A stretch of DNA of 49,320 nucleotides from Corallococcus llansteffanensis (GTDB lineage Bacteria; Myxococcota; Myxococcia; Myxococcales; Myxococcaceae), in the NCBI RefSeq assembly GCF_003612055.1, contig NZ_RAWB01000009.1, positions 1-49,320 on the forward strand, read 5' to 3'. Both the position numbers and the translations under genes were made by a program. This document shows, piece by piece, positions 1 to 49,320 of the stretch. The number at the start of each line of letters is the position of its first letter. The first letter of the stretch is position 1. Below the pieces are notes generated by a model. It was not told where the DNA came from. It ran no database searches and saw only the letters and a program-made list of their open reading frames with translations.

Positions 1-785
1 ACGCCCTCCTTCGCCACCAGCCTCGCCAGCGCCACCGAGTCCTCCACCGTCCAGCCCCCCTCCACCCAGTCCGTGGCGGAGATGCGCATGAACAACGGCA
101 GCGACTCCGGCCACTTCGCCCGCACCGCGCGCGTCGCCTCCAGCGCGAAGCGCGTCCGGTTCTCGAACGAGCCGCCATACCGATCCGTGCGCTTGTTCGA
201 CAGCGGCGACAGGAACTCGTGCAGCAGGTAGCCGTGCGCCGCGTGCAATTCGATGACCTGGAACCCCGCCGCCTTCGCCCGCGCCGCCGCGTCCCCGAAC
301 GACTTCACCACCCGCGCGATGCCCGCCTCGTCCAGCGCCACCGGCTTCGGATAGCCCTCATCGAACGCCTCCGCCGTGGGCCCCACCGGCGTCCAACCAC
401 CGTGCTCCGGCGTCACCGTCGCCCCGTGCGTCCCCGTGTCCCAGGGCCGGAGCGTGGAGGCCTTGCGGCCCGCATGCGCCAGCTGCACGCCCGACGCGGC
501 CCCGTTCTGGTGCAGGAAGCGGTTGATGCGCGCCAGCATCTCCACGTGCGCGTCCTTCCACAGCCCCAGGTCCTGCGGAGAGATGCGCCCTTCCGCCTCC
601 ACCGCCGTGGCCTCGGTGATGACCAGCCCCGCGCCCCCCACCGCGCGACTGCCCAGGTGCACCACGTGCCACTCGTTGGCGAAGCCGTCGTCGCTCGAGT
701 ACTGGCACATGGGGGAGACCACCACGCGATTGCGCAGCGTGATGTCCCGCAGCTTCAGGGGGGTGAACAACCGACTGCTGCTCAT
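1..785 (-). CDS. NADH:flavin oxidoreductase / Old Yellow Enzyme, YqjM-like (3' end cut by window)
   Basis: FMN-dependent ene-reductase expected to reduce activated C=C bonds with NAD(P)H in the cytoplasm. The 261 visible codons cover roughly the first three quarters of a usual 350-370 residue enzyme; the C-terminus lies before base 1. The start MSSSRLFTPLKLRD leads into SPMCQYSS, where C27 and Y29 match the flavin-tuning Cys and Tyr of the YqjM subclass. HAGRKA lies in the middle, and HAAHGYLLHEFLSP (first His about residue 181) carries the His pair that binds the substrate oxyanion. The next block, NKRTDRYGGSFENR, is also typical of the family. The ATG overlaps the TGA of the upstream deformylase gene by 4 bases (ATGA), so the two should be translationally coupled. 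GGAGGA sits just upstream. Physiological substrate cannot be told from sequence. Confidence 0.93.
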   Translation of the reverse strand, partial: MSSSRLFTPLKLRDITLRNRVVVSPMCQYSSDDGFANEWHVVHLGSRAVGGAGLVITEATAVEAEGRISPQDLGLWKDAHVEMLARINRFLHQNGAASGVQLAHAGRKASTLRPWDTGTHGATVTPEHGGWTPVGPTAEAFDEGYPKPVALDEAGIARVVKSFGDAAARAKAAGFQVIELHAAHGYLLHEFLSPLSNKRTDRYGGSFENRTRFALEATRAVRAKWPESLPLFMRISATDWVEGGWTVEDSVALARLVAKEG

Positions 786-1408
786 GACTTGTCCTCCGGG
801 GGAACCGAATCCTGGCGCTCCGCCAACCCCAGCGCCGTGCGCACCTGCGCCGTGCTCTTGCCCATCCAGTGCCGTCGGTGGTTGTCCTGCGTGGTGAGGC
901 TGCGCGTCTCCATCCGGTCCACGTAGAGCGTGCCCTCCAGGTGGTCGAACTCGTGCTGGAGGATGCGCGCGTACCAGCCTCGCGCCGACACCGTCACCGG
1001 CTGGCCCTGCTCATCCAGCGCCTCCACCCGCACGCCCCGCGCCCGGGGCACCAGCGCCGCGAGCCCGTTCACGCTCAGGCACCCCTCGTGGAACTCCACC
1101 GGCGTCGGGTCCTCCACCACCAGTCGCGGGTTGATCAACACGTGAAAGGCCACCGGCGCCCGCTCCCGTAAGGCCAGGTCCGCGGGCGAAGCTCCAGCCT
1201 GGTACTCCGGCCGGTCCTCGATGACGACCAGCCGCACGCCCACCCCCACCTGGGGCGCCGCCAGCCCCACGCCGGGCGCGTCCCGCATCGTGTCGCGCAT
1301 CAGCGCGATGAGCTGCCGGGTCTCCGCACTGCCAATTTCCTCGGGGGTCAGCTCGCGTGCGCGCTGTCGCAGCACCGGCTCCCCCGCCTGGACGATCTTG
1401 AGCACCAT
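782..1408 (-). CDS. def: Peptide deformylase
   Basis: Metal-dependent hydrolase that removes the N-formyl group from nascent proteins in the cytoplasm. At 208 residues it is a little longer than the usual 165-190. All three family motifs are intact: GVGLAAPQ (46-53), EGCLS (108-112) and QHEFDH (151-156), giving metal ligands C110, H152 and H156 and catalytic E153. A segment of about 12 residues between motifs 1 and 2 (around 70-85) is longer than in E. coli Def, and the charged tail after residue 170 is extra. It is not next to fmt, the common partner; instead its stop overlaps the start of an Old Yellow Enzyme gene by 4 bases. A genome may carry more than one def, so this may be a paralogue rather than the housekeeping copy. 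Confidence 0.96.
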   Translation of the reverse strand: MVLKIVQAGEPVLRQRARELTPEEIGSAETRQLIALMRDTMRDAPGVGLAAPQVGVGVRLVVIEDRPEYQAGASPADLALRERAPVAFHVLINPRLVVEDPTPVEFHEGCLSVNGLAALVPRARGVRVEALDEQGQPVTVSARGWYARILQHEFDHLEGTLYVDRMETRSLTTQDNHRRHWMGKSTAQVRTALGLAERQDSVPPEDKS

Positions 1409-1560
1409 GGTGGCCCCACCGTACCAATCGCTCCACTGCCGCGCTGCATCGCCGTGAGGCAGGCACGGGCCCGGTCGCCAGCCTCCCTACGAGGAAGACG
1501 ACCCCTGGACGCCTCAGGCCTCACGGCCCCCAGGCCACTGACGGTAGGCTGCGTCGCACC
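1409..1560. other. Divergent intergenic region
   Basis: These 152 bases separate the deformylase start (minus strand) from the small unknown gene at 1561 (plus strand), so promoters for both directions should lie here. I do not see a convincing -35/-10 pair or an inverted repeat. Confidence 0.4.
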
Positions 1561-2058
1561 ATGGCTCGCCGCAAGAAGGCCGAAGAGACCAGCGCTCGCG
1601 TGCGCAACCTGCTCGCCCTGGACGCCGCCGGAATCATGCGCCGGCTGGCTGCCCGCCGGGAGGAGATGTTCATCCTCTTCTCCCGCCTGCGCAGCCGGGG
1701 CCCGCTGGTGGAGACGGTGGCGTCACACTACGCCGAGGGCGCCTTCGTCCAGCTCATCCACCTCTCCGAACAAGAGCAGGCGGTGGTGGACCACTTCTAC
1801 GCGCGCCTGGACGAGCTGCGCTGGTACTTCACCTACACCGAGGACATGCCCGGCACCGCGCACCAGACCTTCATCGCCCTGCACCGGCGTCTGGAGGAGA
1901 GCTACCGCCTGTTCGTGGAGACGATTGGCCTGCCCGTGCAGCCGGACGGCGTGCGCGTGGTGAACGCGGAGGCCGTCCGCCACGAGGAGGCGCCGGTGGA
2001 GGCCACGCCGGTGGCGCTCGTCCCCCTGCCCCGCCGCCGCCGCGCGCCGCCCGCGTGA
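1561..2058 (+). CDS. Hypothetical protein, 165 aa
   Basis: I do not recognise a named family. The protein starts with a basic stretch (MARRKKAEETSARVR), followed by what looks like a mainly helical domain (about 15-125). That part is rich in Leu, Arg and Glu, with aromatic residues in HFYARLDELRWYFTYTED. The tail is Pro/Ala/Arg-rich and ends PRRRRAPPA. There is no signal peptide or membrane segment, so it is probably cytoplasmic. The basic ends could contact nucleic acid, but this is only a guess. The ATG follows a weak ribosome-binding site. The gene stops one base before the stop of the convergent desaturase gene, so the two transcripts run into each other. Good codon use and the absence of a better frame support it as real. 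Confidence 0.75.
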   Translation: MARRKKAEETSARVRNLLALDAAGIMRRLAARREEMFILFSRLRSRGPLVETVASHYAEGAFVQLIHLSEQEQAVVDHFYARLDELRWYFTYTEDMPGTAHQTFIALHRRLEESYRLFVETIGLPVQPDGVRVVNAEAVRHEEAPVEATPVALVPLPRRRRAPPA

Positions 2059-2059
2059 C

Positions 2060-3220
2060 TCAGGCCGCGGACACTTCCGCCGCGCTCGCCTCCGCGCTCG
2101 CGTCCGTCACGGCCAGCGCCCCGGACCTCGGCAGCCGCTTCATGGACGCCTTGCCCACGACCACGTCCACCATCTTCTTCGCGCGGGTCCAGACGCTCTC
2201 CTGCACGTAGGGGATGCCGTACTTCTCGCACAGCGCGCGGACCCGGGGCTGCACCTCGCGGTACTTCAGCATCGGCAGGTCCGGCCAGAGGTGGTGCTCA
2301 ATCTGGTAGTTCAGCCACAGGTGGGCGAAGTCGTTGAGGTCGCCCCCGGTGCGGTAGTTCGCGCTGCCCAGCACCTGCTGCACCATGCGCTCGGCCTTGT
2401 TCGCGGGCGCGGTGTCGAAGCGGTACAGGTCCTCGCCGGTGTGGTTGGGCCCCACGACGAAGAACGTGTGCAGGTTGGTGACGACGTCCGCGAGCACGGA
2501 GTTGCACAGCACGCTGAACGCCGCCCACGGCCCCACGATGAGGAAGGCCGCCGGGTACAGGCCGAAGTAGACGGCCGCGTATGGCAGGTAGCAGCGCGTG
2601 ACGAGCTCCCACACCTCCGCGCGCGTGAGCGAGCCCCCTTCACGCCGCCCCTTGCGCCGCAGCGACCCCAGCGTCTCCGGCGCGTAGTAGCTCGCCCGCC
2701 AGGTGACGGCCAGCAGCCCCAGCTGCACGTAGCGCAGGGGCAGCGGACGGCCCGTGTCCCGCAGCGTGCCCTCCGCGTTGCGCTCCAGCAGGTCGGGGTC
2801 CGCGTCCTCGCCGGTGTGCGAGTGGTGCAGCACGTTGTGCTCGAACACCCAGGCGTCCGGAAGCATCCAGTCCAGCCAGTCCACGAAGCGCCGGGCCCCC
2901 TTCGCGAAGCCCTTGCTCGTGCGTGACGCGGGCAGGCCCGGCACCCGGTCGTAGCCCCGGTGCCCCACGTGGTGCATGAGCAGCCAGCGCGTCGAGCGCC
3001 CCAACCCCAGCGCCACCGCGCTCAACGGGTTGGGCGCGATCCACGCCGTGGCCACGCCCAGCCACGTCGCCACCCGCCCCCACCGCTCCAGCTTCCGCAG
3101 GTGCGCCGCGTCCGCCTCGCCCAGGGACGCGTCCACCTGGGCGCGGATCTCCCTCAGCTCCCGGTAGAAGCCCTCCACGTCCACGGAGGCGAGGTCGAAG
3201 TCGGGGGTGCCGCGGGACAT
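2060..3220 (-). CDS. Membrane fatty acid desaturase
   Basis: Integral-membrane diiron desaturase of 386 residues, expected to put a double bond into fatty acyl chains of membrane lipids. The three histidine boxes are present: H83-H84-V-G-H87, H128-N-V-L-H132-H133 followed by SHTGEDADPD, and Q306-I-E-H309-H310-LWPDLPMLKY. The QxxHH form of the third box is typical of front-end and related desaturases. Hydrophobic pairs lie around 50-80 and 190-250. The start at 3220 is preferred because GAGGAG stands 7 bases upstream; a longer frame to 3271 has no such site. It lies 100 bases downstream of the MaoC gene on the same strand and may share its transcript. It converges with the gene at 1561. Confidence 0.92.
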   Translation of the reverse strand: MSRGTPDFDLASVDVEGFYRELREIRAQVDASLGEADAAHLRKLERWGRVATWLGVATAWIAPNPLSAVALGLGRSTRWLLMHHVGHRGYDRVPGLPASRTSKGFAKGARRFVDWLDWMLPDAWVFEHNVLHHSHTGEDADPDLLERNAEGTLRDTGRPLPLRYVQLGLLAVTWRASYYAPETLGSLRRKGRREGGSLTRAEVWELVTRCYLPYAAVYFGLYPAAFLIVGPWAAFSVLCNSVLADVVTNLHTFFVVGPNHTGEDLYRFDTAPANKAERMVQQVLGSANYRTGGDLNDFAHLWLNYQIEHHLWPDLPMLKYREVQPRVRALCEKYGIPYVQESVWTRAKKMVDVVVGKASMKRLPRSGALAVTDASAEASAAEVSAA

Positions 3221-3320
3221 GGAAGAACTCCTCGGAAGCTGGACGGGGAACCACGGGCACGGCCGGAACAAGGCTGCACGCTAACCTTCGTCCGCTGCTG
3301 CGAAAAGCCTTCGTTCCCGC

Positions 3321-3797
3321 TCACCCGCTCGCCGGGCGACGGGGCAGGACCAGCTTCGCGGTGAGCACCTGCACCACGTCTCCGTGCTGGTTGCGCGTCT
3401 CGCTGCGCACGGTGGCGATGCCCCGGTCCGGCTTCGTGCGCGAAGGAATCAGCTCCAGCACCTCGCTCTCCACGTGGAGCACGTCCCCCGGGCGCGTGGG
3501 CTTGGGCCAGCGGATCTCCGCGCCCGCCCCGACGATGCCGCCCTTGAAGGGCAGCCCGCCCCGCACGTTGAGCTTCATGGTGAGGGCCGCCGTGTGCCAG
3601 CCGCTGGCCGCCAGACCCTCGAACAGCGTGCCCTTCGCGACCTCGTCATCCAGATGGAATCCCTGCGGATCGAACTCCCGGGCAAACGCCAGGATCTGCG
3701 CTTCGTCCACGGCGTGCGTGCCGCTGACGAACCGCTGCCCCACCTGGAGGTCGTCCAGGAACAATTCCCCGCGTTCACCCGGCTGTGACGTGGTCAT
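3321..3797 (-). CDS. MaoC family dehydratase / (R)-specific enoyl hydratase-like protein
   Basis: A 158-residue single hot-dog-fold protein of the MaoC group, which hydrates enoyl thioesters or performs related chemistry on acyl-CoA. The core reads LFLDDLQVGQRF, then FAREFDPQGFHLDDEVAKGTLF, where the Asp/His of the hydratase motif (D-P-Q-x-x-H) are in place, followed by GLAASGWHTAALTMKL. The start is set by GGGAGG 7 bases before the ATG at 3797; upstream the frame only continues antisense to plsC. It is divergent from the PlsC gene and stands ahead of the desaturase on the same strand. With these neighbours it belongs to a lipid-metabolism patch. Exact substrate unknown. Confidence 0.88.
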   Translation of the reverse strand: MTTSQPGERGELFLDDLQVGQRFVSGTHAVDEAQILAFAREFDPQGFHLDDEVAKGTLFEGLAASGWHTAALTMKLNVRGGLPFKGGIVGAGAEIRWPKPTRPGDVLHVESEVLELIPSRTKPDRGIATVRSETRNQHGDVVQVLTAKLVLPRRPASG

Positions 3798-3854
3798 GAC
3801 AAAGCCTCCCTCGCGTTGCGTGCGTCGCGCGATGATAGTGCTCACTCTCCGTGG

Positions 3855-4622
3855 GTGGATCCGCCAATCCATGACAGACTGAGGACTATCCGAATCCTCT
3901 TCTCGATTGCCTTCTGGGCCTTCTTCGCGCTGTCCAGCGCGTTGCTCTTCATCGGTGCGCTCCTGCTGTGGGCCATCACGCGTCCGTTCGACGCGGATGG
4001 CCGCGTGCTCCACCTGTACTCGTGCTTCTGGGCACAGCTCTATTTCTACGTGAACCCTCTCTGGAACCTGAGGGTGGAGGGCCGCGAACGCCTGCCGTGG
4101 AGGGGCGCGGCGGTGCTCGTCGCCAACCACGAGTCGCTCGGGGACATCCTGGTCCTCTTCGGCCTCTACCGGCCCTTCAAGTGGGTCTCCAAGGCGGAGA
4201 ACTTCAAGCTGCCGCTCATCGGCTGGAACATGCACCTCAACCGGTACGTGCCGCTGGTGCGCGGAGACCGCGAGAGCATCATCAAGATGATGGCCGGGTG
4301 CGAGCGCTGGCTGTCGCGCGGCGTGCCCATCCTGATGTTCCCCGAAGGCACCCGCTCCAAGGACGGCGAGGTGAAGGCCTTCAAGGACGGCGCCTTCACG
4401 CTGTCCATCCAGCAGCGCTGCCCCATCATCCCCGTCGTCCTCACCGGCACCGCGCGGACCATGCCCAAGCACGGGCTGGTGTTCCGGCAGTCCGTCCATG
4501 CCCGGGTGCGCGTGCTGGAGCCCATCGACCCGGCGGGCTTCGCCGGGGATGTGCAGGCGATGCGCGACCACGTGCGCGACGTCATTGTTCGAGAGAAGGC
4601 GCGCATGGATGCCGAACGTTGA
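3855..4622 (+). CDS. 1-acyl-sn-glycerol-3-phosphate acyltransferase (PlsC-like)
   Basis: Membrane-associated acyltransferase that converts lysophosphatidic acid to phosphatidic acid or carries out a related O-acylation. The N-terminus holds one long hydrophobic segment (IRILFSIAFWAFFALSSALLF, read with interruption by none but a few polar residues). Then come NHESLGD (the HX4D catalytic motif), FKWVSKAENFKLPLIGW, and FPEGTRSKDGEVKAFKDGAF, the FPEGTRS glycerol-phosphate-binding motif. Length (about 255 aa) fits the family. The start is uncertain: a TTG at 3816 and a GTG at 3855 are both in frame, and neither has a clear ribosome-binding site. I chose 3855 because it leaves room for the promoter shared with the divergent MaoC gene. 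Confidence 0.9.
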   Translation: MDPPIHDRLRTIRILFSIAFWAFFALSSALLFIGALLLWAITRPFDADGRVLHLYSCFWAQLYFYVNPLWNLRVEGRERLPWRGAAVLVANHESLGDILVLFGLYRPFKWVSKAENFKLPLIGWNMHLNRYVPLVRGDRESIIKMMAGCERWLSRGVPILMFPEGTRSKDGEVKAFKDGAFTLSIQQRCPIIPVVLTGTARTMPKHGLVFRQSVHARVRVLEPIDPAGFAGDVQAMRDHVRDVIVREKARMDAER

Positions 4623-4695
4623 ACATCACGCGCACGTGCCGGCCGTCACACGATGAAACCGTCGGCCTGCGCGCCTGCCGGGGTATGAGCAGCGC

Positions 4696-6093
4696 GTGCC
4701 TGTCGCCCTGAACCTCCGCCGTGTCGTCCCCCTCCTCGCCACGCTCCTGCTGGCGCTGGGAGCCCCCCGTGCCCTCGCCGAGGATGCCCCACCGTCCACT
4801 TCCGGACGCTCGGAGGTGGCGGAGGTGGTGGTGGACAGCCCCGACAAGACGAAGCACGGGACCGTTAGCTCCTACGCGCAGCTGGGCGCGGGAGACCTCG
4901 TCGACGACGAGGAGCTGAAGAAGGTGGAGCGGCGCCTGCTGGCCACGGGCCTGTTCCAGGAGGTGCATGCGCGCACGGAGCCCCTGCCCGACGGCCGCGT
5001 GCGGCTGATGCTGGCGGTGAAGGACAAGGCATCGTGGGTGGTGGCCCCCACGGTGGCGCTGTCCTCCGGCAACACCGGCGGCGGCGTGCTCTACGCGGAG
5101 AACAACCTGGCGGGCCGCGCGAAGAAGTTCGCCGCCGGCGTCCAGGTGAGCACCGGCGAGAGCGGCCTCTTCGTGGGCTACCTGGATCCGCTCGTCTTCG
5201 GGTTCCCGCAGCTCAAGTTCAGCCTGGAGGGACTGCTGCGCAGCGACCGCGTGGACGAGTACCTCCCGGACGCCAGCCAGGACGACCCCGCCGTCGTCCG
5301 GAGGACGCGCCTCAACTCGGCGTCCGTCGCCGGCGAGCTGGGCTTCATCCTCTTCGAGCGTGTGCGCGCGGCGGCGAAGTACCGCCTGTCCAGCATCGAC
5401 GCGCAGTCGCCCGACCCCGAGAAGCCGGTGACGGAACAGGCCTTCTCCACCGGCCCGTCCCTGCTCGACACGTCCCTGCGCTTCATGGTGGGCCTGGACT
5501 CGCGGCAGACGCTGCACGCGGTGACCGAGGGCATCAACGTGGAGGGCTCCTACGAGGTGTCCGCGCCGGGCGTGGGGAGCGAGTTCCGCTACCGCAAGTT
5601 CGGCGTCCTCTACCGCCACGGCGTGCGCTTCTTCACGGAGAACAACCTCATCCTGCGAGGCGAGCTGTCCGTGGGAAAGGACCTGCCCTTCCACCAGGAG
5701 CTGGTGATGGGAGGCAACACCCTGCGCGGCTTCCAGTACCGCCAGTTCCGGGGCGACACGCGGCTCACCTTCACGGCCGAGTACCACTTCCCGCTCTTCA
5801 CCATCAAATCCCTCGCATTCCGGGGCGTGGGCTTCTCCGACACGGGCGTCATCGCCTTCCGCGAGCTGCCCGCTAGCGGGCAACTGCGCGATGCCAACGG
5901 CCGCGTCATCCGCGGCTACCTGCCCGAGTCGAAGTCCGGCCTCGAGAACGCCACCGTGGCCCAGGGCGTGGGCGCCGGCCTGCGCCTGTACCTGAGCAAC
6001 GTCGTGCTGCCCCTGCTTGGAGTGGACGTCGCCTACGGCGTCAACTCCGGGCAGCTGCGCGTCTACCTCGTCGCGGGTGTCACGCCTTCGTAG
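4696..6093 (+). CDS. Omp85/BamA-TamA family outer membrane protein with one POTRA-like domain
   Basis: A 465-residue beta-barrel protein of the bacterial surface antigen D15 type. A signal peptide ends near ALA|ED (about residue 28). Residues about 40-115 look like a single POTRA repeat (LVDDEELKKVERRLLATGLFQEVHA), and the rest is an outer-membrane barrel. The sequence NTLRGFQYRQFRGD carries the (V/I/L)RGF motif of the inward-folded loop 6 of Omp85 proteins. BamA itself has five POTRAs and is near 800 aa, so this is a short paralogue. It may insert or secrete a particular substrate, or simply act as a pore. It starts with GTG. The next gene on the strand, 86 bases on, is a secreted amylase-like enzyme, but a hairpin lies between them, so co-transcription is not certain. 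Confidence 0.88.
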   Translation: MPVALNLRRVVPLLATLLLALGAPRALAEDAPPSTSGRSEVAEVVVDSPDKTKHGTVSSYAQLGAGDLVDDEELKKVERRLLATGLFQEVHARTEPLPDGRVRLMLAVKDKASWVVAPTVALSSGNTGGGVLYAENNLAGRAKKFAAGVQVSTGESGLFVGYLDPLVFGFPQLKFSLEGLLRSDRVDEYLPDASQDDPAVVRRTRLNSASVAGELGFILFERVRAAAKYRLSSIDAQSPDPEKPVTEQAFSTGPSLLDTSLRFMVGLDSRQTLHAVTEGINVEGSYEVSAPGVGSEFRYRKFGVLYRHGVRFFTENNLILRGELSVGKDLPFHQELVMGGNTLRGFQYRQFRGDTRLTFTAEYHFPLFTIKSLAFRGVGFSDTGVIAFRELPASGQLRDANGRVIRGYLPESKSGLENATVAQGVGAGLRLYLSNVVLPLLGVDVAYGVNSGQLRVYLVAGVTPS

Positions 6094-6135
6094 GCCTCGC
6101 CCTTCGAATCCTCCGGGAAGCGCATTAGAACAACT

Positions 6136-6166
6136 CCGGGATTCGCGGCTTTTCTGCGAACCCCGG
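6136..6166. promoter_or_regulatory. Hairpin between the Omp85-like gene and the amylase-like gene
   Basis: The arms CCGGGATTCGC (6136-6146) and GCGAACCCCGG (6156-6166) pair over 10 of 11 positions around a 9-base loop. The hairpin ends 13 bases before the ATG at 6180, so it is either the terminator of the upstream gene (no T run follows) or a structure in the 5' leader of the next one. Confidence 0.5.
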
Positions 6167-6179
6167 ACAAGGCTCCCCC

Positions 6180-9100
6180 ATGCGTGGATTGAAGGCCGTC
6201 GCGTTGCTCGCGGCGGTGACGTCTGTGCTGTCCCCCGGGTTGTCACGCGCGCAGTCGATTGCGGCGGCGCACGTGTATCACAACCACATGCCCAACTTCT
6301 GGCCGTACTACGACGTCTCGCAATACGCGACGACGCCCGTGGGCGGCCCCATCCGCTACGCCTACGACGCGCAGGTCATCCAGCTCAAGCAGTCGCCGCC
6401 GGCGAACTACACGTACTTCCTGCCGTCGGGCGCGCCCATGCCGCACGACGACCTGGTGACGTACTACTCGCACAACGCGAAGACGGGCGCGTACCTGTAC
6501 TGGCCGCCGGACGTCGCGCAGGACATGCGCACCAACGCCGCCTCCGGCCAGGTGCACGTGACGATGTCCGGCGCGGTGGTGAACAACGTCAATGACCTGT
6601 CCACGCGCAAGAACGTCGCCGGCTACGACAACGCGGCGTGGGGCTCGCCGTGGAAGGCGAAGTACGACGCCTTGCGCACCCCTTCCGGCAAGCGCTCGTT
6701 GGATCTCATCCACTTCACCGGGCACCACAGCATGGGGCCGCTGGTGGGGCCGGACTACTTCCTCAAGGACCTAGTCTACCAGAGCGCCACGCTCGCGCAG
6801 CCCTACTTCCTGGGCGGCAGCTTCCAGTCGTCGCCGGGCTTCTTCCCGACGGAGCTGGGGTTCTCCGAGCGGCTGGTGCCCACGCTGGCGAAGCTGGGCA
6901 TCCAGTGGTCCGTCATCGGGGACAACCACTTCTCCCGCACGCTGAAGGACTACCCGTTCCTCAACGACCCGGGGGCGGACACGCTGGTGTCCCCGCCCAA
7001 CCGCGCGGACCTGCAGAACACGAGCGGCGTGGGCAGCTGGGTGAGCGCGCAGATGGCGCACGAGCAGCAGACCATCCGCAACAAGTACCCCTTCGCCTCC
7101 ACGCCGCACTGGGTGCGCTACGTGAACCCCGCCACGGGCGCGGAGTCCCGCGTCGTGGGCATCCCGGTGAACCAGAACGGCTCCTGGCTGGAGGGCTGGG
7201 AGGGCTCCGCGACGGTGGACGTCGTGAACCTCCAGAGCTTCGAGGGGCTGGTGCCGCAGCGGCAGTTCTTCGTGCTCGCCCATGACGGCGACAACAGCGG
7301 CGGCCGGGCCGGCTCCGCGGACACCTGGTACAACGGCCGCACGGCCACCTGCGCCGCGGGCGTGCAGTGCGTGGGCATCAGCGAATACCTGACGGCCCAC
7401 ACGCCTGTCGCGAGCGACGTCGTGCACGTGCAGGACGGCTCGTGGGTGGACACGCGCGACTCGTCGTCGGATCCGCAGTGGCACCACTGGCGCCTGCCCA
7501 TGGGCATCTGGAAGGGCCAGTTCCCCGCCTTCAACACGGCCACCGGCCTCAACCTGGCGCCGAAGACGAACCTGAGCGGCATCCAGGAAGGGATGACGGT
7601 CTCCTTCGAGCACGGCTGGCACTACCTGGAGCGCAACTTCGCCCAGCTCCAGGCGGCGCTCGACTATGCGAGGACGGCCGAGCAGATCTGGCTGGACGCG
7701 CACCCCAACCACTGGAAGCCCACCACCGCGCTCGACAGCCAGATCACGCACGCGGGCAACCAGCTCAACCCGTGGATGTATGCGTTCCCCGTGAAGGGAG
7801 ACGCGGCCAATGACTGGGCCGGCGGCGCGAACCCGGCGGAGCTGGCCTGGTACTTCCTCCTGCCCGCGATGGACTCCGGGTTCGGCTACTACGACGAGAA
7901 CGTGGACGACATCGTCAAGCCGACGCTGTCCTTCAACCAGTCGCTCTACTTCTCCAAGCCCTACGTGCAGGACCGGCTCACGCAGGACCGCACGGGCCCT
8001 GCCGTGTGGTGGGCCCAGCGCTGGCCGTACAACCCCGGCAGCGCCAACACGGACAAGTCCGAGGGCTGGACGCTGCACCACTTCAACAACGTGTTCGGCC
8101 TCTACACGTATGCCCATGACGTGAGCGGCATCGCCAGCATCAAGGCGCGCGTGCGCGTCCACGCGGCGAAGTCCATCGACCCCACGGACAACACGCACAA
8201 GGTCTACGATCCGGCGGCGCTGAAGGCGGCAGGCATCCCGAACATCGACCCCGCGCGCGTGGGCGCGTGGGTGGACCTCCCGCTCAAGCGCCGCGACTTG
8301 CGCCCGTCGATGAACGGCGTGTCCTGGCAGCCCGCGCACCTGGCGGTGATGGCGAAGGTGCCGGCGCAGGAGACGGGGGACCTCTACTACGTGACGACGG
8401 GCAGCTACCGCGACCAGCTGCTCGACTACTACATCGAGGCCACCGACACGCGCGGCAACGTCACCCGCGGCGAGATCCAATCCGTCTACGTGGGCGCGGG
8501 CCGCTACACGCTGACGGGCGGCAAGTACGTGGAGGACGTGAACGGCGCCGTGACGGGCACGTCGCCCTTCCTGGTGGTGGACACCGCGGCGCCCTCCGCG
8601 CCCACGGGCCTCGCGGCGGCCACGCGCACGGACCGCTCGGTGAAGCTGACGTGGACGGCCTCCACGGACGACGTGGGCGTGGCGGACTACCTCATCTTCC
8701 GGGCGGGAACGCAGGTGGGCACCAGCCCCACGCCGTCCTTCACGGACACGGGCCTGACGCCGAACACGACCTACAGCTACACGGTGAAGGCGCGCGACGC
8801 GGCGGGCAACGTCTCCGGCGCGAGCACCGCGCTCTCCGTCACCACGAAGGCTCCGGACACGGTGGCCCCGTCGGTGCCCACGGGGCTGGCGTCAGCGGCG
8901 GTGACGAGCTCGTCGGTGGCGCTGTCCTGGACGGCCTCCACGGATGACCAGGGCGTCGCCGGCTACCTCGTGCTGCGCGAGGGCGTGCAGGTGGCGGCCG
9001 TCAGCGGGACGACCTACACGGACACGGGCCTCTCCTCCTCCACGACGTACCGCTACACGGTGAAGGCCCAGGACGCGGCGGGCAACACGTCCGCGGCGAG

Positions 9101-10538
9101 CACCGCGCTCCCGGTGACGACGGGCACGGGCTACACCACCACGGTCTATTACAAGAAGGGCTTCGCCACGCCCTACCTCCACTATCGCCCGGCGGGCGGG
9201 ACGTGGACGACGGCGCCGGGTCAGGCCATGCCGGACGCCGAGGTCGCGGGCTACGCGAAGCTCACCGTCAACCTGGGCGCGGTGGACAAGCTGGAGGCCG
9301 TCTTCAACAACGGCAGCGGCACGTGGGACAACAACAACGGCTTGAACTACCTGTTCCCCGCGGGCACCTCCACGTTCAACGCCGGCACCATCACGCCAGG
9401 GGGGCCGGTGGTGGACACCACCGCGCCCTCCACGCCCACGGGCCTCACGGCGCCGTCAAGGACAGACACCTCCGTGTCGCTGTCGTGGACGGCCTCCACG
9501 GACAACGTGGGCGTCACGGGCTACCTCGTGTTCCGCAATGGCACCCAGGTGGGCACGCCCACGGGCCCCGGCTTCACCGACACCGGGCTCTCCAGCGGCG
9601 TCACGTATGCGTACACGGTGAAGGCGAAGGACGCGGCGGGAAACCTCTCCGCGGCGAGCACCGCCCTGTCCGTCACCACCAGCACGGGCAGCACCGCGAC
9701 CGTCTATTACAAGAAGGGCTTCACCACGCCCTACCTCCACTCCCGCCCGGCGGGTGGGACGTGGACGACGCCTCCGGGGCAGGCCATGCCCGATGCGGAG
9801 GTCGCCGGCTACGCGAAGCTCACCGTCAGCCTGGGCAGCGCGACGCAGCTGGAGGCGGTGTTCAACAACGGCAGCGGCACGTGGGACAACAACGGCGGGC
9901 TCAACTACTTCCTGCCGGAGGGCACCTCCACGTTCACCGCGGGCGTCATCACGGCCGGCGCGCCGTCCACCGACACCACGGCGCCGAGCGTGCCCACGGG
10001 CCTCACCTCTCCGTCCAAGACGGCCACGACGGTGAGCCTGACGTGGACGGCCTCGACGGACGCCAGCGGCATCGCGGGCTACGACGTGTACCGGGCGGGG
10101 ACGCTCGTGGGTTCGCCCACCTCCACGGCCTACACGGACACCGGGCTCACGCTGGGCACGGCCTACAGCTACACGGTGCGCGCGCGGGACAACGCCGGGA
10201 ACGCCTCCGCGAAAAGCAGCGCCCTGAGCGTCACCACCGCGACGTCCGGGGCCGCCGTCACCTTCCGCGAGACGGCGAGCACCGTGCAGGGGCAGAACAT
10301 CTACGTGGTGGGCAGCCTGCCCGCGCTGGGAAGCTGGAGCCCGGCGGCGGCCATCGCGCTCTCGCCGGCCAACTACCCGACGTGGGACGTGACGGTGGGC
10401 CTGCCCGGCTCAACCGCGTTTGAATACAAGTACATCAAGAAGGACGGCGGCGGGAACGTCGTCTGGGAGGGCGGCACCAACCGCGCCTCCACCACCCCCG
10501 CCAGTGGAACGGTGACGCTCAACGACACCTGGAAGTAG
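6180..10538 (+). CDS. Secreted multimodular alpha-amylase-like glycoside hydrolase (GH119/GH57 type) with FN3, CBM25 and CBM20 modules
   Basis: A 1452-residue exported starch-acting enzyme. Signal peptide 1 to about 24 (LSRAQ). The catalytic region (about 27-790) begins HVYHNHMPNFWPYY (31-44), matching the first conserved region of GH57. FFPTELGFSERLVPTLAKLG places a likely nucleophile at E225, and FVLAHDGDNSGG places a likely acid/base at D369 (or D371). This layout agrees with GH119 (known member IgtZ of Bacillus circulans), which is predicted to share the GH57 machinery. Then follow FN3 (about 801-890), FN3 (892-980), CBM25 (984-1075), FN3 (1078-1168), CBM25 (1172-1260), FN3 (1264-1355) and CBM20 (1358-1452). 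CBM25 and CBM20 bind starch. The module set copies IgtZ closely. The family call is from memory of motifs, so GH57-related but not GH119 is the alternative. Confidence 0.85.
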   Translation: MRGLKAVALLAAVTSVLSPGLSRAQSIAAAHVYHNHMPNFWPYYDVSQYATTPVGGPIRYAYDAQVIQLKQSPPANYTYFLPSGAPMPHDDLVTYYSHNAKTGAYLYWPPDVAQDMRTNAASGQVHVTMSGAVVNNVNDLSTRKNVAGYDNAAWGSPWKAKYDALRTPSGKRSLDLIHFTGHHSMGPLVGPDYFLKDLVYQSATLAQPYFLGGSFQSSPGFFPTELGFSERLVPTLAKLGIQWSVIGDNHFSRTLKDYPFLNDPGADTLVSPPNRADLQNTSGVGSWVSAQMAHEQQTIRNKYPFASTPHWVRYVNPATGAESRVVGIPVNQNGSWLEGWEGSATVDVVNLQSFEGLVPQRQFFVLAHDGDNSGGRAGSADTWYNGRTATCAAGVQCVGISEYLTAHTPVASDVVHVQDGSWVDTRDSSSDPQWHHWRLPMGIWKGQFPAFNTATGLNLAPKTNLSGIQEGMTVSFEHGWHYLERNFAQLQAALDYARTAEQIWLDAHPNHWKPTTALDSQITHAGNQLNPWMYAFPVKGDAANDWAGGANPAELAWYFLLPAMDSGFGYYDENVDDIVKPTLSFNQSLYFSKPYVQDRLTQDRTGPAVWWAQRWPYNPGSANTDKSEGWTLHHFNNVFGLYTYAHDVSGIASIKARVRVHAAKSIDPTDNTHKVYDPAALKAAGIPNIDPARVGAWVDLPLKRRDLRPSMNGVSWQPAHLAVMAKVPAQETGDLYYVTTGSYRDQLLDYYIEATDTRGNVTRGEIQSVYVGAGRYTLTGGKYVEDVNGAVTGTSPFLVVDTAAPSAPTGLAAATRTDRSVKLTWTASTDDVGVADYLIFRAGTQVGTSPTPSFTDTGLTPNTTYSYTVKARDAAGNVSGASTALSVTTKAPDTVAPSVPTGLASAAVTSSSVALSWTASTDDQGVAGYLVLREGVQVAAVSGTTYTDTGLSSSTTYRYTVKAQDAAGNTSAASTALPVTTGTGYTTTVYYKKGFATPYLHYRPAGGTWTTAPGQAMPDAEVAGYAKLTVNLGAVDKLEAVFNNGSGTWDNNNGLNYLFPAGTSTFNAGTITPGGPVVDTTAPSTPTGLTAPSRTDTSVSLSWTASTDNVGVTGYLVFRNGTQVGTPTGPGFTDTGLSSGVTYAYTVKAKDAAGNLSAASTALSVTTSTGSTATVYYKKGFTTPYLHSRPAGGTWTTPPGQAMPDAEVAGYAKLTVSLGSATQLEAVFNNGSGTWDNNGGLNYFLPEGTSTFTAGVITAGAPSTDTTAPSVPTGLTSPSKTATTVSLTWTASTDASGIAGYDVYRAGTLVGSPTSTAYTDTGLTLGTAYSYTVRARDNAGNASAKSSALSVTTATSGAAVTFRETASTVQGQNIYVVGSLPALGSWSPAAAIALSPANYPTWDVTVGLPGSTAFEYKYIKKDGGGNVVWEGGTNRASTTPASGTVTLNDTWK
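9141..10256 (+). repeat. Tandem duplication of a 558-bp CBM25-FN3 coding unit
   Basis: The units 9141-9698 and 9699-10256 are in frame and follow directly on each other. Both open with a near-identical stretch coding TVYYKKGF(A/T)TPYLH and share AGGTWTT, GQAMPDAEVAGYAKLTV and FNNGSGTWDNN. Protein identity is high in the CBM25 half and lower in the FN3 half, as for a fairly recent in-gene duplication. Confidence 0.85.
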
Positions 10539-10555
10539 CGCGTCGACGCAGCCGG

Positions 10556-10588
10556 AGGCCCCGCGTGCTCACCACGGGCGCGGGGCCT
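10556..10588. terminator. Bidirectional hairpin terminator
   Basis: Perfect 10-bp stem AGGCCCCGCG / CGCGGGGCCT with a 13-base loop, lying between the converging stops at 10538 and 10604. There is no long T run, but position and strength fit a terminator for both strands. Confidence 0.75.
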
Positions 10589-10603
10589 CTTCACGAGCGA
10601 CGA

Positions 10604-11239
10604 CTACTGCTCCGTGATGAGGTCGGTGTACTCGCTGCCGCTGATGGAGTTGTTCCACTTGGACGAGAAGCCCAGGGCGTGCTGCGGATCCACCACGTGG
10701 GGCGCGGCCACCTTCGCCACGTCCAGGCGGGTGATCTCATTGTTGAAGAGGTCCAGGACCATGCCGAACTGCACCGCGGTGAGGTAGACGCGCTTGAGCA
10801 TCTTGCCCGCCTTCTCCTCGCGGACGATCTCGTTGCTCTCGGTCTTGAGCGACTGGTAGAAGCCGCGCCAGGTGCTGGCGTCCATGGGGAGGTTCCCGTC
10901 GCGCCGCGTGGTGCAGCCCTCGTCCGAACGCGTGCCACAGTCGCGGAACGAGGGCTCGCTCTGGACCTCGCGGACCTGCACCGTCTCACCGTGGCCACGG
11001 CCCGAGTGCGTCGTCGTCCGCGTCTCCGTCCGGGTCTCCGTCGTCGTCGTGGTGCCGCCCCGCACGCGCACCGTGGCGTTGCCGTCCCCCTCCGGACCCG
11101 ACGTCCGGATCTTGATGCGGGCCGCGGGCATGTCCTGATTGTCGGCGTCCACCTGCATGTCCATCTCCACCTCCTGGGCGAAGGAGACGGAGGACACGAA
11201 CAGGGACGAAGCAAGCACTGCGCGAACGAACGGGGTCAT
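10604..11239 (-). CDS. Secreted DUF4476-domain protein
   Basis: A 211-residue exported protein. A signal peptide ends near SFA|QE (residue 22). Residues about 25-100 are low-complexity and Thr/Arg-rich (GGTTTTTETRTETRTTT), probably disordered. The C-terminal 90 residues match the DUF4476 pattern: MKLFxxDxxxLxxAK-like VLDLFNNEITRLDVAKVAAPHVVD, then FSSKWNNSISGSEY. C149 and C157 (approximate) in RDCGTRSDEGCTT may form a disulphide. The function of DUF4476 is unknown; it is common in secreted myxobacterial and Bacteroidetes proteins. The start at 11239 is chosen because it opens the signal peptide and has AGGA about 8 bases upstream; a longer frame to 11389 lacks both. Confidence 0.82.
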   Translation of the reverse strand: MTPFVRAVLASSLFVSSVSFAQEVEMDMQVDADNQDMPAARIKIRTSGPEGDGNATVRVRGGTTTTTETRTETRTTTHSGRGHGETVQVREVQSEPSFRDCGTRSDEGCTTRRDGNLPMDASTWRGFYQSLKTESNEIVREEKAGKMLKRVYLTAVQFGMVLDLFNNEITRLDVAKVAAPHVVDPQHALGFSSKWNNSISGSEYTDLITEQ

Positions 11240-11479
11240 GGGGTTTTCCTGGAGGGTCGAGAGGCACGGGTGGTCCCGCGCCGGGGGCGGTGCACCGCCG
11301 CAACCTCCGTACGAAGCCTCCGTGGATTTATTCACCTGGAGTCCGTCATCCCTGAGCGCGGCAAGGGCTGCCTCTTGGGGTGCATTCACACCCTCCCTGG
11401 AGACTCAAAGACAGACACCCTTCTCCCAGTCGCAAATCCGTCCAGGCAGTAAACCCGGCCTTCCTGGCAGGCGGCTGAT
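11240..11479. other. Divergent intergenic region
   Basis: These 240 bases lie between the divergent DUF4476 and OB-fold lipoprotein genes. They hold the promoters of both, but I can point to no clear site. Around 11390-11440 the sequence is less GC-rich than the flanks, as expected near a promoter. Confidence 0.35.
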
Positions 11480-12175
11480 ATGGACCGTCCCATGAACCGA
11501 ACCCCACTCCCTTCCCTGCTCCCCCGGTCCTTCCTGGCGCTCGTTGGCGTCTTCGCGCTCGTGGTCAGCGCGTGCTCAGACTCCGACACGCCCATCGCCG
11601 AGGCGCGGGCGCTCGAGACGGGCGCGAAGGTGACAGTGGACGGCTACGTCTCCGTGCAGCCGGGCGCGTTCGTCTCCGCCCTGGGTGATGAAGGCTTCTC
11701 CGTGCAGGACGGGACCGGCGGCATCTACGTCAAGCTGGACGCGAAGCAGACCTTCGGACTGGGGGCGCACGTGCGCGTCACCGGCACGCTGGACGAGCAG
11801 AACCAGCTGCGCATCCTCAAGGCCGCTCCCGAGGACGTCGAGCTGCGCTCCGGAACGCAGGAGGTGCCCTCGAAGAAGGTGAGCACCGGCGACGTGAACG
11901 AGTCCGTGGAGGGTCAGCTCATCACGGTCACGGGCGCCATCACCCAGTCGTTCCAGGACGACTCCCCCTACGGCTACAAGCTCTACATCAACGACGGCTC
12001 CGGTGAGGTGCAGGTGTTCGTGCACGTCTCCGCCGGCTTCGACAAGGCGACGCTGCAGGCCCTCGCCGTCGGTGAGTCCATCAGCGTGACGGGACTCGCC
12101 GCGCAGTACGAGACCACCTACGAGGTGGCCCCGCGCCAGCCGGCCGACCTGCGCCGTGAGGTCCCGATTCCGTAA
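11480..12175 (+). CDS. OB-fold lipoprotein
   Basis: A 231-residue protein with a lipoprotein signal (LVVSAC, lipid-modified Cys at about residue 32). The mature part looks like two OB-fold-type beta-barrel domains. The first (about 42-120) reads GAKVTVDGYVSVQPG, then FSVQDGTGGIYVKLD and GLGAHVRVTGTL. The second (about 130-220) reads EGQLITVTGAIT, LYINDGSGEVQVFVH and GESISVTGLAAQYE. These are the two-strand/loop signatures of nucleic-acid-binding-type OB folds, also found in secreted nucleases and binding proteins without any enzyme part. No catalytic domain is visible. Probably anchored in the outer membrane, facing periplasm or outside. The ATG at 11480 has AGGCGG about 5 bases upstream; a second ATG is at 11492. 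Confidence 0.75.
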   Translation: MDRPMNRTPLPSLLPRSFLALVGVFALVVSACSDSDTPIAEARALETGAKVTVDGYVSVQPGAFVSALGDEGFSVQDGTGGIYVKLDAKQTFGLGAHVRVTGTLDEQNQLRILKAAPEDVELRSGTQEVPSKKVSTGDVNESVEGQLITVTGAITQSFQDDSPYGYKLYINDGSGEVQVFVHVSAGFDKATLQALAVGESISVTGLAAQYETTYEVAPRQPADLRREVPIP

Positions 12176-12201
12176 AGACCCCCCTCCTCATGCCGAGCCC
12201 G

Positions 12202-12220
12202 CTGGCACAGCGCGTGCCAG
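12202..12220 (+). terminator. Hairpin terminator after the OB-fold lipoprotein gene
   Basis: Perfect dyad CTGGCAC / GTGCCAG with a 5-base loop (AGCGC), 27 bases after the stop at 12175 and followed by TTCC. A dyad of this kind could instead be an operator for the gene at 12386, but it is 166 bases away from that start. Confidence 0.5.
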
Positions 12221-12385
12221 TTCCAGGGCGACCGGGTCGTTGGATTTCGTGCACTCCACCGGCCCTTTCCCCTGCGGCCCTATCCACTCGCCAACGCGTG
12301 CCTGGAGACCGAACGAGCGGGCAGGTTCCATCCGTACCGGCAGTGCCAATCCATCGGGGTCCCAGGCGGACGAACGAGGGCTGGC

Positions 12386-14851
12386 ATGGACGGACTTCGA
12401 GGAACAGCGGTGGTCTTGTTCGCGTGTGCGAGCGTGCTCGGGCCGGGCGTTGCGTGGGCGCAGGCGCCTGGCGAGGACGACTCCAGCGACGTGATGTCGG
12501 AAGAGAAGCTGGAGGCGCTGCTCGACACGCCGACGGCGCAGCCTTCGCAAGATGAGCTGACGGCGGAGGCGTTCGGACCGGAGAAGCTCACCTCCTACTT
12601 CTCAGAGGGGCTGCTGGCCAAGGCGAGGGCGGAGTTCGACCGGGGCCGGTACAAGTCGGCGCGGGCCCTGCTCGCCACCGAGGCGCCCCCTACCCTTCCG
12701 GGCCGCTACCTCCAGGCCCAGAGCGCGTTCCTCGCGCGGGACTTCACCACCGCGGCCGCGGAGTTCACGGCGCTCGCGGAGGACTACGTCCCGCTGCGCG
12801 ACCACTGCCTGATGCGCGCCGCGGAGTCCCATGAGCGCCTGCGCCGTCCCCTGAAAGCGGCCGAGCAGTACGGCGCCGTGAGCCCGGGCTCCCCGCTCTA
12901 CCCGGACGCGCGCTTCGCCATGGCGCGCGTGCTCAAGCGCCAGCTCCACATCCCGGAGGCGATGACGGCGCTGCAGGAGTTCATCGACAGCCGGCAGGCG
13001 CGTGGGCCGGATCCGCTCCGGATGAAGGCTCTGCTGGCGTACTGCGACCTGGCCCGTGCGGCGGGCCAGTACAACGCCGAGCACCGCGCGCTCCTGGAGG
13101 TCTGGGCCACCGCGCCCATGTCGCGTGAGGCGGACCGCGCGCGGGCGATGCTGCGCGACCTGCCCCTGCCCATGAAGTGGCGGGTGCGCCGCGCGGAGGC
13201 GCTGGTGGAGCTGCACCAGAACGTCGCGGCCATGACGATGCTGACCCGCTCGGGGCCCCGCACGGAGCTTCCGGACGAGCTGGCCTGCCGCGCGCAGCTC
13301 ACGATGGGCCGCGCGCTGCGCAAGGAGCGGCTGCACCGCCGGGCCATCCAGGTGCTGGAGCCGGTGGCGCGCGAGTGCATGTCCCCCGAGCAGCGCCCGC
13401 AGGCGCTCTACCTCCTGGGCTATTCGCAGTCGGTGGTCCAGCCGGAGGCGGCCATCGAGACGTACGCCACCCTGGCGAAGGACTACCCGGAGCACGGCTA
13501 CGCCGACGACGCGCTCTTCTTCGAGGCGTGGACCCTCCAGCGCGTGGGCCGCTCGGACGAGGCGCTGTCGCGCTACATGGAGCTGGCGACGCGCTACGCC
13601 TCCGGCAACTTCGCCGCCGAGGCCCTCTTCCGCGCCTTCTGGCTGCACTCGCGCAAGGGCGACACCGCCGCCGCGCTGGCGTCGCTCACCGCGGTGGAGC
13701 AACTTCCGGAGGCCGCGCGCACGGACGAAGCGCTGTGGCGCGCGAAGTACTGGCAGGCGCGCATCCAGGAGTCCGGCGGCGCGCTGGACTCCGCGCTCGC
13801 CCGCTACGAGCTCATCGCCACGGAGCGCCCCGCGGCCTGGTACGGCCTGCTCGCGAGGGCGCGGCTGGCCCAGCACGCCCCGGAGCGGCTGACGCGACTG
13901 ATGCAGGCCTCCGCGGCGCCCGTGGTGACGAACGCGAGCGCCACGGTGCCCGCCGCCGCGCAGGCCCCCGCGCCGGTCTCCGACGAGGTCTGGCCCCTGC
14001 CGCCCGGCCCGCTCCAGAAGGATCCGCGCTTCGCCGCGGGCGTGGAGCTGCTGCGCCTGGGACAGCCGGGCGTGGCGGAGGAGCTGCTCGCGGTGGACAC
14101 CCGCGGACTGGCGGAGGCGCCTTCGCGGCTGCTCTACCAGACCATCCGCCGCACCGGCCGGGGCCGGGCCACGCGGCAGGTGGCCCGCATGTCGCTGCGC
14201 CAGGAGGCCTCCGGGCCGCTGAGCGCCGCGTCGCGACCGGTGTGGGAGGCCACGTGGCCGCTCGCGTTCCGTCCGCTCATCCAGAGCCATTCCCGCGCCG
14301 CGCGCGTGGATCCGGACCTGCTGCAGGGGCTCATCCGCGAGGAGAGCCGGTTCAACCCGCGCGCGCGCTCCTCCACGGGAGCGCTGGGGCTCGCGCAGCT
14401 CATGCCCGCGACGGCGCGGCAGGTGGCGGACTCGCTGAAGCTGGCCTCGGTGGACGAGGCGTCGCTGCTGCAACCCGCGCAGAACATCCGCCTGGGCGCT
14501 GCGTACCTGGGCCAGCTCCTCAAGCACTTCGACGGCAACCCCGCCTACGCGGTGGCCGCCTACAACGCGGGCCCGGCGGCGGTGGAGCGCTGGCGCAAGG
14601 CCCTGCCCCAGGCGGAGCTGGACGAGTGGGTGGAGCACATCGCCTTCGAGGAGACCCGCGACTACGTCAAGCGCGTGCTCAGCAGCTACAGCGCCTACAA
14701 GCTGCTCTACGCGAACCAGATCCCCACCACCTTCCAGCCCGCCCGCAAGGCCCCGCTGGAGGCCGCGCGCATGCCGTCGGTGAGCCCCGCGACGGGCACG
14801 GGCGGCAGCGGCAGGAACGTGGCGACGCCGACGTCCTCCGTCGGGCGCTAA
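12386..14851 (+). CDS. Soluble lytic murein transglycosylase (Slt70-like, SLT domain)
   Basis: An 821-residue periplasmic enzyme that cleaves the MurNAc-GlcNAc bond of peptidoglycan to leave 1,6-anhydro ends. A signal peptide ends near AWA|QA (residue 25). Residues about 65-600 form a long alpha-helical superhelix of TPR-like repeats, as in the doughnut of Slt70. The lysozyme-like domain spans about 630-785: IREESRFNP with catalytic E653, GALGLAQLMPATA, and AAYNAGPAAVERW. The C-terminal 40 residues are Pro/Ala/Ser-rich and probably disordered. E. coli Slt is near 645 aa; this form is longer because of extra repeats. The ATG has GAGGG about 5 bases before it. A single gene with no operon partner. 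Confidence 0.93.
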   Translation: MDGLRGTAVVLFACASVLGPGVAWAQAPGEDDSSDVMSEEKLEALLDTPTAQPSQDELTAEAFGPEKLTSYFSEGLLAKARAEFDRGRYKSARALLATEAPPTLPGRYLQAQSAFLARDFTTAAAEFTALAEDYVPLRDHCLMRAAESHERLRRPLKAAEQYGAVSPGSPLYPDARFAMARVLKRQLHIPEAMTALQEFIDSRQARGPDPLRMKALLAYCDLARAAGQYNAEHRALLEVWATAPMSREADRARAMLRDLPLPMKWRVRRAEALVELHQNVAAMTMLTRSGPRTELPDELACRAQLTMGRALRKERLHRRAIQVLEPVARECMSPEQRPQALYLLGYSQSVVQPEAAIETYATLAKDYPEHGYADDALFFEAWTLQRVGRSDEALSRYMELATRYASGNFAAEALFRAFWLHSRKGDTAAALASLTAVEQLPEAARTDEALWRAKYWQARIQESGGALDSALARYELIATERPAAWYGLLARARLAQHAPERLTRLMQASAAPVVTNASATVPAAAQAPAPVSDEVWPLPPGPLQKDPRFAAGVELLRLGQPGVAEELLAVDTRGLAEAPSRLLYQTIRRTGRGRATRQVARMSLRQEASGPLSAASRPVWEATWPLAFRPLIQSHSRAARVDPDLLQGLIREESRFNPRARSSTGALGLAQLMPATARQVADSLKLASVDEASLLQPAQNIRLGAAYLGQLLKHFDGNPAYAVAAYNAGPAAVERWRKALPQAELDEWVEHIAFEETRDYVKRVLSSYSAYKLLYANQIPTTFQPARKAPLEAARMPSVSPATGTGGSGRNVATPTSSVGR

Positions 14852-14875
14852 GCCCTCCCGCGGCCCGACCTGCGA

Positions 14876-14909
14876 CGCCGGACGGAGACCCAAGGGGGCC
14901 CGTCCGGCG
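14876..14909. terminator. Bidirectional hairpin terminator
   Basis: Perfect 10-bp stem CGCCGGACGG / CCGTCCGGCG with a 14-base loop between the converging stops of the transglycosylase (14851) and the unknown lipoprotein (14925). Confidence 0.75.
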
Positions 14910-14924
14910 CCAGACGGCCGCGTG

Positions 14925-15737
14925 CTACTTCGCGCCTTCGGGCTGCGTGATGGACTCGGAGCGGATGGTGAACTGGCTGGCCACCGCGTTCACGTCGATG
15001 CCCGTGAAGTGGCGGTACGGATAGGCCCCGTCCGCGATGGTCTCGACGAACTCCACCTCGTCACCGACCACGGGCTTGCCGTTCACGTCCACCGTGAAGG
15101 TGTTGTTCTCCGCGCCCATGCGCCAGACGCACGCGCCCACGTCCGCCGCCGCCCTCCGCGAGTGCATGTCGATGTCGAAGTCGTTCAGGAACCAGGCGTG
15201 CATCTCCGCCCAGCGGAGGAAGTCCCGCCAGTTGGTGAAGGTGATCATCATCCCGGCCGGCTGCGGGCTGGAGCCCTGGAGCACGCCCCCGCGGTAGATG
15301 TTCATCGTGTAGCTCGAGCCGCCCGGCGAGCCCGTGAAGGTGGGCGCCATGATGACCGTGTTCGCCTCGCGACCCGGGGTGATCCTCAGCGTGCTGACGA
15401 CCTGATCCGCGTCACGCGCGGCGAGCTGGAGCCCGCCCGCCTGCCCCAGGCTCACCGCGGAGCGCTGCTCCCACTTCACGGCCTTCGTGAAGGTGCTGGA
15501 GACGCCGTCCGTCTTCGCGAGGAGCCCGGAGACCGCCAGGCCCTCCTTCACGGTCGCGAGCTTCGCCCGGCCCAGCGCACAGCTCGTGATGCCATCGAAC
15601 TGGTTGAGACACTGCTGCGCCGCGGACTCCTGCGTGTTGAGGGAACCGGAGGTCTGGGTGTCGTCGGCGCCGCCCGCGCAGCCCGCCATGCTCAGGAGCA
15701 TGGAAGCCAGCAGGGTGCCCGTCATCTTCAGGTGCAT
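14925..15737 (-). CDS. Hypothetical lipoprotein, 270 aa
   Basis: Not a family I recognise. The N-terminus is a lipoprotein signal (MLLSMAGC, Cys at residue 20) followed by a short Gly/Ser/Thr/Gln-rich linker. The mature domain of about 225 residues is mixed and has several Trp. C43 and C53 (approximate) in QCLNQFDGITSC could form a disulphide. Recognisable stretches include RITPGREANTVIMAPTF, ITFTNWRDFLRWAEMHAWF and NNTFTVDVNGKPVVGDEVEFV. It is probably held in the outer membrane. GAGG lies 7 bases before the ATG. It stands alone, convergent with the transglycosylase gene. Confidence 0.78.
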   Translation of the reverse strand: MHLKMTGTLLASMLLSMAGCAGGADDTQTSGSLNTQESAAQQCLNQFDGITSCALGRAKLATVKEGLAVSGLLAKTDGVSSTFTKAVKWEQRSAVSLGQAGGLQLAARDADQVVSTLRITPGREANTVIMAPTFTGSPGGSSYTMNIYRGGVLQGSSPQPAGMMITFTNWRDFLRWAEMHAWFLNDFDIDMHSRRAAADVGACVWRMGAENNTFTVDVNGKPVVGDEVEFVETIADGAYPYRHFTGIDVNAVASQFTIRSESITQPEGAK

Positions 15738-16031
15738 GCACTACCTCGTCGTGGGGTGGACTGCGCGGCCCACCCCTGCACCCCTTGCGCCAATACCGGC
15801 GGTCTGTCTGTTTTCACTCTTGTTTGTCATGGATTGAGAAAGCAGGTGTAACCCCGGGCGTCACATGAAACAGTGTATTTGTAGCAAGGCGGGTCACAGG
15901 GGACGGAGGCCGCCTCGCGGCGATGACGCGCTCTTGAAACCTGGATTCATGGAATGTGCCGCGGCGCACAACTTGTGACCGGCCCGGTCGGATAATCTGG
16001 GGAGCGCGGTTCCTCCCCCGGACTCCCCACC
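15738..16031. other. Divergent intergenic region, 294 bases
   Basis: It separates the divergent lipoprotein and M28 peptidase genes. The part 15800-15890 is clearly more AT-rich than the rest of the window (for example TCTGTTTTCACTCTTGTTTG) and is the likely site of the promoters. I see no gene and no perfect inverted repeat in it. Confidence 0.4.
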
Positions 16032-17417
16032 ATGGCCTCGAAGATCAACGACAGCTCGCGCCCCCTGACTTCCGTCTCGCGCACGTCCGCGCAGGACGCG
16101 CGCGCTCCGGAGGCGAAGTCCCGCAACCGCCCCCTCGCGTGGAAGGACGGCTTCGAGTCGTCCGGCGCCCGCCCGCCGCTGCCCCGGCTGCCGGCGCCCC
16201 CCCCGGTGCTGTCGCTGCCGCCGCCGGTGACGACGACGCCGGTGCCGCCGGAGGAGCCCACCGAGCCGCCCGTCGCGGACGACTCGGATCCGATGAAGCA
16301 CATCGAGTACCTGGCCTCCGACGCGCTCAAGGGACGCAACAGCCCCTCGGAGGGCCTGGACGCGGCGTCCGCCTACGTGCAGGAGCACGTGCAGAAGTAC
16401 GGCCTCGTGGGCCCGAACTCCAACAACCCGGAGAACCCCTTCCAGCAGAAGTTCAACGTCTTCTCCTTCGCCGGCTCACCGGCGGCGGAGGGCGCGGCGC
16501 ACGGCGCGAGCCACGCGCCCCACAAGGACTTCGGGCACAAGACGTTCGAAGAGGGCTTCTACCTGGATGACAAGATGCCCAGGGACACGCTGGCCCTCCT
16601 CAACCGCAAGTACGAGGACACGATGAAGGCGGCCGGCAAGCCGCTGGTGCCGGCGCGGGCGGGGACGCAGCGCAGCGTGGAGGAGCTGCGGCAGGTGGCC
16701 ACGGCGACGGGCCAGGCGGTGAACACGATGGCGATGCTGCCCGGCACCGGGCCGCACAAGGACGAGGTCATCGTCGTGATGGCCCACCTGGACCACGTGG
16801 GCGTGGACCGCAAGGGCAACGTCTTCAACGGCGCGGACGACAACGCGTCCGGCAGCGCGGTGCTGATGGCGGCGGTGCCGGAGCTCGCGGAGGCGCAGAA
16901 GCGCGGCGAGCTGGACCGCTCCGTGCTGTTCATCTGGACGGGCGCCGAGGAGAAGGGCCTGGTGGGCTCGCAGTACTTCGTGGACCACCCCATCCCCGGC
17001 CTGGAGCTGAAGAACATCGCCGGCGTCATCAACACGGACATGGTGGGCCGCTGGGATGATCAGCGCCTGTCCGTCGTCGACACCAACACCCGGGGCCAGC
17101 CCAACTACTTCCGGGACGTGGTGGACCAGGCGAACCAGCAGCTGGCGGATCCGTTCGACCGCATCAACCGGGACATCAACGTCTACCGCGACCGGCAGGA
17201 CGGCGCGTCGTTCGGGCGCAAGGGCGAGGACGTGCTCTTCCTCTTCGAGGGCCTGTCCAACCCCGAGGGCGGCGGCGACCTCATCCCCGAGTACCACCAG
17301 CAGGACGACGACATCGGGAAGATCATCGAGGACAACGGCGGGGAGAAGCCGCGCCGCGTGAAGGACCTGATGGTGAACGTCATCAACATCGCGGCGAACC
17401 GCACGACGGCGCCGTGA
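16032..17417 (+). CDS. M28 family zinc metallopeptidase
   Basis: A 461-residue co-catalytic di-zinc aminopeptidase-type enzyme. All metal-site positions of M28 are visible: MAHLDH (H252), NGADDNASG (D269/D270), GAEEKGLVGS (E306/E307), NTDMVG (D336) and EYHQQDDD (H422). D254 and E306 would be the catalytic pair partners. There is no ordinary signal peptide. The first 90 residues are instead a polar, then Pro-rich, apparently disordered leader (LPRLPAPPPVLSLPPP) after a WKDGFESSG element. M28 enzymes are usually exported, so either this one stays in the cytoplasm or the leader directs another export route. The macro-domain gene begins 13 bases after its stop, so the two are probably co-transcribed. 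Confidence 0.92.
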   Translation: MASKINDSSRPLTSVSRTSAQDARAPEAKSRNRPLAWKDGFESSGARPPLPRLPAPPPVLSLPPPVTTTPVPPEEPTEPPVADDSDPMKHIEYLASDALKGRNSPSEGLDAASAYVQEHVQKYGLVGPNSNNPENPFQQKFNVFSFAGSPAAEGAAHGASHAPHKDFGHKTFEEGFYLDDKMPRDTLALLNRKYEDTMKAAGKPLVPARAGTQRSVEELRQVATATGQAVNTMAMLPGTGPHKDEVIVVMAHLDHVGVDRKGNVFNGADDNASGSAVLMAAVPELAEAQKRGELDRSVLFIWTGAEEKGLVGSQYFVDHPIPGLELKNIAGVINTDMVGRWDDQRLSVVDTNTRGQPNYFRDVVDQANQQLADPFDRINRDINVYRDRQDGASFGRKGEDVLFLFEGLSNPEGGGDLIPEYHQQDDDIGKIIEDNGGEKPRRVKDLMVNVINIAANRTTAP

Positions 17418-17430
17418 CTAGACTGGGGGC

Positions 17431-18081
17431 ATGAGCGCCCCCTACCCTCGCATCGAGGTCGCGCAAGGCAGCCTGACGGACGGCTCCGAGCGCGTGCTGG
17501 TCAACGCCTCCAACACGAACGTGCAGCTGGGCTCGGGCGTGTCCCGGGCCATCCGGCTCGCGTGTGGCCCCACCTACCAGCAGCACCTCACCGAGGCCCT
17601 GCAGGCCCGCTTCCGGGGCCCCATGGAGCCGGGACAGGTGCTGGTGACGGACGCGGGCACGCATCCCCGGGCGAAGTGGGTCGCGCACGTGGCGGTGATG
17701 GACTACCGCCAGGGGTTCTCCGGGAACTCGGCGCCGAACCGCGCGCGCATCCAGGTGTGCTGCGTGAACCTGTGGAACGCGCTGGAGTCCATTGAAGGCG
17801 GCGACGACGACGGCGCGCCGCTCTCCGTGGCCATGGTGGCGCTGGGCGCGGGCACCGGCGGCCTGGGCGTGAACGACCCGGTGGCCCTGGCGTGCACGAC
17901 CCTGAAGACGCACCTGGCGGCGCGCGAGCGCTCCCGCATCGCGCGCGTGGTGTTCTACGGCTACGAGCTGCCGGAGTACCTCAACACGCTGGAGGTGGTG
18001 ACCCGGCACTTCCCCCTGCCGGAAGACTCGCTCCCGGCGGAGGTGCGCGAGTACCTGGCGCGCAAGCGGTCCGAGACCTGA
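17431..18081 (+). CDS. Macro-domain (ADP-ribose-binding) protein
   Basis: A 216-residue cytoplasmic protein dominated by a macro domain, which binds ADP-ribose and may hydrolyse ADP-ribose derivatives. The signature VLVNASNTNVQLGSGVSRAI (22-41) matches the VNAANxxLxxGxGV loop of macro proteins, with the key Asn residues kept. The second phosphate loop is visible as LGAGTGGLG (about 136-144). No toxin gene or ADP-ribosyltransferase is adjacent, so a DarTG-type role is not suggested by context. It follows the M28 peptidase gene by 13 bases with a short GGGGG ribosome-binding stretch. Confidence 0.85.
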   Translation: MSAPYPRIEVAQGSLTDGSERVLVNASNTNVQLGSGVSRAIRLACGPTYQQHLTEALQARFRGPMEPGQVLVTDAGTHPRAKWVAHVAVMDYRQGFSGNSAPNRARIQVCCVNLWNALESIEGGDDDGAPLSVAMVALGAGTGGLGVNDPVALACTTLKTHLAARERSRIARVVFYGYELPEYLNTLEVVTRHFPLPEDSLPAEVREYLARKRSET

Positions 18082-18091
18082 GGGCCCGGCA

Positions 18092-18108
18092 GGCCGCTTC
18101 AGGCGGCC
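18092..18108. terminator. Weak hairpin at the convergent junction
   Basis: GGCCGC / GCGGCC, 6 bp, 5-base loop, overlapping the desaturase stop at 18099. Short, so only a tentative terminator. Confidence 0.3.
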
Positions 18109-18977
18109 AGCGTCTCGTCGGGCACCGGAGCGCCGGCGAGCGTCCGCAGCTCGTGCTCGCTCAGCACCAGCTTCTCCTCGGAGCCCCGCCAGACGAACGG
18201 GATGCCCGGCTGCCGGTAGAGGTGGGCCGGGATGTCGCGGGCGAGCTGCGCGTGGAACTCCGGCAGCTTCGACCAGTGCAGCCCGTGCCGCGTGTGATGC
18301 GCGGTGTGGTAGCCCAGGTTGCCGGTCATCAAATTGTAGCCGCGGTGGAGGATGTTGTACGACGCCTCCGCGTGCTGTTCGGTGTTCAGGTCCACGTGGT
18401 GGAAGAAGGTCGCCCACACGGTGACGAAGAGCGACGCCACCATCGGCAGCAGGAAGACGAACAGCGCGTTGTAGGGGTTCACCCAGAACAGCCCCGCCAG
18501 CAGCACGACCTGGAGCGCCGCCATCACGATGAACAGGCGCAGCGACTTCGGGTGCTGCTTGCGGCCCACCTCCACGGCGCGCGGATACGCGGTGAGCATG
18601 GTGCGCAGCGAGTACTCCAGCTCCCCCATCGTCGTGCCGTCATCCCGCTTCCAGCGCGACTCGTCCTTCGTCTGGTCCAGGTAGTTGCGGTGGTGGCCCA
18701 CGACGTGGTGGAGGAACCACGCCTGGGACGTCACGCCCGTCTGGAATCCGAAGATGATCTCCAGCAACCGGTTGGGCAGCGCGTGCCGGAACATCGTCAG
18801 GTGCTGGTGGTGGTGGTTCCACGCGCTGATCCACCCCTTGGGGATGATGCCCAGCGCGAACCACAGCACGGGCACCCACCAGCTCCGCGCCGTCAGGAAC
18901 ACCGTCACATCGAGCGCGAACACGCCCGCGAACATCAGGACCGGGATGCGATCTTCAGGGTGCCGGAACAGGGTCAT
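18099..18977 (-). CDS. Membrane fatty acid desaturase (second copy, different subfamily)
   Basis: A 292-residue polytopic membrane protein with histidine boxes of the fatty acid desaturase/hydroxylase superfamily: NHHHQH (54-59), HHVVGHHRNYLD (90-101) and NLGYHTAHHTRHGLHW near residue 225. Hydrophobic segments lie at about 12-48 and 150-200. The box spacing differs from that in the enzyme at 2060 and the one at 25341, so the three are not recent duplicates. Whether it desaturates or hydroxylates its substrate cannot be decided here. The ATG at 18977 is chosen because GGAAGG lies about 5 bases before it and it opens the first hydrophobic segment; the frame extends to 19046 without a better site. 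Confidence 0.88.
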   Translation of the reverse strand: MTLFRHPEDRIPVLMFAGVFALDVTVFLTARSWWVPVLWFALGIIPKGWISAWNHHHQHLTMFRHALPNRLLEIIFGFQTGVTSQAWFLHHVVGHHRNYLDQTKDESRWKRDDGTTMGELEYSLRTMLTAYPRAVEVGRKQHPKSLRLFIVMAALQVVLLAGLFWVNPYNALFVFLLPMVASLFVTVWATFFHHVDLNTEQHAEASYNILHRGYNLMTGNLGYHTAHHTRHGLHWSKLPEFHAQLARDIPAHLYRQPGIPFVWRGSEEKLVLSEHELRTLAGAPVPDETLAA

Positions 18978-19317
18978 TCGCCTTCCACGACAAGAGGGAC
19001 CAGGGAGGATTTGCTGACTTTCCGACTGTAAGTCGTGAAGCCCCACCTGGAACAGGCCCCCGCCCCTTCCCCTTCCTGGAGTCTTCGGATCAAGGCCCGC
19101 TTTTCAGGGACACCCGTGGGGACACGGGCCGCGCCGCCTGCCTGTGCCTTGCAGCCTTGGGGCTTCGTGCAGGTCGCCCTTTTCTTCGCGACGGTTCCAC
19201 CGAGGCGGTAAACATGATAGACACACTGAACTTGTCTTTCCATTCTTCCAAGAATCACAGTCCTGCTTTGTGATAAACGGTCGCCTCAGACCTTTGGGCC
19301 AAGGCCCTGGAGGCGTC
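18978..19317. other. 340-base intergenic region with an AT-rich core and a possible 19-codon frame
   Basis: This separates the divergent desaturase and diiron-oxidase genes. The part 19205-19280 is unusually AT-rich for the window. It contains ATG at 19214 preceded by AGGCGG, with 19 sense codons (MIDTLNLSFHSSKNHSPAL) and then two in-frame stops, TGA TAA, at 19271-19276. It could be a small or leader peptide or chance. No other gene is visible. Confidence 0.4.
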
Positions 19318-19980
19318 ATGCGGAACCAGACCATCGAAGCGGCGCTCGCGAAGAATCCCCACCGGGAGCAGCTCATCAAGCACCGGTTCTTTGAAGTGGT
19401 GGACGAGAAGGCCTTCAGCCGCGAGCAGGCGGAGATGGTCCTCGGCCAGTGGTGGCACCCGCTGCATTACTTCCCCAGCTTCCTGGGCAAGCTCATCGCC
19501 ATCTGCCCGCAGATGGAGATGAAGACGGCGGTGACGCACATCCTCAACCAGGAGGTCGGTGAGGGAGATCCCGCGCGCGCGCACGAGCGCTTCTTCATCC
19601 AGACGATGACGGACGCGGGCTTCACCAAGGCCGGCGTGTCCGAGGCGCAGATGACGCCCGCGACCCGCCGCCTCATCGACGGCTACCAGCGCTCCACGGA
19701 CAGCCACCTCACCGGCCTGGGCTTCCTCTACGGCACGGAGGTGGCGGACCTCACCATGGTGGCCAAACTGGGCAAGCTGGTGCGCCGCACCACCGGGCTC
19801 AAGTCCCTGCCGTGGGTGGACATCCACGTGAAGCAGGAGCCGGATCACGTGGAGACCGCCGGCCACACCGTGGGCCTGGAGTACACCGACGCGGAGCTGG
19901 CCACCATCACCCGGGGTGCCGAGGAGATGTGGCAGCTGTGGGTCGGGTTCTTCGAGGAGCTGCGCAACCGCGTCGTCTGA
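19318..19980 (+). CDS. Haem-oxygenase-like diiron (HDO-type) protein, iron-containing redox enzyme family
   Basis: A 220-residue, all-helical cytoplasmic protein of the TenA/PqqC/CADD fold. The six expected metal ligands of the HDO group can be placed: E82 and H89 (E-x6-H in EGDPARAH), E141 (GLGFLYGTE), then H170, E174 and H177 (H-x3-E-x2-H in HVKQEPDH). This pattern is known from CADD- and UndA-type oxygenases that use two irons and O2 for C-C, C-N or N-oxidation chemistry. PqqC and TenA lack this complete set. The substrate is unknown and no biosynthetic partner gene is beside it. The start at 19318 has GGAGG directly upstream; the frame extends to 19144 but translates intergenic-looking sequence. 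Confidence 0.85.
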   Translation: MRNQTIEAALAKNPHREQLIKHRFFEVVDEKAFSREQAEMVLGQWWHPLHYFPSFLGKLIAICPQMEMKTAVTHILNQEVGEGDPARAHERFFIQTMTDAGFTKAGVSEAQMTPATRRLIDGYQRSTDSHLTGLGFLYGTEVADLTMVAKLGKLVRRTTGLKSLPWVDIHVKQEPDHVETAGHTVGLEYTDAELATITRGAEEMWQLWVGFFEELRNRVV

Positions 19981-20062
19981 CCCGCCCCCCCGCGACGCGG
20001 CCAACCCCCTGGAATCCGTGCGCTTGTGCACGGAACACTGGCGAATCTCTCCAGGTAGGGTA

Positions 20063-20090
20063 GTCACGGCGCGTCACGGGAGTGTTACAC
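20063..20090 (+). promoter_or_regulatory. Candidate Pho box (PhoB/PhoP direct repeats) upstream of the phosphate transport pair
   Basis: Three direct repeats, GTCACGG (20063-20069), GTCACGG (20073-20079) and GTTACAC (20084-20090), are spaced 10 and 11 bases apart, one helical turn each. They resemble the TGTCA-type half-sites of PhoB and the TTACA half-sites of PhoP. The last ends 62 bases before the DUF47 start. Fits phosphate-starvation control of uptake, by inference. Confidence 0.45.
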
Positions 20091-20152
20091 CCTCGCGCAA
20101 CCAGCTCCCGCGGCGGACCGCGCCTGTCGCCCCAGGCGCCGAGGGAGACGCC

Positions 20153-20779
20153 ATGCTCGAAAAGCTGATGCCGAAGTCGGACGAGTTCTTCGACGACTTC
20201 GACGCGCAGTGCTCCAGGACCGTCGAGGGAGCCCGCCTCCTTCACGAGCTCCTGAGCGACTACCGGGACGTGCCCAGGCGCGTCCAGGCGCTCAAGGACG
20301 TGGAGCACCGCGGAGACGAAGTCACCCACGCGGCCTTCAACCGCCTGCACCAGCAGTTCATCACCCCGTTCGACCGCACGCAGATCCACTCACTGCTGTC
20401 GCGCATCGACGACGTGCTGGACCTGACGAACGCGGCCGCCGCGCGGCTGCTGTACTACGAGATTGAATCCACCCGACCGGATGCCGCGGAGCTGGCGCGC
20501 CTGCTGGTGCTCTCCACGTTGAAGGTGCAGGAGGTCGTCGCCGCCCTGCGCCTCATCAAGAAGCCGGAGCAGATCCTCGCCGGCTGCAAGGAGATCAAGA
20601 CCCTGGAGTCCCAGGCGGATGAAGTGCTGCGCTCCGGCATGGGCCGCCTGTTCAAGAGCGGCGTGGACACCCTGACCATCATCAAGTGGAAGGAGATCTA
20701 CGACCTCATCGAGACGGCCACCGACAAGTGCCAGGGTGTCGCGAACGTCATTGAAGGCGTCGTGCTGGAGCACTCCTGA
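20153..20779 (+). CDS. DUF47 / PhoU-like accessory protein of the phosphate transporter
   Basis: A 208-residue helical-bundle protein of the DUF47 family (formerly called Pit accessory protein or phosphate transport regulator). These proteins resemble PhoU and are encoded next to Pit transporters. The sequence opens MLEKLMPKSDEFFDDF, a typical family start, with EHRGDEVTHAAFNRLHQQFITPFDR and SRIDDVLDLTNAAA in the middle; these hold the metal-binding-type E/D clusters of PhoU folds. The next gene, a Pit transporter, begins one base after its stop, so the two form an operon. GAGGGAG lies about 7 bases before the ATG. Likely role: control of the transporter at the cytoplasmic face. Confidence 0.92.
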   Translation: MLEKLMPKSDEFFDDFDAQCSRTVEGARLLHELLSDYRDVPRRVQALKDVEHRGDEVTHAAFNRLHQQFITPFDRTQIHSLLSRIDDVLDLTNAAAARLLYYEIESTRPDAAELARLLVLSTLKVQEVVAALRLIKKPEQILAGCKEIKTLESQADEVLRSGMGRLFKSGVDTLTIIKWKEIYDLIETATDKCQGVANVIEGVVLEHS

Positions 20780-20780
20780 A

Positions 20781-21806
20781 ATGCTGCTCGCCGCGGTCAT
20801 CCTCATCGTCATCGTCGCGCTCGTCTTCGACTTCATCAACGGCTTCCACGACGCCGCGAACTCCATCGCCACCGTGGTCTCCACGCGCGTGCTGTCGCCG
20901 AACCTCGCGGTGGCCTGGGCCGCGTTCTTCAACTTCGTGGCGGCGTTCGCGGGCGGCGTCCACGTGGCCAACACGATGGGCAAGGGCATCATCAACTTCG
21001 AGATGCTCCGCGCCGCCGGCCCCACCGCGGTGCTGATGGTCATCTTCTCCGCCCTCATGGGGGCCATCACCTGGAACCTGCTCACCTGGTGGTGGGGGCT
21101 GCCCTCGTCGTCGTCGCACGCGCTGGCGGGCGGGATGATTGGCGCCACGCTGCCGGTGCTGGGCTTTCAGGGGCTCGTGGGTTCGGGCATCGCGCGCATC
21201 GCGTCCTTCATCGTCCTGTCGCCCCTCATCGGCATGGTGCTGGGCATCTCCATGATGCTGGCCAGCACCTGGGCCGTGCACAAGCAGACGCCCCTGCGCG
21301 TGGACACCTGGTTCCGCAGGCTCCAGCTCGTGTCGTCCGCCATCTTCTCCTTCAGCCACGGCACCAACGACGCGCAGAAGGTGATGGGCATCATCGCCGT
21401 GGTGCTCTTCGGCACCATCTGGCGGGACCGGCCGTTCCACATCGACTGGTGGATGATCATCTCCTGCCACGCCGCCATCGCGATGGGCACCTTCTTCGGC
21501 GGCTGGCGCATCATCCGCACCATGGGCCACAGCCTCACGAAGCTGGCGCCCATTGGCGGCTTCAGCGCGGAGACCGGCGGCGGCGTCACCATCATCGCCC
21601 TGGCGGAGCTGGGCATCCCCGTCTCCACCACCCACACCATCACCGGCGCCATCGTCGGCGTGGGGTCCACGCGCGGCTGGCGCGCGGTGAAGTGGGGCAC
21701 CGCCGGACGCATCATCTGGGCGTGGGTGTTCACCATCCCCGCCGCCGCGCTGGTGTCCGTCATCGTCTACGGCATCACGCTCGTGGTGGTCCGGCTGGTG
21801 GGCTGA
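20781..21806 (+). CDS. pitA: Inorganic phosphate transporter, PiT family
   Basis: A 341-residue inner-membrane transporter for phosphate (or metal-phosphate). It has about ten hydrophobic segments in two inverted halves. Each half holds the family signature: FDFINGFHDAANSIATVVST near the N-terminus and FSHGTNDAQKVMGIIAVVL in the second half, both with the essential Asp/Asn. Further family stretches are WWWGLPSSSSHALAGG and ELGIPVSTTHTITGAIVGVG. It starts one base after the DUF47 stop. It is shorter than E. coli PitA (499 aa), which is usual for the DUF47-linked type. The symbol is by family; PiT members are not always orthologous to E. coli pitA. Confidence 0.93.
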   Translation: MLLAAVILIVIVALVFDFINGFHDAANSIATVVSTRVLSPNLAVAWAAFFNFVAAFAGGVHVANTMGKGIINFEMLRAAGPTAVLMVIFSALMGAITWNLLTWWWGLPSSSSHALAGGMIGATLPVLGFQGLVGSGIARIASFIVLSPLIGMVLGISMMLASTWAVHKQTPLRVDTWFRRLQLVSSAIFSFSHGTNDAQKVMGIIAVVLFGTIWRDRPFHIDWWMIISCHAAIAMGTFFGGWRIIRTMGHSLTKLAPIGGFSAETGGGVTIIALAELGIPVSTTHTITGAIVGVGSTRGWRAVKWGTAGRIIWAWVFTIPAAALVSVIVYGITLVVVRLVG

Positions 21807-21838
21807 AGCGAAGCCCCCCGCCGCTGCTCCACCCGATG

Positions 21839-21876
21839 GCGGGCCCCTTCCGGAAGCACTCCCGGAAGCGGCCCGC
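21839..21876. terminator. Bidirectional hairpin terminator
   Basis: Arms GCGGGCCCCTTCCGG (21839-21853) and CCGGAAGCGGCCCGC (21862-21876) pair at 14 of 15 positions around an 8-base loop, between the convergent stops of pitA (21806) and the gene ending at 21892. Confidence 0.75.
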
Positions 21877-21891
21877 CTCGTTGCTTCCGGA

Positions 21892-23676
21892 CTAGTGGAC
21901 GACGCGGGCGTTCACCACCGCCGGCGGTCCGCCCGGCGCGGGCGGCGTCCAGGGCACCACCTTCTTGTTCTTCCACTCGACGAGCTTCAGCGAGGGGTCC
22001 TCCAGCGGCACGTCGAAGGTGTAGGACACGCGCTTGGGGCCCCCGGCGTCGGTCTCCTCGATGCGGATCTTCAAGCCCTTCAGGTCCACCTCGTCCCCCG
22101 TCTTGAGCGGGTAGCGCGCCGCGCGGTGGATGCGCTCCTCCACCGACGTGAGGAAGTTCCCCTTGGGCAGCGCCAGCTCCAGCGTGTTGGGGCCCGTGCG
22201 CGTCACCAGCTGCTCGTCCAGCGAATAGGACAGCGTCCACCAGGCCTTCGGCAGCGGCTTGCCCAGGGACCACCAGTGCACGGAGCCGTAGATGCCCACG
22301 AGGCCGTTGGGGGCGTTGAGCACCACCAGCCGCTGGGTGGGCAGCACCGAGCGATCCAACGCTTCCTCATAGCGCTGCTGCACGCGCTCCATGCTCGCCT
22401 GGATCTGCACGTACACGTCCATGGTCTGCCACCACACGTAGGGGGCGGAGACGACGTGCAAGAGGCCCAGCACCGCCGCACCCGCCAGCACCGCGCCCGC
22501 CCGGAACGTGCGCGCGCGGCCCCGCCACGCGTGGCGCAGCACCATCGCGACGGCCACCGCGGAGCCCAGGCTGGGCACGATCAGCGTGCGCGACCCGGCG
22601 AACGCGGAGCTGGCCAGCCATGTGGACACGAACGAGCCCGTCAGCATCCACCCCACCGTGCGCCGCTCCGCGTGGTCCATGGAGGGCCACACGCCCCACA
22701 GGAGCAGCGCGAACAGCACGACCCCCGCCGCGCCCAGCGCCGTGAACAGCGGCACGTAGGACAGGTCCATGATCATGTCCGAGGGGGCGGTGAGCGTCAG
22801 CCCCGCGATGGCCGCCGGCACGCGGATCAACATCGTCTGGAACCACGCCACCGGCGTCTCCACCGCGTCCAGGTACATGTCCGAACCGGACGCGCCGTAG
22901 CCCATCACCCGGTACAGCGCGAAGTAGCAGGCCATCAGCGCGCCGAAGGGCAGGAGCCCCTTGAGCCGGTCCACCGGACGGCCCGGCCCGGAGAAGGCCT
23001 CGTAGGCGAGCAGGTAGGGGCTGAGGATCATCATCGTCTCTCCGCCCGCGAGGCTCAGCGCGAAGCCGATGAGCGCGAAGGCCAGGGCGCCCTTGCGCTT
23101 TCGCTCCCGCCACTCGACGTGGAACCAGAAGCCCAAGAGCCCGAAGAGCATGGACACGATGACGCTGCGGTAGGACAGCCAGCCCAGGAGCGCCGCGTGC
23201 GAGCCGTTGATGGCGAAGAGGAACATCGCCAGCGCGCCCACCGCGGTCGGCAGCACGCGCTTGAGCAGCAGGCCCGCGAGCATGACGAGCCCCACGTACC
23301 AGAGCAGCGAGTGCAGCTGGTAGCCGAAGGCCTGACGGTTGTAGAGCAGGTGATCCAGGCCGTACAGCGCGCTGCCCAGCGGCCGGAAGAAGGCGACCTT
23401 CACCGTGGGCACCACCCACCACGGGAAGACGCCGGCCTGGGCGAGCGCATGCGTGTGCTCCGGGATGCCCGTCGCCGTGCGGTACACGTCGAAGGGCGTG
23501 TTGCCCAGCGGCGCGGGCGGCGGCACGTGGTCCCAGACGCCCAGCCAGATGTAGTCATCCGGCATGAAGCCGACGCGCAGGGTCAGCGCGCCCAGGAGCG
23601 CGGCACAGGCGACGGAGATCCAGAAATAACGCTGAAACGACCAACCACGGGAGGTCGGCTTGGGGGAGTCATCCAT
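21892..23676 (-). CDS. Polytopic membrane protein, possibly GT-C type glycosyltransferase
   Basis: A 594-residue inner-membrane protein. About 10-11 hydrophobic segments fill residues 15-430 and a soluble domain of about 150 residues follows (430-594). The first extracytoplasmic loop carries an acidic pair in GFMPDDYIWLG, at the place where GT-C glycosyltransferases keep a catalytic Asp. Other loop stretches are YRTATGIPEHTHALA and FFRPLGSALYGLDHLLYN, resembling uncharacterised dolichyl-phosphate-mannose-transferase-like proteins. I cannot name a function; GT-C membership is a guess from topology. No clear ribosome-binding site precedes the ATG, but an AT-rich stretch (GATAGATATTTGAAAC) directly adjoins it, so the transcript could have a very short leader. 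Confidence 0.72.
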   Translation of the reverse strand: MDDSPKPTSRGWSFQRYFWISVACAALLGALTLRVGFMPDDYIWLGVWDHVPPPAPLGNTPFDVYRTATGIPEHTHALAQAGVFPWWVVPTVKVAFFRPLGSALYGLDHLLYNRQAFGYQLHSLLWYVGLVMLAGLLLKRVLPTAVGALAMFLFAINGSHAALLGWLSYRSVIVSMLFGLLGFWFHVEWRERKRKGALAFALIGFALSLAGGETMMILSPYLLAYEAFSGPGRPVDRLKGLLPFGALMACYFALYRVMGYGASGSDMYLDAVETPVAWFQTMLIRVPAAIAGLTLTAPSDMIMDLSYVPLFTALGAAGVVLFALLLWGVWPSMDHAERRTVGWMLTGSFVSTWLASSAFAGSRTLIVPSLGSAVAVAMVLRHAWRGRARTFRAGAVLAGAAVLGLLHVVSAPYVWWQTMDVYVQIQASMERVQQRYEEALDRSVLPTQRLVVLNAPNGLVGIYGSVHWWSLGKPLPKAWWTLSYSLDEQLVTRTGPNTLELALPKGNFLTSVEERIHRAARYPLKTGDEVDLKGLKIRIEETDAGGPKRVSYTFDVPLEDPSLKLVEWKNKKVVPWTPPAPGGPPAVVNARVVH

Positions 23677-23897
23677 GTTTCAAATATCTATCAGCGCGGC
23701 CCCCCCGCGAGATAGGTCCTCCTGGGTCGTCCGCTGGCACCGGAAGCACGCGGAGTGCGGCGCTCCCAGCGTGAATCCGTTGCCAGGGCCCGGACTCCGG
23801 GTGATTCTCACGCCCACGGAGGGGGGACGCAGTCCGGCGGTGTTCTCGCGCGCGGGTGCGTGCCGTTCCTTCCGCGCCTTTCGCCCGGAGCGCACGC

Positions 23898-25313
23898 ATG
23901 CGCATCGCCATCATCGCCACGTATACCCATCCGACCCGGCTGCGAATCAAGGAGCCCTCCATCATGCAGTCCTCCGTGCCGGAGCTGATCGCCGGCCTGT
24001 GCCCGGAGCACGCGGAGGTGGAGATCTTCAACGAGAAGGAGGCGGACCTCCCGTTGGACCGGCACTGGGACCTGGTCTTCTTCTCGTACCTGCACTCGTA
24101 CTACGAGCACACCAAGGTGCTCTCCACCCTCTTCCGCAAGCGCGGGATGACGACGGTGGCGGGCGGGCGTCATGCGGGCTACTTCCCCGACGACGCGGCG
24201 CTGTACTTCGACGCGGTCATCACCGGCGAGCCGGAGTCCAACGTGCCCGCGCTCGTCGCGGACTTCGAGAAGGGCGAGCTGAAGCCGCGCTACAGCAACC
24301 CCTCGCTGGGCGCCGCCGCCATCCGGCCCTACCGGTACGAGCTCATCGACTTCACGCACAACAAGGTGCGGCTGCCGGGCATCGAGGCGTCGCGCGGCTG
24401 CCCCTTCGCGTGCAACTTCTGCGTCCTCACCGGCAACGAGCGCTACCGCTTCCGCCCCATCCCCGACGTCATCGACGAGATCCAGACGCGCATGCGCTGG
24501 AACCCGAACTACCTGGGGCTGATGGACGACGCGTTCGTCTTCCTGGACAACAACCTGGGCGGGTCGCCCAAGTACCTGCGCGCGCTGTGCGAGGCGCTCA
24601 TCCCCCTGAAGAAGACCTGGGGCTGCGCCCTCACCTTCAACGTGCTCAAGGACGAGTCGCTGGTGAAGCTGATGGCGAAGGCGGGTTGCCGCTACGTCTA
24701 CACCGGCCTGGAGTCGCTCAACCCGGACTCGCTCAAGGCGATGAACAAGGGCCAGAACAAGCTGTCGGAGGTGGACGCGGTCATCCGCCGCGTCTTCTCC
24801 TCCGGCATCCTCTTGTCCTTCGGGCTCATCGTCGGCTCGGACGGCGACACCAACGACTACCTGTACCGGCTGCCGGAGTACCTGGCGGACCTGAAGTACT
24901 TCTCCGTCACGTTCCTGGGCATCGTCTGCCCCTACCCGGAGACGCCCTTCTTCCGCGAGCTGCAGGCCGAGGACCGGCTGCTGCCCGGCACCACCAGCCG
25001 CGACTACGACGGCTACACGCTGTGCCACCGGCCCAAGCAGCTCCACGGCTCCGAGGTGGTGGAGCACTTCCTCCGGCTGTGCCGCACGCTGGGCAGCCTG
25101 CCCAACATCGCGCGGCACTACGCGTCCAAGCTGATGATGAGCGACATGCCGCGCTACAAGCAGACCATCCTCTTCTCCGGCCCGGAGATCGTCAGCATCC
25201 GCAACCCGGTGAAGAACTCGGCGCGCCGCTACATCGCGGGCCTGGACGCGCTGGAGGACTGGGACGTCCAGCAGATGACGGCGCTGGGGTTGAAGCCCCA
25301 GCTCGTGACCTGA
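23898..25313 (+). CDS. B12-binding-type radical SAM protein
   Basis: A 471-residue protein with an N-terminal cobalamin-binding-like Rossmann domain (about 1-130) and a radical SAM barrel (about 155-370). The [4Fe-4S] motif is C168-P-F-A-C172-N-F-C175 in ASRGCPFACNFC. TYTHPTRLRIKEPSI at the start and GGRHAGYFPDDA in the first domain are typical of the BchE/HpnP-like group, although the classical DxHxxG cobalamin motif is not evident. Downstream, YVYTGLESLNPDSLKAMNKGQ is the usual radical SAM strand with a conserved Glu. Its substrate is unknown; such enzymes methylate or rearrange unactivated carbons. The ATG at 23898 starts the first beta-strand; an in-frame start 42 bases upstream exists. 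Stands alone, convergent with a desaturase gene. Confidence 0.88.
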   Translation: MRIAIIATYTHPTRLRIKEPSIMQSSVPELIAGLCPEHAEVEIFNEKEADLPLDRHWDLVFFSYLHSYYEHTKVLSTLFRKRGMTTVAGGRHAGYFPDDAALYFDAVITGEPESNVPALVADFEKGELKPRYSNPSLGAAAIRPYRYELIDFTHNKVRLPGIEASRGCPFACNFCVLTGNERYRFRPIPDVIDEIQTRMRWNPNYLGLMDDAFVFLDNNLGGSPKYLRALCEALIPLKKTWGCALTFNVLKDESLVKLMAKAGCRYVYTGLESLNPDSLKAMNKGQNKLSEVDAVIRRVFSSGILLSFGLIVGSDGDTNDYLYRLPEYLADLKYFSVTFLGIVCPYPETPFFRELQAEDRLLPGTTSRDYDGYTLCHRPKQLHGSEVVEHFLRLCRTLGSLPNIARHYASKLMMSDMPRYKQTILFSGPEIVSIRNPVKNSARRYIAGLDALEDWDVQQMTALGLKPQLVT

Positions 25314-25319
25314 CCGGCT

Positions 25320-25337
25320 TCCGGAGCCGGCTCCGGA
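25320..25337. terminator. Short palindromic hairpin at the convergent junction
   Basis: The 16-base palindrome CCGGAGCCGGCTCCGG (25321-25336), extended by one T-A pair, sits between the stops at 25313 and 25341. Seven pairs at most; no T run. Confidence 0.5.
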
Positions 25338-25340
25338 GCT

Positions 25341-26156
25341 TCAGCGCACCCGCGAGGGCAGCCTCACGTCCCACGCGAGCCCCAGGGCCTGGAGCGAGCG
25401 GATGAAGAGCCAGCCCGGGTCCCACTGCCACCACACCCAGCCGTGTCGCGCGGACGCGGGGAAGGCGTGGTGGTTGTTGTGCCAGCCCTCGCCCAGCGCC
25501 AGCACGCCCACCCACCACACGTTGCGGCTGCGGTCGCGCGTGTCGTGGACGCGGACGCCGAACCTCGCGTGGCACACCGAGTTCACCGCGTAGGTGCTCT
25601 GCATCCAGCACACCACCGGCAGGAAGAAGTACGCGGGCACCGTGCGCCAGCCGAACGTCAGCCCCACCACGAGCACCGCCAGCACCTGCGGCACGATGCG
25701 GAAGCGCAAGAGCCAGTGGTAGTAGCGGTCCTCCGCCATGTCGCGGCACCAGGTGCGCCAGCCGTCGTCGTCCGTGGACGCCTCGTTGAGGATCCACCCC
25801 ATGTGCGCGTACCAGAAGCCGCGCACGGGCGAGTGCACGTCCCCTTCCGCGTCCGCCTTCGCGTGGTGCAGCCGGTGGGTGGCGGCCCACAGCAGCGGGC
25901 TGCCCTGCGCGGTCAGCATGGCCACCGTCACCAGCGCGTACTCCACCCAGCGGGGACAGGAGAAGGCGCGGTGACACAGCAGGCGGTGCAGCCCCACCGT
26001 CGTGCCCAGCCCGATGGTCACGTACACCGCCAGCGCTACGGGCAGCGCGTGCGGGGGCCAGGGCAGCACGAAGGCCAGCGCGGCCAGGGCGTGCACCACG
26101 AGCATGTAGCCGACGATGACGGGACTGGCCTGGAAGCGGAGCGGAGCGGGGGTCAT
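25341..26156 (-). CDS. Acyl-CoA/acyl-lipid delta-9-type desaturase
   Basis: A 271-residue integral-membrane diiron desaturase of the stearoyl-CoA desaturase class. The histidine boxes are all present: H57-RLLC-H62 (HxxxxH), H94-RL-HH98 (HxxHH) and H226-NNHH230 (HxxHH). They are set among four membrane segments (about 13-50, 72-90, 155-190). It would insert a cis double bond in saturated acyl chains and so adjust membrane fluidity. The second and third boxes are of the delta-9 pattern, unlike the other two desaturases in this window. Start at 26156 follows a GGAGCGG stretch; the frame continues upstream to 26243 but only through the terminator of the preceding gene. Confidence 0.93.
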   Translation of the reverse strand: MTPAPLRFQASPVIVGYMLVVHALAALAFVLPWPPHALPVALAVYVTIGLGTTVGLHRLLCHRAFSCPRWVEYALVTVAMLTAQGSPLLWAATHRLHHAKADAEGDVHSPVRGFWYAHMGWILNEASTDDDGWRTWCRDMAEDRYYHWLLRFRIVPQVLAVLVVGLTFGWRTVPAYFFLPVVCWMQSTYAVNSVCHARFGVRVHDTRDRSRNVWWVGVLALGEGWHNNHHAFPASARHGWVWWQWDPGWLFIRSLQALGLAWDVRLPSRVR

Positions 26157-26220
26157 GACCCGGTGCGGGAGCGGAAGGTGGAGCCCGCAGTCTAGGGGCC
26201 GGGGCCGACGGGACAAGGAT

Positions 26221-26242
26221 TGCGCCCGGATTCGCGGGCGCA
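26221..26242 (-). terminator. Hairpin terminator of the cyclase transcription unit
   Basis: Perfect 8-bp stem TGCGCCCG / CGGGCGCA with a 6-base loop, starting 4 bases after the cyclase stop and followed on the minus strand by ATCCTTGTCCC, which is modestly U-rich in RNA. Confidence 0.65.
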
Positions 26243-26246
26243 CCGC

Positions 26247-29200
26247 TCACATCACGCGCGCGTCCTGGCCGCCCCGGGCCTGGGACGACAGGAGCGGAGG
26301 CGCGGCGGGCAGCAGGGCCTGCGCGGAGGCCTGGAGCCGGTCGATGCGGCGCAGCTCCGCCTGGGCCCCCACCTCCGTGAAGATTTCGCGCGCGCGGGCC
26401 AGGAAGGCTTCCCGACGGTGCGGCAGCGCCACCGCCGCGTCGAAGTAGGCGACGCCCGTCTCCCAGCGGTTGGGGCTCGCCTCCAGCACGGCGATGGCCT
26501 CCAGGAACACGGGCTCCGCGGCCTTGGCCCCCTTGCGCAGCCGCAGGGAGCGCGCCGTCACGCGCAGCGCCGGGCCCTTGAGGTAGGGGTACAGCCGGGA
26601 GATCACGCGCGCCTTGAGGCACGCCAGCCGCACGACCTTGAGCAGCTTCTTGCGCGGCACCACCGTGGCGCCCTCTTCCAGCGCGAAGAGGGCCGCCTCC
26701 GCCGCGTCCACCAACCCCACCTGGAGGAAGGGCACGAGGACCTGGTAGCTCCAGATGCTCTTGAAGCAGCGCACCGCGACGAGCGCCGCCTCCTCCACCT
26801 GGTGCTCGCGCACCGTCACGTTGGCCAGATGGTTGAGGCTGGCGCACTGGTTGGCCAGGTCCGCCACCTCCTCGCTGATGCGCAGGCCCTGCTCCAGCTC
26901 CGCGCACAGCTCGCCCACGTCACCTTCGCCCAGCAGGTAGCGGCACATGGGCGCCCACGAGTGCGCCCAGCCCTGGTGCATCAGCGCGTTGAGCTCCACA
27001 CCAATGGTCTTCATCTGCTCGTAGAGCTCCTCCGCCGTCTTGAAGCGCGAGCAGAGGAACTCACCCGTCGCCTGCATCATCAGGGACGTCTGGCGCTCCC
27101 AGCGCTCGCCCACCACGCGCAGCGTGGACACGGCCTGCTCCTGGAAGTCGCGCGAGCGCTTCAGCTCGTTGGCGAAGAAGGCCTGGATGCCCAGCCGGCT
27201 GAGCGCGAGCCCCTCCGCCACGGGGTCCTTCGAGCGCCGCGCGTACTCCAGCGCCCGCTCGCCGTGGTAGCGCGAGCGCTTGAGCAGCCCGGCGCCGAAC
27301 AGCAGCGTGGCGTAGTAGCCGCTGGCCAGGCTCATGGCGTAGTCGCTGCGCGAGCGCTCCGCCATGTTGGTGGACACGAGCGTCGCCCAGGTGAGCTTGG
27401 TGATGTCCGCGAAGTAGTAGATGCGGATGAGCGAGTTGAGCGTGCTCAGCTGCTGCAGGTACTGCGGCAGGCGCGCCGCGGGCAGCGGCCGCAGGATGAA
27501 GGGCAGGAGCGTGGCCAGCCCCCGCAGGAGCAGGTTCGCCAGCGTGCGCAGCGCCAGCGCGGGCAGGCTCTGCGGCAGGCTCCGGCCCCGGAGGATGAGC
27601 GACTGCTCCAGGTGGTGGGTGGCGCGGCTGGACTCGCCCTTCTCCTGGTGCGCGCGGCCCAGGCCCAGGTGCAGCTCCGCCTGACGGGGGACCTCCTCCT
27701 CGTCCACCAGGCACTGCTCGAACATGATGATGGCGCCGGCGTAGTTGCCCGCCTGGAGCAGCGTCTCCGCCAGCTCCTGCATCACCCGGCGCGTCTTCAG
27801 CAGCAGCGCCTCCGGATCCAACGGGGCCACGGTGCCCAGCAGCTCCAGCCCCCGGTTGTAGTGGTAGAGCGCGTCGTCGTTGGCGTACTGCGCCCGCGCG
27901 CTGCGGGCCGCCATCAGCGTGTACTCCAGGCCCTTGTCCTCCACGTTGCCGGCGAGGAAGTGGAAGGCCAACAGACCGGCGGAGCCGGCGAGGTTGTCGC
28001 TCGCGCGCGCTTCCAGGTAGCGCGCGAGCCGCCGGTGCAGGTCCTCCTTCGCCGACACCAGCAGCGTGTTGTACGCCACGTCGCGGATGACGATGTGCTT
28101 GAACAAGCAGGTGTACGGCTCTTCCGACTCCAGGAGGATGAGGCCCAGGCGCGTCAGCGTGTCCATGGCCTCGCGCAGGCGCGGGCCCACGATGGAGCCC
28201 GGCACCAGCGCCGACACCGCGTCCAGCGTGAAGACGCGCCCGATGACGGACGCCACCTTCACCACCAGCTTCTCCGTCTCGCTCAAGAGGTCGATGCGCG
28301 ACAGCACCACGTCCTGGATGGAGTCCGGCAGCAGCAGGTCCTGCAGGCCGCGCTTCAGCTCCATGCGCTCCGAGCCAGGCTCCGCGGGGCCCAGGTAGCC
28401 CTGCTCCGTCAGGCCATCCACGATGGATTCGATGAAGAACGGGTTGCCCTGCACCTTCGCGAGCAGCCGCTCCTCCAGCGCGAGGTCCGGCGGCGACAGG
28501 CGCAGGTGCACGCGCAGGAGCGTGCGCGTGTCCTCGTCGTCCAGGCTGGACAGCTCCACGGGGCAGTACTCGGGCAGGTCGCGCAGGCCGCGCAGCTGGT
28601 CGCCCGGGCGCATCGTCGCCAGCACCATCATCCGGTGCGAGCCCAGGCGCAGCGCGAGGTACTGGAGCAGGTCCAGCGAGATGTTGTCCGCCCAGTGCAG
28701 GTCCTCGAAGAAGAGCAGCAGCGGCCGCGCGCGGCTGAGCTTCTCCAGGAGCTGGAAGACGATTTGAAACACCTTCTGCTGCTTGCGGCGCGCGTCCTGG
28801 CCCACCGTGTCGGGCGTCTCCTCCATCGACACGCCGAGGATGTTCGCGATGACGGGGATCCACTCCGGCCCCACGTCCTCCAGGCCGTCCAGCCCGTGGC
28901 TCAGCTTCCCCAGCTGCGTCTGCGGATCATCCGCGTCACCCAGTCCGAAAGCCTGGAGCAGCACCTCCTTCCAGGGGAAGAAGGGGGTGAACATCTCGTA
29001 GGAGTAGCAGATGCCGTACAGCGCCCACGCGCCGCCAGCCTCCGCGTCGTCCAGCACGCGCGCGCCCAGCCGCGACTTGCCGATGCCGGCCTCGCCGGAC
29101 ACCACGCACACCCGGCCCCGGCCGTTGAGCGACGCGTCCAGCGCCTCGCGCAGCACCACCAGCTCCTGGCGCCGGCCGACGATGTCGCCCTGGCCCTTGA

Positions 29201-30554
29201 TGAACAGGCTGCGGCGCGTCTCCCCCAGCAGCCGGTAGACGGGCACCGTGCGCGAGACGCCCTTGAGCTTCGCGTCCTCCACGAACTCGGTGGCGAAGCC
29301 GCCCTGGTGCAGCCGCCCTTGCGTGTTGGCGCACAGGTGCACGCCGCTGGCGCGCCCGTGCGTCATCAGGCGCGCGGCCATGTTCACGACCTCGCCCAGC
29401 GCCGAGTACCCCTTGCGCCACGGCGAGCCCATGTCCCCGCAGTAGGCGTGGCCGGTGGCGATGCCGATCTGCAGCTCGTCCAGGAAGGGGAAGGCGTCCC
29501 GGGCCTTGAGCAGCTTGCAGGCCAGCCGGCACGCCAGCACCTCCTTGTTCTGCTGGGCGGTGGGCGCGCCGAACAGGACGTAGAGCACGTTGCCCTTGTC
29601 CGTGAAGTCCGTCATCAGCAGCACGCCGCCGTGGTGCGCGCTCTCGCGCTGGACGAACTCGTAGTAGGCGTTCAGGTCGCGGGTGAACGACGTGGGGTCC
29701 CCGTCCGACGGCGCGTGCGTGAAGCGCACGAAGAAGCAGGTGACGTCGCGGAAGTCGCCGGAGAACTCCTGGTGCGCGGTGGTGATCTTCGTGAAGAGCA
29801 CCGGGTTCAGCAGGAGCGCGCACCGCCCCACCAGCTCCGAGCCTCCCGCGGGCGCGGGCAGTGGCCGCTTGACGGCCTCCACCGGCGCGTCCAGGGCCAG
29901 CCGGTGGTTGCCCCCCGCGCGCTCCTCACCCCGGCGCGCGGACTCCGGCAGCGCGCTCCAGGCCCGGGGGCTGAGGACGACCTCCGACACGGTGGACTGC
30001 TTCTCCGCGCCCACCGCCTGCGCGAGCGGCTCGCCCACGAGCGCCGGGTGCATCCACAGGCCGGTGGCGCCCATCACGATGCGGTTCGACTCGCCGAAGC
30101 CGATGCCGATGCGCGACGACACGCCGAAGCGCTGGCCCAACAGCTCCAGCCGGGCGAAGCGCGCCAGCCTCCGCTGCACGCTCAGCGCGCACACCGCGGC
30201 GCGCTGCACGACGTCGCCGTCCGCCTCCCCGGGCGCGGACTCGAAGCACGCGAGGATGGAGTCCCCGGCAAACTGGTAGATGTCACCGCCGTGGTCGCGC
30301 ACCACGTCGATCATCTCGGTGTAGTAGTTCGTGAGCAGCCGCTGGAGCGCGTCGATGCCGCGAGGGCCCGCGCCGCTCAGCCCCACCACGATGGGCGTGA
30401 AGCCCGCGATGTCCAGCAGCAGGATGGCGCCCCGCACGGGCTCCACCCGGGGCAGGGCCTCCGCCTCGTGGTGCGCCAGCCGCGCGAGGATGGCCGCCGG
30501 CATGTAGGGCGCCAGCGTCGCGACGACAGGATCGATGTGCTGCTCGGAGGGCAT
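26247..30554 (-). CDS. Soluble-adenylyl-cyclase-like protein: tandem class III cyclase domains, P-loop ATPase and TPR tail
   Basis: A 1435-residue cytoplasmic protein laid out like mammalian soluble adenylyl cyclase (ADCY10). Cyclase domain 1 (about 38-190) keeps both metal Asp residues: D48 in ILLLDIAGFT and D98 in YQFAGDSI. Cyclase domain 2 (about 268-420) is degenerate: R277 replaces the first Asp in CFFVRFTH and Asn replaces the second in DKGNVLYVLFG, as expected for a C2-type partner. The ATPase domain (about 457-720) has Walker A GEAGIGKS (487-494) and Walker B LLLFFEDLHWAD. Residues about 860-1400 are TPR-like helical repeats. It should make cAMP, with one composite active site per chain. 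The Lys and Arg reported to bind bicarbonate in human sAC appear as Gln94 and Pro, so bicarbonate sensing is doubtful. It follows a small membrane-protein gene by 15 bases. Confidence 0.92.
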   Translation of the reverse strand: MPSEQHIDPVVATLAPYMPAAILARLAHHEAEALPRVEPVRGAILLLDIAGFTPIVVGLSGAGPRGIDALQRLLTNYYTEMIDVVRDHGGDIYQFAGDSILACFESAPGEADGDVVQRAAVCALSVQRRLARFARLELLGQRFGVSSRIGIGFGESNRIVMGATGLWMHPALVGEPLAQAVGAEKQSTVSEVVLSPRAWSALPESARRGEERAGGNHRLALDAPVEAVKRPLPAPAGGSELVGRCALLLNPVLFTKITTAHQEFSGDFRDVTCFFVRFTHAPSDGDPTSFTRDLNAYYEFVQRESAHHGGVLLMTDFTDKGNVLYVLFGAPTAQQNKEVLACRLACKLLKARDAFPFLDELQIGIATGHAYCGDMGSPWRKGYSALGEVVNMAARLMTHGRASGVHLCANTQGRLHQGGFATEFVEDAKLKGVSRTVPVYRLLGETRRSLFIKGQGDIVGRRQELVVLREALDASLNGRGRVCVVSGEAGIGKSRLGARVLDDAEAGGAWALYGICYSYEMFTPFFPWKEVLLQAFGLGDADDPQTQLGKLSHGLDGLEDVGPEWIPVIANILGVSMEETPDTVGQDARRKQQKVFQIVFQLLEKLSRARPLLLFFEDLHWADNISLDLLQYLALRLGSHRMMVLATMRPGDQLRGLRDLPEYCPVELSSLDDEDTRTLLRVHLRLSPPDLALEERLLAKVQGNPFFIESIVDGLTEQGYLGPAEPGSERMELKRGLQDLLLPDSIQDVVLSRIDLLSETEKLVVKVASVIGRVFTLDAVSALVPGSIVGPRLREAMDTLTRLGLILLESEEPYTCLFKHIVIRDVAYNTLLVSAKEDLHRRLARYLEARASDNLAGSAGLLAFHFLAGNVEDKGLEYTLMAARSARAQYANDDALYHYNRGLELLGTVAPLDPEALLLKTRRVMQELAETLLQAGNYAGAIIMFEQCLVDEEEVPRQAELHLGLGRAHQEKGESSRATHHLEQSLILRGRSLPQSLPALALRTLANLLLRGLATLLPFILRPLPAARLPQYLQQLSTLNSLIRIYYFADITKLTWATLVSTNMAERSRSDYAMSLASGYYATLLFGAGLLKRSRYHGERALEYARRSKDPVAEGLALSRLGIQAFFANELKRSRDFQEQAVSTLRVVGERWERQTSLMMQATGEFLCSRFKTAEELYEQMKTIGVELNALMHQGWAHSWAPMCRYLLGEGDVGELCAELEQGLRISEEVADLANQCASLNHLANVTVREHQVEEAALVAVRCFKSIWSYQVLVPFLQVGLVDAAEAALFALEEGATVVPRKKLLKVVRLACLKARVISRLYPYLKGPALRVTARSLRLRKGAKAAEPVFLEAIAVLEASPNRWETGVAYFDAAVALPHRREAFLARAREIFTEVGAQAELRRIDRLQASAQALLPAAPPLLSSQARGGQDARVM

Positions 30555-30569
30555 CCCGGGGGCCTGGGC

Positions 30570-30971
30570 TCAGGACAGCGTGGCGTAGCGCAGCCACAGG
30601 GCCGCCACGCACACCGCTCCGTAGAGGGGGATCTCCGCCGTCTCGCTCCAGGGCTGCTGCTTCATCACCGCGCCCCAGACGTGGATCGCCGTCATCACCC
30701 CGCCAATGAGGCCGATGAGCTCGAAGATGACCAGGTGGCTCTTCGGGTCCGGGATGAACTGCACCACCGCGATGATGACGGCCAGCGCGAGTCCGCCCAG
30801 GCAGCGGGCGAAGTAGACGGTCAGGTCGTTGTTGCCCGTGGGCAGCTCCCACCCGAACTTGCGCGCCCAGCGCAGCGGGGCGAACAGCAACGGCAGTGCG
30901 TAGAGGACCAGGAAGAGTGACGTGGAGAGCGCGAGGAACCAGCTGGCCAGCGGATAGTCGGGGTTGATCAT
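30570..30971 (-). CDS. Small four-helix membrane protein
   Basis: A 133-residue integral-membrane protein with four hydrophobic segments (about 9-30, 50-70, 78-97, 112-130). No family recognised. Charged residues are few; the stretches NPDYPLASWF, RKFGWELPTGNNDLT and KQQPWSETAE form the loops. It ends 15 bases before the start of the cyclase/ATPase gene, so it is likely the first gene of that operon and could tether or feed a signal to the cyclase, although nothing in it shows this. The start at 30971 is preferred because it opens the first loop and helix; the frame runs on to 31034 with an Arg-rich stretch. Confidence 0.72.
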   Translation of the reverse strand: MINPDYPLASWFLALSTSLFLVLYALPLLFAPLRWARKFGWELPTGNNDLTVYFARCLGGLALAVIIAVVQFIPDPKSHLVIFELIGLIGGVMTAIHVWGAVMKQQPWSETAEIPLYGAVCVAALWLRYATLS

Positions 30972-31073
30972 GGTGGCGAACGTGGCGACGGCGAGGCGTC
31001 CCCGTGCTGGGCGCGCCCGACCCCACGTGTCCATCCTAGAATCTTTTCCAACCCCGTGGGGCGCCTCCCCCCC

Positions 31074-31604
31074 TTAACGCGTGGCGGCCAGGAGGAACTC
31101 GGTGACCCGCTCCAGGGAGGTCGTACGCTCGGCCTCCGCGGGGAAGCGGCGGAAGGCCTCCGGGGGCCCATGCAGGATGAGGGGCTTGCCATAGCGCAGC
31201 GCCAGGGCGGCCTCCGCGGCGGTGCCCGCGCCTCCCGGCAGCGCCACCAGCGCGTGGGGCGTCAGCACGTTGATGTGGTTGCGGCTCATCGGGTCCGTGC
31301 CCTGCTCGCCGCTGAGCGGCAGGTGCGTGTAGATGGGCAATTCGATGTCCGTGTTCGGATAGCCCGGGCGGGGCTGGTAGCGGCCGTCCGCCCCCACGGT
31401 GCCGGGGATGATGCCGATGGCCGCGCCCCGCCGTCCCTCCACCGCGACGAAGGCGCCCGCCGCCGCGCTCATGACGCCGCCGCCCGCGCCGGTGAGCAGA
31501 TCAAAGCCGGCCTCCGCGATCCACCGCGCCAGCGGTATCACCCACGCCTCGTGGGACTCCTTTCCGGAGCCGAACACTCCGATGATGCGGCGCTGTCTGC
31601 GCAT
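31074..31604 (-). CDS. LOG/TIGR00725-like Rossmann-fold protein
   Basis: A 176-residue cytoplasmic protein of the SLOG/LOG superfamily. Members include cytokinin-activating phosphoribohydrolases and putative lysine decarboxylase-annotated proteins. The nucleotide-binding start is RIIGVFGSGKESHE, followed by GFDLLTGAGGGVMSAAAGAF and the signature LPGGAGTAAEAALAL (PGGxGT). In true LOG enzymes the motif reads PGGxGTxxE; here the Glu follows two Ala, so the motif is complete. The role is likely nucleotide or nucleoside processing; no better call can be made. GGGAGG stands about 9 bases before the ATG. The next gene on the strand begins about 100 bases on. Confidence 0.85.
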   Translation of the reverse strand: MRRQRRIIGVFGSGKESHEAWVIPLARWIAEAGFDLLTGAGGGVMSAAAGAFVAVEGRRGAAIGIIPGTVGADGRYQPRPGYPNTDIELPIYTHLPLSGEQGTDPMSRNHINVLTPHALVALPGGAGTAAEAALALRYGKPLILHGPPEAFRRFPAEAERTTSLERVTEFLLAATR

Positions 31605-31844
31605 GGCGACGGCCTCCCGGGGGTCCTGAACCGCATGCCCACCCCTGTTCCATGCGAATCCGCGGCCAGGGCCGCAAGGGATCACGGACCGGCGTGCGGT
31701 GCCGTTGCCGTCCTCCCGTGGAAGCTCCGGGAGGCGAGCGTCCGCCACCCATCGCTTCCCTGCCCGGGGCGGCAGGCTGCCCGCACCGCCCGTGATGTCG
31801 GACCCCTGCTCTAGCTTCGTGCGCAGTGAGCCTGGAGGCCGCCC
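31605..31844. other. Divergent intergenic region
   Basis: The 240 bases between the LOG-like gene (minus) and the Cys-rich gene (plus) contain the promoters for both. No gene with its own ribosome-binding site and no inverted repeat longer than 6 bp was noticed. Confidence 0.35.
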
Positions 31845-32150
31845 ATGTTCGACGCCTGTGGAGGTTGTGAGCGCCGTGGCACCGCCGGAGAGGTGTTCGA
31901 CTGGTGCGCGCACTGCGAGCTGTCCCTGTGTCCCGCGTGCCTCACCCGAGGCTGCTGCGGCAGCGTGCCCGCGGACTCCGGCCGGGGCGCACCGCGCGAG
32001 CTGCCCGAGCCGCCCCTGGCCACGCCGGAGCCGCTGCCGGAGCACTTCGGAGGGCGCTGCTGCACGCACGCGCGCGCGGTGGCCTGCTCCTGCGCCTTCC
32101 ACTGGGTCTGCGTGCGCCACGGCGACCTCCACGTGGGAACGCACGACTGA
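31845..32150 (+). CDS. Cysteine-rich small protein, possible zinc-binding protein
   Basis: A 101-residue protein with 13 cysteines. The first 38 residues hold three CxxC knuckles (C5/C8, C21/C24, C29/C32) and a CC pair (37-38). A Pro-rich linker (about 50-68) follows, then a second cluster CC (72-73), C80, C82 and C88 mixed with several His. This spacing suggests two or three zinc sites, as in B-box or zinc-ribbon-like modules; disulphides are unlikely because there is no signal peptide. No named family recognised. GGAGG lies about 6 bases before the ATG. It stands alone, convergent with the lipoprotein gene at 32253. Confidence 0.7.
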   Translation: MFDACGGCERRGTAGEVFDWCAHCELSLCPACLTRGCCGSVPADSGRGAPRELPEPPLATPEPLPEHFGGRCCTHARAVACSCAFHWVCVRHGDLHVGTHD

Positions 32151-32153
32151 AGC

Positions 32154-32175
32154 CACCCGGAGCCCTTCCCGGGTG
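32154..32175. terminator. Hairpin terminator downstream of the Cys-rich gene
   Basis: Perfect 7-bp stem CACCCGG / CCGGGTG with an 8-base loop beginning 4 bases after the stop, in the convergent gap. Confidence 0.55.
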
Positions 32176-32252
32176 ACGGCGACGACAGGACCTTCCCGGG
32201 GAAAGGCCCTTGTCGGCGTGCTGCTGGCTTCAGGCCACCAACGGCCCCCCTG

Positions 32253-33338
32253 CTACGGCAGGCAGAGGTGGGCGCCGTTCACCGGGCCGTAGGGGTTGGG
32301 CGGCTCGAAGGTCGACGGGCGGATCTGCAGGCCCGCGAAGGTGATGACGCCCGGGACGATGGGGGCGTTGATGGGGTCGAACTTCCACGGCCGACGGTTG
32401 GCCGCGTCCGTGGTGTCGTCGCGCACGGTGAAGCGCACGCCCGGGGCCTTGGGGCCGGACGCGGGCTGCGTGACGACGATGATGCCCAGGCCGCTGGTGG
32501 GCGAGCCCGCCTGCACGATGAAGCCGCGCGGCGACTGGAGGCCCGGGGGCAGGCCGGGGGCACCGGGCGGCTGCCACGCGACGTTGAACACCTGGCCGGA
32601 GGTGGCCTCGATGGTGGTGCCCGGCGCCGGGGCGCGCAGCATGGGGAAGCCCGGCTGGAAGAGCCAGAAGACGTTGACGCCGTGGAACTTCGTGGGGTCC
32701 ACGAAGTCCAGCGCCGTGGTGGGCGTGCCCGTGGCCGTCAGGTAGCGCGCGACGGCGTCCAGGATGCCGTTGTCACCGATGGCGAGCGACTCCTGGAGCA
32801 CGCACATGCTGTGGTTCGTCGCGATGGGCCGCAGCGTCACCGTGGGCAGGTAGCGGCCCACGGGCGGGATGGGCGGCAGCGTCGGCGGCGTGCCCGGGGG
32901 CTGCGTGGTGGGCAGCGAACCGCCGCCCGCGTTCAGCGAGAAGAACGGCGGCGAGGCGCGGCTGGGCACGGAGGGCGACACCCAGAAGCCGTTGGCCGCC
33001 GCGGCGACGGGCGCGACCGCCGGCTTGCCCAGCACCGGATCCAGCATGGTGACCTGGGCGTTCTGGGTGACCGAGCGCAGGAAGAGCGGGTTGATCTCGG
33101 AGATGATGGGGGTGATGGGGCTCGCGGGCCCCCCGTTCGTGATCCAGCTGAAGAAGAACGCCTCCGGATCCCAGGCGAAGCCGGACACGCGCGTGGTGAG
33201 CACCGCCAGGTCCGTATCCTGGAACTCCGGCGTGTTCACGATGGGCGTGCCCACCACTTCCGTGGACGGGTTGGATTCGCAGCCGGCTCCGACAGCCAGC
33301 GCACTCAGGACGGACACCAGACGCAGTGAGCGGTTCAT
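32253..33338 (-). CDS. Hypothetical lipoprotein paired with a multihaem cytochrome
   Basis: A 361-residue protein with a lipoprotein signal (LSALAVGAGC, Cys at residue 20). The mature part shows no family I know. It has a Pro/Gly/Thr-rich central segment (about 135-165, PTTQPPGTPPTLPPIPPVG). Two Cys stand far apart: one in SMCVLQES and one in the C-terminal GAHLCLP. No CxxCH haem motif is present. Its gene begins 15 bases after the stop of the five-haem cytochrome gene, with GGGAGG-like sequence upstream, so the two proteins are made together and may form a complex on the outer membrane. The product could be a structural or electron-transfer partner; this is inference from position only. Confidence 0.75.
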   Translation of the reverse strand: MNRSLRLVSVLSALAVGAGCESNPSTEVVGTPIVNTPEFQDTDLAVLTTRVSGFAWDPEAFFFSWITNGGPASPITPIISEINPLFLRSVTQNAQVTMLDPVLGKPAVAPVAAAANGFWVSPSVPSRASPPFFSLNAGGGSLPTTQPPGTPPTLPPIPPVGRYLPTVTLRPIATNHSMCVLQESLAIGDNGILDAVARYLTATGTPTTALDFVDPTKFHGVNVFWLFQPGFPMLRAPAPGTTIEATSGQVFNVAWQPPGAPGLPPGLQSPRGFIVQAGSPTSGLGIIVVTQPASGPKAPGVRFTVRDDTTDAANRRPWKFDPINAPIVPGVITFAGLQIRPSTFEPPNPYGPVNGAHLCLP

Positions 33339-33353
33339 GGCGGGAGGTCTCGG

Positions 33354-35279
33354 TCAGTTCTCGGGGAGGATGTGGCCACGGGGCGTGGACTGCGCGTGGC
33401 ACGTCTGCGCGCAGTTGCCAAAGCGGTTGGGGTCGCCCTTGGCGCTGAACTGCTCGGAGAAGTACTCGTCGCCGTGCACCGACGGGTGGCAGGAGGCGCA
33501 GACGTTGATGCTGGGGCGCAGCGCGCTCTCCCGGGTCAGGTGGCACACGGTGCAGTCCGTCTTGTTCTGCGTGAAGCGCGGCGACGTGTTGTGCACCGAG
33601 TGGATCACCTGCTGGATGCGCGCCACGAAGTCGCTGTCGCGCTGGTGGCACGTCTTGCAGGCCTCCACGTGGTCCACGCCCATGCCGTGGCGCAGGTTGT
33701 CCAGCGACAGCACGCCGCGGTGGCACAGCTGGCAGTTGCCGACGGAGTTCGGGTACGTCGTGGGCTCGGCCTGGCCCACCTGGAAGAAGTACGCGTTCAT
33801 CTTCGCGACGCGCTCGCCCAGGAAGTAGCGGTGGCTCTTGACCATGGCCACGTACGTGCCCGGCTCCGCGTCCTTGGGCAGATCCACCGTGTAGCGCGTC
33901 GTCCAGGTGGAGCCGTAGACGCCCGGGAAAGCGCTGAGCGTGGCCAGGTCATCCACGAGGCCGATGGACTCCGCGTCCGCGGACCAGTACGGCGCCTTGA
34001 GCTGGGGATCGCTGCGCACCCGGAGATTCTGCAGGGGCCCGGCGACCATGTAGGCCGGCTGGGCGTCGCGCTCGATCAGCGCGAAGTAGTTGGTCTGCGT
34101 GGGGTACAGCAGGCCGTTGGAGTTGTCCGCCAGAAAGTCCTTGCCGCTGGGCAGCACGCCGGCGGGCAGCATCTGGTTGCCGTCGCCGTCGCGCAGGTCG
34201 AGGAACAGGCGGAACGACTCCGCCGGCTCGTAGTAGCCCTTGCCGTTGGCGGGCGTGCTGAACTTGAAGCGCGGGTCGACGCCGAAGCCGCAAACCACCG
34301 GCTGGCCCTCCGCGTTCGCGCACGTGGGGGCCAGGTTGTCCTGGGTCACCAGCTCGATGGGGAAGAGGAACGGCTCGTTGGGCAGCTGGCTCCACGTCAC
34401 CTTCAGGATGGCGGCGCCGGGGATGAAGGGCGCTTCGAAGGTCTTGAAGGGGTTGGTGCTGCCCACCATGTCCATCTTCACCATGGTGCGGTACGCGGGC
34501 GGCGACGGGGGCTGGCCGAAGAGCACCGGCAGCGGGTGCGGGGCGGTGTCACCCGGGAACTGGGGCGCCTGCACCGTCTCCATGCGCCAGCCCAGGCGCG
34601 TGTGGCCTCCGCTGGCGGAGTCCGCGAGGAAGTCCCCGCGCGAGTACACCACCGGCGTCATGCGCGGCGTCACGCCGTCCGCGTCGAGGATCTCCACGGT
34701 GAAGGTGTCGTCCGTCACGCGGCGCCAGCGGGCGTTGTCGAAGAGGACCTCGCGCGTCCACGCGTCCTGGGAGAAGCCCTCGATGCCGGTGTTGAACGTC
34801 CACGTGTCCGACACCTTGCCCAGGTCTCCCCAGTCCAGGTTGCGGAAGCGCGACTCGTACTTCATCCAGCGCACGGCCTGGGTGAGGTCCGACGTGTTGG
34901 TGTGCTTGTTGAGCACGATGTCGCTCAGCGTGAGCTGATTGAGGAAGTACTTCGTGCCGGCCATCAGGCGCAGCGTGCCGGTGGGCTTGCTGCGGACGCT
35001 GGTGGGGTCGGTGGCCGCCAGGTCCGGGCAGGTGTCCGGGTAGTCCGGCAGGTTCAGCGTGCCCTTGGAGACCGCGAGGCCGTTGGGCAGGATGGCGCAG
35101 CCGTTGAACTGCTGAAGGCTCAGGCGGATGGCACCCGAGGCGGACGACTGGTACGGGTCGAAGACGCGCGCGCCACGTCCGCTCACGTCCTCGTCGTCAT
35201 TCACGTCCAGCAGATTGCAGGACAGTGTGGGCACCAGGAGCGCACACAGGGCGCTGCGCACGAAGGTCGAACGAATCAT
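33354..35279 (-). CDS. Exported five-haem c-type cytochrome (OmcA/MtrC-like layout)
   Basis: A 641-residue exported protein. The N-terminus has a hydrophobic signal ending LLVPTLSC, with a Cys at residue 21 that could be lipidated although the lipobox is weak. Residues 30-510 look like beta-rich domains and carry no haem motif. All haem sites lie in the last 130 residues: CQLCH (516-520), then CKTCH, CTVCH and CASCH, and finally C623-AQT-C627-H628, a Cx3CH variant. Haem is attached in the periplasm by the cytochrome c maturation system. The layout recalls outer-membrane cytochromes of the OmcA/MtrC kind, which have ten haems, but only half the haems are here. An in-frame TTG lies at 35297. 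It leads a two-gene operon with the lipoprotein at 32253. Confidence 0.85.
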   Translation of the reverse strand: MIRSTFVRSALCALLVPTLSCNLLDVNDDEDVSGRGARVFDPYQSSASGAIRLSLQQFNGCAILPNGLAVSKGTLNLPDYPDTCPDLAATDPTSVRSKPTGTLRLMAGTKYFLNQLTLSDIVLNKHTNTSDLTQAVRWMKYESRFRNLDWGDLGKVSDTWTFNTGIEGFSQDAWTREVLFDNARWRRVTDDTFTVEILDADGVTPRMTPVVYSRGDFLADSASGGHTRLGWRMETVQAPQFPGDTAPHPLPVLFGQPPSPPAYRTMVKMDMVGSTNPFKTFEAPFIPGAAILKVTWSQLPNEPFLFPIELVTQDNLAPTCANAEGQPVVCGFGVDPRFKFSTPANGKGYYEPAESFRLFLDLRDGDGNQMLPAGVLPSGKDFLADNSNGLLYPTQTNYFALIERDAQPAYMVAGPLQNLRVRSDPQLKAPYWSADAESIGLVDDLATLSAFPGVYGSTWTTRYTVDLPKDAEPGTYVAMVKSHRYFLGERVAKMNAYFFQVGQAEPTTYPNSVGNCQLCHRGVLSLDNLRHGMGVDHVEACKTCHQRDSDFVARIQQVIHSVHNTSPRFTQNKTDCTVCHLTRESALRPSINVCASCHPSVHGDEYFSEQFSAKGDPNRFGNCAQTCHAQSTPRGHILPEN

Positions 35280-35410
35280 GTCGGGCACGGGTAGCAAACG
35301 CGGGGGACCAGGAGCCGACTTCTAGCACCCGTGTCCAGCCGTGACAATTACCGGCCCCCAACCCTTGACATTGCCCGCTCCGGACGCCTCGCGTACCGTG
35401 GCAATCCGCC

Positions 35411-35857
35411 ATGATCTACTACCTGCTGAAGGGCCTCCACCTGCTCGCGATGGGTGTTTGGCTCGGTGCGTCCATCACCTCCCCTCTCGACATCCTGCGC
35501 ACGCTCGCCCGGGGCCGGCCGTACGTGGACCTCATCCCTGAACAGGTGGCGCGGGCGGACAAGATCATGATCCCCGCCGCCGCCCTGACCCTCCTGACGG
35601 GCCTGGGGCTGATGCAGACGACCCAGGGCTTCGTCACGGCGCCGTGGCGCTTCTGGGCCGGGTTTGGACTGACCGTGGTGCTGGCCCTCATCGGGAAGCT
35701 GGGGTTGGACCCCACCAAGAAGCAGCTCGCCGTGGCGGTCCAGGGCTCGGGCGAGGCCGCCCTCGTGGGCAACCTGCGCGGCCGGTTCGTCAGCCTCGTC
35801 ACCGCCTGGCACGTGGGGTTCCTGCTGATCTTCGTCCTGATGATCTACCCGTTCTAG
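35411..35857 (+). CDS. Small membrane protein, DUF2269/CopD-like
   Basis: A 148-residue inner-membrane protein with four hydrophobic segments (about 3-25, 50-68, 78-98, 126-146). The first has the form LKGLHLLAMGVWLGASI, where a His and a Trp sit one helix turn apart as in CopD- and DUF2269-type proteins, some of which bind haem b or copper. A second His is in the last helix (TAWHVGF). The role is not known. It reads toward the fatty acyl-AMP ligase gene, which begins 55 bases after its stop, so the two may be co-transcribed. Confidence 0.72.
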   Translation: MIYYLLKGLHLLAMGVWLGASITSPLDILRTLARGRPYVDLIPEQVARADKIMIPAAALTLLTGLGLMQTTQGFVTAPWRFWAGFGLTVVLALIGKLGLDPTKKQLAVAVQGSGEAALVGNLRGRFVSLVTAWHVGFLLIFVLMIYPF

Positions 35858-35912
35858 GTTTCACCGGGGGGCTGGGACGCCTTCACCGCGCAACTTGGTA
35901 AGCTGGCGGGCC

Positions 35913-37655
35913 ATGGCCCTTCTGCTGGAGTCCCCCAACCTTGTCGCCCTGCTGCGAGATCGCCGGGCACTGACGCCGGACCACCCGCTCTTCACCTTCC
36001 TGGTGGATGGCGAGGAGGCAGGCAGCTACACCTCCGCGGACCTGGACACCTGGTGTCGCCGGGTGGGGGCCGCCCTGCAGCCCACCCACCCCCGGGGGGG
36101 CCGGGCGCTGCTGCTGTTCCCGCCCGGGCTGGACTTCCTGGCGGGCTTCCTGGGGGCCATGTACGGCGGCCTGGTGGCGGTGCCGACGTATCCGCCCAAC
36201 CCCATGCGCCTGCAGCAGACGCTGCCGCGCTTCCGGGCCATCGTCCAGGACGCGAGCCCCAGCGTCATCCTCACCACCAGCTTCCTGCGGGAGATGATGG
36301 AGTCCATCATCGACCAGGAGGCGCCGGAGCTGCGGCGCATCCCGTGGGTGTGCATCGACGCGCTGCCCGAGGGGAGCGAGGACGCGTGGACGGATCCGAA
36401 GCTCGACCCGTGGGAGACGGCGTTCATCCAGTACACGTCGGGGTCCACGGGCATCCCCAAGGGCGTCGTCATCACGCACCGCAACGTCATCGCGAACGGG
36501 CGGCTGGAGGTGGTGGCCTTCACGCCCTTCAGCGGGCGGCCGGTGAACGTCAGCTGGCTGCCGATGTTCCACGACATGGGCCTGATGTTCGCGCTGCACA
36601 GCATGGTGGTGGACGCGCACTTCGTCTTCATGTCCCCGCTGGACTTCCTGCAGCGGCCCATGCGCTGGCTCCAGGCGCTGACGAAGTACCGGGCGGAGAT
36701 GACCGTGGCGCCCAACTTCGCCTTCGAGCTGTGCCTGCGCCGGGTGGATGAGAAGAAGCGCGCGGAGCTGGATCTGTCGAACCTGCGGATGCTGCTCAAC
36801 GGCGCGGAGCCCATCCGCCCCCACACGCTGGATCGCTTCAACGCCTTCTTCGCGCCCGTGGGCCTGCGGCCCACCGCCTTCCTCACCTGCTACGGGCTGG
36901 CGGAGACGACCCTGATGGTGAGCACGCAGCTGCGCAACACGCCCTTCCAGGAGATCAGCGTGGACGCGGAGTCGATGCGCCTGCGCAAGCTGGTGGAGGT
37001 CCCCGCCGGGACGCTCCAGGCGCAGCGCGTGGTGGGCTACGGGCGCTCGTGGGTGGACCGGCTGCTCATCGTGGATCCGGAGACGCGGGAGCCCCTGCCG
37101 CCCCGGGCCGTGGGCGAGCTCTGGGTCCAGGGCGCGCAGGTGGCGAACGGCTACTGGCAGCGCCCCGAGGAGACGCAGGCGGCCTTCGGCGCGCGGCTCG
37201 CCAACGGTGACGGGCCCTTCCTGCGCACCGGCGACATGGGGTGCCTGGACGGCGAACAGCTCTACCTGCTGGGGCGCCTGAAGGAGCTCATCATCATCCG
37301 CGGGCGCAACCTCTACCCGACCGACCTGGAGCAGGTGGTGGAAGCAGCGCACCCGCTGGTGCGCCGGGGCTGCTGCGCCGCGTTCGCCATGGAGGAGAAC
37401 GGCGAGGAGCGGCTGGGCATCGCGTTCGAGCTGGAGCGCACCCAGGCGGAGGAGCTGCCGCCAGAGGCCCTGCGTCAGCAGCTCGCGGCGCTGGTGGACA
37501 CCGTCCGTCAGGCGATCGCCGAGAACTTCGACGTGCAGGCCCACACCGTGGCCGTCCTGCCCACGGGCGGCATGCCCAAGACGTCCAGCGGCAAGCTGCG
37601 GCGGCGCGCCTGCAACGAAGGCCTGCGCGACGGCACCCTGCCCGTCCTGGGCTGA
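35913..37655 (+). CDS. Fatty acyl-AMP ligase (FAAL)
   Basis: A 580-residue adenylating enzyme that activates a fatty acid with ATP and passes it to an acyl carrier protein rather than CoA. The ATP-binding loop is YTSGSTGIPKG. The family-specific stretches are ALLLFPPGLDFLAGFLGAMY, VPTYPPNPMRLQQTLPRF, SWLPMFHDMGLMF, SPLDFLQRPMRWLQALTKYR and CYGLAETTLMVS, all of FAAL and not FACL type. The catalytic Lys is K561 in TSSGKLRRRAC. FAALs normally sit beside a PKS, NRPS or ACP gene. Here none is on the same strand, but the convergent operon holds an ACP-containing fusion enzyme. The ATG at 35913 is internal to a frame starting at 35895; it opens the conserved N-terminus. Confidence 0.93.
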   Translation: MALLLESPNLVALLRDRRALTPDHPLFTFLVDGEEAGSYTSADLDTWCRRVGAALQPTHPRGGRALLLFPPGLDFLAGFLGAMYGGLVAVPTYPPNPMRLQQTLPRFRAIVQDASPSVILTTSFLREMMESIIDQEAPELRRIPWVCIDALPEGSEDAWTDPKLDPWETAFIQYTSGSTGIPKGVVITHRNVIANGRLEVVAFTPFSGRPVNVSWLPMFHDMGLMFALHSMVVDAHFVFMSPLDFLQRPMRWLQALTKYRAEMTVAPNFAFELCLRRVDEKKRAELDLSNLRMLLNGAEPIRPHTLDRFNAFFAPVGLRPTAFLTCYGLAETTLMVSTQLRNTPFQEISVDAESMRLRKLVEVPAGTLQAQRVVGYGRSWVDRLLIVDPETREPLPPRAVGELWVQGAQVANGYWQRPEETQAAFGARLANGDGPFLRTGDMGCLDGEQLYLLGRLKELIIIRGRNLYPTDLEQVVEAAHPLVRRGCCAAFAMEENGEERLGIAFELERTQAEELPPEALRQQLAALVDTVRQAIAENFDVQAHTVAVLPTGGMPKTSSGKLRRRACNEGLRDGTLPVLG

Positions 37656-37668
37656 AAGCGGCCTTCCT

Positions 37669-37696
37669 GCCGGGCGCGGCGGTGCGAGCGCCCGGC
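37669..37696. terminator. Bidirectional hairpin terminator
   Basis: Perfect 9-bp stem GCCGGGCGC / GCGCCCGGC with a 10-base loop, between the convergent stops of the FAAL gene (37655) and the last gene of the long minus-strand operon (37703). Confidence 0.75.
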
Positions 37697-37702
37697 GGTG
37701 GC

Positions 37703-39697
37703 CTAGAAGGACGCTTCGAGCAGGCCTTCCACGCGGGAGTTGTCGCGGTAGCTGCCGAAGAAGCTGTTCTTGTCCCCCCGGAGGATGGCGCCGCCCACGC
37801 GGGCGCGCAGCACGTCCGAGAAGCTGAACTCCACCTCCGGCAGCACGAGGACGTCATACCGGTTGAGCGCGGTGGCGGCCGTCAGCATCGCGGTCCACCG
37901 CCGCCCGGCCTGCCACTCCACCCGGCCCCACAGCGCGCGCTCCAGCGGGTAGCGCAGGCGGCGCACGAAGTCGTCGCGCAGCGGTGCGCCCACGCCTCGC
38001 GTCTGCGCGAACTCCAGGAAGAAGCGCAGCTGGTGGTCGCCGAGGAACTCGGGCGTCTGGTAGTCGCCGCCCAGCACGTAGGACAGGAAGCGGTCCTCCG
38101 GCTCCTCCGGACGGGTGCGCAGGGTGTGGATGAGGGCGGCCTCGGCCGCGACGCGCAGGCCGCCAAAGGTCCGCTCCACGTCCAGCGTGGTGACGCGCTG
38201 ACGGCGGTACGACAGCGCCAGCGTGACGTCCGCGGACGTGGGCGGATCCGCGACCTGCACGGAGCTCGTCAGCGTGGGCAGGTGGTCAATCAGGTACGCC
38301 TGGCCCAGCGACACGTCCGTGCCCGCGAGCGAGAAGGCCAGCCGCCCTGCGAGCTGGGCGTTCTTCGGGGTGGGCGACCCCATGGACTCGCTGCGCACCT
38401 GGTAGCGCAGGGGAATGGGCGAAGGGCCTCCGCCCACCGAGCCCACCACCCACGGCGAGCTGCTCTGGAGCGTGCCGTCGTCCGCCACGCCGGTGAAGGA
38501 CGGCAGGAGGTGCGCTTCCGGCACGGGCAGGTAGTAGACCTCCGCGAGGAACGACTCCAGCACCAGCCCCGCGCGCGCCATCCAGGCACCGCGCTTCTCC
38601 GTGCGCAGCACGTCGCGGTAGTCCACCGGGTTGAGCACGTCCGTGGGGTTCGTCAGCGTCGCGGAGCCCCACGTCACCAACTGGCGGCCCGCCGTCAGTC
38701 GCAGGTGGTCGCCCTTGAGGGTGACGAACAGCTCGTCCACGTCGAAGCGGTCGCGGCTGCTGTCCGCGAAGTCGCGGCGCGCCACCAGCGTGCCCGCGGC
38801 ATGGCCCGCGCCGAAGGTCACTTCGCTCTTGAGCGACAGGTCCACGCTCTGCCGCCCCACCGTCTTGCCCTCCGCGGGCGACACCGGGACGAAGAAGCTC
38901 TGCACGCGCAGCTTGCCGCTCAACCCCAGCCCCTTCACCCCCAGCGTCTCGGTGGGGGCGGAGGTCGGCGTTGGCGTGGACGGCTCTTCCGTCACCGGCG
39001 TGAAGCCCGACACCTCACCCCAGGCCGGATCTTCGGACAGCGCGGGGGAGGCGGGCTCCTGCGAGGCCTCCAAGGACGGTGCGGGCTCCGCGGCCGAGGC
39101 CACGGGCTCCCCGGAGGACGGCGACACGGCCTCGGGCGGAGCCGTGTTGCTGGACGCCTCCACCGTGGGCTTCTGCTCCAGCGCCGCGGCGGGCTCCGGC
39201 GTCGGTGGCGTCGCGCTCGTCACGGTCGGCGCGGACACGGCGGGCGGCGCCACGAAGACGAGCGACTGGACGGCCCGCCCCTTGAGGCGGGCCGTGAGGC
39301 CCCGCTTCGCGTACACCAGTGCGCCGCCCTTGACGCGCACCCAGCAGGGCGCGGGCTCCGACGGGGTGGCGCAGGCGGGCCCGTACTCGCGCTCCAGCCG
39401 CTGCTGCGTCCAGCCCACGGGCTGCACCTGGAGGCGGCGCACGTGCTGCGCCTCCAGGGTGACCTCCAGCGAGCGGGCGCCTTCCGGGGCGCGCTTGCCC
39501 ACGAAGCGCTGCACCTCGCCGTGGCGGGTCTTCCACCGCGACGACGGCGGCCCCAGCCGCGAGCGCAGCGCTTCCGCGTCCAGGCCGGGCGTCACCTCCG
39601 CCCAGCCCGCCGCGAGCGCGGTCGGCGTCCACAGGCCGAGGAGCAGCGCTCCCACGGCCCCCCATGCGCCCGCGAGCCGACGGCGTCCCAAGCTCAC
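37703..39697 (-). CDS. Outer membrane beta-barrel protein, DUF1302-like, with N-terminal domain and long linker
   Basis: A 664-residue exported protein. A signal peptide ends near ALA|AG (residue 30). A small domain follows (about 31-125: LRSRLGPPSSRWKTRHGEVQ, YGPACATPSEPAPCWVRV with a probable disulphide). Residues about 130-235 are a Pro/Ser/Thr/Glu-rich linker. From about 240 to the end is a beta-barrel with GRQLVTWGSATLTNPTDVLNP, the typical DUF1302 segment, and a closing Phe. DUF1302 proteins accompany MMPL transporters and LolA-like proteins in many Proteobacteria. The GTG start overlaps the stop of the LolA-like gene by 4 bases (GTGA), so translation is coupled. Likely the outer-membrane exit of the transport system. 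Confidence 0.78.
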   Translation of the reverse strand: MSLGRRRLAGAWGAVGALLLGLWTPTALAAGWAEVTPGLDAEALRSRLGPPSSRWKTRHGEVQRFVGKRAPEGARSLEVTLEAQHVRRLQVQPVGWTQQRLEREYGPACATPSEPAPCWVRVKGGALVYAKRGLTARLKGRAVQSLVFVAPPAVSAPTVTSATPPTPEPAAALEQKPTVEASSNTAPPEAVSPSSGEPVASAAEPAPSLEASQEPASPALSEDPAWGEVSGFTPVTEEPSTPTPTSAPTETLGVKGLGLSGKLRVQSFFVPVSPAEGKTVGRQSVDLSLKSEVTFGAGHAAGTLVARRDFADSSRDRFDVDELFVTLKGDHLRLTAGRQLVTWGSATLTNPTDVLNPVDYRDVLRTEKRGAWMARAGLVLESFLAEVYYLPVPEAHLLPSFTGVADDGTLQSSSPWVVGSVGGGPSPIPLRYQVRSESMGSPTPKNAQLAGRLAFSLAGTDVSLGQAYLIDHLPTLTSSVQVADPPTSADVTLALSYRRQRVTTLDVERTFGGLRVAAEAALIHTLRTRPEEPEDRFLSYVLGGDYQTPEFLGDHQLRFFLEFAQTRGVGAPLRDDFVRRLRYPLERALWGRVEWQAGRRWTAMLTAATALNRYDVLVLPEVEFSFSDVLRARVGGAILRGDKNSFFGSYRDNSRVEGLLEASF

Positions 39698-40512
39698 GGC
39701 CCCGCGAGCGCGTGACGGCTGAAGGTGTCCGCGGGCAGCGTGGGATTCACCTGCCGCGAGTCCACCGTGACGACCGTGCGGTGCTTGCGCTTCAAGTCGA
39801 CGATGGTCATCACGTCCGTGCGCCACGCCGTGTCGCTGACCTTCGTGAGCTTCGAGCCCTCCAGCGACTTCACCGGCTGCAGCTGCTTGTCGAAGTAGCG
39901 CATGCGGACCTGCATCAGGTTGTCCTTGCGCAGCCACACCTGCACCTTGCCGTAGGGGGAGTCCTTGGCCACCGACTCGCGCGCGGGCTTGCCCTCCACC
40001 ACGTGGCAGTCCGCGCCGCCCAGCTTCTCCGTGCCGGTGAGCGTGTACGCGAAGTCATCCACGTCCCGCTGCTTCAGGTCCTCGTACCAGAGGTCGGAGT
40101 TGACGAAGCGGTCCTTGAGGTCCGACGCGCCCAGCTGGCGCGTCTTGCGGAACGCGGGCAGGTACAGCCACTGCTCGGCCTCCGGCTCGCCCACCGGGTC
40201 CACCGACAGGAGGGTGGTGCCCTTCACGTCCGCGGGCGCGTCGAAGCGCATCCGCAGCTTCTCCGCCCCATCCGCGTCCGTCTGGTAGAGCGACTCCAGG
40301 GACAGCTTGCGCGGCGTGCCGCCCTGCTCCTCCAGCGACAGCGTGATGTGCAGCTGTTCGGACTTGAGCCGGTGCAGCTTGTCGCTCTTGCGCATCAGGT
40401 CCTGGGCGCTGTCCGCCGCGGCCCCGATACCCGGGGTCCCCAGCACGAGCGCCAGCGCGCTTCCAAGGAGCAGGCGGCGCGTGGCCGTGCCCCGGTTTTG
40501 CGACCGTTCCAT
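39694..40512 (-). CDS. LolA-like outer membrane lipoprotein-sorting protein (PF17131 type)
   Basis: A 272-residue periplasmic protein with a twin-Arg-like start (ATRRLLLGSALALVLG) and signal cleavage near AAA|DS (about residue 34). The mature part is one open half-barrel of the LolA/LppX fold, able to shield an acyl chain. Family stretches are QLHITLSLEEQGG, LYLPAFRKTRQLGASDLKDRF and VNSDLWYEDL. Members of this subfamily sit beside MMPL/RND permeases and are thought to carry lipid between the membranes. Here the permease gene lies 94 bases upstream and the barrel protein overlaps its end. The start at 40512 has GGAGG 8 bases before it. Confidence 0.88.
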   Translation of the reverse strand: MERSQNRGTATRRLLLGSALALVLGTPGIGAAADSAQDLMRKSDKLHRLKSEQLHITLSLEEQGGTPRKLSLESLYQTDADGAEKLRMRFDAPADVKGTTLLSVDPVGEPEAEQWLYLPAFRKTRQLGASDLKDRFVNSDLWYEDLKQRDVDDFAYTLTGTEKLGGADCHVVEGKPARESVAKDSPYGKVQVWLRKDNLMQVRMRYFDKQLQPVKSLEGSKLTKVSDTAWRTDVMTIVDLKRKHRTVVTVDSRQVNPTLPADTFSRHALAGP

Positions 40513-40606
40513 GGTGAGTCCTCCGGATTGCGGAATGGAAACCGCGAGTTGCTGCGTCAGACGCGCGAGGAGGCCGCGAATTCCAGGGTCCGCGGCAGGA
40601 TCGCTC

Positions 40607-43006
40607 TCAGGCACCGGTCCCGGGCAGCGACGGCACCGTGTCCCCCGCCGGGTGGCTGGCAGGGGTGCGGACCGGAACGCCCAGCCGCGTGCGGGTGGCG
40701 GCCAGCAGCGGCGGCAGCACCAGCATCTCCGACACCATGCCCAGCAGGATGGCCAGCGCCGTGAGCAGGCCGAACCAGGACACCAGCGGGAACTGCGAGA
40801 GCATCAGCACGCCGAAGCCCATGGTGAAGACGAGCGTGGAGATGGACACGCCCGCGCCCTTCACGAGCATCGTCTCGCGCAGCGCGCGCTCCCGGTCGTC
40901 GTGCTCCGCGAGCCGCGAGCGGAAGTACTCCAGGAAGTGGATGGTGTCGTCCACCACGATGCCCAGCGCGATGGAGGCGATCATCGACGTGGCCTCGTTG
41001 AGCGGCACGCCGATCCACCCCATCACGCCCAGGATGACGATGACGGGCCAGATGTTGGACGGGATGCTGAAGAGGCCCGCGCGCACCGAGCGCAGCACGA
41101 TGAAGATGGGCCCGAAGATGAGGATGAACGCCAGCCCCAGGCTGCCCATCTGGCTCTGCACCAGCCGGTCGATGGTGTTCACGAGCATCCGGTTGTCGCC
41201 CGTGGCCACCGCCGCGTAGCCGTCCGACGCCGGGAAGTGCTTCACGAGGTACGCGTCCACCTGGTCGAAGATGACGTTCTGCTTCGCGACGCTGTGCTCG
41301 TTGTAGCGCACCACCACGCGCGCCCAGCCGCGCGACGGGTCCAGGTACTCCGCGAAGCTGTCGTCGCCGTTGAGCAGCAAGAGCTGCGCGGTCTGCTCGC
41401 GCGTCTCCGGCAGCCGGTACTCCTTCGGATCATCCCCGAAGAAGCCGCGGTGCATCAGCTTGATGTAGTCCGCGGGCGACGTGACGACCTTCGCGTTGAG
41501 GTCCTTGCGCAGGAACTCCTCCAGCGCCTCCACGCGCTGGAGCGCCTCCGGCTCCAGGAAGTGCCCCTCCTTGTCGTGCTTGAGGGAGATGACGAGCGCG
41601 CTGGCGCCGCCCAGGCGGTTGTCCACCAGCTCCGTGGCCGCGCGCACCGGCGTCGCGTGCCCCAGGTTCTCCTGGAGGTTGGAGTCCGTGTAGATGCGCG
41701 GGATGCCCGCGGCGCCCAGCACCAGCAGGACGATGCTGACCATGAGGATGGGCAGCGGACGGCGCTGCACCGCGGCCGTGTAGCGGCCCACCCACTTCGT
41801 GAAGAAGGGCGACACGCCCAGGCTGCCGGGCGCCACCCAGAAGGACGGCGGCTTCCACAGCGCCGCCAGCGTCACCATGGTCATCGTGGTCAGGAAGACG
41901 GCCACGATGGCGAGCGCGGACGTGATGCCGAAGTCGCGCAGCGCCGGCATGTTGCTCACCGCGATGGAGCCGAAGCCGATGATGGTGGTGAACTCACACA
42001 TCGTCGCGGGGATGAGCAGCTCCGCCAGCGTGGACTCCACGACCTCCCGGCCGCCCTGCTCCTTCGCGTGGTGCGCCAGCTCCGACAGGAAGTGGATGAG
42101 CAGCGCCGTGGACAGCACCAGCACCACCGGCGCGACGATGACGGACCAGTTCGTCATCGAGCGGCCCAAAAGCGGGAACATGGCCAGGCCCGCCACCAGC
42201 GCCACCATCATGTTGACGAACGCCAGCACCGCGCCCGCGAGCCGGCGGAGGCACACGAGCAGCAGCACGAACATGGAGACCATCAGCGCCGGGATGAAGA
42301 CGTTCAGGTCGCGCTGCATGAACGCGCCCAGCTCCGCGAGGATGGTGGGCGTCCCCGTCACGTAGAAGGCCTTCACGCCGCCGGTGGCCTTCGCCTTCTC
42401 CACCAGGGCCTGCACCTTCGCCACGGTGGCGGTGTTGTCGTCGTCCGACAGGTCCGGGATGAGCCGCACCACGACCATGGCCAGCTTGGGGTCCTGCGGC
42501 GACAGCAGCCCTTCGGAGATGAGCGGGTTGAAGAGGGCCCGCTCACGGATGTGCGCGAGCGCCGCCGCGTCCTGCGGCACCGGCTGCGGCACGAGCGGCT
42601 CCGCGCGGAAGCTCAGGTCCGCGCCCACCACGTCCTTCACGTGCGTGAGGCTGTCCACGCGCGCGACGGGGCGGACCTCCGCGCCGTCCGGGTGCTTGAT
42701 GGTGAGCCCCTGCAGGTCCTCCGACAGCCCGTACACCGTCTCCAGCGCGGGCCGCGAGAAGACGTCATCCGCCTCGTAGGCGAGCACGATGAGGTTGTCG
42801 CCCACGAAGCGTTCAACCACGGTGTCCAGCACCCGCTGCTCCGGCAACGTGCGGTCCGTCAGCGCCTCGAAGCCGGCCTGCATCTTCAGGCGCGGCAGGG
42901 CGCTGGCGCTCACCGCGATGATGGCCAACAAGACGAAGAGCAGCGTCTTGGGGTGTGTCACCATCCACGCGGCGACGCGTTCGACTCGACTGCGGGGGGT
43001 CATCAT
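40607..43006 (-). CDS. MMPL/RND superfamily transporter
   Basis: A 799-residue inner-membrane permease with about 12 membrane segments in two halves. Each half has a large periplasmic loop between its first and second segments (about 38-215 and 435-610). The start RVERVAAWMVTHPKTLLFVLLAIIAVSASALPRL is of the COG1033 RND type. Residues about 200-400 and 610-780 are hydrophobic helices with family stretches GRSMTNWSVIVAPVVLVLST and ASMIASIALGIVVDDTIHFLE. The acidic pair in the latter corresponds to the proton-relay site. Substrates of such proteins are lipids and hopanoids (for example HpnN) or lipopeptides. Two adjacent ATG codons start the frame; neither has a strong ribosome site. A cytochrome gene ends 48 bases upstream on the same strand. 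Confidence 0.92.
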   Translation of the reverse strand: MMTPRSRVERVAAWMVTHPKTLLFVLLAIIAVSASALPRLKMQAGFEALTDRTLPEQRVLDTVVERFVGDNLIVLAYEADDVFSRPALETVYGLSEDLQGLTIKHPDGAEVRPVARVDSLTHVKDVVGADLSFRAEPLVPQPVPQDAAALAHIRERALFNPLISEGLLSPQDPKLAMVVVRLIPDLSDDDNTATVAKVQALVEKAKATGGVKAFYVTGTPTILAELGAFMQRDLNVFIPALMVSMFVLLLVCLRRLAGAVLAFVNMMVALVAGLAMFPLLGRSMTNWSVIVAPVVLVLSTALLIHFLSELAHHAKEQGGREVVESTLAELLIPATMCEFTTIIGFGSIAVSNMPALRDFGITSALAIVAVFLTTMTMVTLAALWKPPSFWVAPGSLGVSPFFTKWVGRYTAAVQRRPLPILMVSIVLLVLGAAGIPRIYTDSNLQENLGHATPVRAATELVDNRLGGASALVISLKHDKEGHFLEPEALQRVEALEEFLRKDLNAKVVTSPADYIKLMHRGFFGDDPKEYRLPETREQTAQLLLLNGDDSFAEYLDPSRGWARVVVRYNEHSVAKQNVIFDQVDAYLVKHFPASDGYAAVATGDNRMLVNTIDRLVQSQMGSLGLAFILIFGPIFIVLRSVRAGLFSIPSNIWPVIVILGVMGWIGVPLNEATSMIASIALGIVVDDTIHFLEYFRSRLAEHDDRERALRETMLVKGAGVSISTLVFTMGFGVLMLSQFPLVSWFGLLTALAILLGMVSEMLVLPPLLAATRTRLGVPVRTPASHPAGDTVPSLPGTGA

Positions 43007-43054
43007 GGGGGAGTCCAGAGCAGGGGGGCCGCGTTATACCAGAACGTCCTGGAT

Positions 43055-44257
43055 CTAGGGGATCAGGGCGGCCTGCTCTTGCACCCAGCCGGCGAGCGAG
43101 AGGGCCTGCGTTTCGTCCAGCAGCTCGCTGTAGGTGGGCATCTGCGTGCCGGGCGCGATGGACTCCGGGTTGCGGATCCACTTCGCCACTTCCACCGTGG
43201 GCTTCGCGCGCGACTGCTTGAGCATGGCGCGGAACTTGGCGCCCTCCTGGTGGCACACCGCGCAGCCCAGGCTGGTGAAGAGCTGCTCGGGGGTGCCCTG
43301 CGCGGCCTTCACGCGCGGGACGCTGCCCTGGGGAATCTCATGGTCGATGGCGGGCAGGCTTTCGAAGAAGCGGAAGAGCGCCTCCGCCTCCACGTCGTCC
43401 ATGCCGCGGAAGCGGCGCATGGGCGGGCGCATCACGTACCCATTGGGCGTGATGCCTTCACGCATGGCGCGGGTGAACTGCGGCTGCGTCCATCCCTTGA
43501 GCCCCGTTTCGTGGGGGGTGAGGTTGCTGGAGTAGACGACGCTCGTGGGGGTCTCCGAGTACTTGAAGCCGCCGGAGAAGGCCTTGTCGCCGTCCACCTT
43601 CGACGGGTTGAGGCCCGGCGTGTGGCAGCCCGCGCACTCATAGACGTTGTGCGCCAGGTAGCGGCCGTACTCCACCGTCGCGCCCCTGGGGGGCGCCTTC
43701 AGGCCGGACGCGGGACGGTCGAGCGGCACCTTGCCCAGCATCACCGCCATCACGACCTTGCCCAGCGGGCCCGTCTCCGACTTCGGCTGCGCCTGCGGAT
43801 CCGCGGCGAAGAGCGCGTCGTCGGAGCGCATGAAGCCCATCACCGCGGACAGGTCCGCGTCATCCAGGCCGTAGTGGCCCATGATGAGGACGCGCCGGCC
43901 GTCGCGCTTGATGCCGTAGCGGATGGCGCGCGCCAGCTCCCCGTCGCTCATCGCGCCGATGCCCGCCTCGCGGTGCGCGGTGATGTTGGCCGAGTAGAAC
44001 TTCCCGAGGAACGACGGCACGCCCTTCATGGCGCCGCCCGTCACCCGGCCGCTGCTGTCCTGCCGGTGGCAGTCCTCGCAGACGGCGCGGAAGATGGCGC
44101 GCCCGTGCTCGACCTGGGTCGGGTCGGTGGCGGCGACCAGCGGCGGCAGCGGCGCGTCCACGACCTCGGACACCTTCGAGCCGCCCCAGAAGCCCATGCC
44201 CACCACCGCCAGCAGCAGCAGCGCCAGGAGTGCGCCCAGCGTCTTCAGAACCTTCAT
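43055..44257 (-). CDS. Membrane-anchored tri-haem cytochrome c
   Basis: A 400-residue protein with an N-terminal membrane anchor (LGALLALLLLAVVGMGFW) and three haem-binding sites facing the periplasm: C60-ED-C63-H64, C208-AG-C211-H212 and C332-AV-C335-H336. Each domain has a likely axial Met, for example TQMPTY near the C-terminus. The three-domain arrangement is that of cytochrome subunits of membrane dehydrogenases (alcohol, gluconate), which pass electrons to the respiratory chain. No dehydrogenase gene is adjacent; instead it lies between the lipid-synthesis genes and the MMPL transporter of the same strand. It may serve an oxidative step on the product. The start at 44257 opens the anchor. 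Confidence 0.88.
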   Translation of the reverse strand: MKVLKTLGALLALLLLAVVGMGFWGGSKVSEVVDAPLPPLVAATDPTQVEHGRAIFRAVCEDCHRQDSSGRVTGGAMKGVPSFLGKFYSANITAHREAGIGAMSDGELARAIRYGIKRDGRRVLIMGHYGLDDADLSAVMGFMRSDDALFAADPQAQPKSETGPLGKVVMAVMLGKVPLDRPASGLKAPPRGATVEYGRYLAHNVYECAGCHTPGLNPSKVDGDKAFSGGFKYSETPTSVVYSSNLTPHETGLKGWTQPQFTRAMREGITPNGYVMRPPMRRFRGMDDVEAEALFRFFESLPAIDHEIPQGSVPRVKAAQGTPEQLFTSLGCAVCHQEGAKFRAMLKQSRAKPTVEVAKWIRNPESIAPGTQMPTYSELLDETQALSLAGWVQEQAALIP

Positions 44258-44313
44258 CGCCAAGGGAGACCTTCCTCTTTCATCGGGCAGCATGCCCACG
44301 CGGGGGTGTCGTC

Positions 44314-44718
44314 TTATCCCAGGTCGCGCTGGAACGCGTAGGCGTCGTCCAGCAGCAACGAGGACTCCAGGATGTGGCCTTCACGGACCCGGGTCATCAA
44401 GCAACCCCCCAGCTCCACCGGGGCACGGCCGGGCGACGCAGGGGCCGTCACCCGGAAGCGTGCGTAGACATGCTCGGGGCCCGGGACGACGTGGGCCACC
44501 TCCAGGCGAGCGCCCCGGGCGGAGAGCAGCGCCGCGAAGTCGCGCACGAAGCGCCCCACGTGCTCCGGGCCCCGGTGCTCGCCCGCCAGGGGCACGTCGC
44601 CCCGGAAGCGGAACACGGAGGCCTCGTCCAGGTAGCCGGAGAGCGTGGCGGCATCCGCGCCCGCCAGCGCCTCCAGGCTGCGGCGGGCGACCTCCACCTG
44701 CGACTGGAGCGCGTTCAT
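44314..44718 (-). CDS. SnoaL-like (NTF2-fold) protein
   Basis: A 134-residue, single-domain protein of the SnoaL/NTF2 cone fold. The core F-R-G-D-V-P-L-A-G-E-H-R-G-P-E-H is clearly related to FPGRSPLAGAHKGKDAV in the C-terminal domain of the fusion enzyme just upstream, so the two arose by duplication. Such domains cyclise, dehydrate or merely bind polyketide- or lipid-like substrates. The catalytic residues cannot be assigned. The ATG overlaps the stop of the fusion gene (ATGA) and has GGAGGA about 5 bases before it, giving coupled translation. Likely acts on or binds the product of the fusion enzyme. Confidence 0.82.
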   Translation of the reverse strand: MNALQSQVEVARRSLEALAGADAATLSGYLDEASVFRFRGDVPLAGEHRGPEHVGRFVRDFAALLSARGARLEVAHVVPGPEHVYARFRVTAPASPGRAPVELGGCLMTRVREGHILESSLLLDDAYAFQRDLG

Positions 44719-46766
44719 CGCGTTCCTCCGACGGCCGCCTCGTGCGCTTCGATGAAGCGCGCGCCCTGGGTGACGAACTCGTCGAAGGCGCGCTGGTTGT
44801 CGACGAACCAGTGGGCCTCCACCACCTTGCCGTCCTTGAGGGTGAGCACCTCGCAGATGTCCGCCGACAGGCGCAGGTCCGTGCCCGGCAGGTGCGCGGT
44901 GTTGCTCCAGTAGAGGACCGCGTGGTTCGCGTCCGCGAGCAGCTCCTTGAGCCGCACGTTGAGCGTGCCCACCGTGTAGCGGAACGCGTTGACGAAGAAG
45001 TCCAGCACCGCGTCCTTGCCCTTGTGCGCGCCCGCGAGCGGGCTGCGGCCCGGGAAGTGGTAGACGACGTCCGGGGCGAGCTGCCGCGACAGCGCCGGCA
45101 GGTCCAACGTCACGAAGCCGTCGAAGCCCTCGCGCGCGAGCGTCATGTTGGGGTGCTCGTCCGGCGAGGCCTTGAGCGTCATCACCTCGAAGCTGCCGGA
45201 GAAGTCGCGCTTGAGCCGCGAAAGCTCCCGGGCCACGGTCTCGAGCGTGTGGCGGATCTGCTCTTCGGTGTGAAGCGAGGAGATGAAGAAGCGCAGCCGC
45301 GCGCCGTCGTTGGCCACCGCGGGGTAGATCATGGGCGCCACGTTGATGCCCTGGTCCATCAGGATGCCCGACAGGCGGATGGCCTGGAGCGTGTCCCCCA
45401 CGATGACCGGCACCACGCCGGAGCCGGCCGACGTGCCGGTGTCCAGCCCGTACTCCCGCGCGAGCGACAGGAAGAGCTTCACGCGTTCGTGCAGCCGCGT
45501 CACCCGCTCCGGCTCGCGCTGCATGACCTGGATGGCCGCGAGCGCCGCCGCCGCGTTCGACGGGGGCATGCCCACGCTGTAGATGAAGCCCGGCGACGTG
45601 TAGCGCAGGTACTCCACCAGCTTGCGCGAGCCCGCGATGTAGCCGCCGCAGCTCGCCAGCGACTTGCTGAGCGTGCCCATCCACAGGTCCACGTCCCGGC
45701 CATCCACGCCGAAGTGCTCCCCCACCCCGCGCCCCGTCTTGCCGAGCACGCCCAGCGAGTGCGCCTCGTCCACCATCAGGAAGGCGCGGTGGCGCTTCTT
45801 CAGGGCCACGAGCGCGGCCAGGTCCGGCACGTCGCCGTCCGCGCTGTACACGCCCTCCACGACGATGAGCACGTTGGCGTGGTCCCCGCGCCGGCGCGTC
45901 AAGAGCGCGTCCAGCCCCGCCAGGTCCTGATGCCGGAACGGCAGCCGCGTGGCGCCGGACAGCTCCGCGCCCCCCAGCACGCTGTCGTGGATGAGCTCGT
46001 CGTAGACGATGAGGTCCTGCGGGCCGAACATGTGCCCCAGCGTCGTCACGTTGGTGGCGTGGCCGCCCACGTAGACGAGCGCGTCCTCCGCGCCCACCAG
46101 CTTCGCGAGCGCCGCCTCCAGCTCCACGTGCACCGGCCGCTCGCCGGAGATGAGGCGGCTGGCCGACACGGACGTGCCATAGCGGTCGATGGCGTCCTTC
46201 GCCGCCGCCGACACGTCCGGGTGGCCGGACAGGCCCAGGTAGTTGTAGCTGGCGAAGTTGACGACCTCGCGCTGGCCGATAATGGCGCGGTCGCCGTTGA
46301 TGCCCTCGCACCGGCGGAAGTACGGGTTGCCCACGCCCGGCACGTCCAAGAGCCGCAGGCGCCGGCTGTTGTTCTTCACGTCGTCGTCGTCCGCGAAGCT
46401 GGGGGCCGCGCTCGTCGTCTGCGGCTCCACGCGCACGCGGTTGGTCATGACGTTGGCGCTGCCCTGCGCCGCCGCCTGGCCCAGGTGCTGGGCGAGCTGC
46501 GAGATGGTGGGGTAGTCCCACACGAGCGTGCTCGCGAGCCGGCGCTCCAGCAGGTCCTCCAGGTCGCCCGACAGCGTCACCGCCTCCACGGAGTCCAGGC
46601 CATAGCGCGTGAGCGGCACCTTGACGTCGATCTCCTGGGCCGAGCGCTGCATCAGCGTCGCGATGCGCTGGACGAGCCAGCTCTCGATCTGCTGCGCGCT
46701 TCCCCCGGGCCGGAGCTCGGGGGTGGCGCCATCCTGGGCGGAAACGGAAGTGTCTTGGGCGTTCAC
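44715..46766 (-). CDS. ACP / alpha-oxoamine synthase (KAPA-synthase, serine palmitoyltransferase-like) / SnoaL-like fusion
   Basis: A 683-residue three-domain enzyme. Residues about 25-97 form an acyl carrier protein with the phosphopantetheine Ser59 in YGLDSVEAV. Residues about 150-515 are a PLP-dependent alpha-oxoamine synthase: FASYNYLGLSGHP, VDEAHSLGVLG (D333, H336) and the Schiff-base Lys K368 in GTLSKSLASCGGY. Residues about 540-670 are SnoaL-like. Such enzymes condense an acyl thioester with an amino acid and release CO2, giving an alpha-amino ketone; serine gives the 3-keto-sphinganine type. Carrying its own ACP, it probably takes the acyl group from that domain. GTG start with GAGGGA upstream. 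Operon with an AMP ligase and an acyl-CoA dehydrogenase. Which amino acid is used cannot be read from the sequence. Confidence 0.92.
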   Translation of the reverse strand: MNAQDTSVSAQDGATPELRPGGSAQQIESWLVQRIATLMQRSAQEIDVKVPLTRYGLDSVEAVTLSGDLEDLLERRLASTLVWDYPTISQLAQHLGQAAAQGSANVMTNRVRVEPQTTSAAPSFADDDDVKNNSRRLRLLDVPGVGNPYFRRCEGINGDRAIIGQREVVNFASYNYLGLSGHPDVSAAAKDAIDRYGTSVSASRLISGERPVHVELEAALAKLVGAEDALVYVGGHATNVTTLGHMFGPQDLIVYDELIHDSVLGGAELSGATRLPFRHQDLAGLDALLTRRRGDHANVLIVVEGVYSADGDVPDLAALVALKKRHRAFLMVDEAHSLGVLGKTGRGVGEHFGVDGRDVDLWMGTLSKSLASCGGYIAGSRKLVEYLRYTSPGFIYSVGMPPSNAAAALAAIQVMQREPERVTRLHERVKLFLSLAREYGLDTGTSAGSGVVPVIVGDTLQAIRLSGILMDQGINVAPMIYPAVANDGARLRFFISSLHTEEQIRHTLETVARELSRLKRDFSGSFEVMTLKASPDEHPNMTLAREGFDGFVTLDLPALSRQLAPDVVYHFPGRSPLAGAHKGKDAVLDFFVNAFRYTVGTLNVRLKELLADANHAVLYWSNTAHLPGTDLRLSADICEVLTLKDGKVVEAHWFVDNQRAFDEFVTQGARFIEAHEAAVGGTR

Positions 46767-46828
46767 GGTGCGTCCCTCGGGGGAAAGGAACTGCGGGGGT
46801 GCTGCAGGGGGAGAAACAGGCTGCCCGG

Positions 46829-48589
46829 TCAGGCCACCTGGAGAGGCTGAAGGGAGAAGAGCTGGCGCGCGTCGTGGCGGCGGACGAGCTCGGAGGTCAG
46901 GGAGTCATAGAGGCCCGGCGGCGGCTCGGGGGCGTCCAGCGACCCGGCCTCGCGCAGCAGGCGCGACAGGGCCAGGATGAGCCAGGCCCCCGCTTCGAAG
47001 AAGCCACCCTGCGTCCGGGCGTTGCGCACCCACAGGTGCAGGCAGGACGCGGCGCTGAAGAGCACCGCGTAGCGCCGCGCCAGGTCGAAGAGCTCCGGCG
47101 ACGTGGCGAAGGCCCGCCCGGCGCGCGTCGCCAGCTGGAGCACCGCCTGCGCGTGCGCGCCCTGCTCCTTGATGAGGCACCGCGCCAGCGCCAGCAGCAC
47201 GCCCCGGTGGGACTCGTCCAGGTGCCCCACCTGGCCCTCCAGTCGCTGCACGGCGTCCGGCAGCCCCAGGAAGACCTCGTCGGGGCCGCGCGCCACCAGG
47301 TCCAGGCGCTGCGGATCCAGGGGCGGCACGCGCTGGGACAGCGTGAACAGGTTCTCCAGCCGCGCGTCCAGGTCCGGCACGCCGGTGCCCTTCAGGGTGC
47401 CCTGGCAGAGCGCGCGGAGCTGGAGCCCCAGCGAGTGCAGGTTCACCGGCGCGCTGCCGTCGAAGATGCCGATGAGCAGGTTGTCCCGGTAGAAGCGCTG
47501 GAAGGCGCCCCAGTCGTGCCGGTCCCGCATGTAGAAGCGCGCGCCCTGCACGGCGGTGAGCCGCTGGAAGGCCCGCTCCGACAGCGACGGCACGAAGTAC
47601 TTCGCGATGGCGGACCAGGCCGCGAAGCGCTCGGGGGCCACGTGCACGCCGCGCAGGACGGTCTGCGCCACCGCGTCGGCGACGAGCCCGTCCAGGAACG
47701 AATCCGCGCACGCGCGCGACACGCTGGGGATGGCGAACACCGTGTCGCCGTAGAGCCTGCGGCCGCGCGCCAGGTTCAGCGTGGTGCGAAGCCCCGTGTC
47801 CGCCGCGCCCAGCGCCAGGCCGGAGCACAGCGCGCGCGTGATGTGCAGCGCCTTGAGCGCCAGCTCCAGGCCGCCGCCCTCCGGTCCCAGCCGGTCGTCG
47901 TCGCGCGCGAGGCAGTCCGTGAAGCGCACGCCGCTGATGTCACAGCCGCGCACGCCCACCGTGGGCACGCGCGGGAGCGGCGCGTGGGTGCCGGGCTCCA
48001 GCTGCGCCTTGTCCAGCATGAACAGCGACAGGCCCCGGGGGCCGCCCAAAGGGTCGGTGCGCGCGAGCACCATGTAGCCCTCGCCCCGGGTGGCGCGGTT
48101 GATGGGCCACTTCTCACCGGTGATGCGGTAGCCCCCCGCGACGCGACGCGCCGTCGTCGCGCCCGACAACAAATCCGCGCCGTGCGCCTCCTCCGAGTAC
48201 GCGAGGCACGGGCTGTGGCCCGCGCGCAGGAACGCCGCCTGCCGCCGCTTCTGCGCGTCGGTGCCGCCCAGCCACGTGAGCGTGGACCAGGCCAGCGTGC
48301 TGGAGGACACCGTCACCGTCAGGTCCCGCCGCGCGAGCAGGCGCGCGAGCAGCAGGAGCTGCTCGTAGGACTCGAAGCGCCCCCCGTACTCCGTGGGGAT
48401 GTAGAACTCCGGGAGCCCCAGCGCGTGCAGCGACTGGATGGCCTCCTGGGGGAAGCGCTCCTCCTCGTCCAGCCGCGCGCCGCGCGCCAGCGACAGGGGG
48501 CTCTCCTCGTCCCACGGGCTGCCCAGCCTGCGCTCCAGCTCTTCCGCCCATTGCTGCGTGGAGGGGGGTGGAATGGGATGGCTCGGCAC
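46829..48589 (-). CDS. Acyl-CoA dehydrogenase family flavoprotein
   Basis: A 586-residue protein with the acyl-CoA dehydrogenase fold: helical N-domain (about 20-125), beta-domain with FAD-contact stretches YSEEAHGADLLSG and GYRITGEKWPINRA, a C-terminal helical domain, and RFYRDNLLIGIFDGSAPVNL, the adenine-binding segment. After residue about 420 it extends by some 160 residues, longer than the typical 380-400. The usual catalytic Glu cannot be placed with confidence. In an operon with an acyl ligase and an ACP-oxoamine synthase it may put a double bond into the acyl chain on a carrier protein before or after condensation. GTG at 48589 has GGAGGAG 9 bases upstream; the frame continues to 48685 only through the end of the ligase gene. 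Confidence 0.88.
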   Translation of the reverse strand: MPSHPIPPPSTQQWAEELERRLGSPWDEESPLSLARGARLDEEERFPQEAIQSLHALGLPEFYIPTEYGGRFESYEQLLLLARLLARRDLTVTVSSSTLAWSTLTWLGGTDAQKRRQAAFLRAGHSPCLAYSEEAHGADLLSGATTARRVAGGYRITGEKWPINRATRGEGYMVLARTDPLGGPRGLSLFMLDKAQLEPGTHAPLPRVPTVGVRGCDISGVRFTDCLARDDDRLGPEGGGLELALKALHITRALCSGLALGAADTGLRTTLNLARGRRLYGDTVFAIPSVSRACADSFLDGLVADAVAQTVLRGVHVAPERFAAWSAIAKYFVPSLSERAFQRLTAVQGARFYMRDRHDWGAFQRFYRDNLLIGIFDGSAPVNLHSLGLQLRALCQGTLKGTGVPDLDARLENLFTLSQRVPPLDPQRLDLVARGPDEVFLGLPDAVQRLEGQVGHLDESHRGVLLALARCLIKEQGAHAQAVLQLATRAGRAFATSPELFDLARRYAVLFSAASCLHLWVRNARTQGGFFEAGAWLILALSRLLREAGSLDAPEPPPGLYDSLTSELVRRHDARQLFSLQPLQVA

Positions 48590-48623
48590 GGGGTGGCTCC
48601 TCCGGGCTGCGTGGGGCTGACGG

Positions 48624-49320
48624 TCAGCCGCCGGTCGCGGTGTCGTCCGCGTACAGCGCCGAGATGCGTTCGGCGTACGCGGCATGGATGGAATTGCGCA
48701 GCGGTTTGCCGGTGGCCGTGAGCTGGCCGTTGGCCGGGGTGAAGGGCGCGTCCGCGCGCACCCAGCGCGACACCCGGGCGTAGTCCGGCAGCGTCGGGTT
48801 CACGGCCGCCAGCACCCGGTCCACGTCCGCGTCCGCCGCGCCGGGCACCGGGAAGATGACCGCGGTGTTGAAGGGCTTCGCCTCACCGAAGACGACCACC
48901 TGACCGATGACGCGGTCCGTGGACACCTCGCGCTCCACCCACTCCGGCGACACGTTCCGGCCGAAGGCGGTGATGAAGATGTTCTTCTTGCGCCCGGTGA
49001 TGTGCAGGTAGCCGTCCGCGTCCAGCTGGGCCAGGTCCCCGGTGGCGTACATTCCGCCCTCGATGCCGGAGACGACGTCGCCGGTGTAGCCGGAGAAGAG
49101 GCTCGCGCCGCCCAGGAGCAGCTCGCCGTCCGGCGCGAACTGCACCCGTACGTGCGGCAGCACCTTGCCCGCGCTCCCGGGCCGATTGCCCGACGGCGAG
49201 TTGAGCGTCACCACGGACGCCATCTCCGTCAGCCCATAGCCTTCGAAGGCCGGCAGCCCCACGCGGTGCGCGCGCTCCACGAGCCCCGCGGACACCGCCG
49301 CGCCACCCACGCCGATGAAG
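48624..49320 (-). CDS. AMP-dependent acyl ligase (5' end beyond window)
   Basis: The C-terminal 231 codons of an adenylating enzyme (acyl-CoA or acyl-ACP synthetase). Visible motifs: EGYGLTEMASV (A5), MYATGDLAQLDADGYLHITGRKKN (A7-A8) with FGRNVSPEWVE, the pattern of long-chain fatty acid ligases, and the catalytic Lys in LTATGKPLRNSI (A10). About 300 N-terminal residues are missing. It ends 34 bases before the acyl-CoA dehydrogenase start and is the first visible gene of the minus-strand operon. Probably charges the acyl group that reaches the ACP domain of the oxoamine synthase. Whether it loads CoA or ACP cannot be told from this part. Confidence 0.88.
   Translation of the reverse strand, partial: FIGVGGAAVSAGLVERAHRVGLPAFEGYGLTEMASVVTLNSPSGNRPGSAGKVLPHVRVQFAPDGELLLGGASLFSGYTGDVVSGIEGGMYATGDLAQLDADGYLHITGRKKNIFITAFGRNVSPEWVEREVSTDRVIGQVVVFGEAKPFNTAVIFPVPGAADADVDRVLAAVNPTLPDYARVSRWVRADAPFTPANGQLTATGKPLRNSIHAAYAERISALYADDTATGG

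Follow-up and report, generated by a model that had tools for sequence, protein, structure and literature searches.

At one end of the window (the whole 49,320-nucleotide stretch of DNA analysed here, from Corallococcus llansteffanensis, a soil bacterium), eight genes follow one another on the minus strand in the order first reported, from an acyl ligase through an acyl-CoA dehydrogenase-type flavoenzyme (ACAD), an oxoamine synthase (AOS), a SnoaL protein, a cytochrome c, an MMPL transporter and a LolA_like carrier to a predicted barrel protein (Table 1). The Pfam scan and our reading of the junctions confirmed the single strand, the short gaps and the two 4-base overlaps described in the initial annotation; gaps were 34 bases (ligase/ACAD) and 62 bases (ACAD/AOS) on the biosynthesis side, and about 50 (SnoaL/cytochrome c), 48 (cytochrome c/MMPL) and 94 bases (MMPL/LolA_like) in the remainder. 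All eight inventoried genes were present; the oxoamine synthase, however, is a three-domain ACP–AOS–SnoaL protein, the ligase is incomplete, and the barrel assignment is weak.

Table 1. Features of the locus and of the two segments that compose it (positions in the window).
Feature	Position	Strand	Size	Basis or remark
Fatty acyl-AMP ligase (FAAL)	35895-37655	+	586 aa	convergent with barrel gene; outside the span first reported
Predicted outer-membrane barrel	37703..39697	-	664 aa	weak DUF1302; GTGA overlap (39694-39697) with LolA_like gene
LolA_like (PF17131) periplasmic lipid carrier	39694..40512	-	about 272 aa	Pfam; signal peptide
MMPL / HAE3-type RND inner-membrane transporter	40607..43006	-	799 aa	Pfam, NCBIfam
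Membrane-anchored triheme cytochrome c	43055..44263	-	402 aa	Pfam
Stand-alone SnoaL_2 protein	44314..44718	-	134 aa	Pfam; ATGA overlap (44715-44718) with AOS gene
ACP–AOS–SnoaL_2 protein	44715..46766	-	683 aa	Pfam PP-binding + Aminotran_1_2 + SnoaL_2 in one chain
ACAD	46829..48589	-	586 aa	Pfam, three domains
AMP-forming acyl ligase (MenE/FadD-like)	48624..49320	-	3' 231 codons	Pfam AMP-binding + AMP-binding_C_3
Segment 1 (FAAL, barrel, LolA_like, MMPL)	35856..43049			between 148-aa membrane-protein gene and cytochrome c gene
Segment 2 (SnoaL, ACP-AOS-SnoaL, ACAD, ligase)	44298..49320			replaces TE/PKS/NRPS cluster of G015, G005

Comparison with the sister strain CA053C gave dN/dS values of 0.10-0.31 and internal stops in no frame, showing that these are real genes and not chance ORFs; purifying selection acts on all genes of the locus. 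Codon-position GC favoured the minus-strand frames for most of the eight genes and missed the SnoaL and LolA-like genes. The ACAD gene start was corrected through comparison with CA053C. The ligase is a 231-aa fragment because the contig ends at 49320; its missing 5' part was sought in the draft genome of the strain and not found, and the intact CA053C ligase has 509 aa (L018:1393-2922) and is preceded by a cupin gene. A promoter/terminator scan detected nothing resembling a promoter, and shuffled sequences gave more terminator-like sites than the locus itself; the cytochrome c/MMPL gap contains a palindrome and a TATAAC box.

The AOS protein has PP-binding followed by Aminotran_1_2 in a single chain (Pfam), placing it in the ACP-AOS class, with the motifs GLDS in the ACP and TLSKSLASCGG around the PLP-lysine; this arrangement occurs also in many Cyanobacteria and in L042 and L179. 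On contig C922 of the same genome, a FAAL-like ligase and two ACADs are followed by an ACP with which the ACP domain of the AOS protein shares 55% identity. The AOS aligned over its full length with a Sphingobacterium serine palmitoyltransferase (SPT; 239 bits), has the PLP-binding lysine of the AOS fold (PDB relatives), and bears the SKSLAS motif of SPT type. Against the curated NCBIfam SPT models, however, it scored 329.7, 277.3 and 226.7 bits versus cut-offs of 640, 500 and 670, and a canonical SPT was rejected on these scores. Neither a 3-ketosphinganine reductase nor a ceramide synthase (N-acyltransferase) gene was found among the scanned window genes or in the CA053C locus as far as the kinase gene. 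Because of both results the label "sphingolipid" is unsupported, and the sphingoid-like product first proposed is unproven. In the AOS tree the closest neighbour of the window enzyme was the PKS-AOS of G051, which has a FAAL-like gene beside it; support was weak and the paralogues were long-branched. The window enzyme stood apart from the SPT-like paralogues, a separation made weak by their long branches.

The convergent plus-strand gene, which shares an inserted segment with the barrel, LolA-like and MMPL genes, is predicted to encode a true FAAL: FAAL structures scored 448-229 bits (448 for 7r7e) and the best CoA ligase 118, and the NCBIfam FAAL models ranked best, yet below their cut-offs. 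At the DNA level it is closest to others of the numerous Corallococcus FAAL-like genes and not to AOS-linked FAALs. The ACAD is of a FAAL-linked family, carries a C-terminal extension and an FDGS active-site motif, and belongs to a subfamily that adjoins AMP-ligase and ACP-AOS genes in the Oscillatoriales loci L031, L049 and L052. With these loci and the FAAL-ACP-AOS fusions of other genomes as parallels, ACP-AOS, FAAL and ACAD are supported as a recognisable candidate unit for acyl loading.

On the transport side, the MMPL domains scored 95.2/20.5 bits (Pfam), and the HAE3 model TIGR00921 gave 168 bits, below its cut-off of 351.9 (NCBIfam). The carrier reached 161.7 bits for LolA_like (cut-off 30) and 39/23.1 bits for DUF1329. 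The barrel protein gave 19.3 bits for DUF1302, below the cut-off of 23.2, with a C-terminal Phe and a beta moment of z 1.9, and its relative in L173 reaches that cut-off (23.6/23.2); with just two sequences available for alignment, the AlphaFold2 model reached a pLDDT of 29. Of seven MMPL relatives whose neighbourhoods were examined, five have a FeeM gene alongside, and three of these five also have LolA_like and barrel genes. Since the closest MMPL relatives adjoin FeeM N-acyl-amino-acid synthases, not oxoamine synthases, the window MMPL looks like an aminolipid exporter joined to a new synthase.

The P0006 and P0004 searches covered 39 relatives and 195 phylum genomes, and the full gene set was found only in this genome and the sister CA053C (G000, G002). 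The conserved order for which the initial annotation proposed to search myxobacterial genomes was thus not found, and a conserved eight-gene operon was rejected. Segment 1 is absent from two other Corallococcus species, G015 and G005, where the corresponding interval measures 60-79 bp, and the site of segment 2 is occupied in both by a TE/PKS/NRPS cluster. The cytochrome c, by comparison, has a homologue in every Corallococcus genome searched and, where context was examined, the homologues lay within or adjoining a multiheme-cytochrome unit. It is a resident Corallococcus gene, assigned to that unit and probably not part of the lipid system, and a tailoring role for the cytochrome in the pathway was rejected as the likeliest reading. 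The locus is a mosaic, and its two halves, split by this unrelated gene, may have arrived in separate events.

Beside other AOS genes we saw dedicated sets for lipid transport that are unrelated in kind (MlaA–MlaC–MMPL; LolD/FtsX–LolA_like), for example in L042 and L119: L042 reads MlaA-MlaC-MMPL-[FAAL-ACP-AOS], G015 reads PKS/AOS-ABC-LolA_like, and in Kibdelosporangium a PKS-AOS is followed by an MMPL gene. FAAL-ACP-AOS fusions occur in Myxococcota and Deltaproteobacteria (including G177 and L042), and Oscillatoriales loci read AMP-ligase-ACAD-ACP-AOS-SDR. Most AOS loci are without such transporters, and the MMPL/LolA/barrel trio occurs without AOS elsewhere. The closest full transport sets lack AOS, a lack of co-occurrence in relatives that the initial annotation had itself named as evidence against its proposal. 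What stands of its synthesis-plus-export idea is the acyl-loading unit, the FeeM-tied MMPL family and the pairing of AOS with lipid transport in L042 and L119; because AOS genes elsewhere adjoin unrelated lipid-transport sets, though most do not, synthesis and export of an amino-ketone lipid is plausible.

We put at about 0.5 the probability that this mosaic locus makes and exports a long-chain alpha-amino ketone lipid. From domain content, gene order, the site differences between species and the partner genes of homologues, all of them observed, we infer the reactions, substrates, co-transcription and the direction in which transport runs. A fatty acid would be activated by the FAAL, the MenE-like ligase or both and loaded onto the ACP of the three-domain protein, and the ACAD would desaturate the ACP-bound chain. 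The PLP-dependent AOS domain would then join acyl-ACP with an amino acid in a decarboxylating condensation that releases an alpha-amino ketone. Both SnoaL domains, the fused and the free-standing one, together with the cupin seen in CA053C, may reshape the product, perhaps by enone ring closure. The MMPL/HAE3 pump would take this product out of the inner membrane, the LolA_like protein would ferry it through the periplasm, and the barrel would insert or release it at the outer membrane.

A possible, though doubtful, alternative is that two unrelated units lie side by side, with MMPL/LolA_like/barrel exporting an N-acyl amino acid or other hydrophobe made elsewhere, or pumping out toxic hydrophobes like AmeABCD (HAE3 pump, DUF1302, DUF1329), which confers monoterpene tolerance (PMC6394551), and the AOS genes making an unrelated metabolite. 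The FeeM partners of the closest trios and the placing of the segments on either side of the resident cytochrome c gene are consistent with this, and the palindrome and TATAAC box could begin a separate transcript; however, both segments co-occur, and only co-occur, in the two genomes, the FAAL, which would suit the ACP, sits on the transporter side, and elsewhere AOS genes pair with lipid transporters. Prodiginine loci have the gene logic ligase-ACAD-ACP-AOS, which this locus shares, and the two SnoaL domains suggest cyclisation. It is nonetheless unlikely that the AOS product is a small cyclised alkaloid or pigment and not a membrane lipid, made by ligase, flavin desaturase and ACP-AOS in the manner of the prodiginine enzymes PigI/PigA/PigH and tailored by SnoaL and cupin: the ACAD matches to RedW and PigA (60.6 and 52.6 bits, NCBIfam) are far under the cut-offs of 650 and 500, the FAAL and the FAAL-linked ACAD subfamily indicate a fatty chain, and a LolA_like carrier fits a lipid better. 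Very improbable is a true sphingolipid locus, with the AOS as SPT and with ketone reduction and N-acylation left to enzymes whose genes lie elsewhere, for although the full-length SPT alignment, the SKSLAS motif and the SDR or NAD epimerase gene adjoining some AOS relatives would suit it, the SPT-model scores, the lack of reductase or N-acyltransferase at the locus, a more SPT-like gene on C331 of the same genome (510 bits) and, weakly, the tree all stand against it.

Returning to the amino-ketone lipid, we propose, tentatively, a new aminolipid pathway in which one ACP-AOS-SnoaL enzyme would make, and perhaps cyclise, the product, delivery to the outer membrane would use an RND/LolA_like/barrel route recruited from FeeM N-acyl-amino-acid systems, and AOS lipids would have acquired unrelated exporters (RND+LolA_like, RND+MlaC/MlaA, ABC+LolA_like) in separate lineages. 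To our knowledge this combination of a three-part AOS enzyme and a borrowed lipid exporter has not been described, and in literature searches, with most subscription journals outside their scope, neither this locus nor any pairing of FAAL-ACP-AOS genes with exporters turned up. If true, ACP-made amino ketones would join the lipid classes known to have dedicated export machinery in the envelope, compact gene sets (L042, L173 and this locus) would offer a way to guess and test what an HAE3/LolA_like/barrel exporter, otherwise an orphan, carries, and lipid synthases and exporters would appear to be swapped as modules at one chromosomal site.

Loci that couple the making of a lipid to its export are already known. 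The initial annotation knew of no ACP-fused enzyme with its own transporter set; the fused ACP-AOS is confirmed here, whereas such a set is known for aryl polyene clusters (ApeL LolA-like, ApeM RND, ApeN LolB-like; PMC8253772). These clusters resemble this locus in being lipid-making, with ACP, acyl-ACP synthetase, RND pump and LolA-like carrier, but build the chain with a type II ketosynthase and no AOS where this locus has AOS, ACAD and SnoaL proteins, and have a LolB-like protein in place of the barrel (PMC8253772). AmeABCD likewise combines an HAE3/MMPL pump with a periplasmic member of the LolA superfamily and an outer-membrane protein of the DUF1302 family (PMC6394551). Its carrier is DUF1329, whereas here it is PF17131 and not full DUF1329; its AmeC (YCF48-like) has no counterpart between our MMPL, LolA_like and barrel genes, which, with the barrel below the DUF1302 cut-off, sets the locus outside the four-part AmeABCD definition; and its neighbours are catabolic, not biosynthetic (PMC6394551). 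Bacterial SPT with AcpR and acyl-ACP synthetase shares the PLP-dependent oxoamine synthase, dedicated ACP and acyl-activating enzyme, but has a separate ACP and a curated SPT where we find a fused ACP-AOS-SnoaL with sub-cut-off SPT scores (PMC9386255). FAAL-ACP initiation of daptomycin-related lipopeptides takes a fatty acid through an AMP ester to ACP, as proposed here, and passes the chain to an NRPS, whereas here the AOS would take it (PMC9113097). The Oscillatoriales AMP-ligase-ACAD-[ACP-AOS]-SDR loci also link an acyl dehydrogenase, but have an SDR and an AOS protein without the SnoaL domain fused here. The FeeM-linked sets of Myxococcaceae (L116, L173, L174) are homologous in MMPL (44%), LolA_like (48-52%) and barrel (37-39%), and differ in the partner, which is a FeeM N-acyl amino acid synthase there and ACP-AOS here.

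The eight genes listed in the initial annotation were all found on the minus strand of the window, which is the whole of contig C1244 of a 10.5 Mb draft genome, and the two 4-base overlaps claimed there, along with gaps of 34 to 94 bases at the other junctions, were read from the sequence. Pfam matches identified an AMP-binding ligase, a three-domain acyl-CoA dehydrogenase (ACAD), a stand-alone SnoaL_2 protein, cytochrome c, an MMPL permease and a LolA_like carrier; the barrel gave only a weak DUF1302 match. Comparison with the near-identical sister, Corallococcus sp. CA053C, by which the window is assigned to Corallococcus, gave dN/dS of 0.10-0.20 for every gene except the barrel (0.31), and codon-position GC favoured the minus-strand frames of the larger genes, arguing that the genes are under selection. 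The gene set is confirmed with amendments. The oxoamine synthase (AOS) protein joins PP-binding (ACP) and Aminotran_1_2 domains to a third, C-terminal SnoaL_2 domain, which was covered by CA053C alone among the AOS matches listed from 195 phylum genomes, and likewise by CA053C alone in a contig scan of the 80 best AOS loci (closest AOS relatives). The ligase is interrupted by the contig end; its CA053C copy is 509 aa long, with a cupin gene ahead of it and, further out, the edge of a gene judged by eye to encode a PEGA-type kinase. Finally, a 586-aa fatty acyl-AMP ligase (FAAL), whose nearest structural relatives are FAALs with CoA ligases far behind, lies just outside the reported span and is convergent with the barrel gene.

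Coordinates of features in the window and in compared loci
Feature	Sequence	Position	Strand
Neighbour of multiheme cytochrome gene	window	32253-33338	-
OmcA/MtrC-like multiheme cytochrome gene	window	33354-35297	-
Flank matched in two other Corallococcus species	window	33300-35855	
Eight-gene set (to contig end)	window	37703-49320	-
4-base overlap	window	39694-39697	
Palindrome and TATAAC	window	42985-43075	
4-base overlap	window	44715-44718	
MlaA to radical SAM gene set	L042 (MGTE01000042.1)	3335-12520	
PKS-AOS genes and transport cassette	L119 (G015 contig C10)	3-18359	
MMPL, FeeM and ThiF-nitroreductase genes	L175 (G193)	119-5928	
Permease/LolA_like ORF	L216	8372-10426	

The flank of the set is 87-88% identical in DNA in two other Corallococcus species (G015 and G005), where, 60-79 bp past the end of the match, there is a cytochrome c gene that shares 76-78% DNA identity with that of the window; in G015 it is followed by NRPS (C-A-T), PKS (KS-MT-ACP) and thioesterase genes and then a kinase, and G005 has the same layout. 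By this comparison the cytochrome gene of the window is flanked on one side by a 7.2-kb segment (FAAL, barrel, LolA_like, MMPL) that the two species lack, and on its other side AOS genes stand where they have the PKS/NRPS cluster. Since in G014 and G010 its homologue and those of both multiheme-cytochrome genes make up a single unit, and since it gave exactly one match in each of the 16 Corallococcus genomes, the triheme cytochrome c of the window is probably a resident gene and a bystander. The PKS, NRPS and thioesterase genes standing in place of the AOS genes (L142 in G015, L143 in G005) suggest a locus of biosynthetic cluster exchange. The gap that separates the cytochrome c gene from MMPL holds the palindrome CCAGGACGTTCTGG and, after it, TATAAC, a possible operator/promoter.

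Three lines of comparison suggest that FAAL, ACAD and ACP-AOS belong to one pathway. Three Oscillatoriales loci (L031, L049, L052) have consecutive genes for AMP-ligase (FAAL-like at its start, judged by eye), ACAD, ACP-AOS and SDR, their ACADs being of the window subfamily (35-38% identity, about 380-420 bits) and sharing its FDGS motif and C-terminal extension; FAAL, ACP and AOS form a single chain in G177 and in L042, a deltaproteobacterial MAG locus; and on contig C922 of the window genome NRPS genes lie together with a FAAL-like ligase, a pair of ACADs and an ACP that shares 55% identity with the ACP domain of the window protein. From established family chemistry, FAAL (or the ligase) would load the ACP, ACAD would desaturate the chain, and AOS would join it to an amino acid, giving an alpha-amino ketone; any role for the cupin and the SnoaL domains is conjecture. 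The AOS does not reach the level of the curated serine palmitoyltransferase (SPT) models; a more SPT-like gene exists elsewhere in the genome. The Oscillatoriales loci are also a candidate genetic basis of cyanobacterial sphingolipids, which is unreported (discussed in PMC8895605). The C922 set (L098, with its ACP at the contig end) and L121 on contig C795 of G005, both with NRPS, FAAL-like ligase and two tandem ACADs, look like genes for a lipopeptide whose fatty chain is doubly desaturated; in G005 the FDGS motif has been lost from the second ACAD.

The window MMPL is of an HAE3-like branch, with matches at E <= 1e-90 in seven of 195 phylum genomes, its own and the sister included. In G148, G091 and G005 its homologue occurs with LolA_like (48-52%) and barrel (37-39%) homologues, no AOS gene being found with these sets, and a gene for an N-acyl amino acid synthase, FeeM, adjoins MMPL or shares its cassette, as it does in G046 and the more distant G193 locus L175. 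There, MMPL and FeeM followed by a ThiF-nitroreductase fusion would make up an acyl-oxazolone (tyrazolone) synthesis set with exporter; the acyl-oxazolone synthesis genes of M. tuberculosis adjoin mmpL9 (PMC10404671). FeeM was not seen in the short sequence around MMPL in two further G193 contigs (L176, L180). Because FeeM adjoins its homologues, the window MMPL family is best read as a putative aminolipid exporter, partnered here with a different aminolipid synthase. The main rival, a transporter independent of the AOS genes, draws on these same AOS-free sets and seems to us rather unlikely; pairings of AOS with transporters occur elsewhere. L042 has MlaA, MlaC, MMPL, FAAL-ACP-AOS fusion and radical SAM genes in a row on one strand, apparently a compact lipid synthesis-and-export set. 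In Kibdelosporangium MMPL follows PKS-AOS, and in L119 of G015 PKS genes with two tandem AOS domains precede a cassette of LolD-like ABC ATPase, FtsX/MacB permease, LolA_like, 500-aa protein and acyltransferase genes. Cassettes of this ABC/FtsX/LolA_like/500-aa type also lie beside ketosynthase clusters of other Myxococcaceae (L212, L213, L214, L215), with no AOS match beside them; in L216 a single ORF, which may fuse permease and carrier, has matches to the FtsX-type permease of L119 as well as to its LolA_like protein. Since no such transporter was seen at most of the 80 AOS loci, within the sequence examined for each, the pairing of AOS with a lipid transporter recurs but is not the general case.

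The proposal that a lipid is made and then exported is partly supported, being qualified by the FeeM-linked MMPL relatives and by the failed SPT models; that the locus makes and exports an amino-ketone lipid is our best reading, with a probability of about 0.5. Aryl polyene clusters already couple ACP chemistry with an RND pump and LolA-like carrier (PMC8253772), in AmeABCD an HAE3 pump is combined with DUF1329 and DUF1302 proteins (PMC6394551), and SPT paired with a specialised ACP has been described before (PMC9386255); what is new in the present locus is how known parts are combined.
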